Source of the DNA: Crossaster papposus
Taxonomy: Eukaryota; Echinodermata; Asteroidea; Velatida; Solasteridae
Assembly: GCA_037893245.1 (NCBI GenBank)
Contig: JBAIAA010000741.1
Location: 1-64,000 of the forward strand
Direction: 5' to 3'
DNA: 64,000 nucleotides
Shown here: positions 1 through 64,000 of the stretch, in pieces
How positions within the stretch are numbered: position 1 is the stretch's first letter
How the letters are laid out: each line of letters begins with the position of its first letter
The notes under the pieces: generated by a model
Told to the model about the DNA's origin: nothing
What the model saw: only the letters and a program-made list of their open reading frames with translations
Database searches by the model: none
Made by a program: the position numbers and the translations under genes

Positions 1-2534
1 TGTCAACAGTCTCAGGCTGGTGATCTTGCAGAGAGGCTCAGGAAACGCGTCAATGTCGTTGTTGTTCAGATACAACTCTTCTAGTTTCGTCAGATGTCGA
101 ATTCCCTCACCTAAAATATCTATATTATTTAGTACATGCTAATGAGATGATGGCGACATCACGCTTTCCCTGAACAGCTAAGACAAACAACTGCGCGAAC
201 TGGCCAGTTTGCGCCGGGATTATTGTAACATTCACCGAGCCGCCGGGTGCGGGATTATTTTTAACGAAACTCGATCTGAGGCGGATTCAGGCCGATGGTC
301 CCGGGATGCATACCCATGCATTTCCGGCCTTGTTCGCTGCTGACAGAAAAAACTGTGCGTGTATACACGTCTTCCGGCGCGACCTGGTTAACAAAATCTA
401 GACAAACTTGTGAAGCTGGCCCCAGAGAAGCGACAACCATGTTTTCGGATCTACGCGAAACAAGCAGACCCATTGAGATTCAAATCTTCAAAGAGTATGC
501 TCTTATTTTTTTCGCTTTCCAAACATAAAAAACTAAATTAGTATTATGTATAGTCAAGTAAGATATGTATCTTACTTGACTATAAACTTGCATACATCCT
601 GTGAAATCACAGCACCTAGTATTAGTTTTCAAGAAAAGTGGAATTTTGTATCAATTTCCAACAATTGCCGTTCGGTATAATCTTTAGAAAAACCTGACTA
701 TTTCCAACCACTGAGTGTCCCCGGTTTATTAAAAAAGAAAATTTTCCAAAGTGTATTTGCACTACGGTTACACATCCGTAAATGGGTGGAAGCTGGTCTG
801 GTTTTCTAACCAGGTAATTCCCCGATGTCTACAACTTGTTCTGTTTCGTCTGAAAGAAGTCAACGAACCAGATTACAAGAACAGCATTGGTTTGGTTTTT
901 CCAGCATATACGTACTAACACAAAACTCAGCGTCACAATGTTTACTTCAAAAATAATCCCATAAATTCATCCATTTTCAAAAATTCCAGCAAATGGTATA
1001 AAAGGACACGTACCGATTCCAGCTGACGTCAGCCGATTGTTCTTCATGAATAGTACCTGTAGATTGTTCAGTCTGAAGATGGCGGGTGGGATGACTTCAA
1101 ACCTGTTGAAGCCAATATTCAGTATCGTGAGATTCGCCAACTGCTCGAACTCGTCGGGTAGGTCTACAAGATTGTTGTAAGTGAGGTAGATTCTCGTCAG
1201 CTGGACTAAGGACGGAAGGGCCGCTGGAATGCTCGTGAGCTGGCACCGGGATAGAGACAACGTGTTGGTCGTGGATGCCTGGAAAAGGTTCAGAGTATGC
1301 GCACAAATTGTTATTGAAACAGCCAAAAGTGACCCCACTTCTTTAAAAGTATTTGATCAACCTGGATCAAACCAGTCGTACAAAAACCTTGGGGTATACG
1401 GACTGTGTACTCGAAAATGGAAACCAAACTCTTTCTAAGACATGACAAATTTTTCTACAATTATAGGCCTATAGTTTTCTCAAACTGTAGTCTGCAACAC
1501 AGAAGTAACATTATTTTACGTTTTATTAAATCCATAGGTAATAATAATAATAATAAATTAATTTGGATAGCGCAAATTAAGAACAAACAAACAAACAAAC
1601 AGAATGTTTAAAGCGCTTTACAACAAAATCCTTAAAATACCCACAACAAAAGAGAAAGTTAAAAAAAACCAATCTGTTCGAGTATAAAAATGCACTAAAA
1701 ACTATATTAAAAAATTAGGTTATTAAAAATATTTTTAAAAGCATATTAAAAATAAATACAAAACAATATAATACAATATAATAACTTTTTTTAGTTAAAT
1801 CGCTGTATATTTTATACACAAGGAATAAATTAGAAGGATCAACCTCTATTAAGTATTATGCCACTCGCATTAATATATAATTTCCTTTAACCCTTCAGCC
1901 TAATCCTCCTTTTGTTGTTCCACAGAACTCTGTACAGGCTTTTCTTTTGTGTTTCTCCCGTCAGCTATGATGTGCATCATGCTGTATGTTGCCCTATATA
2001 CATGTATGTTTGTTTTGTGTACAGTCATTATGTCTCTGAAGAAGATCTTGTTAAGATCGAAATATTACTAGGCCCTCTTAACTTATTTGATTTGTATATT
2101 TCAGGTCATTCCAGCCAGTAAGCAGTTTGCAGCAGTTTTAATCTTATTCATATAATATCCGAGTTTAACTTCACAAATAAAGATTGAAAACAAAATTGTA
2201 AAATTGTACGGATTATTGTACTTTCCCTAACTCCCTAAGGTGTGTGCAAAATCAAATTGATTTTAGAGGATTTAGAAGGGTTGGGGTTAGATGAAATAAA
2301 GTACTAGGGCCAGCCTATCATTTTGTGAGTTTTCGAAATTTGCATTAACGATCTGTATTACTTACTTACCCGTTGAGATAAAATGTCATTCCATGTTTCA
2401 GTGGCTATCCCGTGTTGTAGTAGCTCTTGAACGTTAACGATGTCTGAAGTTGCAAAGAATCCCTCGTCAGTCTGTTCTCCAGCATTTCTTTCTGGGTCCA
2501 TAACTTGCACGGGCAAATGCGCATTATCAGCCAT
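1..2534 (-). CDS. Leucine-rich-repeat protein, 5' part (3' end beyond window)
   Basis: Three coding exons join in phase on the minus strand: 2534-2370 (start ATG at 2534 with purine at -3; 55 codons, donor GTAAGT), 1278-1014 (acceptor after a CTTTTCCAG tract, donor GTACGT) and 110-1 (acceptor ATTTTAG). The first exon encodes an acidic N-terminus beginning MADNAHLPVQVMDPE with no signal peptide or membrane segment. Exons 2 and 3 encode about five leucine-rich repeats of roughly 23 residues with the LxxLxLxxNxLxxLP pattern (LTRIYLTYNNLVDLP, LEELYLNNNDIDAFPEPL). This is the cytosolic SHOC2/LRRC style. Such LRR arrays serve as protein-binding scaffolds, and nothing here identifies the partner. 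The gene continues past position 1, so further repeats or another domain may follow. The splice phases (0, then 1 joined to 2) match exactly, which supports the model. The specific ortholog is not recognised. Confidence 0.85.
202..392. mobile_element. TTAA-type MITE, internally deleted copy
   Basis: The copy runs from a CCAGTTTGCGCCGGGATT-like left end to a CCGGCGCGACCTGGTTAA right end. It lies in the LRR-gene intron between exons 1278-1014 and 110-1. It is shorter than the 240-bp copies at 15938, 27218 and 61765, because the middle portion around the GGCGTGTTTATGCG motif is missing. Confidence 0.7.
1525..1860. repeat. AT-rich intron stretch with simple repeats
   Basis: Short (AAT)n and (AAAC)n runs are followed by an AT-rich segment inside intron 1 of the LRR gene. 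No coding or conserved signal is visible. Confidence 0.4.
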
Positions 2535-2779
2535 CTTGACACGCTGCCAACAGAATTAATGATAATGCGACTGTATTAAGCGCATTCCTCGATCTTTAAA
2601 TTTATGAGTAAGATTGCCGTGGCTGGGTATTTTTGTATAAATAACTCATCGTCACTTTACTTTTGCCGACAGAGAGCAATGATATGCGCTTGAACTGTGT
2701 GTACGTACATGTACATATTGACCTCCCGTGCCGCCGTTCCACACGAGTAGTCTCGACACAAAAGTTGCGGGGAAAAACC

Positions 2780-3215
2780 CTTATATTGGGCCGGCTAAAT
2801 AAAAACAAAAACATGTTTAGCGTCACCACCCGCTTCCTTTTTGGGGCCGCCTCCTTTTTTAAAATTTATTTATTATTTTTTTAAATTAATAAAATGTTTA
2901 AGATTGTATTTTAGACTTTAGCATCACTGTGTACATGCTCTGGAAATATATTTGTTCTAATGCTAGGGTGTGACGTGTAGTCGTGTACGGTGCATACATG
3001 ATCGAGCCACATGAATTTAGATTTTTAATCATGGGTGAACCATGTTTTAATTTTAAATTGGAAGATAGGATGTGATATGTTCACTACATGACTCGAATTA
3101 AGATGTGTCGGGCGGCCATTTTGAGAAAAAAAAGGGGGAAAAAGGGCCTCCTTCTCCCTAAAAAAAAAGGCATGACGCTAAACATGTTTTTTTTTTATTT
3201 GGCCTTACACGCCTT
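2780..3215. mobile_element. MITE-like inverted repeat (AACATGTTTAGCGTC family)
   Basis: The left end reads AAACATGTTTAGCGTC and the right end GACGCTAAACATGTTTT, each next to A/T-rich runs and GGCC. The inner half with GTGTCGGGCGGCCATTTTGA recurs at 5276-5385, where it again precedes GACGCTAAACGTG. This is a non-coding dispersed family with diverged copies. Confidence 0.55.
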
Positions 3216-3777
3216 TTAAATTTGTGGATTTCACAAGGAATTTGTTGGTGGACAATCTATGCCTGCAAAATGATGATTCACCTTTTTTGTGTATAACCGG
3301 TTTCGAATTTGTTTTCGCAATTCGCACGTATGTACCTGTAAGGTATTATGCGGGCCAGATGGAACTTAAAAAAATTTAAAAACAAAATAATTATTCTTGC
3401 TGTTGTTTTGTTTTTGGTTTTAATATGATGAACAATTCAACTCGTTTTCCAAAATACTAATTGCGTTGTATGTTGTCTGGCCTCCTTTGTATAATAGGAA
3501 ACTAGGTCGGTGTTTTACAGAACATTCACAGAACATTGTCTGTACCAGCTAATAAAGTTCGGATACAAAAATTACTCGGATTTTTTTTTTAAATACATGT
3601 ACACATGTACTATACTTTATAACATTGGCGTTTTTGGACAACCCAAATCTCGGAAAGTCCCTGTGAATTTTGTGGTTGTCCTTTTGTCGAATTTCGTCCG
3701 CCTCAGTGAATCGCCCCAGCTCCGCTCACGGTGTAGATTGTATATCATTTGGGGGTGATTGTATATGATTTTAGGAG

Positions 3778-3799
3778 GTGGGGGGGGGGGGGGGGGGGT
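3778..3799 (+). repeat. Poly-G tract
   Basis: An almost pure G run of about 20 bases follows GGAGGTG. Its length is likely variable or inexact in the assembly. Confidence 0.9.
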
Positions 3800-3936
3800 A
3801 AATTTACGCGGTGTACTGTGACCATGTCAAGCACTGACGTTGCAGTGGTAAGCTGCCACAAAGGGCCAGGCTTCTGCGTTAGTTCAGATGTAGTCTAGTA
3901 GCGCACTTCGAGGTTTCTCTCGACCCGGCCCCATTT

Positions 3937-5069
3937 CACACAGCGTTTTAGCTAAAACGGTTTTAGCTAAAACGGTAGATCACCACGGGTTGTCGGTCGT
4001 ACGGTAAAACTAAAACACCGAGCGTTCAGACACCGTTTTAAGTATAGCGAGTTTTAACTTCATAGCGTTTTCTCTCTGTCTGGGGTCACGTAGAACTTCC
4101 GCTCATTTACATATTTCGCGCGCTACATAATTATTCCTGCGCTACATAATTCGTAGCGGCCCACACCGCTACGAGAACCTTAACTTCCACCCGTACCCCC
4201 GACCAATTCGCACCGCGCGGTACTTTTTTTGATCCTTTCTCTACACCTTTTTCTAAACCCTTCTCTGCAGTTGATGTCGTCGGAGCATTGGCCATGATGG
4301 TAAACAGAATTGAAAGTACAGCTAGCGTAGTAATCGACGAAAATACACGAATAAACTAGATTGTAACAACGCAACCGAAAGCAGTTTAAAACGTTGCAAT
4401 GGCGGCTGTCGATATGGCGTGGGATGGTGCGTGTGGCGTCACGCGTATACGTATACGGTGGCTACACAATAGCGCGCATGGCGTGCTTCCGGAGCGTGCA
4501 TGTAAACAACCGCGCTTGTTTACACCAAAAGCGCGCCACAAAAAGAGCTTACGCAACACCAGGGGCCAATTTCATAGAGCTGCTAAGCACAAAAATGTGC
4601 TTAGCACAAAAAAGTCTTGCTCAATAAAAACAGGTTACCCTCCAGAATTATACGCGTTTTTCATGCTAAGCAAAAAAACAGCTGATTATCAATCCAAAAC
4701 AATAAATATCACGTGAAAATTTGGCCTGTAACCTTGTTTTTGCCAAGGACGAATTGTCATGCTAAGCAAATTTTTGTGCTTAGCAGCTCTATGAAATTGG
4801 CCCCAGGTCAACTGCGGCGGCTAAAACAGGAAGTGTTTTAGCTAAAACGCTAAAAAACCGTTCACACACCGTACTAAAAAGATAAAACGGTAAGAGTTTT
4901 AGCTAGACCCTCCCTCCGAGGTGTTTCAAATCACCGTTTTAGCGGCGAGATAAAACCGATTCTGTTGAAACTAAAACCGTTAACACACCGTTCACACACC
5001 GTTTTAGCTAAAACTTTTAATCAAATCGAGTTCAACTAGTGTTTTAAGAGAATTTAAAACGGTGTGTGA
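3937..5069. mobile_element. Terminal-inverted-repeat element with palindromic GTTTTAGCTAAAAC motifs
   Basis: The ends are TTCACACAGCGTTTTAGC on the left and the reverse complement of TTCACACACCGTTTTAA on the right. The subterminal regions repeat GTTTTAGCTAAAAC and CACACCGTTTT several times, a pattern typical of transposase-binding subterminal repeats. The interior has no transposase-like frame, so it is non-autonomous. A younger MITE of another family is nested at 4562-4804. Confidence 0.65.
4562..4804. mobile_element. GGGGCCAATTTCAT MITE, near-intact copy
   Basis: This 243-bp element has terminal inverted repeats of more than 30 bp that read GGGGCCAATTTCATAGAGCT and continue into GCTAAGCACAAAAA. 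It has GCTTAGCA-type subterminal motifs and no coding capacity. It is one of at least six copies in the window (11034, 12057, 25794, 33350, 54932). It is inserted inside the older element at 3937-5069. Confidence 0.85.
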
Positions 5070-5739
5070 ACGCAACCGAATGGCAATAAATATTAAAGAC
5101 AAAAATTGATAAGTTTTAACGATCTCTGACGAAAGAAATCGTATTTTTAGACTTTTATACCGTGTATAAAGCTGTGGAAATAGTCAATTAGCACGTGCGT
5201 CTGCACGAGAGTCTATCATACATTCACCCCGTGTGAAATATTGAAAAATAGCCCGGCCGCGTTGTCTTGAAAAATGTGTCGGGCGGCCATTTTGAAAAAA
5301 AAAAAAAAAAAAGGGCCTCCTCCTTCCTTTTTGTCAAAGAGGCAGGACGCTAAACGTGTTTTTATTTTTATTTTGCCTAACACCCACTACGAGCATGTAC
5401 CTCATCTGCTCTTATTCCTCTATGCTCATAGCCGGCCATGACTCATGTGCACTGAGCTTATCATTAGAAAGCTTATGGAATTTCCTATCATACTATAGTA
5501 TATACTACATGTATGTACAAATCTCAAAAAGTCATTTTCTGATTTTGATCATGTGCTGGGTTTTAGGCTCGTGCCCACCGCCCGATAATCGGGGAATTGG
5601 AAGCACTGATGCGTTTTGTGCTTTGCATGGATCGAGGTCATCATCAGCCCCGCGGCTCAGCTGCGCTGCGTATGCTACCCAGAATGCCCTGTGTTTCCTT
5701 TACAAAAACAATGTGCAGCCGCATCAGACAGCTGGCTTC

Positions 5740-5870
5740 ACGAGCGATTATGGCTGTGTCCGAATTACTTGGCTGCGTATTGAAATTACGCACGAGTCTA
5801 TGGTAGAGGCTGTAGCCACATCTCATGGACTCGTGTGTATTCCAGCCAACAACACAGCCTAGCTAGCTAG
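5740..5870. mobile_element. MITE fragment (ATTACGCACGAGTCTATGG family)
   Basis: GTCCGAATTACTTGGCTGCG leads to ATTACGCACGAGTCTATGG and later GACTCGTGTGTAT in inverted form. The same core appears at 11625-11755 in the last intron region of ARB2A. It has no coding capacity. Confidence 0.5.
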
Positions 5871-6833
5871 CCTGGCGAAGCCTTTTGACTCGCCCAGGCC
5901 GCCCCGGCCCCACGTACAGTACGATTCCAAGACTATCTACTACACGTACTACGCTCAAATGCAAAGACAAAAGGCCACTGCACTGGGAACGTCACACTGG
6001 GAAATCCCCGTGACGTGAAGCACATCGCTGATATGATGATAATGATCGAACGACTTGAATTGAAGTTAAACTTCGAAGGTTTTTATACAAATTTAACTAA
6101 AATTAAAGAGAGAAGAAAAAGGGCTCGATAGTTGATTCAAACAGCTGCATAAACTGAACTTGTGTAAGTAACTTAAGGCAACAAAATATTAAAGGCAAGT
6201 CGTTAAAAAACCCCGCTTAGCTGACATGGCTGAGGCTGTTGTTACCGGTACCAAAATTTACCTTGCACAGTGAAGAGCGCCCTCATTGTTAACAGATTTT
6301 TCATTGACAATGCAATGAATGCTGTACTAGAATACTATAAAAACACTATTTGCAAACATAATAAAAAACTACAAAATTAATAGCAATATGAATATTAAGC
6401 ACATTCAAAACCTTATCGACATTCTCAATGCATCATGGGATTTTAATGACAAACATTGGCCAGGTGACTCCAGACCGGTGCATGACGTACCTTTTCAATT
6501 TTTCGTAATATAGCTAAGGCAAGCCGGAGTCGAGTGATTTTTTATTTTCACAGAATATTTCTCATGTTCAAAGAGAAGACTAAGTAAAGTGTTGGTTTGA
6601 TAACAAAGTATAAATCAGAAGAAATCAGTGGGGAGACCCCTTTATTTTGAAAGACAAAATATTGCGATTGATGGCACGGCACGGAAAGTATATGACCTTT
6701 TTTACTTTTTCTTCCTTTCTCTTTGCACATTCAGGAATATTCTGTGAAAATATAATTGCTCAACTCCATCAGGTATTTCAAAAGAAAAAAACGTGAACAA
6801 GTCGTGCACCCTGTGCCGCACCATAGACTTGTG

Positions 6834-7138
6834 CGTGAATTCAGGGTGTTGGTAAAAGTCGGAGGTGGTCAGAGCTAGCCGGAGGTAGCTTAATGCTGTT
6901 GTATACATATAGTTTCCCATACAGATTACTGATTACACTGAATACAATTATACCTCTGGGTCTCCACAGACCATCAAAATTACATTTTGATAGTCTGGAA
7001 ACCCAGAGGTATAATAATGTATTCAGTGTAATCAGTAATCCGTATGGGAAACTATATACAAAGCGTATACAACAGTATTAAGCTACCTCCGGCTACCTCC
7101 GACCACCTCCGACTTTTACCAACACCCGTAAATTCACA
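6834..7138. mobile_element. Long palindrome (about 130-bp arms), fold-back MITE
   Basis: The left arm passes GGTGTTGGTAAAAGTCGG, GCCGGAGGTAGCTTAA, AGTTTCCCATAC and ACACTGAATAC. The right arm returns the same words in reverse complement, ending GACTTTTACCAACACCCGTA. The loop near 6970-6995 is about 30 bases. RNA from this segment would fold into a near-perfect hairpin. It lies about 780 bp upstream of the ARB2A start codon. Confidence 0.8.
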
Positions 7139-7914
7139 TGTAATGTAATTGTCATCTAATCTCATGATGCGTTGAGACGAATGTCGATAAGGTTTATTCA
7201 CTGCACTGTGGTGGCATGTGCTGTGGTTTTCACGAAAAGTGAAATTTTTAATTAATATCCAACGAAAATTCCTTTTTGGAATGATACCAAAAAACACCCT
7301 CGACTCTAATTTTAAAATTAGAGTAGCGAGGGGCCCATAACAATTGTCAATTTTACTCCTATTTTTCCTTCGTCTTGTCAGCTTTTTAATTTAAGCAATC
7401 ATCAGGACTGTACCTAAAGACTTGCTTCTGTTTGGCTGTGGCTGGGACCATTCTGCTCTTATTCTTACAGGTACATGTAGTTGTCCATCCGTATCGTAAG
7501 CCTTGATTTTCAATAACAAAGTCCTTCAAGTAGGCTAGGGCCGTTTTCCCAAACCCCAGCTTAGCTCCGTCTCAGGCTCCATCACCATTGCCAAACTGAA
7601 TGAACAAAGCCAAAGACGGAGACAAGAAGCTCGGGTTTTCAAGATATTCTGTCCAAAATGCATTTTGGAAATGCCTCTTTAATACTCCTCCTAGCACCAG
7701 GCCGTGTGCAGACTCTTTATGTCCGACTATGAATAGTTATGGAGGCAGACACCAGACATTAGGGGTGTGATATATCTTGAGCATTGATAAAAAGCAAGAT
7801 ATAAATATTGAAACCAATTAAACGAAACTTAAACGAAAATTAAAACAATTGACCTATTGTCAAGTAATTCTGTTTTGATGTCGACAGCTGATTTTGGTGG
7901 TTGGACAGCTGAAG

Positions 7915-10900
7915 ATGGAAGAATCTTCTCAACAGAGTATGATGGATGCCGAGTCCCAACCGACATTAGCGGAGTCTCAGGTGTCCATGGAACAAGACCT
8001 TTCAGGTAAAAAGAAAAATGTTGACGTTACAAGTCCATCACAAGCCCTGCTAGTCCATTGTAAGTATCTGCTAGTCTCATTACAAGTCACATCCAAGCAA
8101 ATTGATAATTCAAGTGAATAAACGTGCACACAACTATATCTTCAAAATTTGCACTTTTCATTATGCTTCTGTTTTAGATATAAAAAGTGTCAAACATAAA
8201 ATACCCAAACGTTTGAAATTAGGGTTCCTTGAAAATTTAATGTAATATTAGTCCTATTTTTTGTTTGTAATAATGTCACTGATGTCATTTTATGGGAACG
8301 CCGTGAAATATTTTCAATTGATAATTAAAAACACTAAATATTGTTAGCAATCTTTCGACCAAAATGTGTACCGTTAAAACTCGGCACGCGCTTTTTTGAC
8401 ACAGAGTCACAGATGGAGATGTCACCACAATTTCAGGAAGAGGAATTAAAACCAGAATGCAACACCGTTGAATTCAAATCGGAGTATGATGCAACCATCC
8501 CTAAACAGCCTAAACTTCACCACGGCGACGACCCCGACGACACGGCACCACCGGCAGTCACAACGCAACAGACAGCCGAACCAGACAAGGGCATGTGCGA
8601 GAATGGGGATGGGCGGGGCCACGAGGATTCAAAGAAGGGGGAGGAGAATTTGATAGACAAGGAGGCAGATAAAGACAATGTGGGGAAGGATGAAGGGGAC
8701 TCGCTTGCGTTTCCAGACACCCTAGAAGGATTTAAGTATGCATTCAATGAACGTAAGTAGAGAGAGAATCTTGCTTATTTGAAATAAACTACACGAATGA
8801 ATCTCATGCAGGCATTTAAAGTGCTGGTTTTTACTTCATGCAAAAGCGAAAAATATACAAATTATAGTGACTGAAGTGACTGACTCACAGCGAGCGAGGC
8901 CGGAAATATCCCTTAAAATCAAGCAGAATCTGATAGCGAGGTGTTATGAAACAATTATCGACTGCTCATATGTGCTATGCTATACATGAATGGATCTTAT
9001 GCTTGCATATTAGGGGCTGGTTTATAATTTAGGACTTCAAGCTCATCTTAATTACTGACTGGATTATACATGTACTAGCATCATTTGTTTATCTTCAGAC
9101 GGTCAGTTGAGACATACGGAAACGGGCGAGCCGTTTGTGTTTGAGGTCAGAAAAGGCGACATGCGTTATAATCAGCGGCACTACGAGGCACTGGGGGAGG
9201 TCATCACGCAGCATGTCTATAATCTCCTGGAGTCTGAGACTAACCTGAAGAAAGTCTACGTAAGTGACAGACAAGCTATGAGGCCTGAAGACGTGAAAAA
9301 CCTTTTGTTGGAATAAAAAATGTAAAAAAGTCAACAATAGCCCCCTTACCTTTTCACGTATTAAAAATGTGATGAATGCCAGAATTGAATATATTGATTT
9401 CAATTGCCCGTCTATAGCTTGGCGACTCTGAAGATGAGCCCAGGGGTTTCGTCTTCATGAGCAAGAATGCTCTGACAACTACAGACAAGCTTTTGATATT
9501 GATTCACGGCAGCGGAGTAGTGAGGGCCGGACAGTGGGCGCGGCGTCTTATCATCAACGATTGCCTCGATAGTGGGACGCAACTACCGTACATTCAACGA
9601 GCAATGGAGGTAGTGTACAGCCCTGTTAACATTACAGCCTCTCAAACTAAGTTTAACTCAACGCCCCAGGTTTAGTTTTTAAACCTTGTGTTCAACCCTG
9701 TGTTGTTGTTTCACACTATGTGCAAACTCAGCTTATTTTGATCAGTTACGACTGTTTTGAATCTGGAGCAAAAGTTTCAACCCGGATTGATTTCAATCTT
9801 GGGGGATTGACACGCTGCATGTTTTCAACCCTGCGTCAACCCCTAGAATTTGTGTAGTGTGAAAAGAGCTTAACCGTGATATATTTTAATAAAATCAAAA
9901 TTTTGCAGGAGGCAAAGTTGAAATGCATTAAAAAAGAGATTTTTTTAAATTTTCATTAGAAAAAAAAGATAGTTTCAGTGCCAATATTCGCTCAAAAAAT
10001 GTTCACCCGTTGATTCCTAGGCTTTTGTGTCTCTTTCCAAATTCGTTTTTACTGAAATGTAAAATGAATTTTGTTAAAGTTAAAAAGCATCACAACTAAA
10101 GGCCGGTTCATACTCGGCGCGAAAGCGATTGCGATACGAATTTGACGTCACAGGGCGTTCGCTGCGAACATTCGCCCAAGTTGAAATGTGTTCAACTTTT
10201 GCGATTTCGCATCGCGAAAACTCCCCCTGACGTCACAAATTCGCGTTCGCGTTTGCTTTCGCGCCGAGTATAAACCGGCCTTTACGCTACGTTAGACTTG
10301 AGCGCAAAGCCAGACAGGGCTATACTAGACATACTAACAGACAAAATGAATATATATTTTGTCTCTGTTTAGGAAGGCTATGAGGTGCTTGTGATGAACA
10401 CCAATGAGAACTTTGCTACCTTGGAGGATGGTCGGAGAGTTTCCATCAAGGTACGGAAACAACTAGCTGAACAAAGTATGAGAAGTATGATCAGATCCCA
10501 TCCAAACAAAACCCCACAAAGTTGGATAACATTTAGACTTCTGTGCAGTGTGTTTAGACAGTGTTTTAATTTATGATTTTTATACACGTTACAGGGATAA
10601 TGCGTTAGAGTCATTATTTTTGCAATTCTTTGCCATGCGTGCGAGGCTTTGAAATGAGTTCTGACAATCACTTGACATTTTGTCGTCTGCATCCATTACA
10701 GGGAAGTTCCAGCCCGAGGGAACATGGTCTAAACGTCTGGGACAAATTTGTAGACGAAACGCCAGCGAAACATGTAGCGATAGTGGCACACAGCTTTGGA
10801 GGTGTAGTCACCATCAATTTGGTAAAGTACTAAGATTGTTTCGTAACAGTTTAGAATTCAAGACCCCTCACCGCTATTGTAAAGTTCAGCCTGAAAATAA

Positions 10901-12735
10901 TTGCGTCTTTTGCTTTTTAAAGATTTCTACTGTTAAATGTCCGTTCCAGAGAACCATTTGAGTCGTGGAATTCACTTATGTGTCAACTTATTCACTAGTT
11001 ATGATTTCTAAGTATTACTAAACCTAAAATGTTATGGAGGTGCTAAGCACAACAATTTGCTTAGCACGAAAAAGTCTTGTTCAAAAAGCAGGATACCAGC
11101 CAAAACTCAATGTGTTTTTTAGGCTTTTTTTTTTAGTCACACAAACAATAAACATAACCTGAAAATTTGGTTTGTAACCCCATTTGGGCCAAGGAACATT
11201 TTTCATGCTAAGCAATTTTTTGTGCTAGACAATTTAACCTGTTGCCCGCCACTGCGAATAAAAATTGCCAGATCATGTTTATACACGTCCTCCGGCATTA
11301 AATGGTTAAGTCACTAAGAATATAAAACCCATGTTCTCAAAATAGAAAACTGTTCCAGCTGATATCTTGGGTTTTTTCGAGGTCAGCCCTGCCTGTTTCC
11401 CATAATCGCAGTATTCCTCTTACCACGCCCTACATCTGTGTGTCTTTCTTTAGGCCGTACACAGAACAGAGAGTTTTATGAAGAAGGTTTTTGCTATGGC
11501 CTTGACGGATTCTGTCCATTCGCTACACTACGAAATTGACATGAACCTCCACATGTGGTTTGTGAAAGTAAGGTTTCTTTGTTTTGTGTTACCCTCATCT
11601 AAAATCATTCAAAATCTAAGACCATGTCTGAATTACGCGACTACGGCTAGAAATTACGCACGAGTCTATGGCAGCGGCTGCGGCCACTACACATAGACTC
11701 GTGTGTGATTTGTAGCCGTAGCCGTAGCCAAGTGATTTGGACACGGCCTTTCCCTAATGGTATATTGCACTATGGCCCCAACAAGTTTATTATGATATTG
11801 CCCTAATACCCAATAAAGTATATTACATTTTTTGCTTCATTATGTGCCCCGTTCGTGGGATATCATTGCTGGGTTAAAAAGCGCCCTCTTTTGTTGGCGT
11901 ACAGAGCTTATAACCTCTTATTGTACTTCTTATATATCCCTTCTAGAATGCAGTCAACTGGGTGTCATCTCGTGAGGAGGTAGAGACTCTTATCAGTGAT
12001 GCAGGCTATGACTGTCCGAGAGTGTCAGCAGGTATGATATTATAGTGTTATAGTCTGGGGCCATTTTCATAAAGCTGCTAAGCACACAAATTTGCTTAGC
12101 ATGAAAATTGGTCCTTGGCTAAAACTAGGTTACAGACCAAATTTTCACGTGGTCTTTATGGTTTTTGATTGACAATCAGCTGGTTTTTTGCTTAGCATGA
12201 AAAACACATGGAATTTTGGCTGGTAACCTGTTTTTAATGAGCAAGAATTCTGTGCTAAGCAATTTTTTGTGCTTAGCAGCTCTATGAAATTGGCCCCTGG
12301 TCAATCACACATGGACTGTCTTTGTCATAGTTCATTTTAACAACTTATGATGTGATTTTGTAGTATTAGTGTAGTATTTATTATTATGTAGTGATAATAG
12401 AGTTAAAAAATGCTTTCACTGGTTTGTTCTTGACAGGTACGTCAAGACATGAAGAAACGTCTTGGTACAGCTTTGATTTCATCTTTAAGTTTTTGAGATC
12501 CAAAGAGGAGGAATTAAAAAGTGCAAAAAGTGAGGACCATGTTGACTCGGAGGTTTCTGAGGCAACAGGAGATGCCAAGGGCACAGAGGATGATCGAGGG
12601 AAGGAGGAGGTTTCAACAGAAGACACGTTGGGACCTCAAGGGGTTGAGACTCCGTCAGCGCAGCCACCGTCAGCGCAGCCACCAGAGAGTGACAGGCAGG
12701 AGACGGAAATTGGAGGACGCGAGACGGAACTATGA
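7915..12735 (+). CDS. FAM172A: ARB2A/FAM172A ortholog, complete, nine exons
   Basis: Exons: 7915-8005, 8405-8752, 9099-9259, 9418-9609, 10373-10450, 10702-10821, 11454-11567, 11947-12031 and 12437-12735 (TGA). All junctions are GT-AG and phases agree, giving 495 aa. The Arb2 domain is an alpha/beta-hydrolase-like fold. It spans residues about 150-430, with the HGSGVVRAGQWARRLIIN segment near 230-247 and a nucleophile-elbow VAHSFGG with Ser about 321. The end carries the family block CPRVSAGTSRHEETSW. FAM172A is known in mammals as a nuclear/ER protein that acts with Argonaute in co-transcriptional splicing control. Yeast Arb2 is part of an Argonaute chaperone complex. Residues 31-147 are an acidic, low-complexity insert. 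The C-terminus is also acidic, with a doubled SAQPP motif, and it ends ETEL where I recall human FAM172A ending HEEL. No obvious signal peptide is seen, so a further 5' exon is possible. Confidence 0.93.
10099..10283. mobile_element. MITE in ARB2A intron 4
   Basis: The 29-bp terminal inverted repeats start AAAGGCCGGTTCATACTCGG and end CCGAGTATAAACCGGCCTTT. The roughly 185-bp interior is GC-rich (TTCGCGATGCG-type words and two TGACGTCA-like sites) and has no coding capacity. Confidence 0.8.
11034..11228. mobile_element. GGGGCCAATTTCAT MITE, degenerate copy
   Basis: GGTGCTAAGCACAACAATTTG, ACCTGAAAATTTGGTTTG and TTGTGCTAGAC match the body of the family seen at 4562, but both outermost ends are eroded. 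It lies in ARB2A intron 6. Confidence 0.65.
11234..11309. mobile_element. TTAA MITE remnant
   Basis: It is bounded by TTAACCTGTTGCCCGCC and CCTCCGGCATTAAATGGTTAA. Only about 70 bp of the family remain. It is the most degraded of the six copies and lies directly next to the degenerate MITE ending at 11228. Confidence 0.55.
11621..11755. mobile_element. MITE (GTCTATGG/CATAGACTCG hairpin family)
   Basis: ATTACGCACGAGTCTATGG and CATAGACTCGTGTGTGAT form inverted halves. The outer ends pair ACTACGGCT with AGCCGTAGCC. It is related to 5740-5870. It lies inside ARB2A intron 7. Confidence 0.55.
12057..12297. mobile_element. GGGGCCAATTTCAT MITE, near-intact copy
   Basis: This copy of about 241 bp has the family TIRs at both ends (GGGGCCATTTTCATAAAGCT and AGCTCTATGAAATTGGCCCC). 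It lies in the last intron of ARB2A, just after the donor at 12032. Confidence 0.85.
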
Positions 12736-12739
12736 CTCA

Positions 12740-12745
12740 AATAAA
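12740..12745 (+). terminator. Possible polyadenylation signal after ARB2A stop
   Basis: AATAAA lies five bases after the TGA stop codon. A 3' UTR this short would be unusual. Later AATAAA hexamers at about 13830 and 14112 are equally possible, so use of this one is uncertain. Confidence 0.35.
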
Positions 12746-12781
12746 GACATGTATTACGAAATAATTAATGGAGTAATTCCG

Positions 12782-12960
12782 TAGCCTCGTGGTCTGAAGC
12801 ATTGAATTTGCAGTATTGTGGGTACTATTGCAGGTTGTAGGTTCGAGTCCAACCTGGAGTTATGGTGCGTGTGCCCTTGGGCAAGGTACTATGTCACTCA
12901 TTGCTTCTCTCCACCCAGGAATAAATGGGATATAGCTGCTTTGTGCCAAAATGACAGCAT
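12782..12960 (+). mobile_element. tRNA-derived SINE-like element
   Basis: A pol III B-box-like GGTTCGAGTCC follows a GTAGCCTCGTGGTCTGAAGC head that resembles an A box. The body then reads GTGCCCTTGGGCAAGG, CTCTCCACCCAGGA and ATAAATGGG, a common animal SINE body. A related body is at 36573-36725. It is not a functional tRNA gene because no cloverleaf closes. Confidence 0.65.
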
Positions 12961-14851
12961 TGAGCTGCAGAGTGCAAGCCAAGAAGAAAGTGACCGAGAG
13001 TATTTATTTGTACCCGTAAAAACAAAACAATCATATTTGATCTACCAGTAAGGTTTTCCCCAACATCTGAAAAAACAATTATTGAAATTAGTCCTTGTTT
13101 TTATACCAAAAAACCTTTTCAATAGCTGTCCATGGATCGATAAGATGCTTTGAATCTATAAGCTGAGTGAGCGCCAGGTATTTCACACATTCATTCATTT
13201 AAATATAAACCAAGAGATTCAAAAAAAGAGTTGAATGGAAGGCAATAATCGTGTCTATCCAAAAATGTTGCAACTTTGAGTGAGGACGTGAATATTATTT
13301 TTACTGTCATATTGTGTTTTTCAATCGGAAATAATCCAACCCTGTTTTTGAAGTCTGAATGCTGAGCAATGTATGTTTTCATTGACAAGTGTTCAATTAG
13401 CATTTTATGGACAGCTATTAAAAAGTAGTTTTTTGGTAAAACAAGCACAGGTTTTGATAGCAAGGACAAATTTCAATTAAATTCAGATGTTGGGAAGAAT
13501 GCTCTATCAACACATGCCTTACTCAGTTACTGGTGGATCAAATATAATTGGTTTTGTTTATATTCCCCGTCACTTTCTGTTTGACTCTTACTGAATACTC
13601 CCCTGGGAGCTGAGATATCTGGAATGTTGGATTGACCCAATGATCAGAGGTAATAATTCAAAGTGCTTTGATCTTGTACCCATTTATTATATTATGAAGA
13701 TCTAAGACAGTAGCATCATTGTAGTAGGTCTAGGGATACACGGTTGAGATAGGAAAATGAAAGCCCAATATTTTCTTATTTATGATACTTGCAACATAGC
13801 TGTTTTCTTTGCAACTTTCCTGTACTGAAATAAAGTGTAATCACTATGTGAATATTAAAGTGACTTCTTAACAAAAATCTAGGTTTTATAGTAAAACTAA
13901 CTTACATTGTTTACTGCACTGGTAATGTTCTCCTGGCCTGGCCCAGTCACAAATGTCCCTCAATCTTACATCGTGGTTTTACAAAGCTGGCTAAGAATTT
14001 AATGTGTGGGGTTCAAAATGTACCAACCTACAACAAAAATAGTTTTAAACCAAGATTGGTTATAATACGTATAAATAAATTATCGTAATTTGTGAACAAT
14101 TCATTTTGTGAAATAAAATTGAGTTTGTAACAGTAGTGCTGTATTATATTTTTTGTGTGCACAGGAACAACAGACTTAGACCACACCCTCATAATTTGTT
14201 TACATGTATTTTCCTCTGAGCCAAGGAATGAGATCCACCAAGCATGACGTCATTACATCTCGAGTCTATTAATAATCATTCATGTATTCACAGATCTCTT
14301 GTTTTCCAGTTGAAATTAAACAATTGAAAACAGAAATGGAATTGTTGGTTTTATTTCATTTTTATTTCTTTATTGGACGGTTTGATCACAAGTCATACAT
14401 GTTCACATAGCTAAATTATCATTTATTAGTGAAATAAATATATTTTTGGCCGACTTGAAGTTTCCGTGGAAGTTCTAAGGCTGTACCCAACCATCTAAGA
14501 GGATGTAAAAAAGTAGAAAATGTTTACTTTTGGCCCACAACATATTACAAAAGTGAGTCTTAATAAGTATAACCTTTGTAAAAAGAGTAGAAAAGTTTAA
14601 GTATAAAAATATGAAATATCTAAAAAATAATGAATATAGTTTTTGCTACTTTCCTTTTTGGTACAATGCATAGTACGGCTTGAATAACATCCTTTTGAAA
14701 TTAAATGAAAGTGTGGAAACGCTATTTTCTGTACAAATCTTAAACTACTTTTAGAAAGTAATGTTCTGCAAATTTCAAAAAAATAATGCATTTGTTTATT
14801 TTTGTTTTGCTCAGATGAAAAATGAAAAAACACAATTATAAACACATCACA

Positions 14852-15016
14852 AAAAGTAAGTCCCCCTAAATAACTTTATACTTTCTATACAGTCATGGAT
14901 GCCTCCAATCTTCACACAACATTTCCCTGATAACCATAGATATGTTCTATGCTTGGTGTAATCTGTAAGAAATTGTTACCTTGGAGGAGTTATTTAAGGG
15001 GGAACTTACTTTTCAT
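14852..15016. mobile_element. Small MITE with 25-bp TIRs
   Basis: The left end AAAAGTAAGTTCCCCCT-like (AAAAGTAAGTCCCCCTAAAT) is mirrored by ATTTAAGGGGGAACTTACTTTT on the right. It is about 165 bp long with an AT-rich interior. Confidence 0.7.
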
Positions 15017-15937
15017 AATGTATAAACATAGTTTTGAATGAAAATTACTTGGCTGTAAATGATTCAAAGCTAAACTGATTCTAATGTCTAATTCATAATA
15101 AAAAATAATATTTACAATTTATTTTAAAGTATAAAAGATTTTGATTTTAATAATTATTCTGTAATGTCGTACAAAGAAATAAATAGACAGAAATCACTCC
15201 AAGATTACTCCAAAATAAACTTCAGTCTGGGGAAACTTTACTTTATATTGAGCAAATTGTTCACTTATCTCTGGAATGCTAAAAATTAATTTGATTCATT
15301 TGGTTTAAAATCCCTGATCGCAGTCAAAAATGAAATACAAATCTGATTATGGAAATTGCATATACAAGTTTAAATTTAAAAAGAACCTCTCCTAATTCAC
15401 CCAAATCCAAAGCTTGATGACGAGTTCTTTGGAACTTCAATCGTGTAAAGTGTAAATTTTTAAGGAAAGTGGACGGAAATATTGTACAAATTAATGGTTG
15501 TCTATTTCAAACGATATACATTGTATTTACAAACAATAAACTTCTTTGCGCATATTTGCTTTCAAGCAATTTCTTTTACACGATATCGACAATGGTAGCA
15601 ACATTTTAAATACCGTATTAAATTTTTTTTTATCACAGCAAGACGCACCATATGCTAATTCGGAGGGATTCTCTTGTTAAAAACATCGATATGGGCAATT
15701 CCAGGATTTTGCAATATCCGTGACAGAGCATTTAAGAGCTCCGTGATTAAACATACAATATATTTTTAAAATATATTTTTAAAAAACTTTGCTTTGTCTT
15801 CGGCTTCGACTTCCGAATCACTGAGAAGCAAATAGAAATGGAAGCAAATAGAAATATTCAAACTTTTGGGTTCATATCAATCGATTGAATGTTTCTGAAG
15901 CACAACAGAATGTGGCTGTTGGGAGCCTAAAATCGCT

Positions 15938-16179
15938 TTAACCAGTTCGCGCCGGGATTATTTTAACATCACCGAGCCGAGGGGCGGGATTATTTTTAAC
16001 GAAACTCGATCCTAGGCGGGTTCAGGCCGATAGTCCCGGATAGCACACCCACGCTTTTCCGGCCTTGCTCGCTTCTGACAGACATTTCCGAACTTGAACT
16101 TGGCGTATTTATGCGTCATCTGTTTTGAATTTGGGGAAAACTTTGCGTTTATATACGTCATCCGGCGCGAACTGGTTAA
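15938..16179. mobile_element. TTAA-flanked MITE, full-length copy
   Basis: TTAACCAGTTCGCGCCGG at the left is the exact inverse of CCGGCGCGAACTGGTTAA at the right. The TTAA at each end fits a TTAA target-site duplication, as in piggyBac-type transposons. The interior is about 206 bp, GC-rich at both ends and without a transposase. Confidence 0.85.
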
Positions 16180-16300
16180 GCCAAAGACGAAATCCAGCCA
16201 GCCGGATTGCAATAGGCCCCCAGTCTTTATGAGCAACACAGCAGTTACATCAACACACAGTCTAATCATATCAATCCACAGCAATCCATAACGTGAAACA

Positions 16301-16306
16301 TTTATT
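16301..16306 (-). terminator. Polyadenylation signal of the coiled-coil gene
   Basis: AATAAA on the minus strand lies about 265 bases after the stop codon inferred at 16569-16571. This is a normal 3' UTR length if the last exon is 16596 downward. Confidence 0.5.
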
Positions 16307-16568
16307 ATTTTGTTTTATACAACACCTGAATAGATCCTCGTCATCTATTTGGTCAGAGCGCGACCAATGGTGTCACCATGCAAGTTCTATTTACCACTGA
16401 TTAGATCTTCTGTTTTTGTGGTGCGGCGCACCGTGCATTGGTACGAATAATTTTAATGACGTGATCATCGAACCACCAATCAGGTAACGGGATTTGTTTA
16501 GGTGTTGCGTAAAACCAACTGATCTGGTCCATGTCCATCAGTTCCGAGTTCTTGTGCCATAACCTCGT

Positions 16569-16596
16569 TTACACAGGGTGGGCAACATCAGATGAT
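16569..16596 (-). CDS. Inferred terminal coding exon of the coiled-coil gene
   Basis: A good acceptor (TTTCCATTTCTTGCAG) precedes 28 bases that, joined in phase 2 to the donor at 17331/17330, add residues SSDVAHPV and a TAA stop. An AATAAA follows 263 bases later. The alternative is that the previous exon is read through its donor and stops at a TGA within four bases. Confidence 0.5.
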
Positions 16597-19500
16597 CTGC
16601 AAGAAATGGAAATATTGTGAAAAAAGAGAAGCATGTTTAAAGCTTTAGTAGACCATTTGTCAGTTGTGCATTTTTATCGTTTGGTGCAGCAAAAGTTCTT
16701 AAAATCTAAAGAATGGTGCTTGACAACTAGCTTGATGACGTTATATATTTGTGAAATCGAATGCTATATATTTATTCAGTTCACAATTTGAATTGCGTTC
16801 TCATTTAGTTAAAAGCTGTGTGTGTCACACAATGGACCGACGCTTGTACGTACCATTCACAGATTACAAACAGATTCTACTCATGATCACAATATTGTAC
16901 AGAGTAAATTTAATTTTCGGAGGCCCATTGATAACAACAATTCTAATCAGATGGAAAAATTGAATCCTTCCATTCCAAGAAATTTGGAAGAAGAAAAGGA
17001 AACTGTCTCCTTTCTGAGAAACAACGTGAATTCTTACACAACTTTTAAGGCTATACCCAGCACGATATGTGGCAGAGGGGTACCCCCTCTTATCCCTATA
17101 CTTTATACGCACTCAACACTTTTGTAACCTAACCCATCCCCCCTTGAAACCTAAAAGGAATTCCTGAGATTCCGGGAACACAATGGTCAACACAAAAGAG
17201 GGGGGGGGAGGGGGTTTCTCTGCCACATATCGTGCTTCATATGTTTAAGGCAGGTGTTTTAGCAGATTAGGACGGACACGAACCCTGTCGACTAAATACA
17301 CACACTCGGTTCTTGTTCACATTCCCTCACCTGTCGTCCTTAGTCACGACCACCTGCGGTTTCTCAAACTTCCGACTGGAAGGCAAGACAAAGCGGGCTT
17401 GCTTCTTGGGTTGCTGCTCCCCGGACGCTCCGAGATCCTTCCTCTCCAAGACCCCCTTGACCGGCTTGACCTGACTGGAACTCTTAAGGGCCTGCAGGCG
17501 CGCCTCCATGGCATTCAGCGAGGTACGACGGTTCTGGTCGTAACGCCCGGCATCGGGAATCCCGCGAATGGATGCCCCGCTGGCCTCGAACGACCCCAGC
17601 TCCTGCGAAGCTCGCTTGGAGTCTGCAGATTCACCCCCTGAAGCTCGCTTGGCCGCGTCGGCTGCAGTCTTGTTAGACAGGCGCTTCAGTGCGGCGGCCA
17701 GCTCCAATGGGTTAGCCACCTTCTTGGGCACCGGGGAAGCGCCGCGGGGTGACGGAGTGCCTGACCCGGAGCCTAGCCTCTTAGATTCCATTGTAGTTCG
17801 TTGGGTGGTAGAAATTTCCTGATTTGCTGGGAATCTCTTGACTGGCTCTTTGGGTTTCATTTGACTGGTGGTTACAGAGAAAAAGGAAATTTGTGTATTT
17901 AAAGCTTCATATCGTGTGCTCTTTATTAAATATTTTTAGATTTGAACAAAGAAATTGACTAGAGAGGGACTTGAACCTGCGACCTTCGGATTAACGTTCC
18001 TAACTCTCACCTTTTCTTGGCATCTTGTTTCTGGATATTCAGCAAACCTTCTAAGTTTTCAACTTCTTGTTGCAATTCCTCATTCTCTTCTTCAAGACTC
18101 TCTTTCTCTCCGAGTACCTCTTCGTACTGAGCCTCAAAACGATTGCATTTTGTGCATTTGGTTCCAGCTATAGCAGAGAGAGAAAACAAGAGTTGAAATC
18201 ATATCCTTGCACAGCAAAGGGTTCATGTTTTGTAGTTTTATCAGGGAGCATTTCACAAAGACGGCATCAATCTCTAAATTTGTTTTGTGATGGACTTGTA
18301 ACGATGGTCCTGTGTATGTACTATAAGAGTCCGTCTCTATTCATATATGACATACATTGTATTGGGTATAAGTTGCAGGAATTATAACGTTCCCGCAATC
18401 TTAAATCAATATTGGTGATCCAAGAAACACGTCCAGCACAAATGCAGAGCTTCCTTCTGGATTGAATTTACCGCAAGCCTTCCTTAAATATAAATTTGAG
18501 ACGGCCCTATGGCATTCAAAAATCTTCTTGCCAAATAGATTGACACCCCTGGACGGTTATCCAGGGTGGCTGTGGTTCGAATCCTACTCCAGTCCATTTT
18601 TCTCCCCTCATTTCTCACCGGTATCCTTCAATGTCTCCATCTCTTTCTTCTGTACTCTCTCCGTCTCCTCCAGTTTCTTGTTCCTCCCTCGGTAGGTCTC
18701 CACATTCTCCTGCAGTGCGTCTCGCGTCTGCTCCAACTTCCTGTTGCGATTCTGCAGATCGGTGACCAGACGGTTCAGGGCGTGCAACTCCTCCTCCTGG
18801 GTATGGAGCTTGACCTCTAACCTTTGACCCAGAGGGGGGAAAACACAGTTAACCTTATGCATATTCATTACTCAGTACCTTATGCATATTCATTACTGAG
18901 TACCTTATACATATTCATGATTATGCAACCAATCAGTTCAGGGCATGGAATTCCTGACTCTGGAACTTGACCTCTAACCTTTAACCCAGAGAAGAAACAC
19001 AAAACTATTTCATTACCTTATACATATTCATGATCATGCAACCAATCAGTTCAGAGCATGTACATCTAACTGCTGCTACCCTAAAACAATGGAACTTTAA
19101 AATACATTTTACCTAAAAAATATAAAAAGAAAACTAATGTTGTTGTTTTTCTGGTGAAAATGAAACAAGGGTTTACACAATCTCACCTTTTGGAAAATTC
19201 GTCACGATTTCCATGCTGTAGAAATGGGGGGAAAACATTTAAAAATTACCTTTTAAGTAAAAAACTAGGGTGTCAAACAACAAATTTACATTTAAGGTTG
19301 CAGGTTCAAGTCCTGCCTTGCCAATTTCTTTGTTCATTTTGAAATGTATGCAAATTTACCTAGTCAGTTTCACTTGTGGTTTATTTGTGTGTTATAAGAT
19401 AAAAAGTTGTATCCTCATTGAGTGATCCCCACAATGTCGCTTCCCAGGTTGTATCGTAACAATTGGGCATGATCCGTAGCCACACAGCATTCTGGTGTTT

Positions 19501-22500
19501 ATGAGTTCTGACTAGCGCCCTCAAACAAAGATACTGACAATTTGGGAGACTGCCAACATAGGGCCGGTATTCCGGAGGTCGCAGGTACAAGTGCTGCCTT
19601 GCCAATTTCTTTGTTTAGTTTGAAATTGAAGCTTATTTGAAATAGGAAACCGACCACAAATAGAAAAAAAATGAAAAAAAGAAAAAAATTGAAGACAATT
19701 TTACAACATTTTTAAAGTTTACAGGCCTCTGCTGTTTAACATAACAGGCCATATGGACTGTTTTAGGATTTTTATTTTTTTTGTATTCCACATAGTTTAA
19801 ACAAAATACCTACCGTACTTTCAGTAGACTATGGAGAACAGAGATGGATTAAGGATGATTATGTTGGAAATGATGATTGGAAGTTATGATGAACATGCAA
19901 ACAAAATAACATAACAATCGGAATAATGACACATGCACAATCATTTGAAAGTTAAAAATTAAGAACATTTTGTAATCAACTCCCACAAAATGAGTCGTAA
20001 AGACAATTTTCTACGCAATTGTGTTGGATTGGGTCAAATTTTGTGACCATACCTATAAACTAATATTTTTTTTTTATTTATAGACATTTGCAAGATAGTT
20101 CACATAATGTCTATATGTACCAAAATGACAATCTGTGATATACAAAAATGGAGAGCAAGAGTATAGCCTTTCCTATGCAAGTGACACACTATGGCAAATG
20201 TCCTCAAGACTCGTTTTGTGGGAGCAAGTTGCTATCAGTGTTAAGAATGCAAAACACACGTACAGCAAAACAAATCAATATTTTAGCGGCAACTCCTTTC
20301 AGAAATGCTTCTCTATATGTTCTCCACCGATGGATTGCCATGACAACCACTGGTAAAAGTAAAAATGCTGTGCTGGTTTTAAGAATATACTAAAAACAAG
20401 CGAGTGCATTGGAATTAAAGTAAATCATAGATGTCGGATGTAACAAGGACGTAGAAAAAAATGGACACAAAATCACAATTATATGATTTTGAAGATGAAA
20501 CAAGTGGTGTATTTGCAAACAAATGAAAAGTGGTGCTCCTATTCTCTAAGACACTCTGCTTTATCTACTCTGACTTATTATGATAAACAAATGCAAACTC
20601 AAAACATGCGTACAACAGACATCTGAACAACATGCAAATGATGCCAAATTTGTATAAAAACCTGAAATAATAATTTGGGCAAATCATCTTTACTCGCAGC
20701 TGGGATACTGAATTGGGAATAATGTCATGAAAAGAAGAACAACAGAGTGAAAGCACACACAGCAACATTATTAGACCTTAAAGAAGAAAAGCCCAAATAA
20801 ACGTGCTTGGGGTTACTCTGAACTTAAATACATAAAGCCGAGGTCTAAGTATGGCCTATCAAAAAATTATGCATAGCCTCCTTAAAACACTGAGCCCCCG
20901 TTCCCCTGAAGGCTGCTCGATAATATAAGGGTATCAAGTCTTATAAACAAAAGACGATCTGCCACGATAAAATGATAAAATGTCAACCTACCTGGCCTTC
21001 TAAGGATTTACACTTCTCCTTCAAGAGTTCCACTTCCGTTTTATGCTGATCCATTTTCCGGTTCAGACCTCTGATAGTGTCCATGCTTGGAAGAGTAAAC
21101 AAATCAAACATTTTACAAAAATTGATTTTTAAATGGTCACGGAGCGCCATCTATTCTTTGTGCGAAAGTTATTCCTTTACTTACACAGGCTTTAAAATAG
21201 ACACAGGTAAAAAGTAGGATCCAAATGTAAAGGAAAAAAAAGATAAAAGTCTAACGCTCGGTTCAGACAGGCGTTCCACAGTCGCGCCAAACCAAATGGG
21301 TGAATTGAGTCGTCTGAAACGAATAAGGGCGACAAGGCGCGCCAGACGGCGAACGATCGACTGCTGGAGTAGTTAGAGCGACTCAGGAGCGACTTGATTT
21401 CAATTTGGTTCGGCACGACTGTGGAACGCCTGTCTGAACCGAGCGTAAGCTATTGGAAGTTCAGTTGCAGTACTCCTGCACCCAACCTCTTCATTGTGTG
21501 ATTTACATATGACAGTGTGTAACACTTATGCTCCATCCCCAACTAAGCTCTTTGAAGTAAAGTTGCAGTACTCCTGCACCGAATACATTCATTGTGTGAT
21601 TTACATATATGGCAGTGTGTGTAACACTGTTTAGATAATTTTTCAGAGTTGTGGGACCTAAAAAGTAGAAAAACGTAGGAATACTTTCGTAGGAAAGCAT
21701 GTAATCACCCTGAACCACGAGACGCTCCTGATTAATTTTGCATTCTCTTCTGAATGAATTGTGATTTTGTGATTTTCACCTTGTCTGTTCTTACGTTGAT
21801 ATTTTTAATGTCAACTTTCTTGTAATTCAGCCTGTCTGCTGCTATAAACAGTGTTTTAATAAACCCTAATAATAATGAAAAGGATCAAAATTGCTTACTT
21901 TTCATCAAGTTCAGCCTCAAGTTTCCGTCTCATTTCAGTCTTGTCTCGTACAACTTCCTCCTTCTAGAAAACGCAAAGACAGAGCAGGATTGATCAAACC
22001 AGAAAATAATGAATACGGCTGTTAATTTGTCGATTAATTTAGTATTAGATTATTCAAAAATGCACTCGACCGAATATTCAAATATTTGATACTCGCCGAT
22101 TAAGCTGCCATCCTAACTAGTCATCAAAATGAATGAAAAGCGCTGGTTGAAATGTGCATGTGATTATGGATATTTCAAGCTGCTCTAGTGTTTTGCAAAA
22201 CTGTCAAAGGAATTCACCAAACTAAAAGAATCGGTCTAAAATAAAGGCATCAACAAACAAAGTAACTGTCGACCAAAAAGTGGCATCTGACAAAAAAAAA
22301 GGTGCAACTTTATGATTAAAATGACAATGTGCATATTTTGTCCTGTCTGACCCTTGATTCCAAATCTTTGAGTCGATTGTTCTGTTCGTCAATCTGTGAC
22401 TGTTTGATGTCAATCATTCCGTTGACACGTTGGAGCTCTCCCTTGACTGAAGCTAGCTCCTCCTCCACCGCGTTCATAGATTGCTGAAAGATTTCAAAAC

Positions 22501-25500
22501 ATTTCAATGATTTAGTTTCTGGAATTGTCTGCAAGTTGCTAAAAATCCCCTGCATTTCTTGATTTTCTTCTAAATGACAGCATGCCCGACTGAACAATTT
22601 AATGGGGTGTTAATCCATGTAAAACTTTAGACAATAATCCGTTATTCTTGGGATAAACAGGCGCGGTTCTAGAGCCAATTTTGTTTTTGTATGTGATTCC
22701 GCCTTCTAGCTCTCACTACTGCTATGCCATTTCGGGGGCCAGCTAGATAAAAGTAGAACACCCCCCCCCCTATATATTATATTTGCCTCCAATATATGAG
22801 AATAAGTGCTTCTGGAATTAGGCCTTCATAAAGCCTCATGTCTAGCCTGACGACAAATACAAGATCAGAAAACATGATAGAAAAAGATCTTGCATTTGGG
22901 TGCTCTCAGTCTCAATAAAACAGTTGCCGTTTGGGATGATGTTGTCCAAATAATCTAGGCCAAAGAAGCCAGGAATGTTGATTAAGACGCCCTACCTTCA
23001 TGAGTCTTGGCTTCCTGTGCTTCTCATCCTCGAGTTCCTCCTTCAAGGCCATGATGACGCCTTCCTTTTTCTCGATCTGTTTGACGAGCTCTGACTCCCT
23101 CTGGGTCAGCTCGTTCCTCAAATCCAGCACCTCCTTCTCCTTGTTGTCGCGGTAGCGCGACAGCTCCTTGGACATGTCTTCCAGTTGCTCCTCTAAGCAT
23201 CCCACTTCTGACCCTCTCTGCGACAGGAGCTTCTGAATCTCTGTCTCCTTCCTGGTCAGCTCTGCTTGGAGGTCTGTCACCTCTTGTTCCCTGCTTTCCT
23301 TCAGCCGAGCGGTCTCCCTGGAAGCCTCGCTGAGTTTCTCCTTCAGGTTCTCTGCGTCTGAGTCCTGGCTCTCCCGTAACCTACGGAGCTGGTCCCGGAG
23401 GTTGTTGAGCTGATCCCGGAGGTTGTTGAGCTCCTCTCGCAGATCTATGATCTCCTCCTCCTGGCGCTTGTTGGCATTGGCCAGCTGCTCCACTCGGTGG
23501 GTGTGCTCGTCCCGGATGTGCTCCAGCTCCAAGTCCTGTCGGGTCTTGGCTTGTAGGAGCTCCCGGAAGTCTTGACTCTTGACCTGGAGCTCTTGTCGCA
23601 GCTGGGACAGCTCGTTCTCCTTCTTGAGGACGAGACTCTGGAGATCTTTCACCTGTTTCAGGGTGTCCTCTTGGGCACTTTCCAGCTCGGTGGTTTGTTG
23701 GAGGCGGAGACAAACCAGCTCGCTATCTTTCTCAAACATTTTCTCCTGAAAAATATGAAACAGGGAATTTGCAACTTCTTTACATCTTTGTTGTATGCAC
23801 ATGTAATATCTTAAAAAACAGAACCATTATGCAGTCATCGTAGAGTTTCAATAATGCAGTTTCATCTTAGATGTTACCTGCATGTTCATAATGTCATTTT
23901 CCAGCTTCTTGGCATTTCGATCTGCTTGGATGAACTCCGCGTGCAGCTCCGCTATCTTGGTGTCCTTGTCCTCCAAAATTCGAGGTTTCTCCTCTCGAAG
24001 CTGATCTATCACTGACCTCTGCTCATCAACCTGGTATCAGGACAAGAGGGCCGGTTATAAAACTAGTTTAAGCTAGTTGAGAGTATTCTTTTCTTAAGGC
24101 CCATCTATCATTGATCTGCAGGCTGGTTCCTCCCATCCAGTCTCCTCCTAGTTTAACCCAATTCGTCTGGATCTCCACGACTAAAAAGTCTCTGGGACAA
24201 CCCAACCTACCTTGATCTCCAGGACTAGTTTCTCTTGCTCCAGCCGCCTCCTCGTCTCGTTTAGTACCTCCTTCTCTCTCATCAGCTCACCGATCTCATG
24301 GTTCTTGCTGTCTACCCTGGCATCCAGCCCTTGCCTCATGGACTCCAGGGTGAGGTTCTTAGTGGCTATCTCGGCTTGGAGCTGGTTGATGGCGTGGCTC
24401 CGCTCCAGGAGCTTGGACCGCAGGGCTGACTCGTCGTCCGGAGATGGGGACTGCCTTCGACTGAAAGATCCACCAGATAATCTTTGTTCGTTTAGACAGT
24501 GTTGAAGATGATCGAGATAAGCTTATGATAGCCCAGGATGCCCTGTGGATTGGGTTTTCAGTCCTACCTAATTCGAGGATCTCCCTGGCGGGTTATTCTG
24601 GGGTTTTCCTTTCATTCGGGGAAAAAAAACCCTGTAATTTCCTTTCAACACAAGAAATCCTTTGAAAGACTTTTATGGACATTCACAACCAAATGTCAAC
24701 AAAATTACAAGTCAGAAATTACAATTTTGCACTAAAGAATAGCTGGGTTCGGGCGGTAAATTCTTGACCAAGAAACTCATTCTTAAACGACGCGAACGCG
24801 ACCCAAGAACATTGCATCGGAACAAGATCACACACGACCTATCTATCTGGGTTTAGCAAAAACTTATTTCACGTGGCAAAAACAGACCGCCTGAACCTAG
24901 CCTAAAATGCTGCTATAGTGAACACTGCTATAACAAATATTTGACTAAAACAAACAAACATCCCTTTGGTTTCTAAAATATTAAAATCTAATCTAAAATC
25001 TAGCGCACAGTCACTATAACGAGCTACTACTGTAACATTTTTACAGACCCAATCTTGTCCATGAGAGTGGCGTTCAACTGCCAAATTTGAAGAGAAATTC
25101 AAACTTGCTTTCAGATTAACCTGATATTTTCATAATTATTCAAATCTTGTTTCATACCGTTTTTATCAGTTAACTAAACCATTTATGGTAATACAACAGT
25201 GGGAGTTTTAAATTGCCATTTTCTCAAAAATTACTTTCAAAACTTGACAGTTTATCTTTCGATTTACCGAACTCGGTACCAACAAATGTAGTAAACCCAT
25301 TAGAAAGCTCTTGTTCTGCAGAATCCAGAAATTATAAAAAGTTCTCAAAAACAAGCCTGACTTGAAGTTCTTTTTACGGTGACAAATGTCAAATGTGACA
25401 AATGTCAAATGTGACAAATGTCAAATGTGACAAATGTCAAATGTGACAAATGTCAAATGTGACAAATGTCAAATGATAAATTAATCAAATGTACTCGTTT

Positions 25501-28500
25501 TGCCTTCCATTCCGAGGCATTAACTCACTTGTGCTTTGTCAGCTCTGCCTGCATCTCATGAGCTTCCTTCTCCAAAATTCCTGCAAAATTCAAGACAAAA
25601 ATAAATACCAAAATAATAAACACATTTACCAGCCAAAATGCCATGTGCTTTTCATGCTAAGCAAAAACCAGCTGAATGCCAAGTTAAAAACAATATACAT
25701 CATCTGAACATTTGGATTAACCCTGTTTTTGTAAAGAAAGAATGTTCATGCCAAACATTCTTTGTGCTTAGCAACTCCTTGACATTGACACCAGGGGCCA
25801 ATTTCATAGAGCTGCTAAGCACAAAAATTTGCTTAGCACAAAAACAATCTTGCTCAATAAAAACAGGTTACCAGCCAAAACTCTACGTGTTTTTCATGCT
25901 AAGCAAAAAAACAGCTGATTATCAATCAAAAACAATCAAGATCACGTGAAAATTTGGTCTGTAACCTTGTTTTTGCCAAGGACAAATTTTCATGCTCAGC
26001 ATTTTTTGTGCTTAGCAACTCCTTGACATTGGCACCTAAGGTTCCTAAGCATTATAAGCACTATTAACTGTCACAAAAGATTTGAAAAGATATTGCGTCT
26101 TTGTGTAAGTGGTAGGTGCGAGTTGAAAGCGAATGTTCTTACGTATTTTATCCTCCGTTCTTTTCTTGGCGTTGTCAGCCAGCAGTGCTTGGCTGTTCAG
26201 ATGGTCGATCTGCCGCTTCAAAGACTCATTCTCCAATTGGAGTTTACGGATTTCCGATTCCAGTTGATCTGTTGGGAATGTTATGAAGTATTATACAGGG
26301 CTCACCTCACTCCCCTCAAACAAACAAATCAGAATCCAATATAAGTTATTTTTTTCCATTTTGATCAAATTACTCACTGAAAAATATGGCGTATCCAGGG
26401 ATAACATTGGTTTGTAGTTTACATTTAGTTATGAACACCCCTTAACCATTTCGCGTCGGGTTTTATTTGTTATTTACCCGACTCGGGCGTGAAATAATTT
26501 GTCACACACACCGAACCCAGCTAGCCCAGGCCGGGAATGTCCAGGGGCAGCACACCCACACTTGCCAGCTGTGAGACGGTCACTGACAGATATTTTCAGC
26601 CTCGCTCCGAGTTGCTCATGGTGTTTATCAGTCATCCGTTTTGATGACACGTTCTCCGGCGTGAACTGGTTAAAATTTCTATTGGTCTGTGTCTAATCTT
26701 TACACATATAAAACACCTTCAGGAGAACACCTCAAGAATTACAGAGTTTAAAAGAAATTCCGAGACCAGTAAGAATCCTGACAAAAATATATGAAACCAA
26801 AAATATATTAAATCAAAAATAATTCGGGCAAAATTTCCAAAAACTGAAAAAATGCCAGAAAAACTAAAAAGAAATTATTTTAAAAAAATCCTGAAATATG
26901 GAAAAATCTTGAGAAATCTGACTGCTGCTATCGTTAGGAGGGAATGCATTTGTACAATCAATGTATCGTACCTCTGTGATCCTGTGCAGTTAGTGAGGCA
27001 CCAAGGCCTGTACTGTCCAGCGTACGCGACAGGTGGTCTGTGACGAAGAGTTGATGTCGTCCTTCAAGCTCGTGGTAGTCCGACTTCAACCGTTCGTAGT
27101 CCAGCTTGAGCCGTGTTCGTTCCCTTTCCAACCTGCAACGTGAAGAAACAAGGGCAAAGTTCTTATCCGAGACAACATACCTTTACAGTAAATCGGCAAG
27201 CTTGGTTGATGCCATGCTTAACCAGTTCGCACCGGGATTATTTTAACCTCACCAAGCCGAGACGCGGGTTGTTTTTTTATGAAACATGATCCGAGGCTGG
27301 TTCAGGCCGATGGTACCGGAAAGCACACCCACGCATTTCCGGCCTTGCTTGATGCTGACAGATATTTCCAGCCTTGCTCGTGGCGTGTTTATGCGTCCGT
27401 TTTGAATCTTGGGGAAAACTTTGCGTGTATATGCGCCCTCCAACGCGAACTGGTTAAGTGAAAAATTCTCATTTATTGTGGCAGAAAATTGGGGGTTTAC
27501 GATGAACATATTTCATGCGCAGAAATAGGTAGAAGGAGCTATACAGTTTTCATTGAATATGCATGCAGTTCAACTTGTTGAATGATTACACAGTTTGAAA
27601 AGGGCTTTTTTAGAGAGATTTTTTCTATTTTTTTTTAGGTTTTAGAGAGATTTTGAAGAGTTTAAAGAGTTTTATAGAGAGTTTTTTCAGAATTTTTTCA
27701 AAGTTTTTCCAGAGTATTGACAGAGTTGTTTGCGTTAATACATACTGGTCGTATTGGACTTTTGACACAGAGTCCATGGCATCGCTCTGCAGACTGCGTT
27801 TCTCCGTCTCCAGGTGAGTGACTTTGGTCATCAGCTGCTGATTGTCTTCCTCCAAGGAACGCGACTTGTCTTCCAAGTGTCGGCATTTGTCTTGAAGCTC
27901 GGTGGCGGCTTTAGAACGGAGAGAAGTCTGGTGCCCTTCACTCTCCATCTGAGCGTGGAGATAATAAACCAAGTCCGGTTAAACCTCATTTGGATTAAGG
28001 ATCGTACCGGTACTAAACACCACCTAACAATATTTTGCCTGGCTTGCTTTCATTTAGAAGAAATCACAAAATGTAGGTGATTTCCAGTTGACTGATTTTG
28101 GGAATTACAGAGTTGTTTGAACACAAAAGTATAATATCCACCGAGCTGAAACTTCTACTGATTACGTTTTGAACATGCGCAGTTGAGATACCAAACTAGC
28201 TTTACCTTTGTGTGTAGTAACTCTTGGTTTTTTATGTCAAAACAAAATCAAACATTTCAGAATAACGTGGTTTTGGCAGACTCCGATATCCCAGTCTAAA
28301 CCGGGTTTGACTCACCCTTTGGATCCTTTCCGACAGCAAGGAGTTAAGTTCCTGTAGTTTCATGATCTGATCGGCGAGTTCTTGACAGTTGTGGCAGGGG
28401 ACGGGCGTACTCCTAGCAGACCGTCTACTGCCTCCGTCGGTCATGTCGAGACCCAGAGAAGCCTGGGCTCTCTCTCGGGCTAACTCCTCTCGCAACTCAT

Positions 28501-31500
28501 TCACTTTATCCCTAGGAACCAAAGAGTCAATACAAATTGAGTAATAGAGGGTGGCCCACAAACAGACAAGCATACTTCCACTACCCAGAGACCAAACTAC
28601 CTTTACCAATGGATGGAGAATCTCGATTTTGTCTCCAGACCCTATTTTGTGAAGCGAAATTCAGAGGTACTTTTACCCTGACAAATAACTATACCGTGCC
28701 GCGAATTTAACATGGCATATAGTTTAGTTGATAGAGCACCGGTACGATGATCCCGCAGTCACCGGTTCAAACATGTTCCAGTCAAATGTTGTTGTTTTAC
28801 TTGGAATTTTGTTTTTTAATAACACACCTAGTTGTTTCCCTTTGTGGTTTTGCAAGAATTTTAGATGTGTAATGAAAAAGTACAAAAAGACAAATATACG
28901 GGACTTTCACAAACCAATTTCACACAAAAATGACTTCCAAACATGTGCAAGACAGCAGCCAGTAACTCCGTCAATGCTTGGATTTTTTTCTTCAAAGCAT
29001 AAGAGATGCACTTACTCGGCTAATCCCAGCTCGGCTCTGAGATGGTCGACCTGGGCTTGAAGCTGTTCGGCCGTCAACCGTTGACCTCCAAGACTCTAAT
29101 GCAAAATGTCATTTGTCAACAATTGTCATAATGTCAATTGTCATATTGTCATAATGTCAATTGTCATAATGTCAATTGTCACAATGTCAATTGTCATAAT
29201 GTCAATTGTCATAATGTCAATTGTCATAATGTCAATTGTCATAATGTCAATTGTCATATTGTTATACTGTCTTCCTTATAATACCCACAAACTGTCAGGA
29301 CGTTTGGCCTATTGATCAAGGTTGGCGAAGCATTGTCCTGTTAAAAAAAGCACCTTTGTTGTCAGCTTCTCAAACCGAATCTTGTTAGATTTACTCTTAT
29401 AGTTGTTTCTGCAGATCAGCGTAGTAGGCCCTGGTGGTAATGTAACCCTTTTCAAACTTTTTGTGTAATTATTCAACAAGTTGAACTGCAGGCAAATGTT
29501 GTGAAAACTGTAAAGTACATCTCCTACCCAAGGGCCACGAATTTATCAATCACTCCTTGTAGGTTACCGTAATTTCCTGCGGTAAAGCCGCACGGCAGTT
29601 AAGGCGCAGGTCCCTAAAATCACCCCCAAAAAATTCAAACGTCAACAGATAAAGCGCACCGCCGAAAAAGGCGCATGCTTGAACGCACCCAGAAGAACAC
29701 CAGGCGCCACCCGGTGTAGATACATCGCCACAAAGGGGTCATTTTGTTGCCTTAGAACGATCCCACTATTCCAAGCAAGAATTTGCTGAGTACTTGAGTT
29801 TATCTGGCACGCAAACAATGTATGAAAACTTCAAACCGGTAGTCACAATATCGCACGAGGTTTATTACTTTGCCGATAGTATCATACATCACTGCAGTAT
29901 AAACTGCATGCATGTACATGTTGTATGCACATGTACATCACATATGCAGCGATCGCGTGCGGGGTATCCCTAATTGCGACACCCCCTAGTCTTTTTTCCA
30001 GTCGTTGTTAATGCTCCGCGCTGTGTAGTTCGGATGGTGAATTGCATGAAGCCGGAACGTAGACGAAAAAACGTTTAGAAAAAGGCCACATAGTACAGGC
30101 CAGCTTTTTATCGCTGTTGTACGCGTCATGCAGCGCACGCTGTAGTCTTGTTTGCAAGACTGCAGCGCACGCTGTAGTCTTGTTTGCAAGACGATCTTAA
30201 TCGCGGTATATGCAGCGCGCGTAGGCCGCCGATGCGGTAATTCGCGCGTGGTCTACGGCGTACGTTAGAGGGCGCCACGCATCGCGAAGATCGTCTTGCA
30301 AACAAGACTACGCACACTGCCGAGTGCTAAATCACATGTGTGTGTACATGCACACCCTTACATGTACGGCCGTAGGGGGATCAACACATCGCGGCATTGT
30401 TAATGGAAACACGGTCACAATGTCCGGAGAGTTGAGCTAATTGGTTGACCGCATTATTGAGTAAGATTGCGGCGTTCAAAGAATTCTTCACACAAAGACC
30501 ATCACTTTGAACTCAAGCGGTATCATATACGGCGCACCGAAAGATAAGGTGCGGTGATGTTTTTGTGGTCTAGAAAGTCAGATAAGCCGCGTCTTTACCG
30601 CAGGAAATTACGGTACTTTCTTTTCCTTTTTTATTGTATTATTGGGGGGGGGGGGCCTACCTGTCCTTTGGAGAGGATGTTCTTTTGCATCTCAAGGAGA
30701 TGGATGACCTGCTGGTCCTCGGCATGATCCTGAGCTAGCTGCTTGTTCTCCTCTCTCAATCGATCAGCCTCCTCGCGGTATTCTGCGTACTGCTCCTGCT
30801 TAATCCTGGCTGTCTGTAGCTCCGACTTCAGCTGTACATACTGCAAAAACAAAACACATGATCAAGAAAACTTTGTCAAACTTGCTCCAATAAAAGGTTT
30901 CTTTAACCCTAACTCCCTAGACAACAAAGGAAGTTGGAGGATTTTGAAGGAATTGTATTGTTCAATAACAATGCTGAGGGAGTTAGGGTTAAAGGTGACA
31001 GTTATTTACAGACTATAGGATGATAGCTAAAAATGTTCCAAACCAAGGTGCCCGTTTCGCACCACAGTGACCACACAAAATGGTAACAACAATTTGGTAA
31101 CAAAAATATAGAAAAATGCCAACAAACGATGTTGCTTGTCAAAAGTCAAGCATATTTTTTGGTTATTAAAAAAGACAATGACAATCGTTTTGCGGTCAAC
31201 ATTTGTTGTCTCTCGGCCCGGAATCCATCAGGTCAATAAAATCATATGGTGACCAGCCTCTTTTGGATACTTTATGAACACAACGCCTAAATACAAAATA
31301 CCGCCCACTGTTTTCCATCATTATTACATGTACACTAACAAATTTACAAAGGCCTATATTCTAAATATGTGCAGTTTTAGTTTAGTAACATTCGTTAATA
31401 GAATCTACACCCTTGAAACCTTCCATATGCCAAAATACATGTGCTGCATTAGTGGGCAACATTTTGATTAGTTACTTTTTCCTGTGATTCTTCTAGTTTC

Positions 31501-34500
31501 TCTGACAGCGTTGTGATCTCGCCATCTTTCCGGTTTAAGGTGGTGTTAAGTCTCTCCGACGAAGCCTTCCAGTCCTCCATCTCCTCCTGATGTTGGAGAC
31601 TGCCATCTCGCAAGTCGTCATTGGCACGCTGGAGCATCTAGGAACAATGATTAAACCCATTAGGCCAAACCAAACAAATTGTGACACGATCAAGCGGAAT
31701 GAGTGGGATGTCGGGGAATTCAAAAAATGAACTGTGTTCTTCGTTGGTATTTAAACAAATTTACGTACATAACTCGACAGCAAAACATCGTATCAACATG
31801 GGGTTTTCAGTTTTTAAAACAGACAGATGCCCTCTTTATAACTACATGAAAACTCATTTTTTTTACCAGGGCCGACATCTGACTCATTCCGCTTGATCGT
31901 GTCACAATTGAGTAGTTTCTACCAACTAAGCTATTCAGCCCTGTGTTGGCAGTTCCCCAAATTAGTCACATTAAAACAAAATTTATATTTTTTGCAATAG
32001 CAGTTTATGGCCATGTTCGTATTACTTTACTGCGGTTTGCAGTCATACAATAGATGCGTGTGTTAGTTGTGACCTTATTTGACTAATTCAGACACGATCT
32101 ATAATGTCCGTCTGTTGGTTGGTCAGTTTGTGGAGATGTTCATTTGTTTGTGATTTACCGTCTCCAATTCTTGGCACCTGGAGGTCATCTTATTCTTCTC
32201 TGTTCGGATCTCTTTCGCGTTCTCTTTTATCGTCTGGTGCTGTTCTTCCAATTGCTCTCGCTCCCTCCTGAATTCCTGCTTGTGCTGTTCCAGAGCCTGT
32301 GTCATTTAATCGGACAGCCAGAGAATCTTGTAAACTCAATATACACAGAGTATACGTTTTGGAGGGCACAGAAAAAACAGTTTGTGACCGGCTCTACAAA
32401 AAAAGGGTATAAAGACGCGCTGTGTGTTATCATGTAATGGCCTGCTCAACATTGAGAGGGTAAACATTTAATCAAATGCGATTTTCATTTTTAATTTTTT
32501 TTCATGAATGACATCTAGAGTTTCAGGTTTCATTTACAGAAATGTTGATTTTGATAAATAGTGGGGGAAAAAATTCCATTTTGTGTGCATTGTTCTGTTG
32601 TTCTAAAAGTTAATGTTCAGACTTTACAACGTATAAAATGTTTTGTATTCCATAAATTTCCTTTGTACATCTGTAAATATTCTGTTTGTATTTTGTGTAA
32701 ATGTTGTTGTATTTATGTGTATTATTGATAGTTTTCAGTGTACAGTTTTGTTGATGACTTTTGATGTATTATTTTTATCAAATTTTATTTAATGATGAAA
32801 ACAAGTTTGGGCACACCCTGGGTAAAGAAATGTAATAAATAATTGAACTGAGCCAGCTTTTTCCAGGCTTGTTTTCTCAGTTTGTGTAATTTATAAACAT
32901 GTCTCCAGAACAGAAAGGGCTATGGAGCTTTATTATATATACCAAAATGAAAGCTTATGTTGTTGGCTTTCCAATCATGTATACAGGTAGCTCAATTTCA
33001 CTTGTTTGCGACATAATACCCTTTTTGGTCACATTTTAAGGTTACTGATTGTAAGCTGTGTATGGTACCCCGTGACCTTACCTTGTCCAGTGCGTCTTTC
33101 TCTGATGACAGTCTCTTTGCTTCGTTCTCCCAGTACGTCTGTTGTTGCTGCACTGCTCGCTTGTCGCCGCTCAACTGTTTGACTTCTTCGCGGGACTTCT
33201 CGAGGCCGGACCTAGCAGAGGCCAACTCCAAGGAAAGCACCTCGCTAACCTAATAGAAGATATTACGTAAAGGTAACCAGGTTAGGATCAGGGGGTGAAC
33301 GAGCCAGGCCGTAGGTTTCAACAAATACATTTATTCAGGCGTTGTGTAAGGGGCCAATTTCATGGAGCTGCTAACCAGAAAGAGAAAATTGCTTAGCATG
33401 ACAATTCTTCCTTGGCACAAACAGGATTAAAAACCAAATGTTCAGGTGATGTCTATTGTTTGCGACTGGTATTCAGCTGATTTTTGCTTAGCATAAAATA
33501 ACTGGGTTTTGGATGGTAACCTGTTTTACTAAGCAAGATCTGTTTTATGCGCTAAGCAAATTGTTGGCTCAGTGAAATTGGGCCCAGTCCCCTAATCGGT
33601 TTTAAATCTTATGTTTTACAACTGTAAGATCACACTTTTATCCCCTCATTTTAGTGTAAACTAGAAAAAGTGCACTAACTACAGGGCAGACCTCCGCCCC
33701 AAACAGAAACCACGGCCTGCATAAAATGACCAACAAAGGGCGCTATTTAAGAAAAGGGTCCAGCATAAACACGCCCCAACCACAAACATGCCTTATCTGC
33801 CAACGTTAAAGAAATCATTCAAAGTAATCCAGAATCCCAGATCTGGGTCAAGATTAATCTGAAAATATAATGGAATCATCCTTGACCCATAGGCTATTTA
33901 CCCACCAAGTTTCGTTAAAATCCCGTCATTAGTATTCCTGCTAATCATAATCATGCTAGCCAGACAGACAGATAGATAGATAGACAAAGAAACATAACCT
34001 ACTTGTAATAAAAGGTAATCAAAACTTGCATCTTTTTATTCCAGTCACTCTAACCTTCTTGACAGCGTTAAGTTCTTCCGTCATTTTATCCATTTCTTCT
34101 TCTTTCTTCTCCGTCGCCAGTTTGCTCTGCGTCACTTCCAGTTGAAGTTCCGTCAATTTTCCTTCGAGATTTTGTCTCGTCTGAAAAAACACAACAACAA
34201 CAACAACAAAATCAGAAGGTAAAACCCCGAGTCATGATACAGAGAAAGAATGAATGATGACAATGGAATACCTTTGTCACAAAACAATGTAATTATTATT
34301 CATGTGATCCCAAACCGCCCGATTACCAGATGGTCTGGGACAAATCCCTGCCTGCTTAGAGCAAGAGATTGGGACTCCCCTCCAAAGTGGGCAGGCCCGG
34401 ATTAAGAGAACTTAGGCCTTTTTCAAACGTCGCACTTGTGCTGTGTCGAATACAATTCATAATTATTCATAAGTAGGAATGCGCAAGCATGCTCATAGAA

Positions 34501-37500
34501 TGTGTGCGAGTAAAGAAAACAAACAAACAAAATTGTTTCCTTTTCACGTTTTCTGTTGTGTTTATGCACAAGTACCCCCTAAACGGCAAGAAAGAATTTT
34601 AATTTGCATCGACGTTCGACCTTTTAAACCACTGCGGTGCTTACGCCATGCTAAAGGCCTGCTAAATTCAATTGTATTCGACAAGGCGTAAGCGTGATGT
34701 TCGCAACGGACCTGAGTAAAAGCCCCACTCTTGAACTTAACAAAAGAAGCAATTTGCAAGGCAATGCCACAGAACAAAAACCTGGTGATTCAAAGGGGGT
34801 GTCAAAGTTTGTGTGCAAGTCTAAGACTTGCACGCTCTATGGATTACCGAGGTTGACTAGTTTTACTCCACCACTCGAAGCAGTCAATATTTGTATAAAT
34901 ACCTTGTTCATTTGTTCCTTCTCGTGAGTGGCAAGGTTAAGGAGTTGTTGTAGGTCCAGTTTCTCTTGCAAGAGTCTCTCCTTGGAAGCGGAGGAACTGA
35001 CGCACTTGGCGTTCAGGTCGGCACACCTCTCTTCAAGTTGGGTTGCGCGACTCTGGAAAACCTCTCGCTCCTAAATGACGTCAACAGAATCAGGGAGAAG
35101 ATACTATCTTTTTTAAATGGAAGATATTTGGAATTAGAGTAAGGCGCTTAAAGTTACCAACTATTTTCCGCATAATTTTAGAAGAAAAAAAAACGCCAAC
35201 GTGTTAGTATAGAGTGCAGTAAAATGTGCAGAAGTGCTTAGTGGTCTTACCGCCACATTTGCGGGTCTAGGCTTTTGGTTCGGGTGTTGCTGCTTTCTTG
35301 GCTCATCCAAACAAATTCTCACTTAACATGCACATTCTTGTGTCCTTAGCGATACACCTGCCAATTTTCAACTTCATACAGTGCCCAGTTCTTGAGATAA
35401 TAAAGCATAAGGGCCACAGGACTACTTTTTGGGGTGATCATCTTTGGATGAAGATTTCTCCCAAAAGTCATCAGTTACCCCGACAAAAATAAACAGAAAC
35501 TGAAAGATGATGAAATGAGCTTTAATTTGGAGAGTTTATTTTTCCTGAAATTTGGAAGTTGGCGTATTTATCATTGGTATCACTGGAAGTTTATTTAATA
35601 GTGTGAAACCTTTAAGAAGACAGTGTTCAAACCTCTCTAGCTTTCATGAAGTCCCCCCTCAAGAAGTCAACCTGGTGATCCAGGTCGGTGTTTGCTCTTC
35701 TCTCCTCCAGTAAGTGACTGTTCAGCTCGGCATTCTGGGCCGCTAGTAACTCGTGCTTCTGCAGTCAATTCACGACACACAAGTAAATCAGAATGGATTA
35801 AAAGGACAATAGACAATTTGTTAATTGTGCATTTTTGAAGCAGCAAAAGTGCTCAAAATATAAAAAAGGTGCTTAACCAATAATCTTAACAAAACAATTT
35901 TTTTTAGTTCTGTGAATGCTGCATACTCCGAGAAAACAATTCTCTAAGATTTCAATTTTGATTCAATGACCTCAGTTACCTCGGCAATCTTGTCTAGTTC
36001 TTTGTTGTCCAGTTCAAGTTTCTCCGCCTTGGCCCTAGCCATCTGTAAACTCTCTCGTAAAGCCTTGGTTTCCTTGATCATGCTATCTTTCATCTAAGAA
36101 AAATGCCACAAAAAAACAATCACTCCTTTGAACTGACAAACGAACCCCGGTGAACTCGATGGTCAAATGCGTCTTATTTTTAAAATTGTTGTAGCAAAAT
36201 CTGCATTTATGAGCACAGTGATTAAGACCAACATTCCACTTAATACAAATTCTGATATAGCAAACACGGTTGAGTTTGTATTAACGAGAGTTAACAGTAT
36301 TTGCATAATGATATGCGTAGGCTTTGTGCTTTAATTACCTGCTGGAAATTCTTATTCTCTTCTTCCATCATATCGAGGGCCTTAGATGTCTGTTCCACGA
36401 TCTGATCTCGCTTGCGTTGTTCGGCCTGCAGACTTTCTTGAGACAACTTGGTTCGTTTCAACTCTTGGTACAGATCGTCAACCCTGAAAGGACACCCCCA
36501 CCAAACAAATGTACCAATCACAATGAAACATGGCTGGTTTTAAAGCAACTGAGCAACTGTTTTTCTACTTGGGTGAGCGCTGTGACCGCATGCCAAAGTA
36601 CGTGGGTTTTAAAGCCTGATTGGGTAACATGGTGCTTGTGTTCTTGGGCAAGACATTTTACTACAATTGCCTCTCTCTCCACCCAGGAGTAGAAATGGGT
36701 ACCTGTGAAGGTAGATACCAAACCGACACGGCATAGAAAATATTTTAAAAAATCAAAAATAATATTTTCTGTGCATTTTTTTTACCTCGGAGCATACATA
36801 TATATACCTTTATATAAATTCTGCAGTAAAACTCTGACGGAAAACCTTGTTCGTTCATTTTTATCCATGACACCGTAGGTACAATACAGCAGGGAAAAAA
36901 ACTTTTTTGTACACAGTTTTAAGGTTGAATTAAGCAATTGTAAAGTCTGTTTCCAGCACATTATGTGTCTAAACAGTGTTTCATGGATTTGACCAATTAA
37001 CATAAAATAATACCAACCTCTGTTGTAATTTCTCATTCTGATGAATGATTTCTTGTCGGCCATCTATCGTCCTGTCTTTTTCTCGCTTCAAGCCGGAAAC
37101 TTTCTTGTGCAAGTCCTGCAATATTGTCAATTTATTTAAAACTATCATTTGTCAAATCAAAACTCTTAGACAAAGGCAGTTTAGTTTCCAAAAATAAATT
37201 TAGAATTGCATGAAAATTTTCTTTTAAACGACAACCTGGATCACAGTTCTTTGCTATTTCTGTCATTTTATCTTACAAACTTATCTCAAAGGTTTTGAAA
37301 TCAAAGACAAAGTGAAGTTCTCCAAAACCAAGTTGTAAACAAAATTACCTCGTTTGTCGTGGACAGACTTTCAATGGTATAGTGGCTGTCGTTTAGCTTC
37401 GCTTCGCTCTCACACAATCGTTCAGTCTGTCGCTGAGGACCAAAAGAACATCCACCAATAAAAATACAAAATTGTGACATTTTCTTTAGAACAGTGGGCC

Positions 37501-40500
37501 AGATCTCAAAAATTAACTCACTGGAAACATACAACCACTTTGCATCTAGGATTGGTGTTGATAGCTTCTAAAATGTATGTACGGTAGATTTGCTAGAAGA
37601 TAAAAGTGCCTCTCATGTTGCGATGCAGATCACAAGGCATACCTGAAGCGTCTCGTGAGCCTCTCTAAGTTTCTCCACCAATGCCAGTCGTCGCTGCTCA
37701 CTCTCATACATCCCGTCTTGAAGGTTCTTGAGCGCCCCCGAGGTCAATGACGACACACCCCAGGGTTCCTCGGTGGAGAGAGGGGCGGGATTCCTGGCCC
37801 CACGACGAGAGGGGCTGGCATTAACATCGACGTGAAGGATTGGGGAGGAGTGGAGTGGGTGGGGCGAGGTCTTGGGTTGGCCGTGTGAATTGGACAGAGT
37901 GTGGCTGTAATACATGGAGTCAAATGAGTCTACGAATAATCTAAAATCGAAAATTAGGTTCAAGTATTTCTCTCCTATTGTCGATATTTTTGTAGAATCC
38001 CCCTCGTTGGTAAAGGTCAAATAAAAGACTAGACTTTCAACGCAAAAAAAATTAAACTTATTTGTATTTATTTTGTTTATTTAAATTTTTCCAAGAGAGC
38101 CACATAGTCGAAAAGTAAGCGCGGAAAGTGTTAGTGTACGTAAAATCCACATACGAGCAGCGCCGATGTACCTCCACTTATCCTCGTGATGCTCAGTGTG
38201 TATACATCATCAATACAAAGGGCTATTGCTGACAAAAGCCCGACTAAGAGAGCACTAGGGGGGCGGGGGTGGGGGCGGGGGAAAGGAGGGAGATAAAAGT
38301 GTCGTTTACCTAATGCCACTGTCCGAATCGTGGCCATTGAGAGGGTTATCTTGCATCTTTGGGCCAGGGCTGTGTTGAGTCTGTGTACCCATCAGACTGT
38401 TAGTAGATCGCTTAAGACTATCTACCTCTTTCTCCTTGTCTCGTCTTCTTAGTTGCTCCCTCTAAATTTGCACACACACAAAACAACACTTAATCTATCA
38501 GGACAATCTGGAGCAAGTTCATGATGCACCTAGTTGCATGAAGTTACAGTGCGACCCAGCTAGCCTTGCCACTGTGGGTTCAATGAATTATGTACCGGTA
38601 CCCCCCAAAAAACCTTTTTTAGTTAATGTTTAAAATTGTCTTTGTAATTTCTTTTTTAAATTTCTGGTAAGGGTTAAGGTTAGGTTTTGGCCACCCTATT
38701 GCTTGTTTTTGTGAGTTTAAAAAAATATATACCAACTACATCTCTAATTTTTTATTGAACTGTACATATATAATACAATAATGTGGCTGCGAGAAACCAT
38801 TAATAAACCAATTCAATTCAATTCAATTCAATTCAATTCAATTCAATTCAATTCAATTCAATTCAATTCAATTCAATTCAATTCAATTCAATTCAATTCA
38901 ATTCAATTCAATTCAATTCAATTCAATTCAATTCAATTCAATTCAATTCAATTCAATTCAATTCAATTCAATTCAATTCAATTCAATTCAATTCAATGCA
39001 ATTCAATGCAATTAACAAATTGTGGCAATAGCTTGTACTATAAAGTTGGCAAATATAGGCTAATATGTAAACAAAGATATCTGACAAACAGAGGCCGAAA
39101 TCTTGACTTTGAACCAGCAGAAGCCCTAAAAAAAGATGTTTATTTACACTTCTGTAAAATCTGGACGAGTTTATCTTGATGTAAAGATAAGCTGGCGGCC
39201 ATAGTGCTGGGCAATCCCACTCCAAACAAAGACATGGTTTGGAAATTGAAAAATTACCTAAATTCTCCAGAACTACATGTACACTGCACAAGTATCACAA
39301 CCTCGGAAAGAGTTTCGTACACAAATACCACTTATTCACCATTACAACCAAATATTTTCACGTTACTTTCTATATTAAATGCAATACAGGTGTGTTAGAT
39401 TTGCCTAACCTGACTTCGTTTGAAAAAGAATGATTTGAATAGTAATAAGCAGTTCTTATATAAAACATTTTAGAGAACGTTTTCGAATTTAGTGAATAAG
39501 TAAGGTCCCTGTACGGTTCTCTTTTCTCAATTTCTAATGTGGTAGGCCTTCAAAAAATGTAAGGTTCGTGAAGGGAACCTTACATTTGTTTAAGTATGGT
39601 AGGCCTATAAAGTATTAAAAAGGGGACAGCTAGGCTGCATTAGTATTGCACAAATAAAATAGCTCCATTTGCAGAACTGCTTCATCAGAGAGTTGTGCTG
39701 TTGGCTCAACCTTGAAGCACTAAAATATATATATTTTTTTTTAATGGCTGTTGATGTTGGCCGGTCTTCAAAATCGTCTGGCAAAGACTGGAATAGATGC
39801 ACGAGGAACTGGAAGCACAAAACCTTATTCCTAAAAAGAAGTGGAATCATGATTCTGAGTTTGGAATGAAATCGCCAAAGCCTACGAATAACTTACCCTG
39901 AGTTGTTCTCTCAGTTGAGTTGCCGACATCAATTCAAAGCTTGTATCCAGCCCAGAGCCTGTGACCAAAGAATCATCGTCATCATAGACTGGGGAGGAAG
40001 TAACGTTGGCGTAACGCGACGAGTGCGTCATCACATCCGGCTGGTAACTTGCCTCTTGAAAACTTCGCCCCGTGGAGTTACCGTGATTACGGTAGCGAAT
40101 TACTGGCGAGCTTGTGCGCTGCATGATGTCATAGGTCTTAGGAGGAAAATTATCCCGATCTGATCTAGGAAAATAATTTGTAACAGTAACAACAAATACA
40201 TATTGCTACAAAACATGAAATACTCTCTATAAATCCAAATTTAAAACTCTATGTAAAAATGTTGGGCGCAATTTGTGAGTCTTCGCTATCACTCGATTGC
40301 ACGTAAATGCACTTGCGTGATCGGTTGATCAGGTAATTACATAGAGCTATATTAAATTTTTAACCCTAACCCCCTAGGCTCTCGCACTAGGAAGCATACC
40401 AAACCTAACAAACTTCAACAGCTCACACATGTTCAGTAATTTTTGGTAAACTGTACTGAACCTAACAGTACTGAACCTGCCAAACTCCAACAGTTGAAGT

Positions 40501-43500
40501 TTTATTGACTTGGAACAGTGATAACTGGCCAGTGGCATTATGTATTTTAGTGGGGACACACATACAAGGTGTAAGTGTACATACACTTACAGTTGACCAG
40601 GAACTGTGCCGTGACCATGTGGGTCACTCGCGTATAAATGCCTGTGCATTCTCCAAATTTCTAACATTTTGACAAGTCTCATGCCTTACTGTCCTGAACC
40701 ACACAGAATTCAACAGGGTCTCCCTGGGCCTTTGGTACTGAGTCAAACAAAGTCTAACAACAAGTTGTTACGGTTTGGTACCAAACCTGCCAAAACCTGC
40801 CAAAAGCTGCAGTTGGAGTTTGATGGGTTTGGGGTAGTTAGGTGATGCCTGCTGGGCAGATCCATGTTTGTGCACAAATTTCGGGAAAACTCGAAACTTT
40901 GTACGGCTTTTGTACAGCTATTTGCATATCTGCGTTTGTATTCTATACAGTGCGTTACCGAAGCCGATACGCCCAAAACCAAAACACACGATTAGCAAAT
41001 GAGTGTTCATTATTTTTTTCGGCGCAAACAGCGTAAATTATCCGCGTGTGCGTACCTATCTGCTGCAGATGTTTTTGCCGTGATTTTTTTTAACTGGCAT
41101 GACTTGCGTTTGTTCTACTTGCACGCGCGTTGCATTTACAGTACACTTTCAAAATTCAATCCATCTATTATTATGTTCTACAACACGTACATGAATTCAA
41201 AATTTCTGCGAAAAAGATGAATTCAAAGTATCGCCGCGCGTAAAAATGAGGAGTTAGCGCTCTAGTAATTTAATATAGCTCTATGCCGATATCTCCGACT
41301 TTTAATACTTCCCATTTACAAAACACCCCTCCGAGATCGACCGATAGCACAGATCCACCACATTATAATGCCAGAGATTTCCTACCACTTGTAGTGTACC
41401 AGATCGACCAAAAAGTTGTTACACAAATAAACCACAGGCACAAGGAACACATGCTTTTTGGGGGGCCAACCCTAACGCTCCTCAATCCTCAAAAATCCTC
41501 ATTGCAGTTTTGGAGGATTTTTGAGGATTGAGGCTGTATGGGGTTTTAAAAAAATGAGGATTTTTGAGGATTGAGGCACAATGTTGTTTCACAATGTTTC
41601 AAGTGTGGAGGATTTTTGAGGATTGAGGCACAATGGGGTTTTCAAAAAATGAGGATTTTGGAGGAATGAGGCTGTGGGGTTTTCAAAAAATCATAATGAG
41701 GATTTTGGAGGATTGACTTTTTTTCAATCCCCAGATTCCTCATTGCAGTTTTGGAGGATTACAAAAAATGAGGATTTTGGAGAATTGAGGCACATGATGT
41801 TGTTTTAAGTGTGGAGGATTTTTGAGGATTGAGGCTAGATGGGGTTTAAAAAAAATGATTTTGGAGGATTGAGGATGGTTGCTAGCAAAAAGGGCCTAGG
41901 GGGTTAAACGTGTTGTGAATAATAGCAAATCCCAACAATAGACCTGTGAAGTGAACGTCGTACGACTTGGCGAAGGTACGACTACGAGTCGAAGACGAAG
42001 GTACTACGAGTACGAGTTGGCGTGATGATGTAGAGTTGAAGGTACGCTAGTTGACGAAGGTAAGAATTGCCCAAGGGCAAGTTACGAGTACCCCTAGAAC
42101 TCTGGGTCTCCCGACGCCCGTAGGGCGGAGCCCCATAGATAGAGAGGGTTTTTACAGGTTAACCGCCGTTAAACAATAGAAACCGTGCACAAATTCCGGG
42201 CAATAACTCCGTACTGCCGCACGGTCTACCCCAAGTAAAAATTTGTATGAGTACTTTATCAACTCACCCAGCTGTGGCCTACCAAAAACAGGTCGAATCT
42301 CGGCCAATTTCTGTAAAAAAGGTGAAAACTATGCCCGTTCCGCAAACGCGACTGTTACAAGATGGCGGATAACATCGTTCAATGGGTGCTGTTTTCCAAA
42401 CCCTGGTTTTGGTATATTGTGGCTGTGCCTCTGGCGCATTGCTAAACTGTATGATAAAGCCGCGCAAAATGAAGCTCGTGTTTCAAAAACGGCTAATGCG
42501 CATGCGGCTTGAAATTACGCACGAGTTATCCGCCATCTTGTAACAGTCGCGTTTGCGGAACGGGCATAGTTTTCACCTTTTTTACAGAAATTGGCCGAGA
42601 TTCGACCTGTTTTTGGTAGGCCACAGCTGGGTGAGTTGATAAAGTACTCATACAAATTTTTACTTGGGGTAGACCGTGCGGCAGTACGGAGTTATTGCCC
42701 GGAATTTGTGCACGGTTTCTATTGTTTAACGGCGGTTAACCTGTAAAAACCCTCTCTATCTATGGGGCTCCGCCCTACGGGCGTCGGGAGACCCAGAGTT
42801 CTAGGGGTAAGTTACGAGTTGACGAAGGTACGAATTGCCCGAGGTACGAGTTGACGAAGGTACGAATTGCCCGAGGTACGAATTGCCCGAGGTACGAGTT
42901 GACGAAGGTACGAATTGCCCAAGGTACGAGTTGACCTTTTTCTACCGAGTTCCATTAGTGATTACAGTTCCCACCTGTCAAAACTAAAGTGTCAACTTAT
43001 GAAATGATGTTTCTCGAACAAACTTGTTGAAAACTTACACACAAAACCGCCCCTGTTTACAGCACTATCACGTCTATTCAGCGAAGATAGACCATCTCGG
43101 ATTTATAGAGAACACACTCAGTCGTGATTAACATGTTTGACATTAGCCCAGTGTAACTTGTATTTGTAAGAATAGTTCCTTGCATATGTTTAGTTGTACT
43201 TAGTCCCGTTTCATACATGTTGGTATTTTGTGTGTGTAAACGTACACGTACGTATAGGCATAGCGCAAGAAACTGTACGTACGTAGCTTGGTGGCGCTAG
43301 GGACGCTATCTAGGTCATGGGGGTTAAAATTGCAAGGACTGGACGATTATTCAAGTGGGGTGATGGTTTAAATGATGAAATTAATTTTGAAAATGTCAAA
43401 GCCCATGCAGAGTTTATGATAATAATATATATAATAATAATAATATAATAATATAAATAATAATAATAGCGCACGTATCTATCATTGTACTGGTACTGGG

Positions 43501-44250
43501 CGCTCTCACATTTGTATGCCAGTTATTGGTCCCATCATATGGAGGAATGTGTTCTTATTCCTCCATGGTCCCATGAATCATTCCAAATACCATAGGCTCG
43601 ATGCTGCCATTTTGGTGTAAATCAGCTAAATCAACCACAATATTCAATAACCATATATTTGTAATTTTATTATATACATGTACATGTTAATGTAAACAAA
43701 AAGGGGGGGGGGGCGGCTTGTATTTTATAGTTCGAAGTTTTACAATCGGGGATACTGAGAAAAGAAAAACGGCGTTCGTTTTTAATCGGCGTCGGGCAGT
43801 TAAAAATTGTTCTTATGTTGTTCTTGGTTTTTTTTGCGATCGCCATCTGGAGATCGTGAATTTTTTTATATAAAATTTATCGCAACAATACAAATATATT
43901 TTGCTGGATGTTTACAATCATTATTTACTTTCAAATAAGTAAGATATTTTTTTAATAATTCGGTAGATTTTTTTTCGATATCTGCAAATGGTGTATCCTT
44001 CCTCTGGAAGAATTGTGAAAATAGAAATACAAGTATATGTTTACCTTTGCAATGTTTGAGGGCAATAATGGGGCGGGGCTAGGTAGTTGATAAATGGGCG
44101 GGGTGTTAATGGCGAGGATTTGCGAAGCTGCATCAACGCTTCCCGGCCCAGCGCAGTATAGGCGGTGGGAACGAGCGAAGCTTGTGTCAAAGGGAAGCTA
44201 AGGAAGAACTAAATTTCGCTCCTGGAAGTTTTCCCTACGTACCCTACCAT
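16569..44250 (-). CDS. Large coiled-coil protein, about 1789 aa, unassigned family
   Basis: I traced 31 coding exons with matching GT-AG sites and phases (one junction at 18808 remains ambiguous): 44250-44243, 40164-39897, 38461-38310, 37904-37643, 37432-37349, 37115-37018, 36483-36339, 36093-35980, 35758-35633, 35070-34903, 34180-34055, 33249-33082, 32296-32159, 31637-31476, 30840-30661, 29095-29016, 28511-28316, 27948-27746, 27132-26972, 26268-26143, 25580-25529, 24460-24211, 24030-23878, 23745-22996, 22483-22352, 21963-21899, 21085-20992, 18808-18619, 18167-18011, 17864-17331, 16596-16569. Residues 1-230 are polar and Ser/Pro-rich. About 230-1600 are nearly continuous heptad coiled coil rich in E, K, L and Q. 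About 1603-1789 are basic, Ser/Ala-rich and disordered. There is no membrane segment or catalytic motif. CxxC pairs occur at about 799/802 and 1555/1558. The shape suits a centrosomal, Golgi or cytoskeletal scaffold, but I do not recognise the ortholog. Confidence 0.85.
17046..17245. mobile_element. MITE with CAGCACGATATGTGGCAGAG ends
   Basis: CCCAGCACGATATGTGGCAG on the left mirrors CTGCCACATATCGTGCT on the right, about 200 bp apart, with runs of C and G inside. Diverged relatives lie at 49180-49350 and 52408-52520. It lies in the last intron of the coiled-coil gene. Confidence 0.7.
17331..17864 (-). CDS. Coiled-coil gene exon 30: basic, Ser/Ala-rich C-terminal tail
   Basis: This 534-nt exon encodes the post-coil tail, starting SQMKPKEPVKRFPANQE after an ACCACCAG acceptor. 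It has proline-directed SP/TP sites (SGTPSPRGASPVPKK), a LELAAALKRLSNK helix and a basic terminal part ending VVVTKDDR. It is markedly GC-richer than the surrounding introns. The last codon AGG overlaps a strong CAG/GTGAGG donor, so the immediate in-frame TGA may be intronic. Confidence 0.85.
17944..18000 (-). mobile_element. tRNA-derived SINE fragment
   Basis: On the minus strand, GGTCGCAGGTTCAAGTCC is followed by AATTTCTTTGTTCA. The same B-box-plus-tail occurs at 19280-19345 and 19560-19625 in the opposite orientation. The fragment sits next to the exon ending at 18011. Confidence 0.5.
18011..18167 (-). CDS. Coiled-coil gene exon 29, second CxxC motif
   Basis: The exon begins AGTKCTKCNRFEAQYEEV and continues as strong coil to KQDAKK. 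The Cys pair is placed at about residues 1555 and 1558, directly at the start of the helix. It resembles the CHNC pair encoded in 28511-28316, including the acidic and hydrophobic residues that follow. Confidence 0.85.
18619..18808 (-). CDS. Coiled-coil gene exon 28 (5' boundary uncertain)
   Basis: It encodes LHTQEEELHALNRLVTDL to KEMETLKDT. Phase 0 from the previous exon demands the acceptor GTCAAG at 18809. The more usual first AG after the pyrimidine tract, at about 18823, would break the frame. A four-base-longer upstream exon combined with an acceptor at about 18817 is a second in-frame option. A decayed duplicate of this 5' end lies at 18935-18992. Confidence 0.7.
18773..19060. repeat. 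Tandem duplication including an exon 5' end
   Basis: The segment with CAGGGC.TG, GACCTCTAACCTTT and ACCCAGAG, followed by CCTTA.(C/G)CATATTCAT repeats, appears at 18773-18920 and again at 18935-19060. In the second copy the exon-like part reads FQSQEFHALN on the minus strand and then hits a stop, so it is a pseudo-exon. Confidence 0.75.
19275..19625 (+). mobile_element. Two SINE tails (GGTTCAAGTCCTGCC)
   Basis: AGGTTCAAGTCCTGCCTTGC with AATTTCTTTGTTCA occurs at 19297-19340. A variant, CGCAGGTACAAGTGCTGCC, with AATTTCTTTGTT occurs at 19578-19615. Both are B-box-plus-tail fragments without a full tRNA-like head. They lie in the 2.2-kb intron 20991-18809. Confidence 0.5.
21251..21447. mobile_element. 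MITE with 31-bp TIRs (CGGTTCAGACAGGCG)
   Basis: ACGCTCGGTTCAGACAGGCG continuing to TTCCACAGTCG is exactly mirrored by CGACTGTGGAACGCCTG continuing to TCTGAACCGAGCGT. It is about 197 bp with a GC-rich interior. A diverged right end seems present at 59655-59710. Confidence 0.85.
22996..23745 (-). CDS. Coiled-coil gene exon 24, longest coil exon
   Basis: This single 750-nt exon gives 250 residues (about 1141-1390) of unbroken heptad coil, with an internal repeat NNLRDQLNNLRDQLRRLR. All other coil exons are 52-250 nt, so this one looks like fused ancestral exons. Acceptor TTTTTCAG and donor AAG/GTAGGG keep phase 0 on both sides. Confidence 0.9.
25381..25476 (+). repeat. 16-bp tandem repeat, six copies
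   Basis: The unit GACAAATGTCAAATGT is repeated six times with almost no variation, about 50 bases downstream of exon 25580-25529. Each unit contains a small palindrome (GACAAATGTC). Confidence 0.9.
25640..26036. mobile_element. Two adjacent GGGGCCAATTTCAT MITE copies
   Basis: A 5'-truncated copy (25640-25790) directly abuts a fuller copy (25794-26036) in the same orientation. The shared right-end motif CTTAGCAACTCCTTGACATTG differs from the GGCCCC end seen elsewhere. It therefore marks a subfamily or a local tandem duplication. Confidence 0.75.
26442..26673. mobile_element. TTAA MITE, diverged copy
   Basis: It starts TTAACCATTTCGCGTCGG and ends CCGGCGTGAACTGGTTAA, with the same interior plan as the copy at 15938 but many substitutions. 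It lies in the intron between exons 26972 and 26268. Confidence 0.75.
27218..27457. mobile_element. TTAA MITE copy
   Basis: TTAACCAGTTCGCACCGG at the left and CAACGCGAACTGGTTAA at the right, 240 bp. The interior retains CGGCCTTGCT and GGCGTGTTTATGCG. It lies just upstream (gene sense) of exon 27132-26972. Confidence 0.8.
28316..28511 (-). CDS. Coiled-coil gene exon 17, first CxxC motif
   Basis: The exon encodes coil, then a short loop rich in Ser and Arg (SRRSARSTPVPCHNC), then coil again (QELADQIMKLQELNSLL). A CxxC at a break between two coil segments recalls the zinc-hook geometry of Rad50-type coils. A metal role here is only a possibility. Confidence 0.85.
28711..28790 (+). mobile_element. 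tRNA-like SINE head
   Basis: TAGTTTAGTTGATAGAGCACC (A-box-like) and CACCGGTTCAAAC (B-box-like) are about 30 bases apart. The 3' half does not pair with the 5' part, so this is a SINE relic rather than a tRNA gene. Confidence 0.45.
29104..29270 (+). repeat. 16-bp tandem repeat (AATGTCAATTGTCAT)
   Basis: About nine units of a 15-16 bp, largely self-complementary repeat (CAATTG core) start nine bases from the acceptor of exon 29095-29016. A single-stranded form would make many small hairpins. Confidence 0.9.
29567..30613. mobile_element. TA-flanked 1047-bp TIR element
   Basis: It starts CCGTAATTTCCTGCGGTAAA and ends TTTACCGCAGGAAATTACGG, with TA on both outer sides, fitting a Tc1/mariner-type target. 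The interior holds two tandem CGCACGCTGTAGTCTTGTTT units (30126-30192) and an inverted copy of the CTTGTTTGCAAGAC part near 30287-30310. No transposase frame is visible. It occupies the intron between exons 30661 and 29095. Confidence 0.75.
30899..30993. mobile_element. Mini-MITE with TTTAACCCTAACTCCCT ends
   Basis: The 17-bp TIRs TTTAACCCTAACTCCCT and AGGGAGTTAGGGTTAAA enclose about 60 bp with AGGATTTTGAAGG. Related words occur at 2225-2310 and at the ends of the block 40361-41907. Confidence 0.65.
31676..31911. mobile_element. MITE with 29-bp TIRs (TTGTGACACGATCAAGCGG)
   Basis: CAAATTGTGACACGATCAAG to GCGGAATGAGT is mirrored by ACTCATTCCGCTTGATCGTG to TCACAATTG. It is 236 bp with an AT-rich interior and no coding capacity. 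It is inserted 39 bases upstream (gene sense) of exon 31637-31476. Confidence 0.85.
33350..33585. mobile_element. GGGGCCAATTTCAT MITE, diverged copy
   Basis: It starts GGGGCCAATTTCATGGAGCT and ends GTGAAATTGGGCCC, with GCTTAGCAT and TTTTTGCTTAGCAT subterminal motifs. It lies 101 bases upstream (gene sense) of exon 33249-33082. Confidence 0.75.
36573..36725 (+). mobile_element. tRNA-derived SINE-like body
   Basis: GTGTTCTTGGGCAAGACATTT, CTCTCTCCACCCAGGAGTAG and AAATGGGTACCTGTGAAGG match the body of the unit at 12782. The B-box region is decayed (GTGGGTTTTAAAGCC). Confidence 0.55.
38810..39012 (+). repeat. (AATTC)n pentanucleotide microsatellite
   Basis: About 40 near-perfect copies of AATTC, ending with two AATGC variants, lie inside the intron between exons 39897 and 38461. 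An open frame through it is a product of the 15-bp superperiod and is not a gene. Confidence 0.95.
39897..40164 (-). CDS. Coiled-coil gene exon 2: Ser-rich N-terminus
   Basis: A TATTTTCCTAG acceptor at 40166/40165 precedes an open frame that is in phase upstream of the internal Met at 40124 (SDRDNFPPKTYDIMQRTSS). Translation therefore probably starts in an earlier exon. The exon has Tyr/Ser/Asp-rich sequence and ends in MSATQLREQLR, the first heptads. The donor is AGG/GTAAGT. Confidence 0.8.
40361..41907. repeat. Repeat block bounded by TTAACCCTAACCCCCTAGG-like ends
   Basis: TTTTAACCCTAACCCCCTAG at the left is matched by GGGCCTAGGGGGTTAAA at the right. Inside, CCAAACCTAACAAACTTCAAC-type phrases fill the first part. 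From about 41490 to 41880, many imperfect copies of GAGGATTTTTGAGGATTGAG follow. It is non-coding intron sequence. Confidence 0.6.
42089..42809. mobile_element. Fold-back element, 285-bp TIRs, 9-bp target duplication
   Basis: Left arm 42089-42373 and right arm 42525-42809 are nearly perfect reverse complements, starting TACCCCTAGAACTCTGGG. The 151-bp spacer is unique. AGTTACGAG stands directly outside both ends (42080-42088 and 42810-42818). Long TIRs with a 9-bp duplication fit the Mutator-like (MULE) class, and no transposase is present. It is inserted in a minisatellite based on GGTACGAGTTGACGAAGG. Confidence 0.85.
42811..42935 (+). repeat. Minisatellite (GGTACGAGTTGACGAAGG / GGTACGAATTGCCCGA)
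   Basis: Alternating units of about 16-18 bases run to the right of the fold-back element. Diverged units also lie to its left (41955-42088), so the element split an existing array. Confidence 0.8.
43690..44010 (-). mobile_element. MITE-like repeat (GGATACACCATTTGCAGATA family)
   Basis: Read on the minus strand it begins GGATACACCATTTGCAGATATCG and ends near CTATAAAATACAAGCC. The same sequence lies in plus orientation at 52597-52870, and a fragment is at 53175-53225. It is non-coding. Confidence 0.6.
44243..44250 (-). CDS. Inferred start exon of the coiled-coil gene (8 coding nt)
   Basis: ATG GTA GG stands directly before a strong GTACGT donor, in phase 2, which is exactly what exon 40164 needs (M-V-G-S-D-R). 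The ATG has G at -3 and G at +4. Sequence upstream to about 44400 is GC-richer than the intron and would be the 5' UTR and promoter. No experimental support is available, so this is a best-fit model. Confidence 0.4.
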
Positions 44251-44564
44251 CCCCAAAATGTGCCACACAATTATTGTTTATGATGCTCGTTCTCTGCCCG
44301 GTAAATAAGTTGATATGGCGGGGAAAAAATATGTCGAAGACCTGGAAAACGGGCGAGCACCGCCTTGCGCGTGCATAGATCATTGAGTAGCCGATATTCC
44401 ACAATCCACAGACCTACTTTCAGATTTGGCGGTTTCACACAAAGTAAACAAAGTATTCACTCAATATTTTAGACATTAAAAAAAATGCCCTTAAAAGTTG
44501 TTTTATAATTATTTCTCCTAATAGTCAAAAAGATGTAGGCCTATTGACAAGAAATATTTAAAAA

Positions 44565-45520
44565 AATATGCACAAGTTCCTAAAACGATTGAACAATCGC
44601 CAAATTCACTGTCTTGGGGTCGAGATTTTCCAAATGGGTTATTTACCCTTTTAACGAAACACCTCTTAAAACTTGTTACATGATAATTTTCCAATGCATG
44701 CTAAACAATTTTTTTAAAGCATAGAATTATAATGTTATCGAGAAAGCCTCTATTATGTAAGAAGTCCTAAATGATCAAGTGGAAGCAAATATCATAGCTA
44801 AAGCTACTATAATATACTGTGACATATTTCTTTTGAAAATGTATTTTTACAATTAATAATAATTGTCAATTTGATTGTCAAATTGTCAAAATGTTGGACT
44901 TGGCTGGTGCGATTTTGTCTGGAATGGCGCCGGCTAATTTGCATATTTAGGAGTAGGGGTAGCACTCATTACTTTGAAATGCATTTGTCACATTCTCTGA
45001 CCCTCAAAACATAGGTGTACACTTAATTTGTTGTGTTTAGTTGTCTAGTTATATAATATTAGAGACAAATGGTTTTTATATAAGGGCAGCGGATAATTTG
45101 CATATTTAAGAGTATAGGGTTACCACTGATTAATTTTAAAATGCATTTATCACATTCTCTGACCCTCAAAACACCTAATTTGTCATTTGTACTTGTCTGG
45201 TTACAGTGCAGCAAATAGTTCAACAAGCGTTAGTGTCCAAGTGGGCAAATTGGCGGACATTTTGATTATGCAAATTGGCCAGTCAAAAAATATGCCCAAT
45301 CCAAAACGATTGAATGATTTCAAATTCCAGGGCCGGGAGTCAAGATTGTTTACATGGGGGTATTATTCTCCTAATAACACATCCCTTAATTAAAACTGGT
45401 TACGTTAGTAATTTTCAAATTCCAAACGATTCTTTTAATAACAGTTTTATAGCAAAGACAATTGTCAAGAAAGCCTCTTTATAAGTAAGACGTGGAAAAT
45501 GATCAAGTGAGCAAATCATG
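44565..45520. repeat. Diverged duplicated segments
   Basis: A block with AAAACGATTGAA, AGAAAGCCTCT and AAATGATCAAGTG occurs at 44565-44795 and 45285-45515. A second block with AATTTGCATATTTA and CACATTCTCTGACCCTCAAA occurs at 44935-45060 and 45090-45200. All are in the same orientation. The second block pair sits between the first. Confidence 0.65.
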
Positions 45521-46312
45521 GTAACCTGCATTATTCACAATACGAACAGCCTTCTTCTGCAGCGTAAACAGTTTGTTGAAACCATATACACTTGAAGAAC
45601 CCCCAAAGGCAAGTAGACCATAATTTAAGTATGAAAGGATAAAGGAATTATACAATATTAATAGAATACTTTTAGGTACAAAAATTTTCAAACGGTTCAT
45701 TATACCAACATTTTTTGAAATTTTACTACACAAAACATCAATATGATTATTCCAAGTGAGATTTTCATCTATATAAAGTCCAAGAAATTTAGTGGTTTTG
45801 ACTTGATGGAGTACAGTACCATCAAAACTAAGGGGAACTGTAGCATGGTATTTATGTTGCCGTGGACAAAAAATAATATAATTAGTCTTAAGTAGATTAA
45901 TTGATAATTTGTTCGAAATAAGCCATCCACTTATTTTGACAAGTTCAATATTAACATTTTTGATGGCTGTATCCACATCATGGTGATTATAAATTAAATT
46001 AGTATCATCTGCAAATAGACAAAAGGACATGAGATCGGAAGAACTACATATATCATTGATATATATAATAAATAACAATGGACCTAACACACTGCCTTGA
46101 GGGACTCCACAAGTGATGGACTGCTCTAAAGAATGTTGGGAATTGTAGGAAACAAACTGCCTTCTATCAGATACATAACTACTGAACCAGTCCAAGGCCA
46201 ACCCTCGGACACCAAAATGCTCTAATTTATTTAAAAGGATATCATGATTCACCGTATCGAAGGCCTTGGACAAGTCCAGGAAAATTCCAATAGAAAACTG
46301 CTTGATAGGCAT
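45503..46312 (-). mobile_element. Non-LTR retrotransposon (LINE) reverse transcriptase fragment
   Basis: An intact 269-residue frame covers the RT palm: motif A in GIFLDLSKAFDTVNHD, motif B in GVPQGSVLGPLLF and the catalytic FADDT of motif C, followed by a KTTKFLGLYIDENLTW segment. This arrangement is typical of Jockey/CR1/L2-like LINE ORF2. The endonuclease half, the start of the RT domain and the 3' end are absent, so it is truncated on both sides and inactive. Its upstream edge (about 46307) lies inside a P450 exon on the same strand. Its downstream edge meets the duplicated block ending at 45515. Confidence 0.92.
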
Positions 46313-46777
46313 CGATAAAGTCTTCCAGATTGTGCGGATCGAGTTTCAAGCGGTGGGAGTCGATTATGCTATGTATGAACGCATAGATCTTAGCGTAATC
46401 AGCTCGCATCTGTTTTAGCTTCGACTTGAAAAAAGGCATGCGTTTGAAAACGCTGCGAGTCAACAGCACGATTCCACCAGTTCCTGTCGATACGATCGCT
46501 TGACTCAACATGGCCAAAAGTCGCTTGAAGTCTTGATCGTCGTAATCGTAGCGTTTCCCGAACACGACAGAGCAGATGACGTTGGACACAGCGCTGCCGA
46601 ACAGGGGTTTTGGGTTGAAGGGTTTGCCGTGGAACGCAGACATTTCCTTAAGTAACTCCTCGCCCTCGATTCTGATCTGATCTTCGAAACTCGACTTGCC
46701 CACGCCCAAACTGCGGAGGACATTCAAGCTGAATCTGCGCATTTCGATCCATGGTTCTCCCGAGGTCCCCGATACGC
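46308..46777 (-). pseudogene. Cytochrome P450 exon 2, cut by LINE sequence
   Basis: An acceptor (TTTTATCCAAG) at 46778 opens an exon that joins exon 1 in phase (G|GC). It encodes GVSGTSGEPWIEMRRFSLN, which is the helix C W-x-x-x-R-R-F signature of CYP2-clan enzymes. Next come NVICSVVFGKRYDYDDQDF and finally NLEDFIDAY before helix I. At that point the reading frame runs into LINE sequence and stops 22 codons later. The I-helix, ExxR and heme-binding Cys loop are not found downstream on this strand. The gene looks truncated. Confidence 0.8.
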
Positions 46778-47764
46778 CTTGGATAAAATATATGAGGAAT
46801 TACAAAATAGTAAACTCTTTTTTGATTTGTATATTTCAGGTCGCATTCCAGTCAGACAAGCACTGTTTACAACATTTGTTATCCTTTTCAAAAAAATTGA
46901 CAATAAAGTGTAAATAAAGATTGTTTCCTGCTACTATAAAGGTTATCATCTTTCGGGAATGGCGTCGGCCCATCCTCATTTTGCTGATCGACTAAGCCCA
47001 AGTCCCACTATATAGAACATACGATTTCCTACGACCAGTTCAGGGCCGGTCGCGTGGATATTTCCTGCGATTTGAGCCTATAGCAGTCACATTGTAAGCA
47101 TCGTGCGATCCTAATTATTGTTGCCGACTGGTACCACTACTAATTGCACGACTGTCGCACGACTACCCAAGACTACGCAGGGTGGGCCTATAATTATGAG
47201 CTGTAATTAGTTCCTGGCTATACAACCAGATGTTTCGACTGCATGGCTGTTAGTCTAGCCCTAGACCCTTGTGTTATTTCGGCGCCCACCACGCGCGCAG
47301 ATTCGTTAACGCTGACTCTTTTTCAAATCCCGGCTTCGTGTGCGTTCTGGTCTCACGCATGCGTAGTTTACAAAATGCGGCTGGATCCATGTTCGCACTG
47401 GAGCCGACGTTTGACAAACGTACATGATTTTGGATTCCCCTAAGGGTCTAGCACTAGTTGGCAATCAATTGTTAACTTTAACCTTAGTTTTCGACGATTC
47501 TCCCTCGCTTTTCTGAGGGATCCAATCAGCGACCGAGTTTGAGCCTCATCATGAATTATTCATTATACACAAATACAGGATATGACTGGGTATGTGTACA
47601 CAAGACAGTGTACATGTAATGTACATTGTACATGTACAGTGTATGTGATGGCGACTGTATGCACGTATAGTATGCATTGCGCGAAATATGCAGACTTAAT
47701 AGCATTGTGTGGCCGATCTTCCGGGGCAGTGCTACTACTAGTGCAAGCTAGCTGCAGCCGCCAA

Positions 47765-50130
47765 CCGGCGCGGCCTTAGTCTTTGGGCAAGACGTTGCTT
47801 AATTCGCAGCCACGAGAGGGCGCTATCGCGAAAAACCATCATCACTCGCCATCCTGTCCGTAACAACGTCTTTGGAATTACGTCGAGGTAGAGATATGCG
47901 CACGCACCTGCTTAGCCTAATGAATGCAGCGTACATTACGTACTTTGCATAAACATACATATGCATAGGTCTAACACCCTGACTCAACTTCTCATTGCAT
48001 CTGGATGTACATGTACATGTACATGTGTGTGTACACATGTATACGTGTATTGTACACAAATGTACATGTACATGTACATACTGTACACATTATCATCAAA
48101 CGTGTTCAACGTTATTCGTGAAAATGGAAGACTTTTTGGTACATATTAATTAGGGTCATCTCTTGCCAACAAGTTTTAAAGGCAGAATCCGTTTGGTATT
48201 TTGAAAATGACAACGATCCCCTTAAAATATATTTATTTTCATTAATTTCTTTAGTCATAAATTCAGGACGAATTTCACCTTTGCAATTTATTTTTCAAAT
48301 TTCTTTTTAGGATCTGTATACACCCTTCACATACACGGATCGCCAACTCGTAGTCAATCGCAAGCATCCGTAAATAACTCGTTGGTATCCGTAAATAATT
48401 CGTCACAACTCGCCACAACTCGCAGACACAAAAAAATCTTACGATTGTCCACGGTTTGAGTTTTCCGTAAATAACTCGTAAAAAGCTTGTAACAATCCGT
48501 AAGTATCGTAAACCACTCGCAACAACACGTAATTATCCGTAAACTGCTCGCAAAAATCCGTAAATGACTCTTAACAATTTTTTTTAACAATTTGTTACGG
48601 TTAGTTTACGGATTATTACGAGTGCTTACGTGTTGTTAACGATTTCATTCGGGTCGTGTTACGATGGCTTTACGGATTGTTACGAGTTATTACGAGCACT
48701 TTAATAATAAATACGTATATTTTACGAATGATTGTACATGTACATTGAGATTTGCAGGATTTATATATTTTTTGGCAACAAATCCTGAGGACTCGTAAAT
48801 ACTTGTAACTAACTCGTAACTATTCGTAACAACACGTAAACAGGTCGTAAAATGCTCGTAAGTTGCTCGTAGTTATCCGTGACAACTCGTAACAAATCGT
48901 GGAATTTTGACGTAAATACATGGCAATAACTCGTAATAATCCGTAATAAACCGTAAATAGCCCGTAATAACTCGTAACAACACTTAAATCAGTCGTAAAA
49001 CTGGCCAAATCGTAAGGATCCAGGAACGATCTGTGAATCTGTGCGATCCGTAAAGACTCGTAAGAAAAATCCGTGTATGTGAAGGGGGTATCAGTAACCC
49101 AACTTCTCAAAGGAAACAATTTTGCTTACGTAATTATGTGCCTTTTCATATAATTTTAAAATTGCCCCCCCCCCCCTCCTTTGTGGTCGCCATTGTGCTA
49201 TTGCGGAATATTCTGGATTTTTTCATGATTCTTTGTAGGTTTTTAGGGAATAGGGGGGGGGGGGGGCGTTAGGTAAGTACTAGAGTGTATTGGTGGTATA
49301 TGGTGGTCTAAGGGTAGTCCCTTGGTCTCATCATATCGTGCTGGGTATATTACTGGGCTAAGCAAGCTTCAGGGTAATCATCAATTAATTCTTACTAAAA
49401 TATTCCCACAGACTTTTATGCAATTTAAGCTGCAGCCAAGGAATTCGGACATGGCCTATTTTTCAGAGGGGAAAACTATAATTAGTATTAGACACATTTT
49501 ATCTTTACACTGCAGTTGCCAATTTAGTCATTCTAATTGAGTTTCATACAAAGCAGCAAACAGCGACATTTAGAGTGCTGTTTGTTAATTCTTTTTGGCC
49601 TCAAATGAAATTCAAAATACATGTGTGAATCATTTTCAAAATTTAATTCTTTGATAACACTTGCAATTGAGGTACATGTAAGATTAGGATTAGGAATGTA
49701 TTCCTACCTCAATGCACTTATAATAAAGGTTAAATTTATCCAAATCACTAGAAATAAACATGATGTCCATAAATTAAACGCAGATTAAACACCATCGCCT
49801 AGGTTTCCTGTCCGCTCCTTCTGCCATCTCGGAGCCCACCGTGCACACGGAGAAAACCGTGCTGGCGACTTTCTGATGACTCGTGTGAGTATCTCGGTAC
49901 TTGCTACCTGACCTATTCTATACTAGCTGTCGTATGTGCGCGTGCGCGAAGAACAAATTTCCTAAATAGCGCATGCGCACTAGTTTTTTACCGTTTTCGG
50001 TAAAAAATTTTACGTAATTCCAAAGACGTTGTTACGGACAGGATGGCGAGTGATGATGGTTTTTCGCGATAGCGCCCTCTCGTGGCTGCGAATTAAGCAA
50101 CGTCTTGCCCAAAGACTAGCGCGGCCTGGA
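47765..50130. repeat. Inverted repeat pair, about 120 bp, 2.1 kb apart
   Basis: Arm 47765-47885 (GTCTTTGGGCAAGACGTTGC to AACGTCTTTGGAATTACGT) is matched by arm 50012-50130 in reverse complement with very few differences. It may represent the ends of one nested element. Confidence 0.8.
48321..49088. mobile_element. TIR element with internal ACTCGTAA repeats
   Basis: CCCTTCACATACACGGAT at the left mirrors ATCCGTGTATGTGAAGGG at the right. The 770-bp interior is built from dozens of degenerate (A/T)C(T/C)CGTAAnnA phrases on the plus strand at both flanks, with the inverted form (TTACGAG) in the centre. Confidence 0.7.
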
Positions 50131-50438
50131 CGCATTGTACCGTACCGATCTTGTCGAGTCCCGCTGCAGCATCTCGTTATAATGTGGTGCCGCGGAGAAC
50201 GGAAGGTTTTTTTTTTATTCCACAAGTGTATCGAACCATAGAGAAAGAAACAGATCGAAGTCGAACGTACGTCATTTTGGCTACGTTTCCCTGAAATCAA
50301 AGGAAACATTATCATTCGTTTCGTGGTTTCACTCATCACAAATTTAAACACCAAAGACAAATACCTCTGCACCCGCAGTCACAAATAATGGGCAGCCATG
50401 ATTTGCTGTGTCGATGTACAATATACATGTACACACAT

Positions 50439-50575
50439 ACACAGGTCAATCGCGGCGAGTCTGGACATGTGTACACAGGTCAATCGCGGCGAGTCTGGAC
50501 ATGTGTACACAGGTCAATCGCGGCGAGTCTGGACATGTGTACACAGGTCAATCGCGGCGAGTCTGGACATGTTTT
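50439..50575 (+). repeat. 34-bp minisatellite, four copies
   Basis: Units of ACACAGGTCAATCGCGGCGA followed by GTCTGGACATGTGT repeat with exact 34-base period (starts at 50439, 50473, 50507 and 50541). The unit is not a multiple of three, so all three frames stay open across it by chance. Confidence 0.95.
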
Positions 50576-51395
50576 GCGCGACACAATAACCCTCAGGTCT
50601 GCACGTATTTGCTTAACCGTCCATCATTATCACGTGATATGAATACTGCATATATTACAATAGTCTGACCACGCCCACGATGTGCCAACTTGTCCAAGAC
50701 CTTCGACAGGGTCCAATTCACGGGTGGGGGTTCGTCGTGAAATAGCGCCCTCTATAACATCGGTGGTTTGTGTCAGTGATCGCGAAATAAACAACACGAA
50801 GGTCTTGGAACCAAGACTACATGGCTGTGACCACATGACTGATCGTGCGACCGTTGACTGACTGCAACCGGTCTTGACCAATCGGGCGACATGGTGCGAC
50901 TATAAATAGGCTAAAGGGCATGCAGACGATCGATCTTGGGCACTCGCACGGTCGATGAAGGACAACTCACGCGCCGTGGAGCCTCGCACGACTAGTCTTG
51001 CTAAGTCGTACAACTTGTCGTGCAATCAGGTCGATCTATACTCGCACGACAAGTCGTGCTAGTATAGTCATGGAGGAATAAGAGTAGTCGTGCAAGTCGT
51101 GCGATCAGCCACGACAATAAAGGACCACCCGAGACTTGTTCCATGACCATTGCACGACCGTCACAGACAAATGAAGACTATTAGACGGTGACAAGATCCG
51201 ACTACATCAGTCGCAGCCAGGCTTTTTAACAAGATCAAAAACCTCTCTGCGACTGATTTCGGTTGTGCGAATATCCAAGACTAATAACGACCACCCAAGA
51301 CTTGTGGCACGACTTTTCTGCGACTGCCTGCAATTTCCAGTCGCAGCCAGTCGTATAGGTTGTCCTAGTGGGACTTGGGCTTTAGGCGTGCTTAC

Positions 51396-51750
51396 CAGCT
51401 CCTAAAACTCCAGGTGGCCTATCATTCAACTGTGGGTGTTGAAATGCCGCCTTGGTCGACTTGAAATCATCTAAAATCACCACAGTAGTGTTGAGCAGGC
51501 TGACTCGGAACACCGGGCCGTACCATTCAGCGTACTTCCCAAGAACCTGATGGGGCTGCAAGCCCCGTCTTAGCCCCCAAACGAAGGCCAGAAGAGATCC
51601 GATGATCGGTAGTGTCCGGGGACCGGGAGGGAGGTTAGTTGCTGGCCGGCGGAAAAACCAACGGAGAACTAGTAAAAGGAGAAGGACGAACGGTAAAACA
51701 ACTCGTGCGATGCCTGAAACAAACCACAGCAAATTCATAACCACTCCCAT
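51396..51750 (-). CDS. Cytochrome P450 exon 1 (CYP2-clan, microsomal), gene broken downstream
   Basis: The start ATG at 51750 opens an N-terminal anchor helix (about residues 5-33, with LPFVLLLLLVLRWFF). Next come a basic stop-transfer stretch and the proline hinge LPPGPRTLPIIGS of microsomal P450s. The A-helix region and beta-sheet 1 follow (YGPVFRVSLLNTTVVILDD), and the exon ends PPGVLGAG at donor GTAAGC, phase 1. Such enzymes are ER-bound monooxygenases for lipids or xenobiotics. The next exon (46777) joins in phase, but the catalytic half is missing from the window. The product is therefore at best an N-terminal fragment of about 270 residues. Confidence 0.85.
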
Positions 51751-51853
51751 TTTGTTCTGCTAAAAGTTATAGTGTTTTTTTTTCAGTCTGAATTACGAGT
51801 CTAAATGGAGGAATAAGAAGTTGAATAAATATAGTCCGACCTGCATGTGCGAC

Positions 51854-51860
51854 TTTTATA
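51854..51860 (-). promoter_or_regulatory. TATA box of the P450 gene
   Basis: TATAAAA on the minus strand lies about 104 bases upstream of the P450 start codon. A start site about 30 bases downstream would leave a 5' UTR of about 75 bases. It is consistent with a regular inducible P450 promoter. Confidence 0.45.
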
Positions 51861-52596
51861 TCTGCCGTATCGTTGATTGTTATCATAAATCAAAGTCTGT
51901 TTGATTTATCTATTTAGGTATGATATTTGGTATGGTATATGTTATTTACATTATCACGTTGTAACCCAAAGGTCAAATTGCATGATAATTTACAATATTA
52001 AAAACATCAAAATCAAAGTAAACATAAATTAAACAAATTAAGAAAAACCCATATGAGTTAGTTAAGAATCTAAAAAAATAAATTACAAATATGTACCTTG
52101 CACCTACTTGTAGATTTGGTTTAACCAAAGGTCGTTTTAGGTGAAAAAAATCGACCCCTATAACGCCACTGCGCTTGACCTATATTATCTTTCCCCCACA
52201 AAATGACGGAGGCCTTGGGAGAATGTGGGAACAATCATTATATGACCCGAGGACCTGAGCCAAGTCCTCGGTAGGCTTTTGTGCATGTACAACTGTGAGC
52301 TGTTGGGAAAAAGGGACCAAAGAAAGGGAACAAACCGTGCAGGTCCTCACAAGTATTAGCACGGGTAACTACATCTCAGATTCTACAAGTACGTCAGACG
52401 CCGTTGATATACCCAGCACGATATGAGATCGAGGGGCTCCCCCTGCTGTCCCCCATACCAAGACACTCTCTAAATTATTGTTACCTAACGCACCCCCCCC
52501 CCCCCCCTCTCAGAACTGGCTTTATTTATTTATTGAGGTTATAACTCAACAAATTATGACAGAAAAAAATACATAAAACTAAAACAGTTGATTTAA

Positions 52597-52870
52597 AGGT
52601 AGGATACACCATTTGCAGATATCGAAAATAATGATTGTAGGCATACAGCAAAATGATGGCGCTAGATATCCTGTAATTGTTCCGCCAAATTGAATTTTAT
52701 TTAAAATCAATCACGATCGCCGGACGGCAATCGCGAAAAAAAAGGCCAACATAAGATCAGAGGAAGTGCTTGACGCCGGTTGAAAACGAACTCTGTTTTT
52801 CTTGTTTGTTTCAGCATCCATGATTGTAAAACGTCTTTACTATAAAACACAACCCCCCCAGATCCACCAA
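52597..52870 (+). mobile_element. MITE-like repeat (GGATACACCATTTGCAGATA family)
   Basis: It begins GGATACACCATTTGCAGATATCG and is the reverse-orientation counterpart of 43690-44010. Its right part, TACTATAAAACACAACCCCCC, is partly mirrored just downstream (GGGGTTGTATTTTATAGTA at 52927-52945). Confidence 0.6.
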
Positions 52871-52959
52871 TTCCGGATAAATACACCATTGGTAATTGCT
52901 TGAATTATCATGAATAGGTGGATTTGGGGGTTGTATTTTATAGTAGGCCCTAACCAGGG

Positions 52960-53145
52960 GCGGATCCAGGAATTTCGGTTAGAGGGGGCGCCAAAAATTG
53001 TCAACATAATATATTGGGAGAAGATATGGGAGCGCAGGAGGCGCGAAGCCCCAACGCCGAGATCTTCTCAATCTTCTCGAGATTTTTTTAGGGGGGGGCG
53101 CGCGCCGGGTGCGCCCCCCCCCCCCCTGGATCCGCGCATGCTAAC
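52960..53145. mobile_element. MITE with GGGGCGGATCCAGG ends
   Basis: AGGGGCGGATCCAGGAATTT at the left is mirrored by CCTGGATCCGCGC at the right, about 185 bp apart, with G and C runs inside. It is non-coding. Confidence 0.65.
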
Positions 53146-53326
53146 GATCGTTTAACTGGCCTGTCCGAAGTGCAATCATGGATGGTGAGAAAAGCAAGAA
53201 AAACGGCGTTCGTTTTCAACCGGCTAACATTTTACAGGCTTATTTTCCCTGAGGTCCCAATTAGGAGGACAAAATATCCTAGACGGTACAGACTACTATA
53301 ACCAGGACGGAAAACCTTTATAACAC

Positions 53327-53327
53327 C

Positions 53328-53357
<30 letters not shown>
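53327..53357 (+). repeat. Poly-C tract
   Basis: A run of about 30 C residues followed by a C-rich stretch lies about 350 bases upstream of the RRM gene start codon. Its length is likely variable or inexact. Confidence 0.9.
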
Positions 53358-53358
<1 letters not shown>

Positions 53359-53708
53359 CCCCTCCTCCCCGCCCACCCCCCACCCACACCAACTACCCCC
53401 GGATGCCCCGGAAAGATTTACCGCGCGCCAAATTTCGTCCCTGGTTATTCTTCTGGAAACCCGTACTCCTCTATAGTCTGAAAATTGATTGAGATTTTTT
53501 GATGTGTCAGAGCACTACGAACAATCTGGTTTCCAGACGTATCGCACGCGGATCGATATATCGTGTACTTATCGTGTACGTAGCGCACACCATACCATTA
53601 CCAGCACTACATACATTGTACTTTGGTGTTTTTGCAGGTATCTTCATTCAAAATTCGTGTATGAATCTTGTTCTCAACAAGCCAGGCACAAGACATAGAA
53701 GAGACAAT

Positions 53709-53725
53709 ATGGGCGAAGAACCAGG
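53709..53725 (+). CDS. Start exon of the RRM gene (17 coding nt)
   Basis: ATG GGC GAA GAA CCA GG before donor GTACGG gives MGEEPG with phase 2, exactly what the exon at 57904 requires. The context ACAATATGG has A at -3. The upstream 200 bases would be 5' UTR and promoter. The 4.2-kb first intron is repeat-filled. Confidence 0.6.
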
Positions 53726-56700
53726 GTACGGTGTAATTGTAACGTTGTTTAAATAAATTTAAGGCCCTGCCGAAGTCTAAGAAAAAGAAAAATTAATGTT
53801 GCTGAAAATGTACTGTCGCCGGCCGAGTGCATGCAATTGAGTCTGTGCGGCTACGGCACTGTTGTCTATGGCCCAGCACTACACTCTGTGCTGGGCTTCC
53901 ACGGTAAGCCAGGCATACCGCGAACAGTGCCAAAAACGTCGGATTTTGTTTTCATTTTTTCTTGGAAATCATTCGGTCTCAAACTCTGCATGCAGGTTTA
54001 CTTGCCATAGTTAGCGCATCGATATTTCGCCAAAAATTGAAACTTTTTTGTGGTTCCGTCTGGTGTAATTTGTCTCCAAGTCTAAATCTGCGATTTAATT
54101 TAAACTAAAAAAAAGAATTCGCGATAAACGCAAAAACAATATTGTTATTGCGTTTATCACGATCTTTATTTTTTTACTCCACTCTAGATCGCAGATTTAG
54201 AGACAAATTACACCAGACCGAACCCCGGAAAAGTCCTAATTTTGGCGAAATATCAATGTGCTATGGCAAGTGAAGTGAACCTGCATGCCGAGGTTGAGAA
54301 CGAATGATTTCACTGAAAAAATGAACAAATTCCGACGTTCTTTGCACTGTTTGCGGTATAGCCTACAGCACAGAGTGTACTCTGTCTCTAGACTAGTGCG
54401 GGGCCTAGACCCAATAATTGGGGCGTTTTCACTCCTTTTTCGAATTTTTGATTTTGTCTGTCGTTCTACGCCCCAACCGTTGTAAAGCATGGTGCCAATT
54501 AAAAATCCAGTTGTGACCACAAGTTGACAAAAACATGCCAAATACCTGACAATGTATATTGGAAAGCGCACACTGGCTTCTATACATAAGAAGAACTATT
54601 ATGGCTTTATTGGTACTCACGGTTATTTGGGGTTGCAAATCCGAGCAATTTTGACCAGCTTTTAAAAACAATGATGCCTATAACGTCGCGGTCTAAACTA
54701 CATAGACGTCCCGACAGCACCCGACTCACGTAAAGAGCACACTATGCGAAGACGGGGGACACGACAATGGCTTTTCGAGCGACCACCAACGACTGTTTTA
54801 TGGTGCAAGAGCGCAGGCTTGCATCGCTGCACTGTATAATGCGTGTGCGCGCGTAGCGGTACTTGTACAAAATAATGCAAATTCGTATTGAAAATGAACC
54901 GGGCTGATGGCTGGCAAGTGGCACACGATCAGGGGCCAATTTCACGGAGCTGCTAAGCACAAAAATTTGCTTAGCATGAAAATGTGTCCTTGGTAAAAAC
55001 AAGGTTACAGACCAAATGTTCACGTAATCTTTATTGTTTTTGATTGATAATCGGCTGGTTTTTTGCTTAGCATAAAAAAAACGTAGAATTTTGGCTGATA
55101 AATTGTTTTTAATGAGCAAGATGTTTTTGTGCTAAGCAAATTGTTGTGCTTAGCAGCTCCGTGAAATTGGCCCCTGATCGTGTGCCAGCCATCAGCCCGG
55201 TTCATTTTCAATACGAATTTGCATTATTTTGTAAAAGTACCGCTACGCGCGCACGCGCATGCGCGCTATACAGTGCAGCGATGCAAGCCTGCGCTCATGC
55301 ACCATAAAACAGTCGTTGGTGGTCGCTCGAAAAGCCATTGTCGTGTCCCCCGTCTTCGCATAGTGTGCTCTTTACGTGAGTCGGGTGCTGTCGGGACGTC
55401 TATGTAGTTTATATAGACCACGATGTTATAGGCATCATTGTTTTTAAAAGCTGGTCAAAATTGCTCGGATTTGCAACCCCAAATAACCGTGAGTACCAAT
55501 AAAGCCATAATAGTTCTTCTTTAACATGTACTTGTATAGAAGCCAGTGTGCGCTTTCCAATATACATTGTCAGGTATTTGGCATGTTTTTGTCAACTTTT
55601 GTGGTCACAACTGGATTTTTAATTGGCACCATGCTTTACAACGGTTGGGGCGTAGAACGACAGACAAAATCCAAAATTCGAAAAAGGAGTGAAAACGCCC
55701 CAATTATTGGGTCTATGCGGGGCCATACGTCCATCTGTAGGCCATACGTCCATCAGTGCAAAAAACCCGAATTTTTTTTCACTTTTTGTCATGGAAATCA
55801 TTCGGTCTCAAACTTGGCATGCAGGTTCATTTATAGCGCATCGATATTTCGCCAAAATTAGGATTTTTCCAGGGTTTCGTCTGGTGTAATTTGTCTCTAA
55901 ATCTGCGAACCACGGAAAAGAACTAATTAATTTTGGCGAAATATCGATGTGCTATGGCAAGTGAACCTGCATGCCAAGTTTGAGACCGAATAATTTCCAT
56001 GAAATAAGTGAAACAAATCCTGTTTATTTTTGCACAGATGGACGTATGGCCTACAGCACAGAGTGAACTCTAGGGCCATAGACTAGGGCTAGGAGGAGTA
56101 GGACTAGCATGGAGAGCATAGTCCGAGTTATCTGACTCTAGTTTAGTTATTGCTTTGTTAACATTTGGACATCATCTGGCGCTACTACTAGAGTCCGAGG
56201 GAGTACAACATGCATCAGGCCAAATGTCTGGTTCAAAATGTTGCCAAAATCCAAAAAAATACTTAACAAAATACCTCAAAATCCCCTAAATCGCGTTCCA
56301 TATGTGTCCAAAATCATCATAATGGGCTTCGGGGGGGGGGCTCACGATCAATTCTTGACCTGCAAATTCAGGAAATTCAACGACAGTATTCAATACTGCA
56401 CACTTTTTGTTCGCCATTATTTTGAACAATCGCATACCGACCACACCACTATACGGAGGGGTGCTCTGCAATGTCGCAGGTCAGTGTATCGCGCGCGCGA
56501 CACGATACACTGACGTGTGACATCGCTGAGCAGCCCTGTGTATATATATCATATCATCTCAATGAAGGTCAATCAGTGAAAACAAGTTGAAAAGACATGA
56601 ATCTGGGACTGAGAAACAATTCCAATTTGTTTAGGAAATACATGTAGTAAGAAAATTGTCTTGACTCTCTATAGACTTTGTACATGACCTCTGAAGTAGC

Positions 56701-59700
56701 GCCAGGATACATTCCTTCCAAAACGGATGATGGGGATAGATTGAATATATCTTTGAAAAAGGTGTTTGTGTGATCTTTTAATAAGCCACTTTGACATTCC
56801 AACTGCGCATGTGCACAACAAGATTCAACAATTTTTCTATTGGGATAAACACGGCAGACAAATGCATTTTGTGAATTTTTTTGTGAAATCGACGATGGGA
56901 ACTTTGTTCGAACAAAAGTTTGGCCACACAAAACACCTGAAAACACCAAAACGAAAAAAAAAATATGTTACCAGGCCTTGCGCTAACTTTTTTTCCTGGA
57001 TAGCCCACCGGGCTAGCAAACTGCAGATTTTACTAGCCCGTTTACATTTTCGCTAGCCCGTATGTACAATGCACAAAACTATTCGTTCGGCGCGGGCACG
57101 TACACGTACCGGCGCTGTACGTACAATAATGTACATGTACATCCGTGGTAATGTACACAGAGGGCGCTGTTCTGAACAGACTCTTTATCAGGCGCTACTA
57201 CTAGTGGCACGGCAGCACGCTCATGTACTATACAGCTACGCAGTGGGCCGTTATGGTAAGAAAGGCTGAACGATGTGAAAGAGAATAGTGCACATATACA
57301 TGTGCGGTACCCTGCGCCGTAGTTTATACTATACTAATCTCACTGAAGCCCACCAGTCTACTCTATTCGTGAGATCGCAATGCACTGCATGCACGCGTGG
57401 ATCGAGCGCTCCCAGGCTATCGATAATCATGCCGAAAAACACAAACAAAAGACAGTTTATACTCGGTTTATTTTGATCCGATATTTATTTAATACACAAA
57501 AAAAAACAATACAAATTTTAACCTGTATTTTGATCTAAACATTTACAGGTAGGTTACTGAATTTTTCACTAGCCCACCGGGCAACCAAGGAAGTGGGTCT
57601 GGGTAGCCCGGAGCAGTTTTCGCTAGACTTTGTACGCCGGGCTAGTACTATTTCGAGGCCTGGTTACTTAGTAACTTTAGAACACGACGATCTCTTTAAA
57701 TTTGCTAGTACCTGCTATGCTTTTGCACGCAATCGCTGAAATGTTTATCTCGAAAAAAAAAATCGTCAAATCTTCATGTGCACATGCGCAGTTGGAATGT
57801 CGAAGTGGCTTATTGGATTTACAACAACTACCGTTGTGAGAAACTACATACAATACATGTAGGCTTACTTCAGTAATATACATCTTTTGTGGTTACTTTG
57901 CAGAAAGTTATTTATAGGAGCTGTCAGCAGTCAAGTTACAAAAGGTGAGCTGTATTATCTAGAAAAAAAATATAGATTTGGTAATTTGTATAATAATTAA
58001 TCCTAATTCCCTACTGCCCTTCTTAGGTACTGGACCCGAATCTGCCAAAATCCATCAGTCGCTTTTCTTTTTTATACATGGGTTGCTGGAACCACAACTG
58101 AAGTGTTGGTAGATTTTGATGGACTCAGTACACATGCCTTACGTGACAACACCACCACAAGCAAAATTCATCAAATTGCGATAGCACTGCTTCAGGCCAC
58201 TTTTTCCAATTCCATCATAATCCATCATTTGTTTTGTTCACGCTAGGACTGCAGGACCAAATCCTCTTAAATCTAACAATGGATTTTGGTGGTTTGGGGA
58301 AAAAATAGGAGAGGGATATTGAACGAGAGGGATATTTTGTTGTGAACTAAACTATTTCTGCTTGGACATGAAAACCTTTATCACAAAAGAAACTAATAAT
58401 TTTTGTGTTTGTTCAGAGGAGTTTCAAGCCTTCTTTGAGGAGTTTGGTGAGGTGTCGGACATTGTCTTGATGTTTGACAAAGAGACAAATCGAAACCGAG
58501 GGTTCGGCTTTGTTACGTTCAAGGACCCAACTTGTGCCTCAAAAATCCTTTCTTCGTCCCAACCTCTGAAGTTACATGGACGAGCAGTAAGTTTTTTGAT
58601 TTGTTTCATTGTTTTGGGGGTTTTAAATAGATTTGATTTTAGGTTGGGAAGTACACGTACATTGTGCATTTTCAAGTCAATATACTTGTATATAGAACCT
58701 TTTGAAACCCTGCAGTTCAGTTTTAGCTAAAAGGATGTTATTGAAGTAAATGTCACACTCCCTGCTTGTCCTGAGCTTAACCATACAAAATAATTTTCCT
58801 GTTGGCTATATTCCACGAAAGAATTTTGAAGTACGGGTCGGTGTTTTCCACTGCCTTTAAATTTAGAGCTTTTTGAGCTGAAAATGCCACCACGCCACTA
58901 TGGTAGTTAATGGGTACTCAAGATGACTAAATCACGGCCTGAATCATTTCTGAACGTTAAGAAGGCCGGGTAAGGCCTACGACTTCGACCCATTGCATCC
59001 TCCAAAACTGGATTTTTTTTGCCGTTTATCCTCTTTTTTTGTTTAAGTTGATTTGTTTTTGTTTTGGTGTAGCTTGACCCTAAACCTAGCGTCCAGCGTG
59101 GTCAGTTAGCCCCTCCCACTGAGCGTCCATCGCAGAATAAAAGCCTGGACAAGAAAGTATTTGTGGGCGGAATCTCTCAGAGCACTGACGAGGAAGGGCT
59201 CAAGAATTATTTCAATAGCAACAGCTATATGGTAAGACGGTACTTTTATTGTTTGGACAAATGTTTCGACGCTTTAGGCTAGATTTTTAAAAGATCGACT
59301 GTCTGAGTCGTTGAAAATCACTCGGGAGCGACTTTCTTTCGGATTCCAACTTAAGAAAGGATGTTGCATCCTGCCGCCACGTTTTTCCTTATATATCTTT
59401 CTAATACATCAATCGGTGCAAAATTGTTACAAAGAAATGAATCTGGGACTGATAATTGTTTACAAATTTTGTAAATTGTATTGTAAATTTTCTAAAGATC
59501 CTGTGCTGAACATCACTGCAACCGTTTTTTTGTTTTTCCGGCAATAGTTTTTTAGCTAAGACGTTGCGTATTCGTATATATTCTTATCGGCAGCCTTGCA
59601 TTAAGTTTGCCTGTGTGAAGCCAGAATCCATTTGGGTTGACCCAGTCCTTCCTAATCTGTTTTAATTCGACGCAACTCTGGAATGCCTGTCTGTACCAGG

Positions 59701-61661
59701 CGTTAGACGTCAGCAAGCATGCTGTCATTTTACGCAGCGTTGTGATTTTAATTTTCATCTTGTGGTTTTTTTTTCGCCGCCAGGTCAAAGATGTAGTCCT
59801 AATGCACGACACCCAAACGTTGAAAAGCCGAGGTAAGTACGAGTTTTATTCCTGCATGCGCAACTTTCTTCGGCCGCATTATTTTTCAATCACTGCCATT
59901 CCAAAATACAAATATCCTAAACACCAGATTGTTCTATACCCGTGAACAACAAATTACCAGTGCAAATGAAATTGCCACGCAACTCTGTTCTGTAGTTAAC
60001 ATTAGTGTTGGCAGTAAAAGTGATATTTCTAGCTCGTCTGTAGTAGCTACTCGTATATATGCACTAAGTACTCGTAAGCATAAGCGTATAGTGTACATAC
60101 GTAACTTTCATAAGTAGCTGCACCGTACCACCTTCGTTTAGAATTTAAACATATGAAGAGTGCGTGATAAAGTAAAGTACATCTATGTTAATGTGTGTAT
60201 GGCGATTCAGCCAAGTTTGTTGTAAAATAGAATAGTGCACATTTAAAACTTTTAACTCCAACCGGATTTTGAAACAAAAATCTTTCCGGATATTCTCATT
60301 TATTGTAGTCAAAATTGTAGTCAAATTATCTACCAACGAAATATCCGTTTTATCATGTAGCAGGGATTTTGGTTCAACATTAATTCTGTGGAATATAAGT
60401 TGTAATACATTTGTAAAAATTCAACAGCAAGTAATAATGCATTGCATTGATCATCTTACATGTATTCATACTTTATATAACATGTATTTATTATTGAATA
60501 CAAATATCAAAATATGTATTTATTATTGTTAACTTTAACCGTTGTCTTCCCTTTATTAATAGATTGTATTTTTATGTAGGTATTCCTGAGTAAGATAAGC
60601 TAAGTGCGGTCCATAAGTAGCGGCTGGTTTCTCGTTTCAATTTTATTTCGAGTTTCATGAGAGTTTCCTCTATTTTCCTTTTTTGTCATATTGACCTTGG
60701 CAATATTAAGAACGGACCAAAATGTTGCCCCTCAAAATGTTGCCCCTCAAAATGTCGCCCCTCAAAATTGTTACCCTTGTGAGAAATTGAATTGTAGATG
60801 AATATACACGATTTATTTAGTTACGTGTATTCTTGACTGCAGTAGAAGAAAGTTTGTGAAAATTTAACTTCAAGGCGTCCCATTGAATTTGCATAAACTT
60901 AAAAACCAAATACAAAATATATAATAAAGAGGGTTGGACTTCAACCCTCATCTTCGTAACTCTACCAAAATCCATCTCTCCCTATTTTGGGGACATTTTG
61001 GCAGATACTGTACATGTAAGCCTTGTATTCCAAATCTATCAATTTCCATGGATTTCAATGGATTTGGTTCTGAAGCATTATATGAGTGATGGATTTTGAT
61101 GGCCATGTTTTCCCACTGAGTAAAACTAAGTAGGGAGTTTTGGTTGTTGATGAGTGGGGTAGATTAGGGGAAATATTTGGGTGAGTTGTGCCTTTGACAA
61201 TACAAACATGAACTGTGGCACACAGTCAAAGTATGTCGTGAGAAAGATATGTGGCTATATGGCCATCTTAGATGCGTCCTTAGAATAACGAGCAACGTTC
61301 AACATTTTCCAAATGGCTTCCATTGCTTGTTTTTCTACCTATATTCTACCTCGGACAAATCTGCAATAGCCCTATAGCCAAATATCTTACGACATACTCT
61401 GACTGTGTGCCAAATTCCCATGTTTGTATCATCAAAGGCACAATCCCATCACCTATTTGCCGTGAGTGGCGTCTTATATTTGCACAAAAAAAACCAAAAA
61501 AAAACCAGTGTGGAACCAGCCGCATACTTGACAACCGCCCCTACGTATCTACCATTTACCGTTACCTCGCATGCCTAGGTTTCGGGTTTGTCACCTTCCT
61601 TGACGACGCAACGGTGGAAAAGGTCTGCAGGCAGCGATTTTTCAACATTGATAACAAAACG
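53709..61661 (+). CDS. Two-RRM RNA-binding protein, DAZAP1/Musashi-like (5' part)
   Basis: Exons: 53709-53725, 57904-57944, 58417-58586, 59073-59231, 59784-59832 and 61579-61661. All phases match. They give 173 residues so far, and the 3' exons lie beyond the window. RRM1 starts at residue 7 with RNP2 KLFIGAVS and has RNP1 RGFGFVTF at 47-54. A linker follows with DPKPSVQRG, which resembles the DPKP-PRG linker of DAZAP1. RRM2 has RNP2 KVFVGGIS at 104-111 and RNP1 RGFGFVTF at 145-152. Tandem RRMs of this class bind single-stranded RNA and act in mRNA splicing, translation and stability. The expected auxiliary C-terminal domain is not visible. The first RRM begins almost at the N-terminus, as in DAZAP1. 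Assignment to DAZAP1 rather than Musashi or hnRNP A/B rests mainly on the linker. Confidence 0.87.
53820..56095. repeat. Chain of three nested/adjacent palindromes
   Basis: One module (with CATGCAGGTT, ATCGATATTTCGCCAAAA and CTGGTGTAATTTGTCTC) occurs four times in alternating orientation: 53820-54085 plus, 54190-54420 minus, 55690-55905 plus and 55915-56090 minus. The middle pair are the outer parts of a larger inverted duplication, with arms 54190-54931 and 55175-55909. That duplication is centred on an intact MITE (54932-55174). The other two dyads are near 54140 and 55912. The arms differ by scattered substitutions and small indels, so this is not a simple assembly echo. All lies within RRM-gene intron 1. 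Confidence 0.85.
54932..55174. mobile_element. GGGGCCAATTTCAT MITE at the palindrome centre
   Basis: This 243-bp copy has intact TIRs (GGGGCCAATTTCACGGAGCT at both ends). Uniquely among the copies, the flanking host sequence is itself inverted: GTGCCACTTGCC-type sequence outside the left end is mirrored outside the right end for over 700 bp. Confidence 0.88.
56765..57830. mobile_element. Composite fold-back element in RRM intron 1
   Basis: The outer ends pair AAGCCACTTTGACATTCCAA and GCGCATGTGCAC with GTGCACATGCGCAG and TTGGAATGTCGAAGTGGCTT. Inside, TTACCAGGCCTTGCG and AGGCCTGGTTAC form a second inverted pair enclosing a unit that repeats GCTAGCCCG and AGCCCACCGGGC. No coding frame is present. 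The structure is one TIR element inserted in another. Its right end is about 75 bases before exon 57904. Confidence 0.7.
57904..57944 (+). CDS. 41-nt microexon of the RRM gene (RNP2 of RRM1)
   Basis: The bases between a GGTTACTTTGCAG acceptor and an AAAAG/GTGAGC donor encode KLFIGAVSSQVTK, the first beta strand and start of helix 1 of RRM1. Without it the RRM at 58417 would lack RNP2. It is too short for open-frame searches. Confidence 0.8.
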
Positions 61662-61764
61662 GTGCAGTTCTATGTTCCCATTTTATATTTATTTAATTAT
61701 GTAATGTGTTCAGTCTTGAGATGTGGTTGTGAATGTTTGAAAAACTGAACACCGAGGATTGTGT

Positions 61765-62007
61765 TTAACCAGTTCGCGCCGGGATTATTTTAACATCGCC
61801 GAGCCGAGGGGCGGGATTATTTTTAACGAAACTCGATCTGAAGCGGGTTCAGGCTGATAGTGCCGGGAAGCACACCCACGCATTCCCGGCCTTGCTTGCT
61901 GCTGACATACATTTCCGAACTTGAACTTGGCGTGTTTATGCATCATCCGTTTTTGAATTTGGGGAGATTTTTGCGTTTATATACGTCATCCGGCGCGAAC
62001 TGTTTAA
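61765..62007. mobile_element. TTAA MITE, full-length copy
   Basis: TTAACCAGTTCGCGCCGGG at the left and CCGGCGCGAACTGTTTAA at the right, 243 bp. It is very similar to the copy at 15938, so the two probably share a recent source. It lies in the intron after exon 61661. Confidence 0.85.
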
Positions 62008-62610
62008 AGGGGTAATATACCATTTGCAGCTATCCATAAAGTAACCTAAATTCTGTTGAAATTATTTAGTCTGGCATGCTGTCATTTTGAAGAAAATAAT
62101 AAAAGAATGTCATTCCAAATTTGCGTATTAGAGATGCACATTTGGACGTTCCCGCAAATAGTGCACGCAAGTGTTCGAACGACGCACGGTGTACATGTTG
62201 GCCCTACTATTGGTCAGTTTAGTCGGGCTGTGGACTTGCACACATATGGATTGCAGAATGTATGGATCGTAAGACTGTGTTAGCACGTGGGGAGAGAAAA
62301 GAAAACGACCAAAGTTGTTGTTTTTCCCGACCTTTGCAAAAATCGCTTTGTCCAGACTCCAGAAGTAGAGTGAGTTTAATGTAAGTTAATTTTGTTGGGA
62401 GTGTTAACCGAAAACATGAAAAAGTATGATGGAAAAAGGAAATAATTTGACGACAAAAACAAAGTACAATATTAAATTATTATAAGACTATATCAAATAC
62501 AGTATGGATTCAATATAGTTATGTCTGGTAATGAAACCAAGGATCCCTCCAAAGTGCTCCAGGCACTGTAGCAAACTGTAGAGAAAAGACAGCGAAACAA
62601 ATTACAGTTT

Positions 62611-62733
62611 TAGAGGTTGGAGGAAAACCCCAGAGGAATAATCTGGGGGAAATCCACCTGTGGACCAGGCAGGAATCGAACCCAGGTCACAGCAGTGGAA
62701 GGTAAGGACAGTAACCACTGTGCCAACCTGAAT
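62611..62733 (-). mobile_element. tRNA-derived SINE
   Basis: On the minus strand, AGGTTGGCACAGTGGTTACT (A-box region) and CCTGGGTTCGATTCCTGCC (B box) are spaced as in tRNA-derived SINEs. CCCCAGATTATTCCTCTGGG and GGTTTTCCTCC follow in the body. Confidence 0.75.
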
Positions 62734-62752
62734 CTCCATGTAGAAACTACGC

Positions 62753-63522
62753 AACTCATGAATGTAACTCGGTACCAGTAACTCATGATTGTAACTCGGT
62801 ACCAGTAACTCATGAATGTAACTCGGTACCAGTAACTCATGAATGTAACTCGGTACCAGTAACTCATGAATGTAACTCGGTACCAGTAACTCATGAATGT
62901 AACTCGGTACCAGTAACTCATGAATGTAACTCGGTACCAGTAACTCATGAATGTAACTCGGTACCAGTAACTCATGAATGTAACTCGGTACCAGTAACTC
63001 ATGAATGTAACTCGGTACCAGTAACTCATGAATGTAACTCGGTACCAGTAACTCATGAATGTAACTCGGTACCAGTAACTCATGAATGTAACTCGGTACC
63101 AGTAACTCATGAATGTAACTCGGTACCAGTAACTCATGAATGTAACTCGGTACCAGTAACTCATGAATGTAACTCGGTACCAGTAACTCATGAATGTAAC
63201 TCGGTACCAGTAACTCATGAATGTAACTCGGTACCAGTAACTCATGAATGTAACTCGGTACCAGTAACTCGTGAATGTAACTCGGTACCAGTAACTCATG
63301 AATGTAACTCGGTACCAGTAACTCATGAATGTAACTCGGTACCAGTAACTCATGAATGTAACTCGGTACCAGTAACTCATGAATGTAACTCGGTACCAGT
63401 AACTCATGAATGTAACTCGGTACCAGTAACTCATGAATGTAACTCGGTACCAGTAACTCATGAATGTAACTCGGTACCAGTAACTCATGAATGTAACTCG
63501 GTACCAGTAACTCATGAATGTA
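62753..63522. repeat. 27-bp minisatellite, about 28 copies
   Basis: The unit GTAACTCGGTACCAGTAACT followed by CATGAAT repeats with almost no variation. One unit has CGTGAAT and one has CATGATT. Because 27 is divisible by three, the minus strand stays open as a 9-residue repeat MSYWYRVTF. No splice or start context supports translation. Confidence 0.95.
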
Positions 63523-64000
63523 CCGATCCTTGGAGTAGTTTTTTCATTTTTTTATGACAGGAGTAATGACAAGCATGTTCTTAATATTGTCACAAAAGTC
63601 GTCACAAAAATCTGAATACATTTGTATACTGTGAGAAAATGTGTGGCTGTACAATGTGTAAACATGTACATGTAGTTCTGATGAATGTTATGTATTAACT
63701 TGTATTGTGCTAGTACCTAAACAAACATTAGGCAGTGATAAGCTATATTTATGGAGCCCAAAAGTAGACAAGCCTATTTTTCCTTTTTTCTGCTAGCAGA
63801 TTTTAGGTGTTTTTTTGTAGTTGTGACGCCCAAAATTAAAAAAAAATCTGAATTTTTGTTGCTCACTTTTGGGATGCTAAGTTTTAACACGGAAAATTAA
63901 CACGGCTTGAATTTCTTTTTTGCAACTTCAAAAAGCCCTCTACTTGGGGGCCTACTAAAAGTTGGTCCTCTATTTTGGGGATTATAAATGTCATCTAGTG

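What the first reader, a model, noticed from the sequence alone, without database searches (positions are those of the whole stretch)
53820..56095. Chain of alternating palindromes with a MITE exactly at the dyad
One module occurs four times with alternating strand. This creates three dyad axes near 54140, 55053 and 55912. The central one has arms of about 740 bp and an intact 243-bp MITE as its loop, whose TIRs extend the symmetry. A likely origin is fold-back or template-switch repair started at a MITE hairpin, repeated at least twice. The arms differ by substitutions and indels, so the structure has aged in the genome. Transcripts of RRM intron 1 would fold into very long dsRNA, a possible substrate for ADAR or Dicer.
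Basis: partly seen in the sequence, partly recalled or inferred. Interest (0 to 1): 0.7.

Follow-up and report, generated by a model that had tools for sequence, protein, structure and literature searches.

The report
Fold-back transposon family around a MITE
The symmetrical DNA is one copy of a fold-back transposon family, found at many places in the same genome, whose loop is a smaller captured transposon; here it sits between two older palindromic repeats in a gene's first intron.

Summary
A module of about 175-280 bp does occur four times in alternating orientation. The large palindrome between the two pairs is a separate transposon, X (54406-55715, 1310 bp): matched ends TAGACCCAATAATTGGGGCG, arms of 524/539 bp (510 of 517 aligned sites identical) and a perfect 9-bp target duplication TGCGGGGCC. 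A late search of the window's own genome gave 39 other scored places with the same arm-MITE-arm core. All 39 fetched stretches carry the MITE at the dyad (the query contained the MITE); they and the window represent 14 insertion sites, 12 with a perfect and different 9-bp duplication. So X is a dispersed, probably Mutator-like fold-back family. In 11 copies the two arms share the family's variants, indels included, in 428 of 462 cells: the arms evolve in concert. That voids my first argument that the MITE is older than the arms; whether it seeded them stays open. The chain of three dyads is nested transposons of different ages, not serial fold-back repair. X lies in intron 1 of an hnRNP-A/B-like gene and could form about 520 bp of near-perfect dsRNA.

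The parts
54397..54405 (.). Left 9-bp target-site duplication of X, TGCGGGGCC
   Evidence: Exact direct repeat abutting the left end
54406..54929 (+). Left arm (long TIR) of element X, 524 bp, begins TAGACCCAATAATTGGGGCG
   Evidence: 510 of 517 aligned sites identical to the reverse complement of the right arm, 5 indels
54930..55176 (+). MITE forming the loop of X
   Evidence: Six other, more distant copies of the MITE family in the window; same MITE at the dyad in 39 of 39 fetched X copies
55177..55715 (-). Right arm (long TIR) of element X, 539 bp, ends ...CGCCCCAATTATTGGGTCTA
55716..55724 (.). Right 9-bp target-site duplication of X, TGCGGGGCC
53862..54140 (+). Module A, first half of older palindromic element AA'
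   Evidence: A against A': 202 of 227 locally aligned sites
54141..54395 (-). Module A', second half of AA', ends ...TCTAGACTA
55721..55895 (+). Module B, first half of older palindromic element BB'; outer end truncated, with a 15-bp direct duplication GGCCATACGTCCATC
   Evidence: B against B': 115 of 123; A' against B: 135 of 157
55896..56085 (-). Module B', second half of BB', ends ...GGGCCATAGACTA
   Evidence: A against B': 145 of 169; A' against B': 144 of 172
53726..57903 (+). Intron 1 of an hnRNP-A/B-like RRM protein gene; contains the whole structure
   Evidence: Spliced model in frame; RRM_1 E 1.6e-15; PDB hits hnRNP D-like, A2/B1, A1, DAZAP1, Musashi among the 60 shown of 205

Best explanation
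X is one copy of a dispersed, non-autonomous, cut-and-paste DNA transposon family of fold-back type (probably Mutator-like) with about 525-535-bp terminal inverted repeats and a captured MITE as its loop. Shown: matched ends; different 9-bp target duplications at 12 insertion sites; the MITE at the same dyad in 39 of 39 fetched copies; the MITEs inside X far closer to one another than to dispersed MITEs; arms that share subfamily variants. Inferred: a transposase encoded elsewhere recognises the TAGACCC ends; the MITE was captured once, before the family spread; the two arms of a copy are kept alike by copying one from the other (gene conversion, or hairpin-templated repair when the element excises or replicates). 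At this locus X landed at the junction of two older palindromic MITE-like elements, AA' and BB', in an intron. No function is shown; the likely effect is a long dsRNA hairpin in the pre-mRNA.
For: Window: ends and 9-bp repeat exact and abutting. Genome: 40 scored places including the window's own, all over the full 351-base query at 94-100%; 2937 candidates were not all scored, so this is a lower bound. 24 of 39 fetched copies have both ends and a perfect 9-bp repeat, 1 has one mismatch, and 14 lack one recognisable end in the searched range. After grouping copies with shared flanks, 14 sites with the window, 12 of them with perfect and mutually different 9-mers. MITE inside X: 2-9 differences of 244-247 from the window's against 20-36 of 242-247 from three dispersed copies. 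Concert: 42 informative columns, 11 copies, left equals right in 428 of 462 cells; mean difference within copies 0.66%, between copies 1.58%. X is young by a measure that does not use its two arms: its nearest other copy differs at 6 of 533 sites, while the modules agree at only 84-93.5%. Literature: MULEs typically have TIRs over 100 bp and 8-10 bp TSDs (PMC5225508, passages); Tm1 has 9-bp TSDs (PMC3169594, passages).
Against: No transposase was found, so the superfamily rests on TSD and TIR length. The genome query held the MITE, so copies without it were not sought; the search with the arm alone did not complete 13 times. The concert count is inflated: several copies are near-identical, multi-base indels fill several columns, and a variant shared by both arms of one copy qualifies as informative by itself. 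34 of 462 cells disagree, and the L025-L030 group has MITE-end changes on one side only. Two flank groups with 28 of the 39 copies are X carried along in larger repeats, not separate insertions. X's place within a few bases of the AA'/BB' junction is unexplained.
Confidence: 0.95

Rival explanations
1. One reading: the chain is host DNA made palindromic in place by repeated fold-back or template-switch repair started at the MITE hairpin.
For: Four modules alternate and the MITE is at the central dyad. Hairpin-mediated foldback inversions are documented in yeast (PMC7467729, abstract and outline).
Against: The same element with the same MITE stands at 13 other sites, 11 of them with perfect 9-bp duplications of their own.
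Confidence: 0.02
2. Origin of the arms, route 1: the MITE seeded them. Strand switching at the MITE hairpin in an ancestral TIR transposon copied one half onto the other.
For: Exact centring; flanks GGCTGGCACACGAT inverted on both sides in 15 of 15 copies examined; both MITE ends carry CACGGAG in the same 15. None of 6 dispersed MITE copies in the window has symmetric flanks (best scores 18-23 against 867).
Against: Concerted evolution can produce the shared end variant and the young arms. My first dating argument (13 of about 157 interior MITE positions against 7 of 517 between arms) assumed independent arms and falls.
Confidence: 0.3
3. Origin of the arms, route 2: TIRs of an ordinary transposon grew inwards by arm-to-arm conversion until they met the nested MITE, whose own inverted ends stop or extend the symmetry.
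For: Concert between arms is seen and reaches into the MITE ends (one site about 34 nt in is A/A, C/C, A/C or C/A in different copies). Galileo TIRs recruit internal sequence (PMC4168063, passages).
Against: No intermediate with shorter arms was seen.
Confidence: 0.35
4. Origin of the arms, route 3: the MITE inserted at the dyad of a long-TIR element that already existed.
For: Some transposons prefer palindromic targets (Galileo, 15-bp motif, PMC4168063, passages). An AT dinucleotide on both sides is formally compatible with a 2-bp duplication.
Against: Needs a hit at the exact centre; the MITE's own TSD could not be fixed.
Confidence: 0.25
5. The dsRNA hairpin is a selected regulatory element of the RRM gene.
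For: X folds at -1103 kcal/mol with 612 pairs; 20 shuffles averaged -362 (sd 9.7). Intron 1 of an RNA-binding-protein gene.
Against: Any long-TIR transposon in an intron does this, and this family stands at many other places. No expression or editing data.
Confidence: 0.03

Closest known systems
Mutator/Foldback elements: Tm1 of Meloidogyne (PMC3169594, passages seen)
   Same: TIR-bounded family with mostly 9-bp TSDs, non-autonomous members, nested inserts; paired TIRs average 93% identity
   Different: Tm1 TIRs are composite with 13-15 bp tandem motifs; none in X
Tetris foldback transposon of Drosophila virilis (PMC4079207, passages seen)
   Same: Fold-back anatomy, 8-10 bp TSDs, complete copies without conserved ORFs; put in Mutator by its authors on TSD length
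   Different: Tetris TIRs hold 220-bp tandem repeats; X has simple arms and a MITE as loop
MULEs such as Muta1 of Aedes aegypti (PMC5225508, passages seen)
   Same: Long TIRs, 8-9 bp TSD, short imperfect terminal palindrome; X also starts with one, by eye (CCCAATAATTGGG)
   Different: Subterminal tandem repeats absent in X; no transposase known for X
Galileo (P superfamily) of Drosophila (PMC4168063, passages seen)
   Same: TIRs lengthen by recruiting internal sequence
   Different: 7-8 bp TSD against 9 bp; no MITE loop in the passages seen
FoSTeST and gap-filling models for Pack-TIRs (PMC8277862, passages seen)
   Same: Template switching inside a TIR transposon
   Different: They capture sequence from elsewhere; here one arm is copied from the other

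Membership tests
Fold-back / long-TIR DNA transposon | Long inverted repeats making up most of the element | tested here: met
   524 and 539 of 1310 bp; 21 of 39 other copies match the arm along its length on both sides
Fold-back / long-TIR DNA transposon | Target-site duplication flanking matched ends | tested here: met
   Window and 24 of 39 fetched copies; 12 different 9-mers by site with the window
Fold-back / long-TIR DNA transposon | Dispersed copies in different contexts | tested here: met
   39 other scored places, 14 sites with the window after flank grouping
Classical FB-type foldback (FB, Tm1, Tetris) | Tandem subrepeats within the TIRs | tested here: not met
   Tandem Repeats Finder at score 30: 0 rows; only scattered two-copy matches of 10-16 nt within either arm. 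FB proper is not claimed
Mutator superfamily (MULE) | 8-10 bp TSD and TIRs over 100 bp | tested here: met
   9 bp; about 525-535 bp
Mutator superfamily (MULE) | Relationship to a MuDR-type transposase | not tested
   X has no coding candidate (129-aa frame without Pfam match); an autonomous partner was not sought
MITE (loop element) | Short non-coding TIR element with dispersed copies | tested here: met
   247 bp; six other matches in the window
MITE (loop element) | Family TSD | tested here: inconclusive
   By eye at 4560, 12057, 25792, 33349 no consistent direct repeat; a possible CAAC at 4560 only
Modules AA', BB' as TIR transposons | TSD and dispersed copies | tested here: inconclusive
   AA' only a 6-mer GTGCGG; BB' an exact 8-mer GGGCCATA that lies inside the B' end; A...B' one 9-mer with a mismatch inside the ends. 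Genome search with AA' unanswered

The most novel reading that the evidence does not exclude
A MITE that landed inside an ordinary TIR transposon turned it into a fold-back transposon: strand switching at the MITE hairpin copied one half onto the other, the symmetric product then spread as a family, and the same arm-to-arm copying still keeps its arms alike. MITE capture would then be a general birth route for fold-back elements.
Probability: 0.3. Interest if true: 0.55.

Novelty: new member of a known kind. Interest (0 to 1): 0.35.

Why it matters
It replaces a tempting reading (serial fold-back repair at a locus) by a dispersed transposon family, through two plain tests: does the inverted symmetry end in a direct repeat, and does the unit recur elsewhere. 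The family is a good natural system for two open questions: how long-TIR fold-back elements arise, and how their arms stay alike. It also shows that identity between arms must not be used to date such a structure.

Tried and rejected
Rejected: one module making all three dyads. Rejected: assembly artefact (39 other places, TSDs of their own). The Fisher tests (X arms against A/A', B/B', A'/B: p 7e-11, 5e-6, 3e-11) used the global alignments, which included short flanks and split BB' off its dyad; the local counts are the better ones and no p was computed on them. Tried without result: TSDs for AA' and BB'; Pfam in X; Rfam over the window at gathering score (0 matches); patterns in viral contigs and genome contigs, 0 matches each, in collections of viruses and prokaryotes and so uninformative here. 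Nine paper searches gave listings with no report of a MITE seeding or looping a fold-back element that I could see; I opened six papers, five as passages and one as outline. In the random-position control, 2 of 60 draws scored over 40; the draw of 736 lay inside X itself.

Full report
Observation. The region 53820-56095 holds strong inverted repeats: the longest exact inverted match is 114 nt, against at most 18 (mean 12.2) in 200 dinucleotide-preserving shuffles. A module occurs four times in alternating orientation (A, A', B, B'), with dyads near 54140 and 55895. Between the pairs lies a larger palindrome centred near 55053 with a MITE as loop.

The central palindrome is a transposon, X (54406-55715). 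It begins TAGACCCAATAATTGGGGCG, ends with the inverse of the same, and just outside both ends stands the same 9-mer in DIRECT orientation, TGCGGGGCC. Of 20000 random pairs of 45-bp bins of the window, 174 share any exact 9-mer, and here it also has to abut both ends. A scan of the window for direct repeats abutting inverted ends (14 nt, at least 12 matching, or 13 for repeats under 8 bp; 80-6000 bp apart) gave at 9 bp four hits: X; an element at 47777-50118 (GCGCGGCCT, end TAGTCTTTGGGCAA); one at 42089-42809 (AGTTACGAG, in a tandem array and so ambiguous); and a short unconvincing pair at 29149. Other lengths: 4 bp 38, 5 bp 2, 6 bp 11 (not listed), 7 bp 2, 8 bp 2 (one of each in the 42089 element), 10 bp none, 11 bp 154 (the 25 shown all in a CAATT array), 12 bp 1 in a tandem repeat. 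A reversed-sequence control, at 12 of 14 throughout, gave 1 at 7 bp, 1 at 9 bp, and 0 at 8, 10, 11 and 12.

X is a dispersed family. The search of the window's own genome (1.02 Gb, 1841 contigs) with 54900-55250, which covers the MITE and the edges of both arms, scored 40 of 2937 candidates; it gave 40 places over the whole query, the window itself and 39 others at 94-97%, each also matching in reverse because X is symmetric. I fetched 5.4-5.7 kb around the 39. All 39 have the MITE over its full length at the dyad; 21 match the arm along its length on both sides, the rest have truncated, split or interrupted arms. With the end motif, 24 have both ends and a perfect 9-bp direct repeat, one (L042) has one mismatch, and 14 lack one recognisable end. 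Copies with shared flanks fall into two large groups (L010-L024, GTTAACTGC; L031-L036, L038-L040 and L043-L046, CGTCCCCCC). L010 and L022 clustered apart on 400-bp flanks but share TSD, X and about 150 bp of right flank with L017 at 99.8%, so I count them in the first group. That leaves 14 sites with the window, 12 with perfect 9-mers: GCCTATACC, GTTAACTGC, TCCTTGTCC, GGGTTGAAG, TCGTTAGAC, ACCCTAACC, TATGAAATG, CGTCCCCCC, GCTTAACCC, AGGAAAACT, ATACGGGGC, TGCGGGGCC. They have no common sequence that I can see.

The loop. In 15 of 15 copies examined closely (of 39), GGCTGGCACACGAT stands on both sides of the MITE and both MITE ends carry CACGGAG; three well-kept dispersed MITEs of the window read CATAGAG, CATAAAG or CAAGGAG. 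MITEs in X differ from the window's X by 2-9 of 244-247 sites but from three dispersed copies by 20-36 of 242-247: one capture, then spread with X. The 7-nt insertion beside the MITE in the window copy is absent in those 15. None of the six dispersed MITEs of the window has symmetric flanks.

Concerted arms. In an alignment of both arms of 11 copies (the window and 10 of the 15), 42 columns are informative. The variants that separate subfamilies, among them indels, stand on both arms of a copy: left equals right in 428 of 462 cells; mean difference 0.66% within and 1.58% between copies. This count is inflated by near-identical copies, by indels that fill several columns, and by the way columns were chosen; 34 cells disagree, and the MITE ends of L025-L030 differ on one side. 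Still, shared indels need copying between arms. It follows that arm identity cannot date the palindrome. I had argued from 13 of about 157 interior MITE positions against 7 of 517 between arms (five of six other window copies used) that the MITE is older than the arms; I withdraw that.

The chain. X is young without reference to its own two arms: its nearest other copy differs at 6 of 533 sites. The modules agree at 84-93.5%: A/A' 202/227, B/B' 115/123, A'/B 135/157, A/B' 145/169, A/B 129/148, A'/B' 144/172. In 50-bp bins identity is 0.77-0.93 in the module, 0.86 across the X edge and 0.96-1.00 in X. So X was inserted into an older pair of palindromic elements. Its TSD begins one base after the A' end and overlaps the B start; I cannot explain that precision. 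A shared preferred target is one idea, since the module ends (TAGTCTATGGCCC) resemble the end of the 47777 element (TAGTCTTTGGGC).

Mechanism. Shown: family, ends, TSDs, common MITE loop, concerted arms. Inferred: a transposase in trans moves X; one arm templates the other by conversion or hairpin repair. Three routes to the long arms remain: MITE-seeded strand switching (0.3), inward growth of TIRs by conversion up to the MITE (0.35), MITE insertion at an existing dyad (0.25). Relatives without the MITE would decide, but the search with the arm alone was unanswered 13 times.

Surroundings. All lies in intron 1 (53726-57903) of an RRM protein gene whose spliced start reads MGEEPGKLFIGAVSSQVTKEEFQAFFEEFGEVSD (Pfam RRM_1; hnRNP, DAZAP1 and Musashi chains). 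As RNA, X folds at -1103 kcal/mol with 612 pairs (20 shuffles: mean -362, sd 9.7); in the whole region the arms of X pair with each other (514 pairs), A with A' (203) and B with B' (119). ADAR or Dicer processing is untested.

Known kinds. X works like, and by TSD and TIR length fits, the Mutator/Foldback type (Tm1 PMC3169594, Tetris PMC4079207, Muta1 PMC5225508; passages seen). Membership in Mutator is not shown: no transposase. Tandem subrepeats of classical FB, Tm1 and Tetris are absent. The species is unknown; my guess of a marine invertebrate is recall, not a result.

Verdict. An ordinary kind of thing, a fold-back transposon family, with two features worth a specialist's look: a captured MITE as its fixed loop in every copy seen, and arms that evolve in concert.

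Noticed in passing
L010-L024, and L031-L036, L038-L040, L043-L046 (groups); contigs C18, C153, C156, C186, C582, C791, C1188 of G000: Two groups of X copies sit in larger repeats (up to about 5 kb of flank 98-99.8% identical to L017 or L036) that recur on the same strand about 230-300 kb apart within contigs, e.g. C156 at 241916, 506160, 769849. What this large unit is I do not know; weak PHD and FLYWCH matches below cut-off in L036.
   Followed up: partly
42089-42809: Palindrome with 285-bp arms 100% identical and a 151-bp loop, in a degenerate tandem array; TSD ambiguous (9, 11 or 2 bp).
   Followed up: partly
47777-50118: Element with 9-bp TSD GCGCGGCCT and about 107-bp TIRs starting TAGTCTTTGGGCAAGAC, between two cytochrome P450 fragments (46242-46799, 51382-51759, minus strand).
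   Followed up: partly
48325-49090: Inside that element, a nested stretch with inverted ends CCCTTCACATACACGGAT and many ACTCGTAA/TCCGTAA subrepeats, seen by eye.
   Followed up: no
56780-57814: Another inverted pair (62 nt, 87%) in the same intron 1, about 1035 bp end to end; no TSD found.
   Followed up: partly
25618-26037: Two MITE copies abut and share end variants (GGTG, GTCAAGGAGTTGC), as if tandemly duplicated.
   Followed up: partly
62618-63646: 27-bp minisatellite; long open frames on it in three listed frames.
   Followed up: no
45503-46345: Reverse-transcriptase fragment (RVT_1, E 4.9e-24) whose open frame overlaps that of a P450 exon.
   Followed up: no
54396-54405: X's TSD starts one base after the A' end and overlaps the B start: insertion at the junction of two older palindromes, unexplained.
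   Followed up: partly
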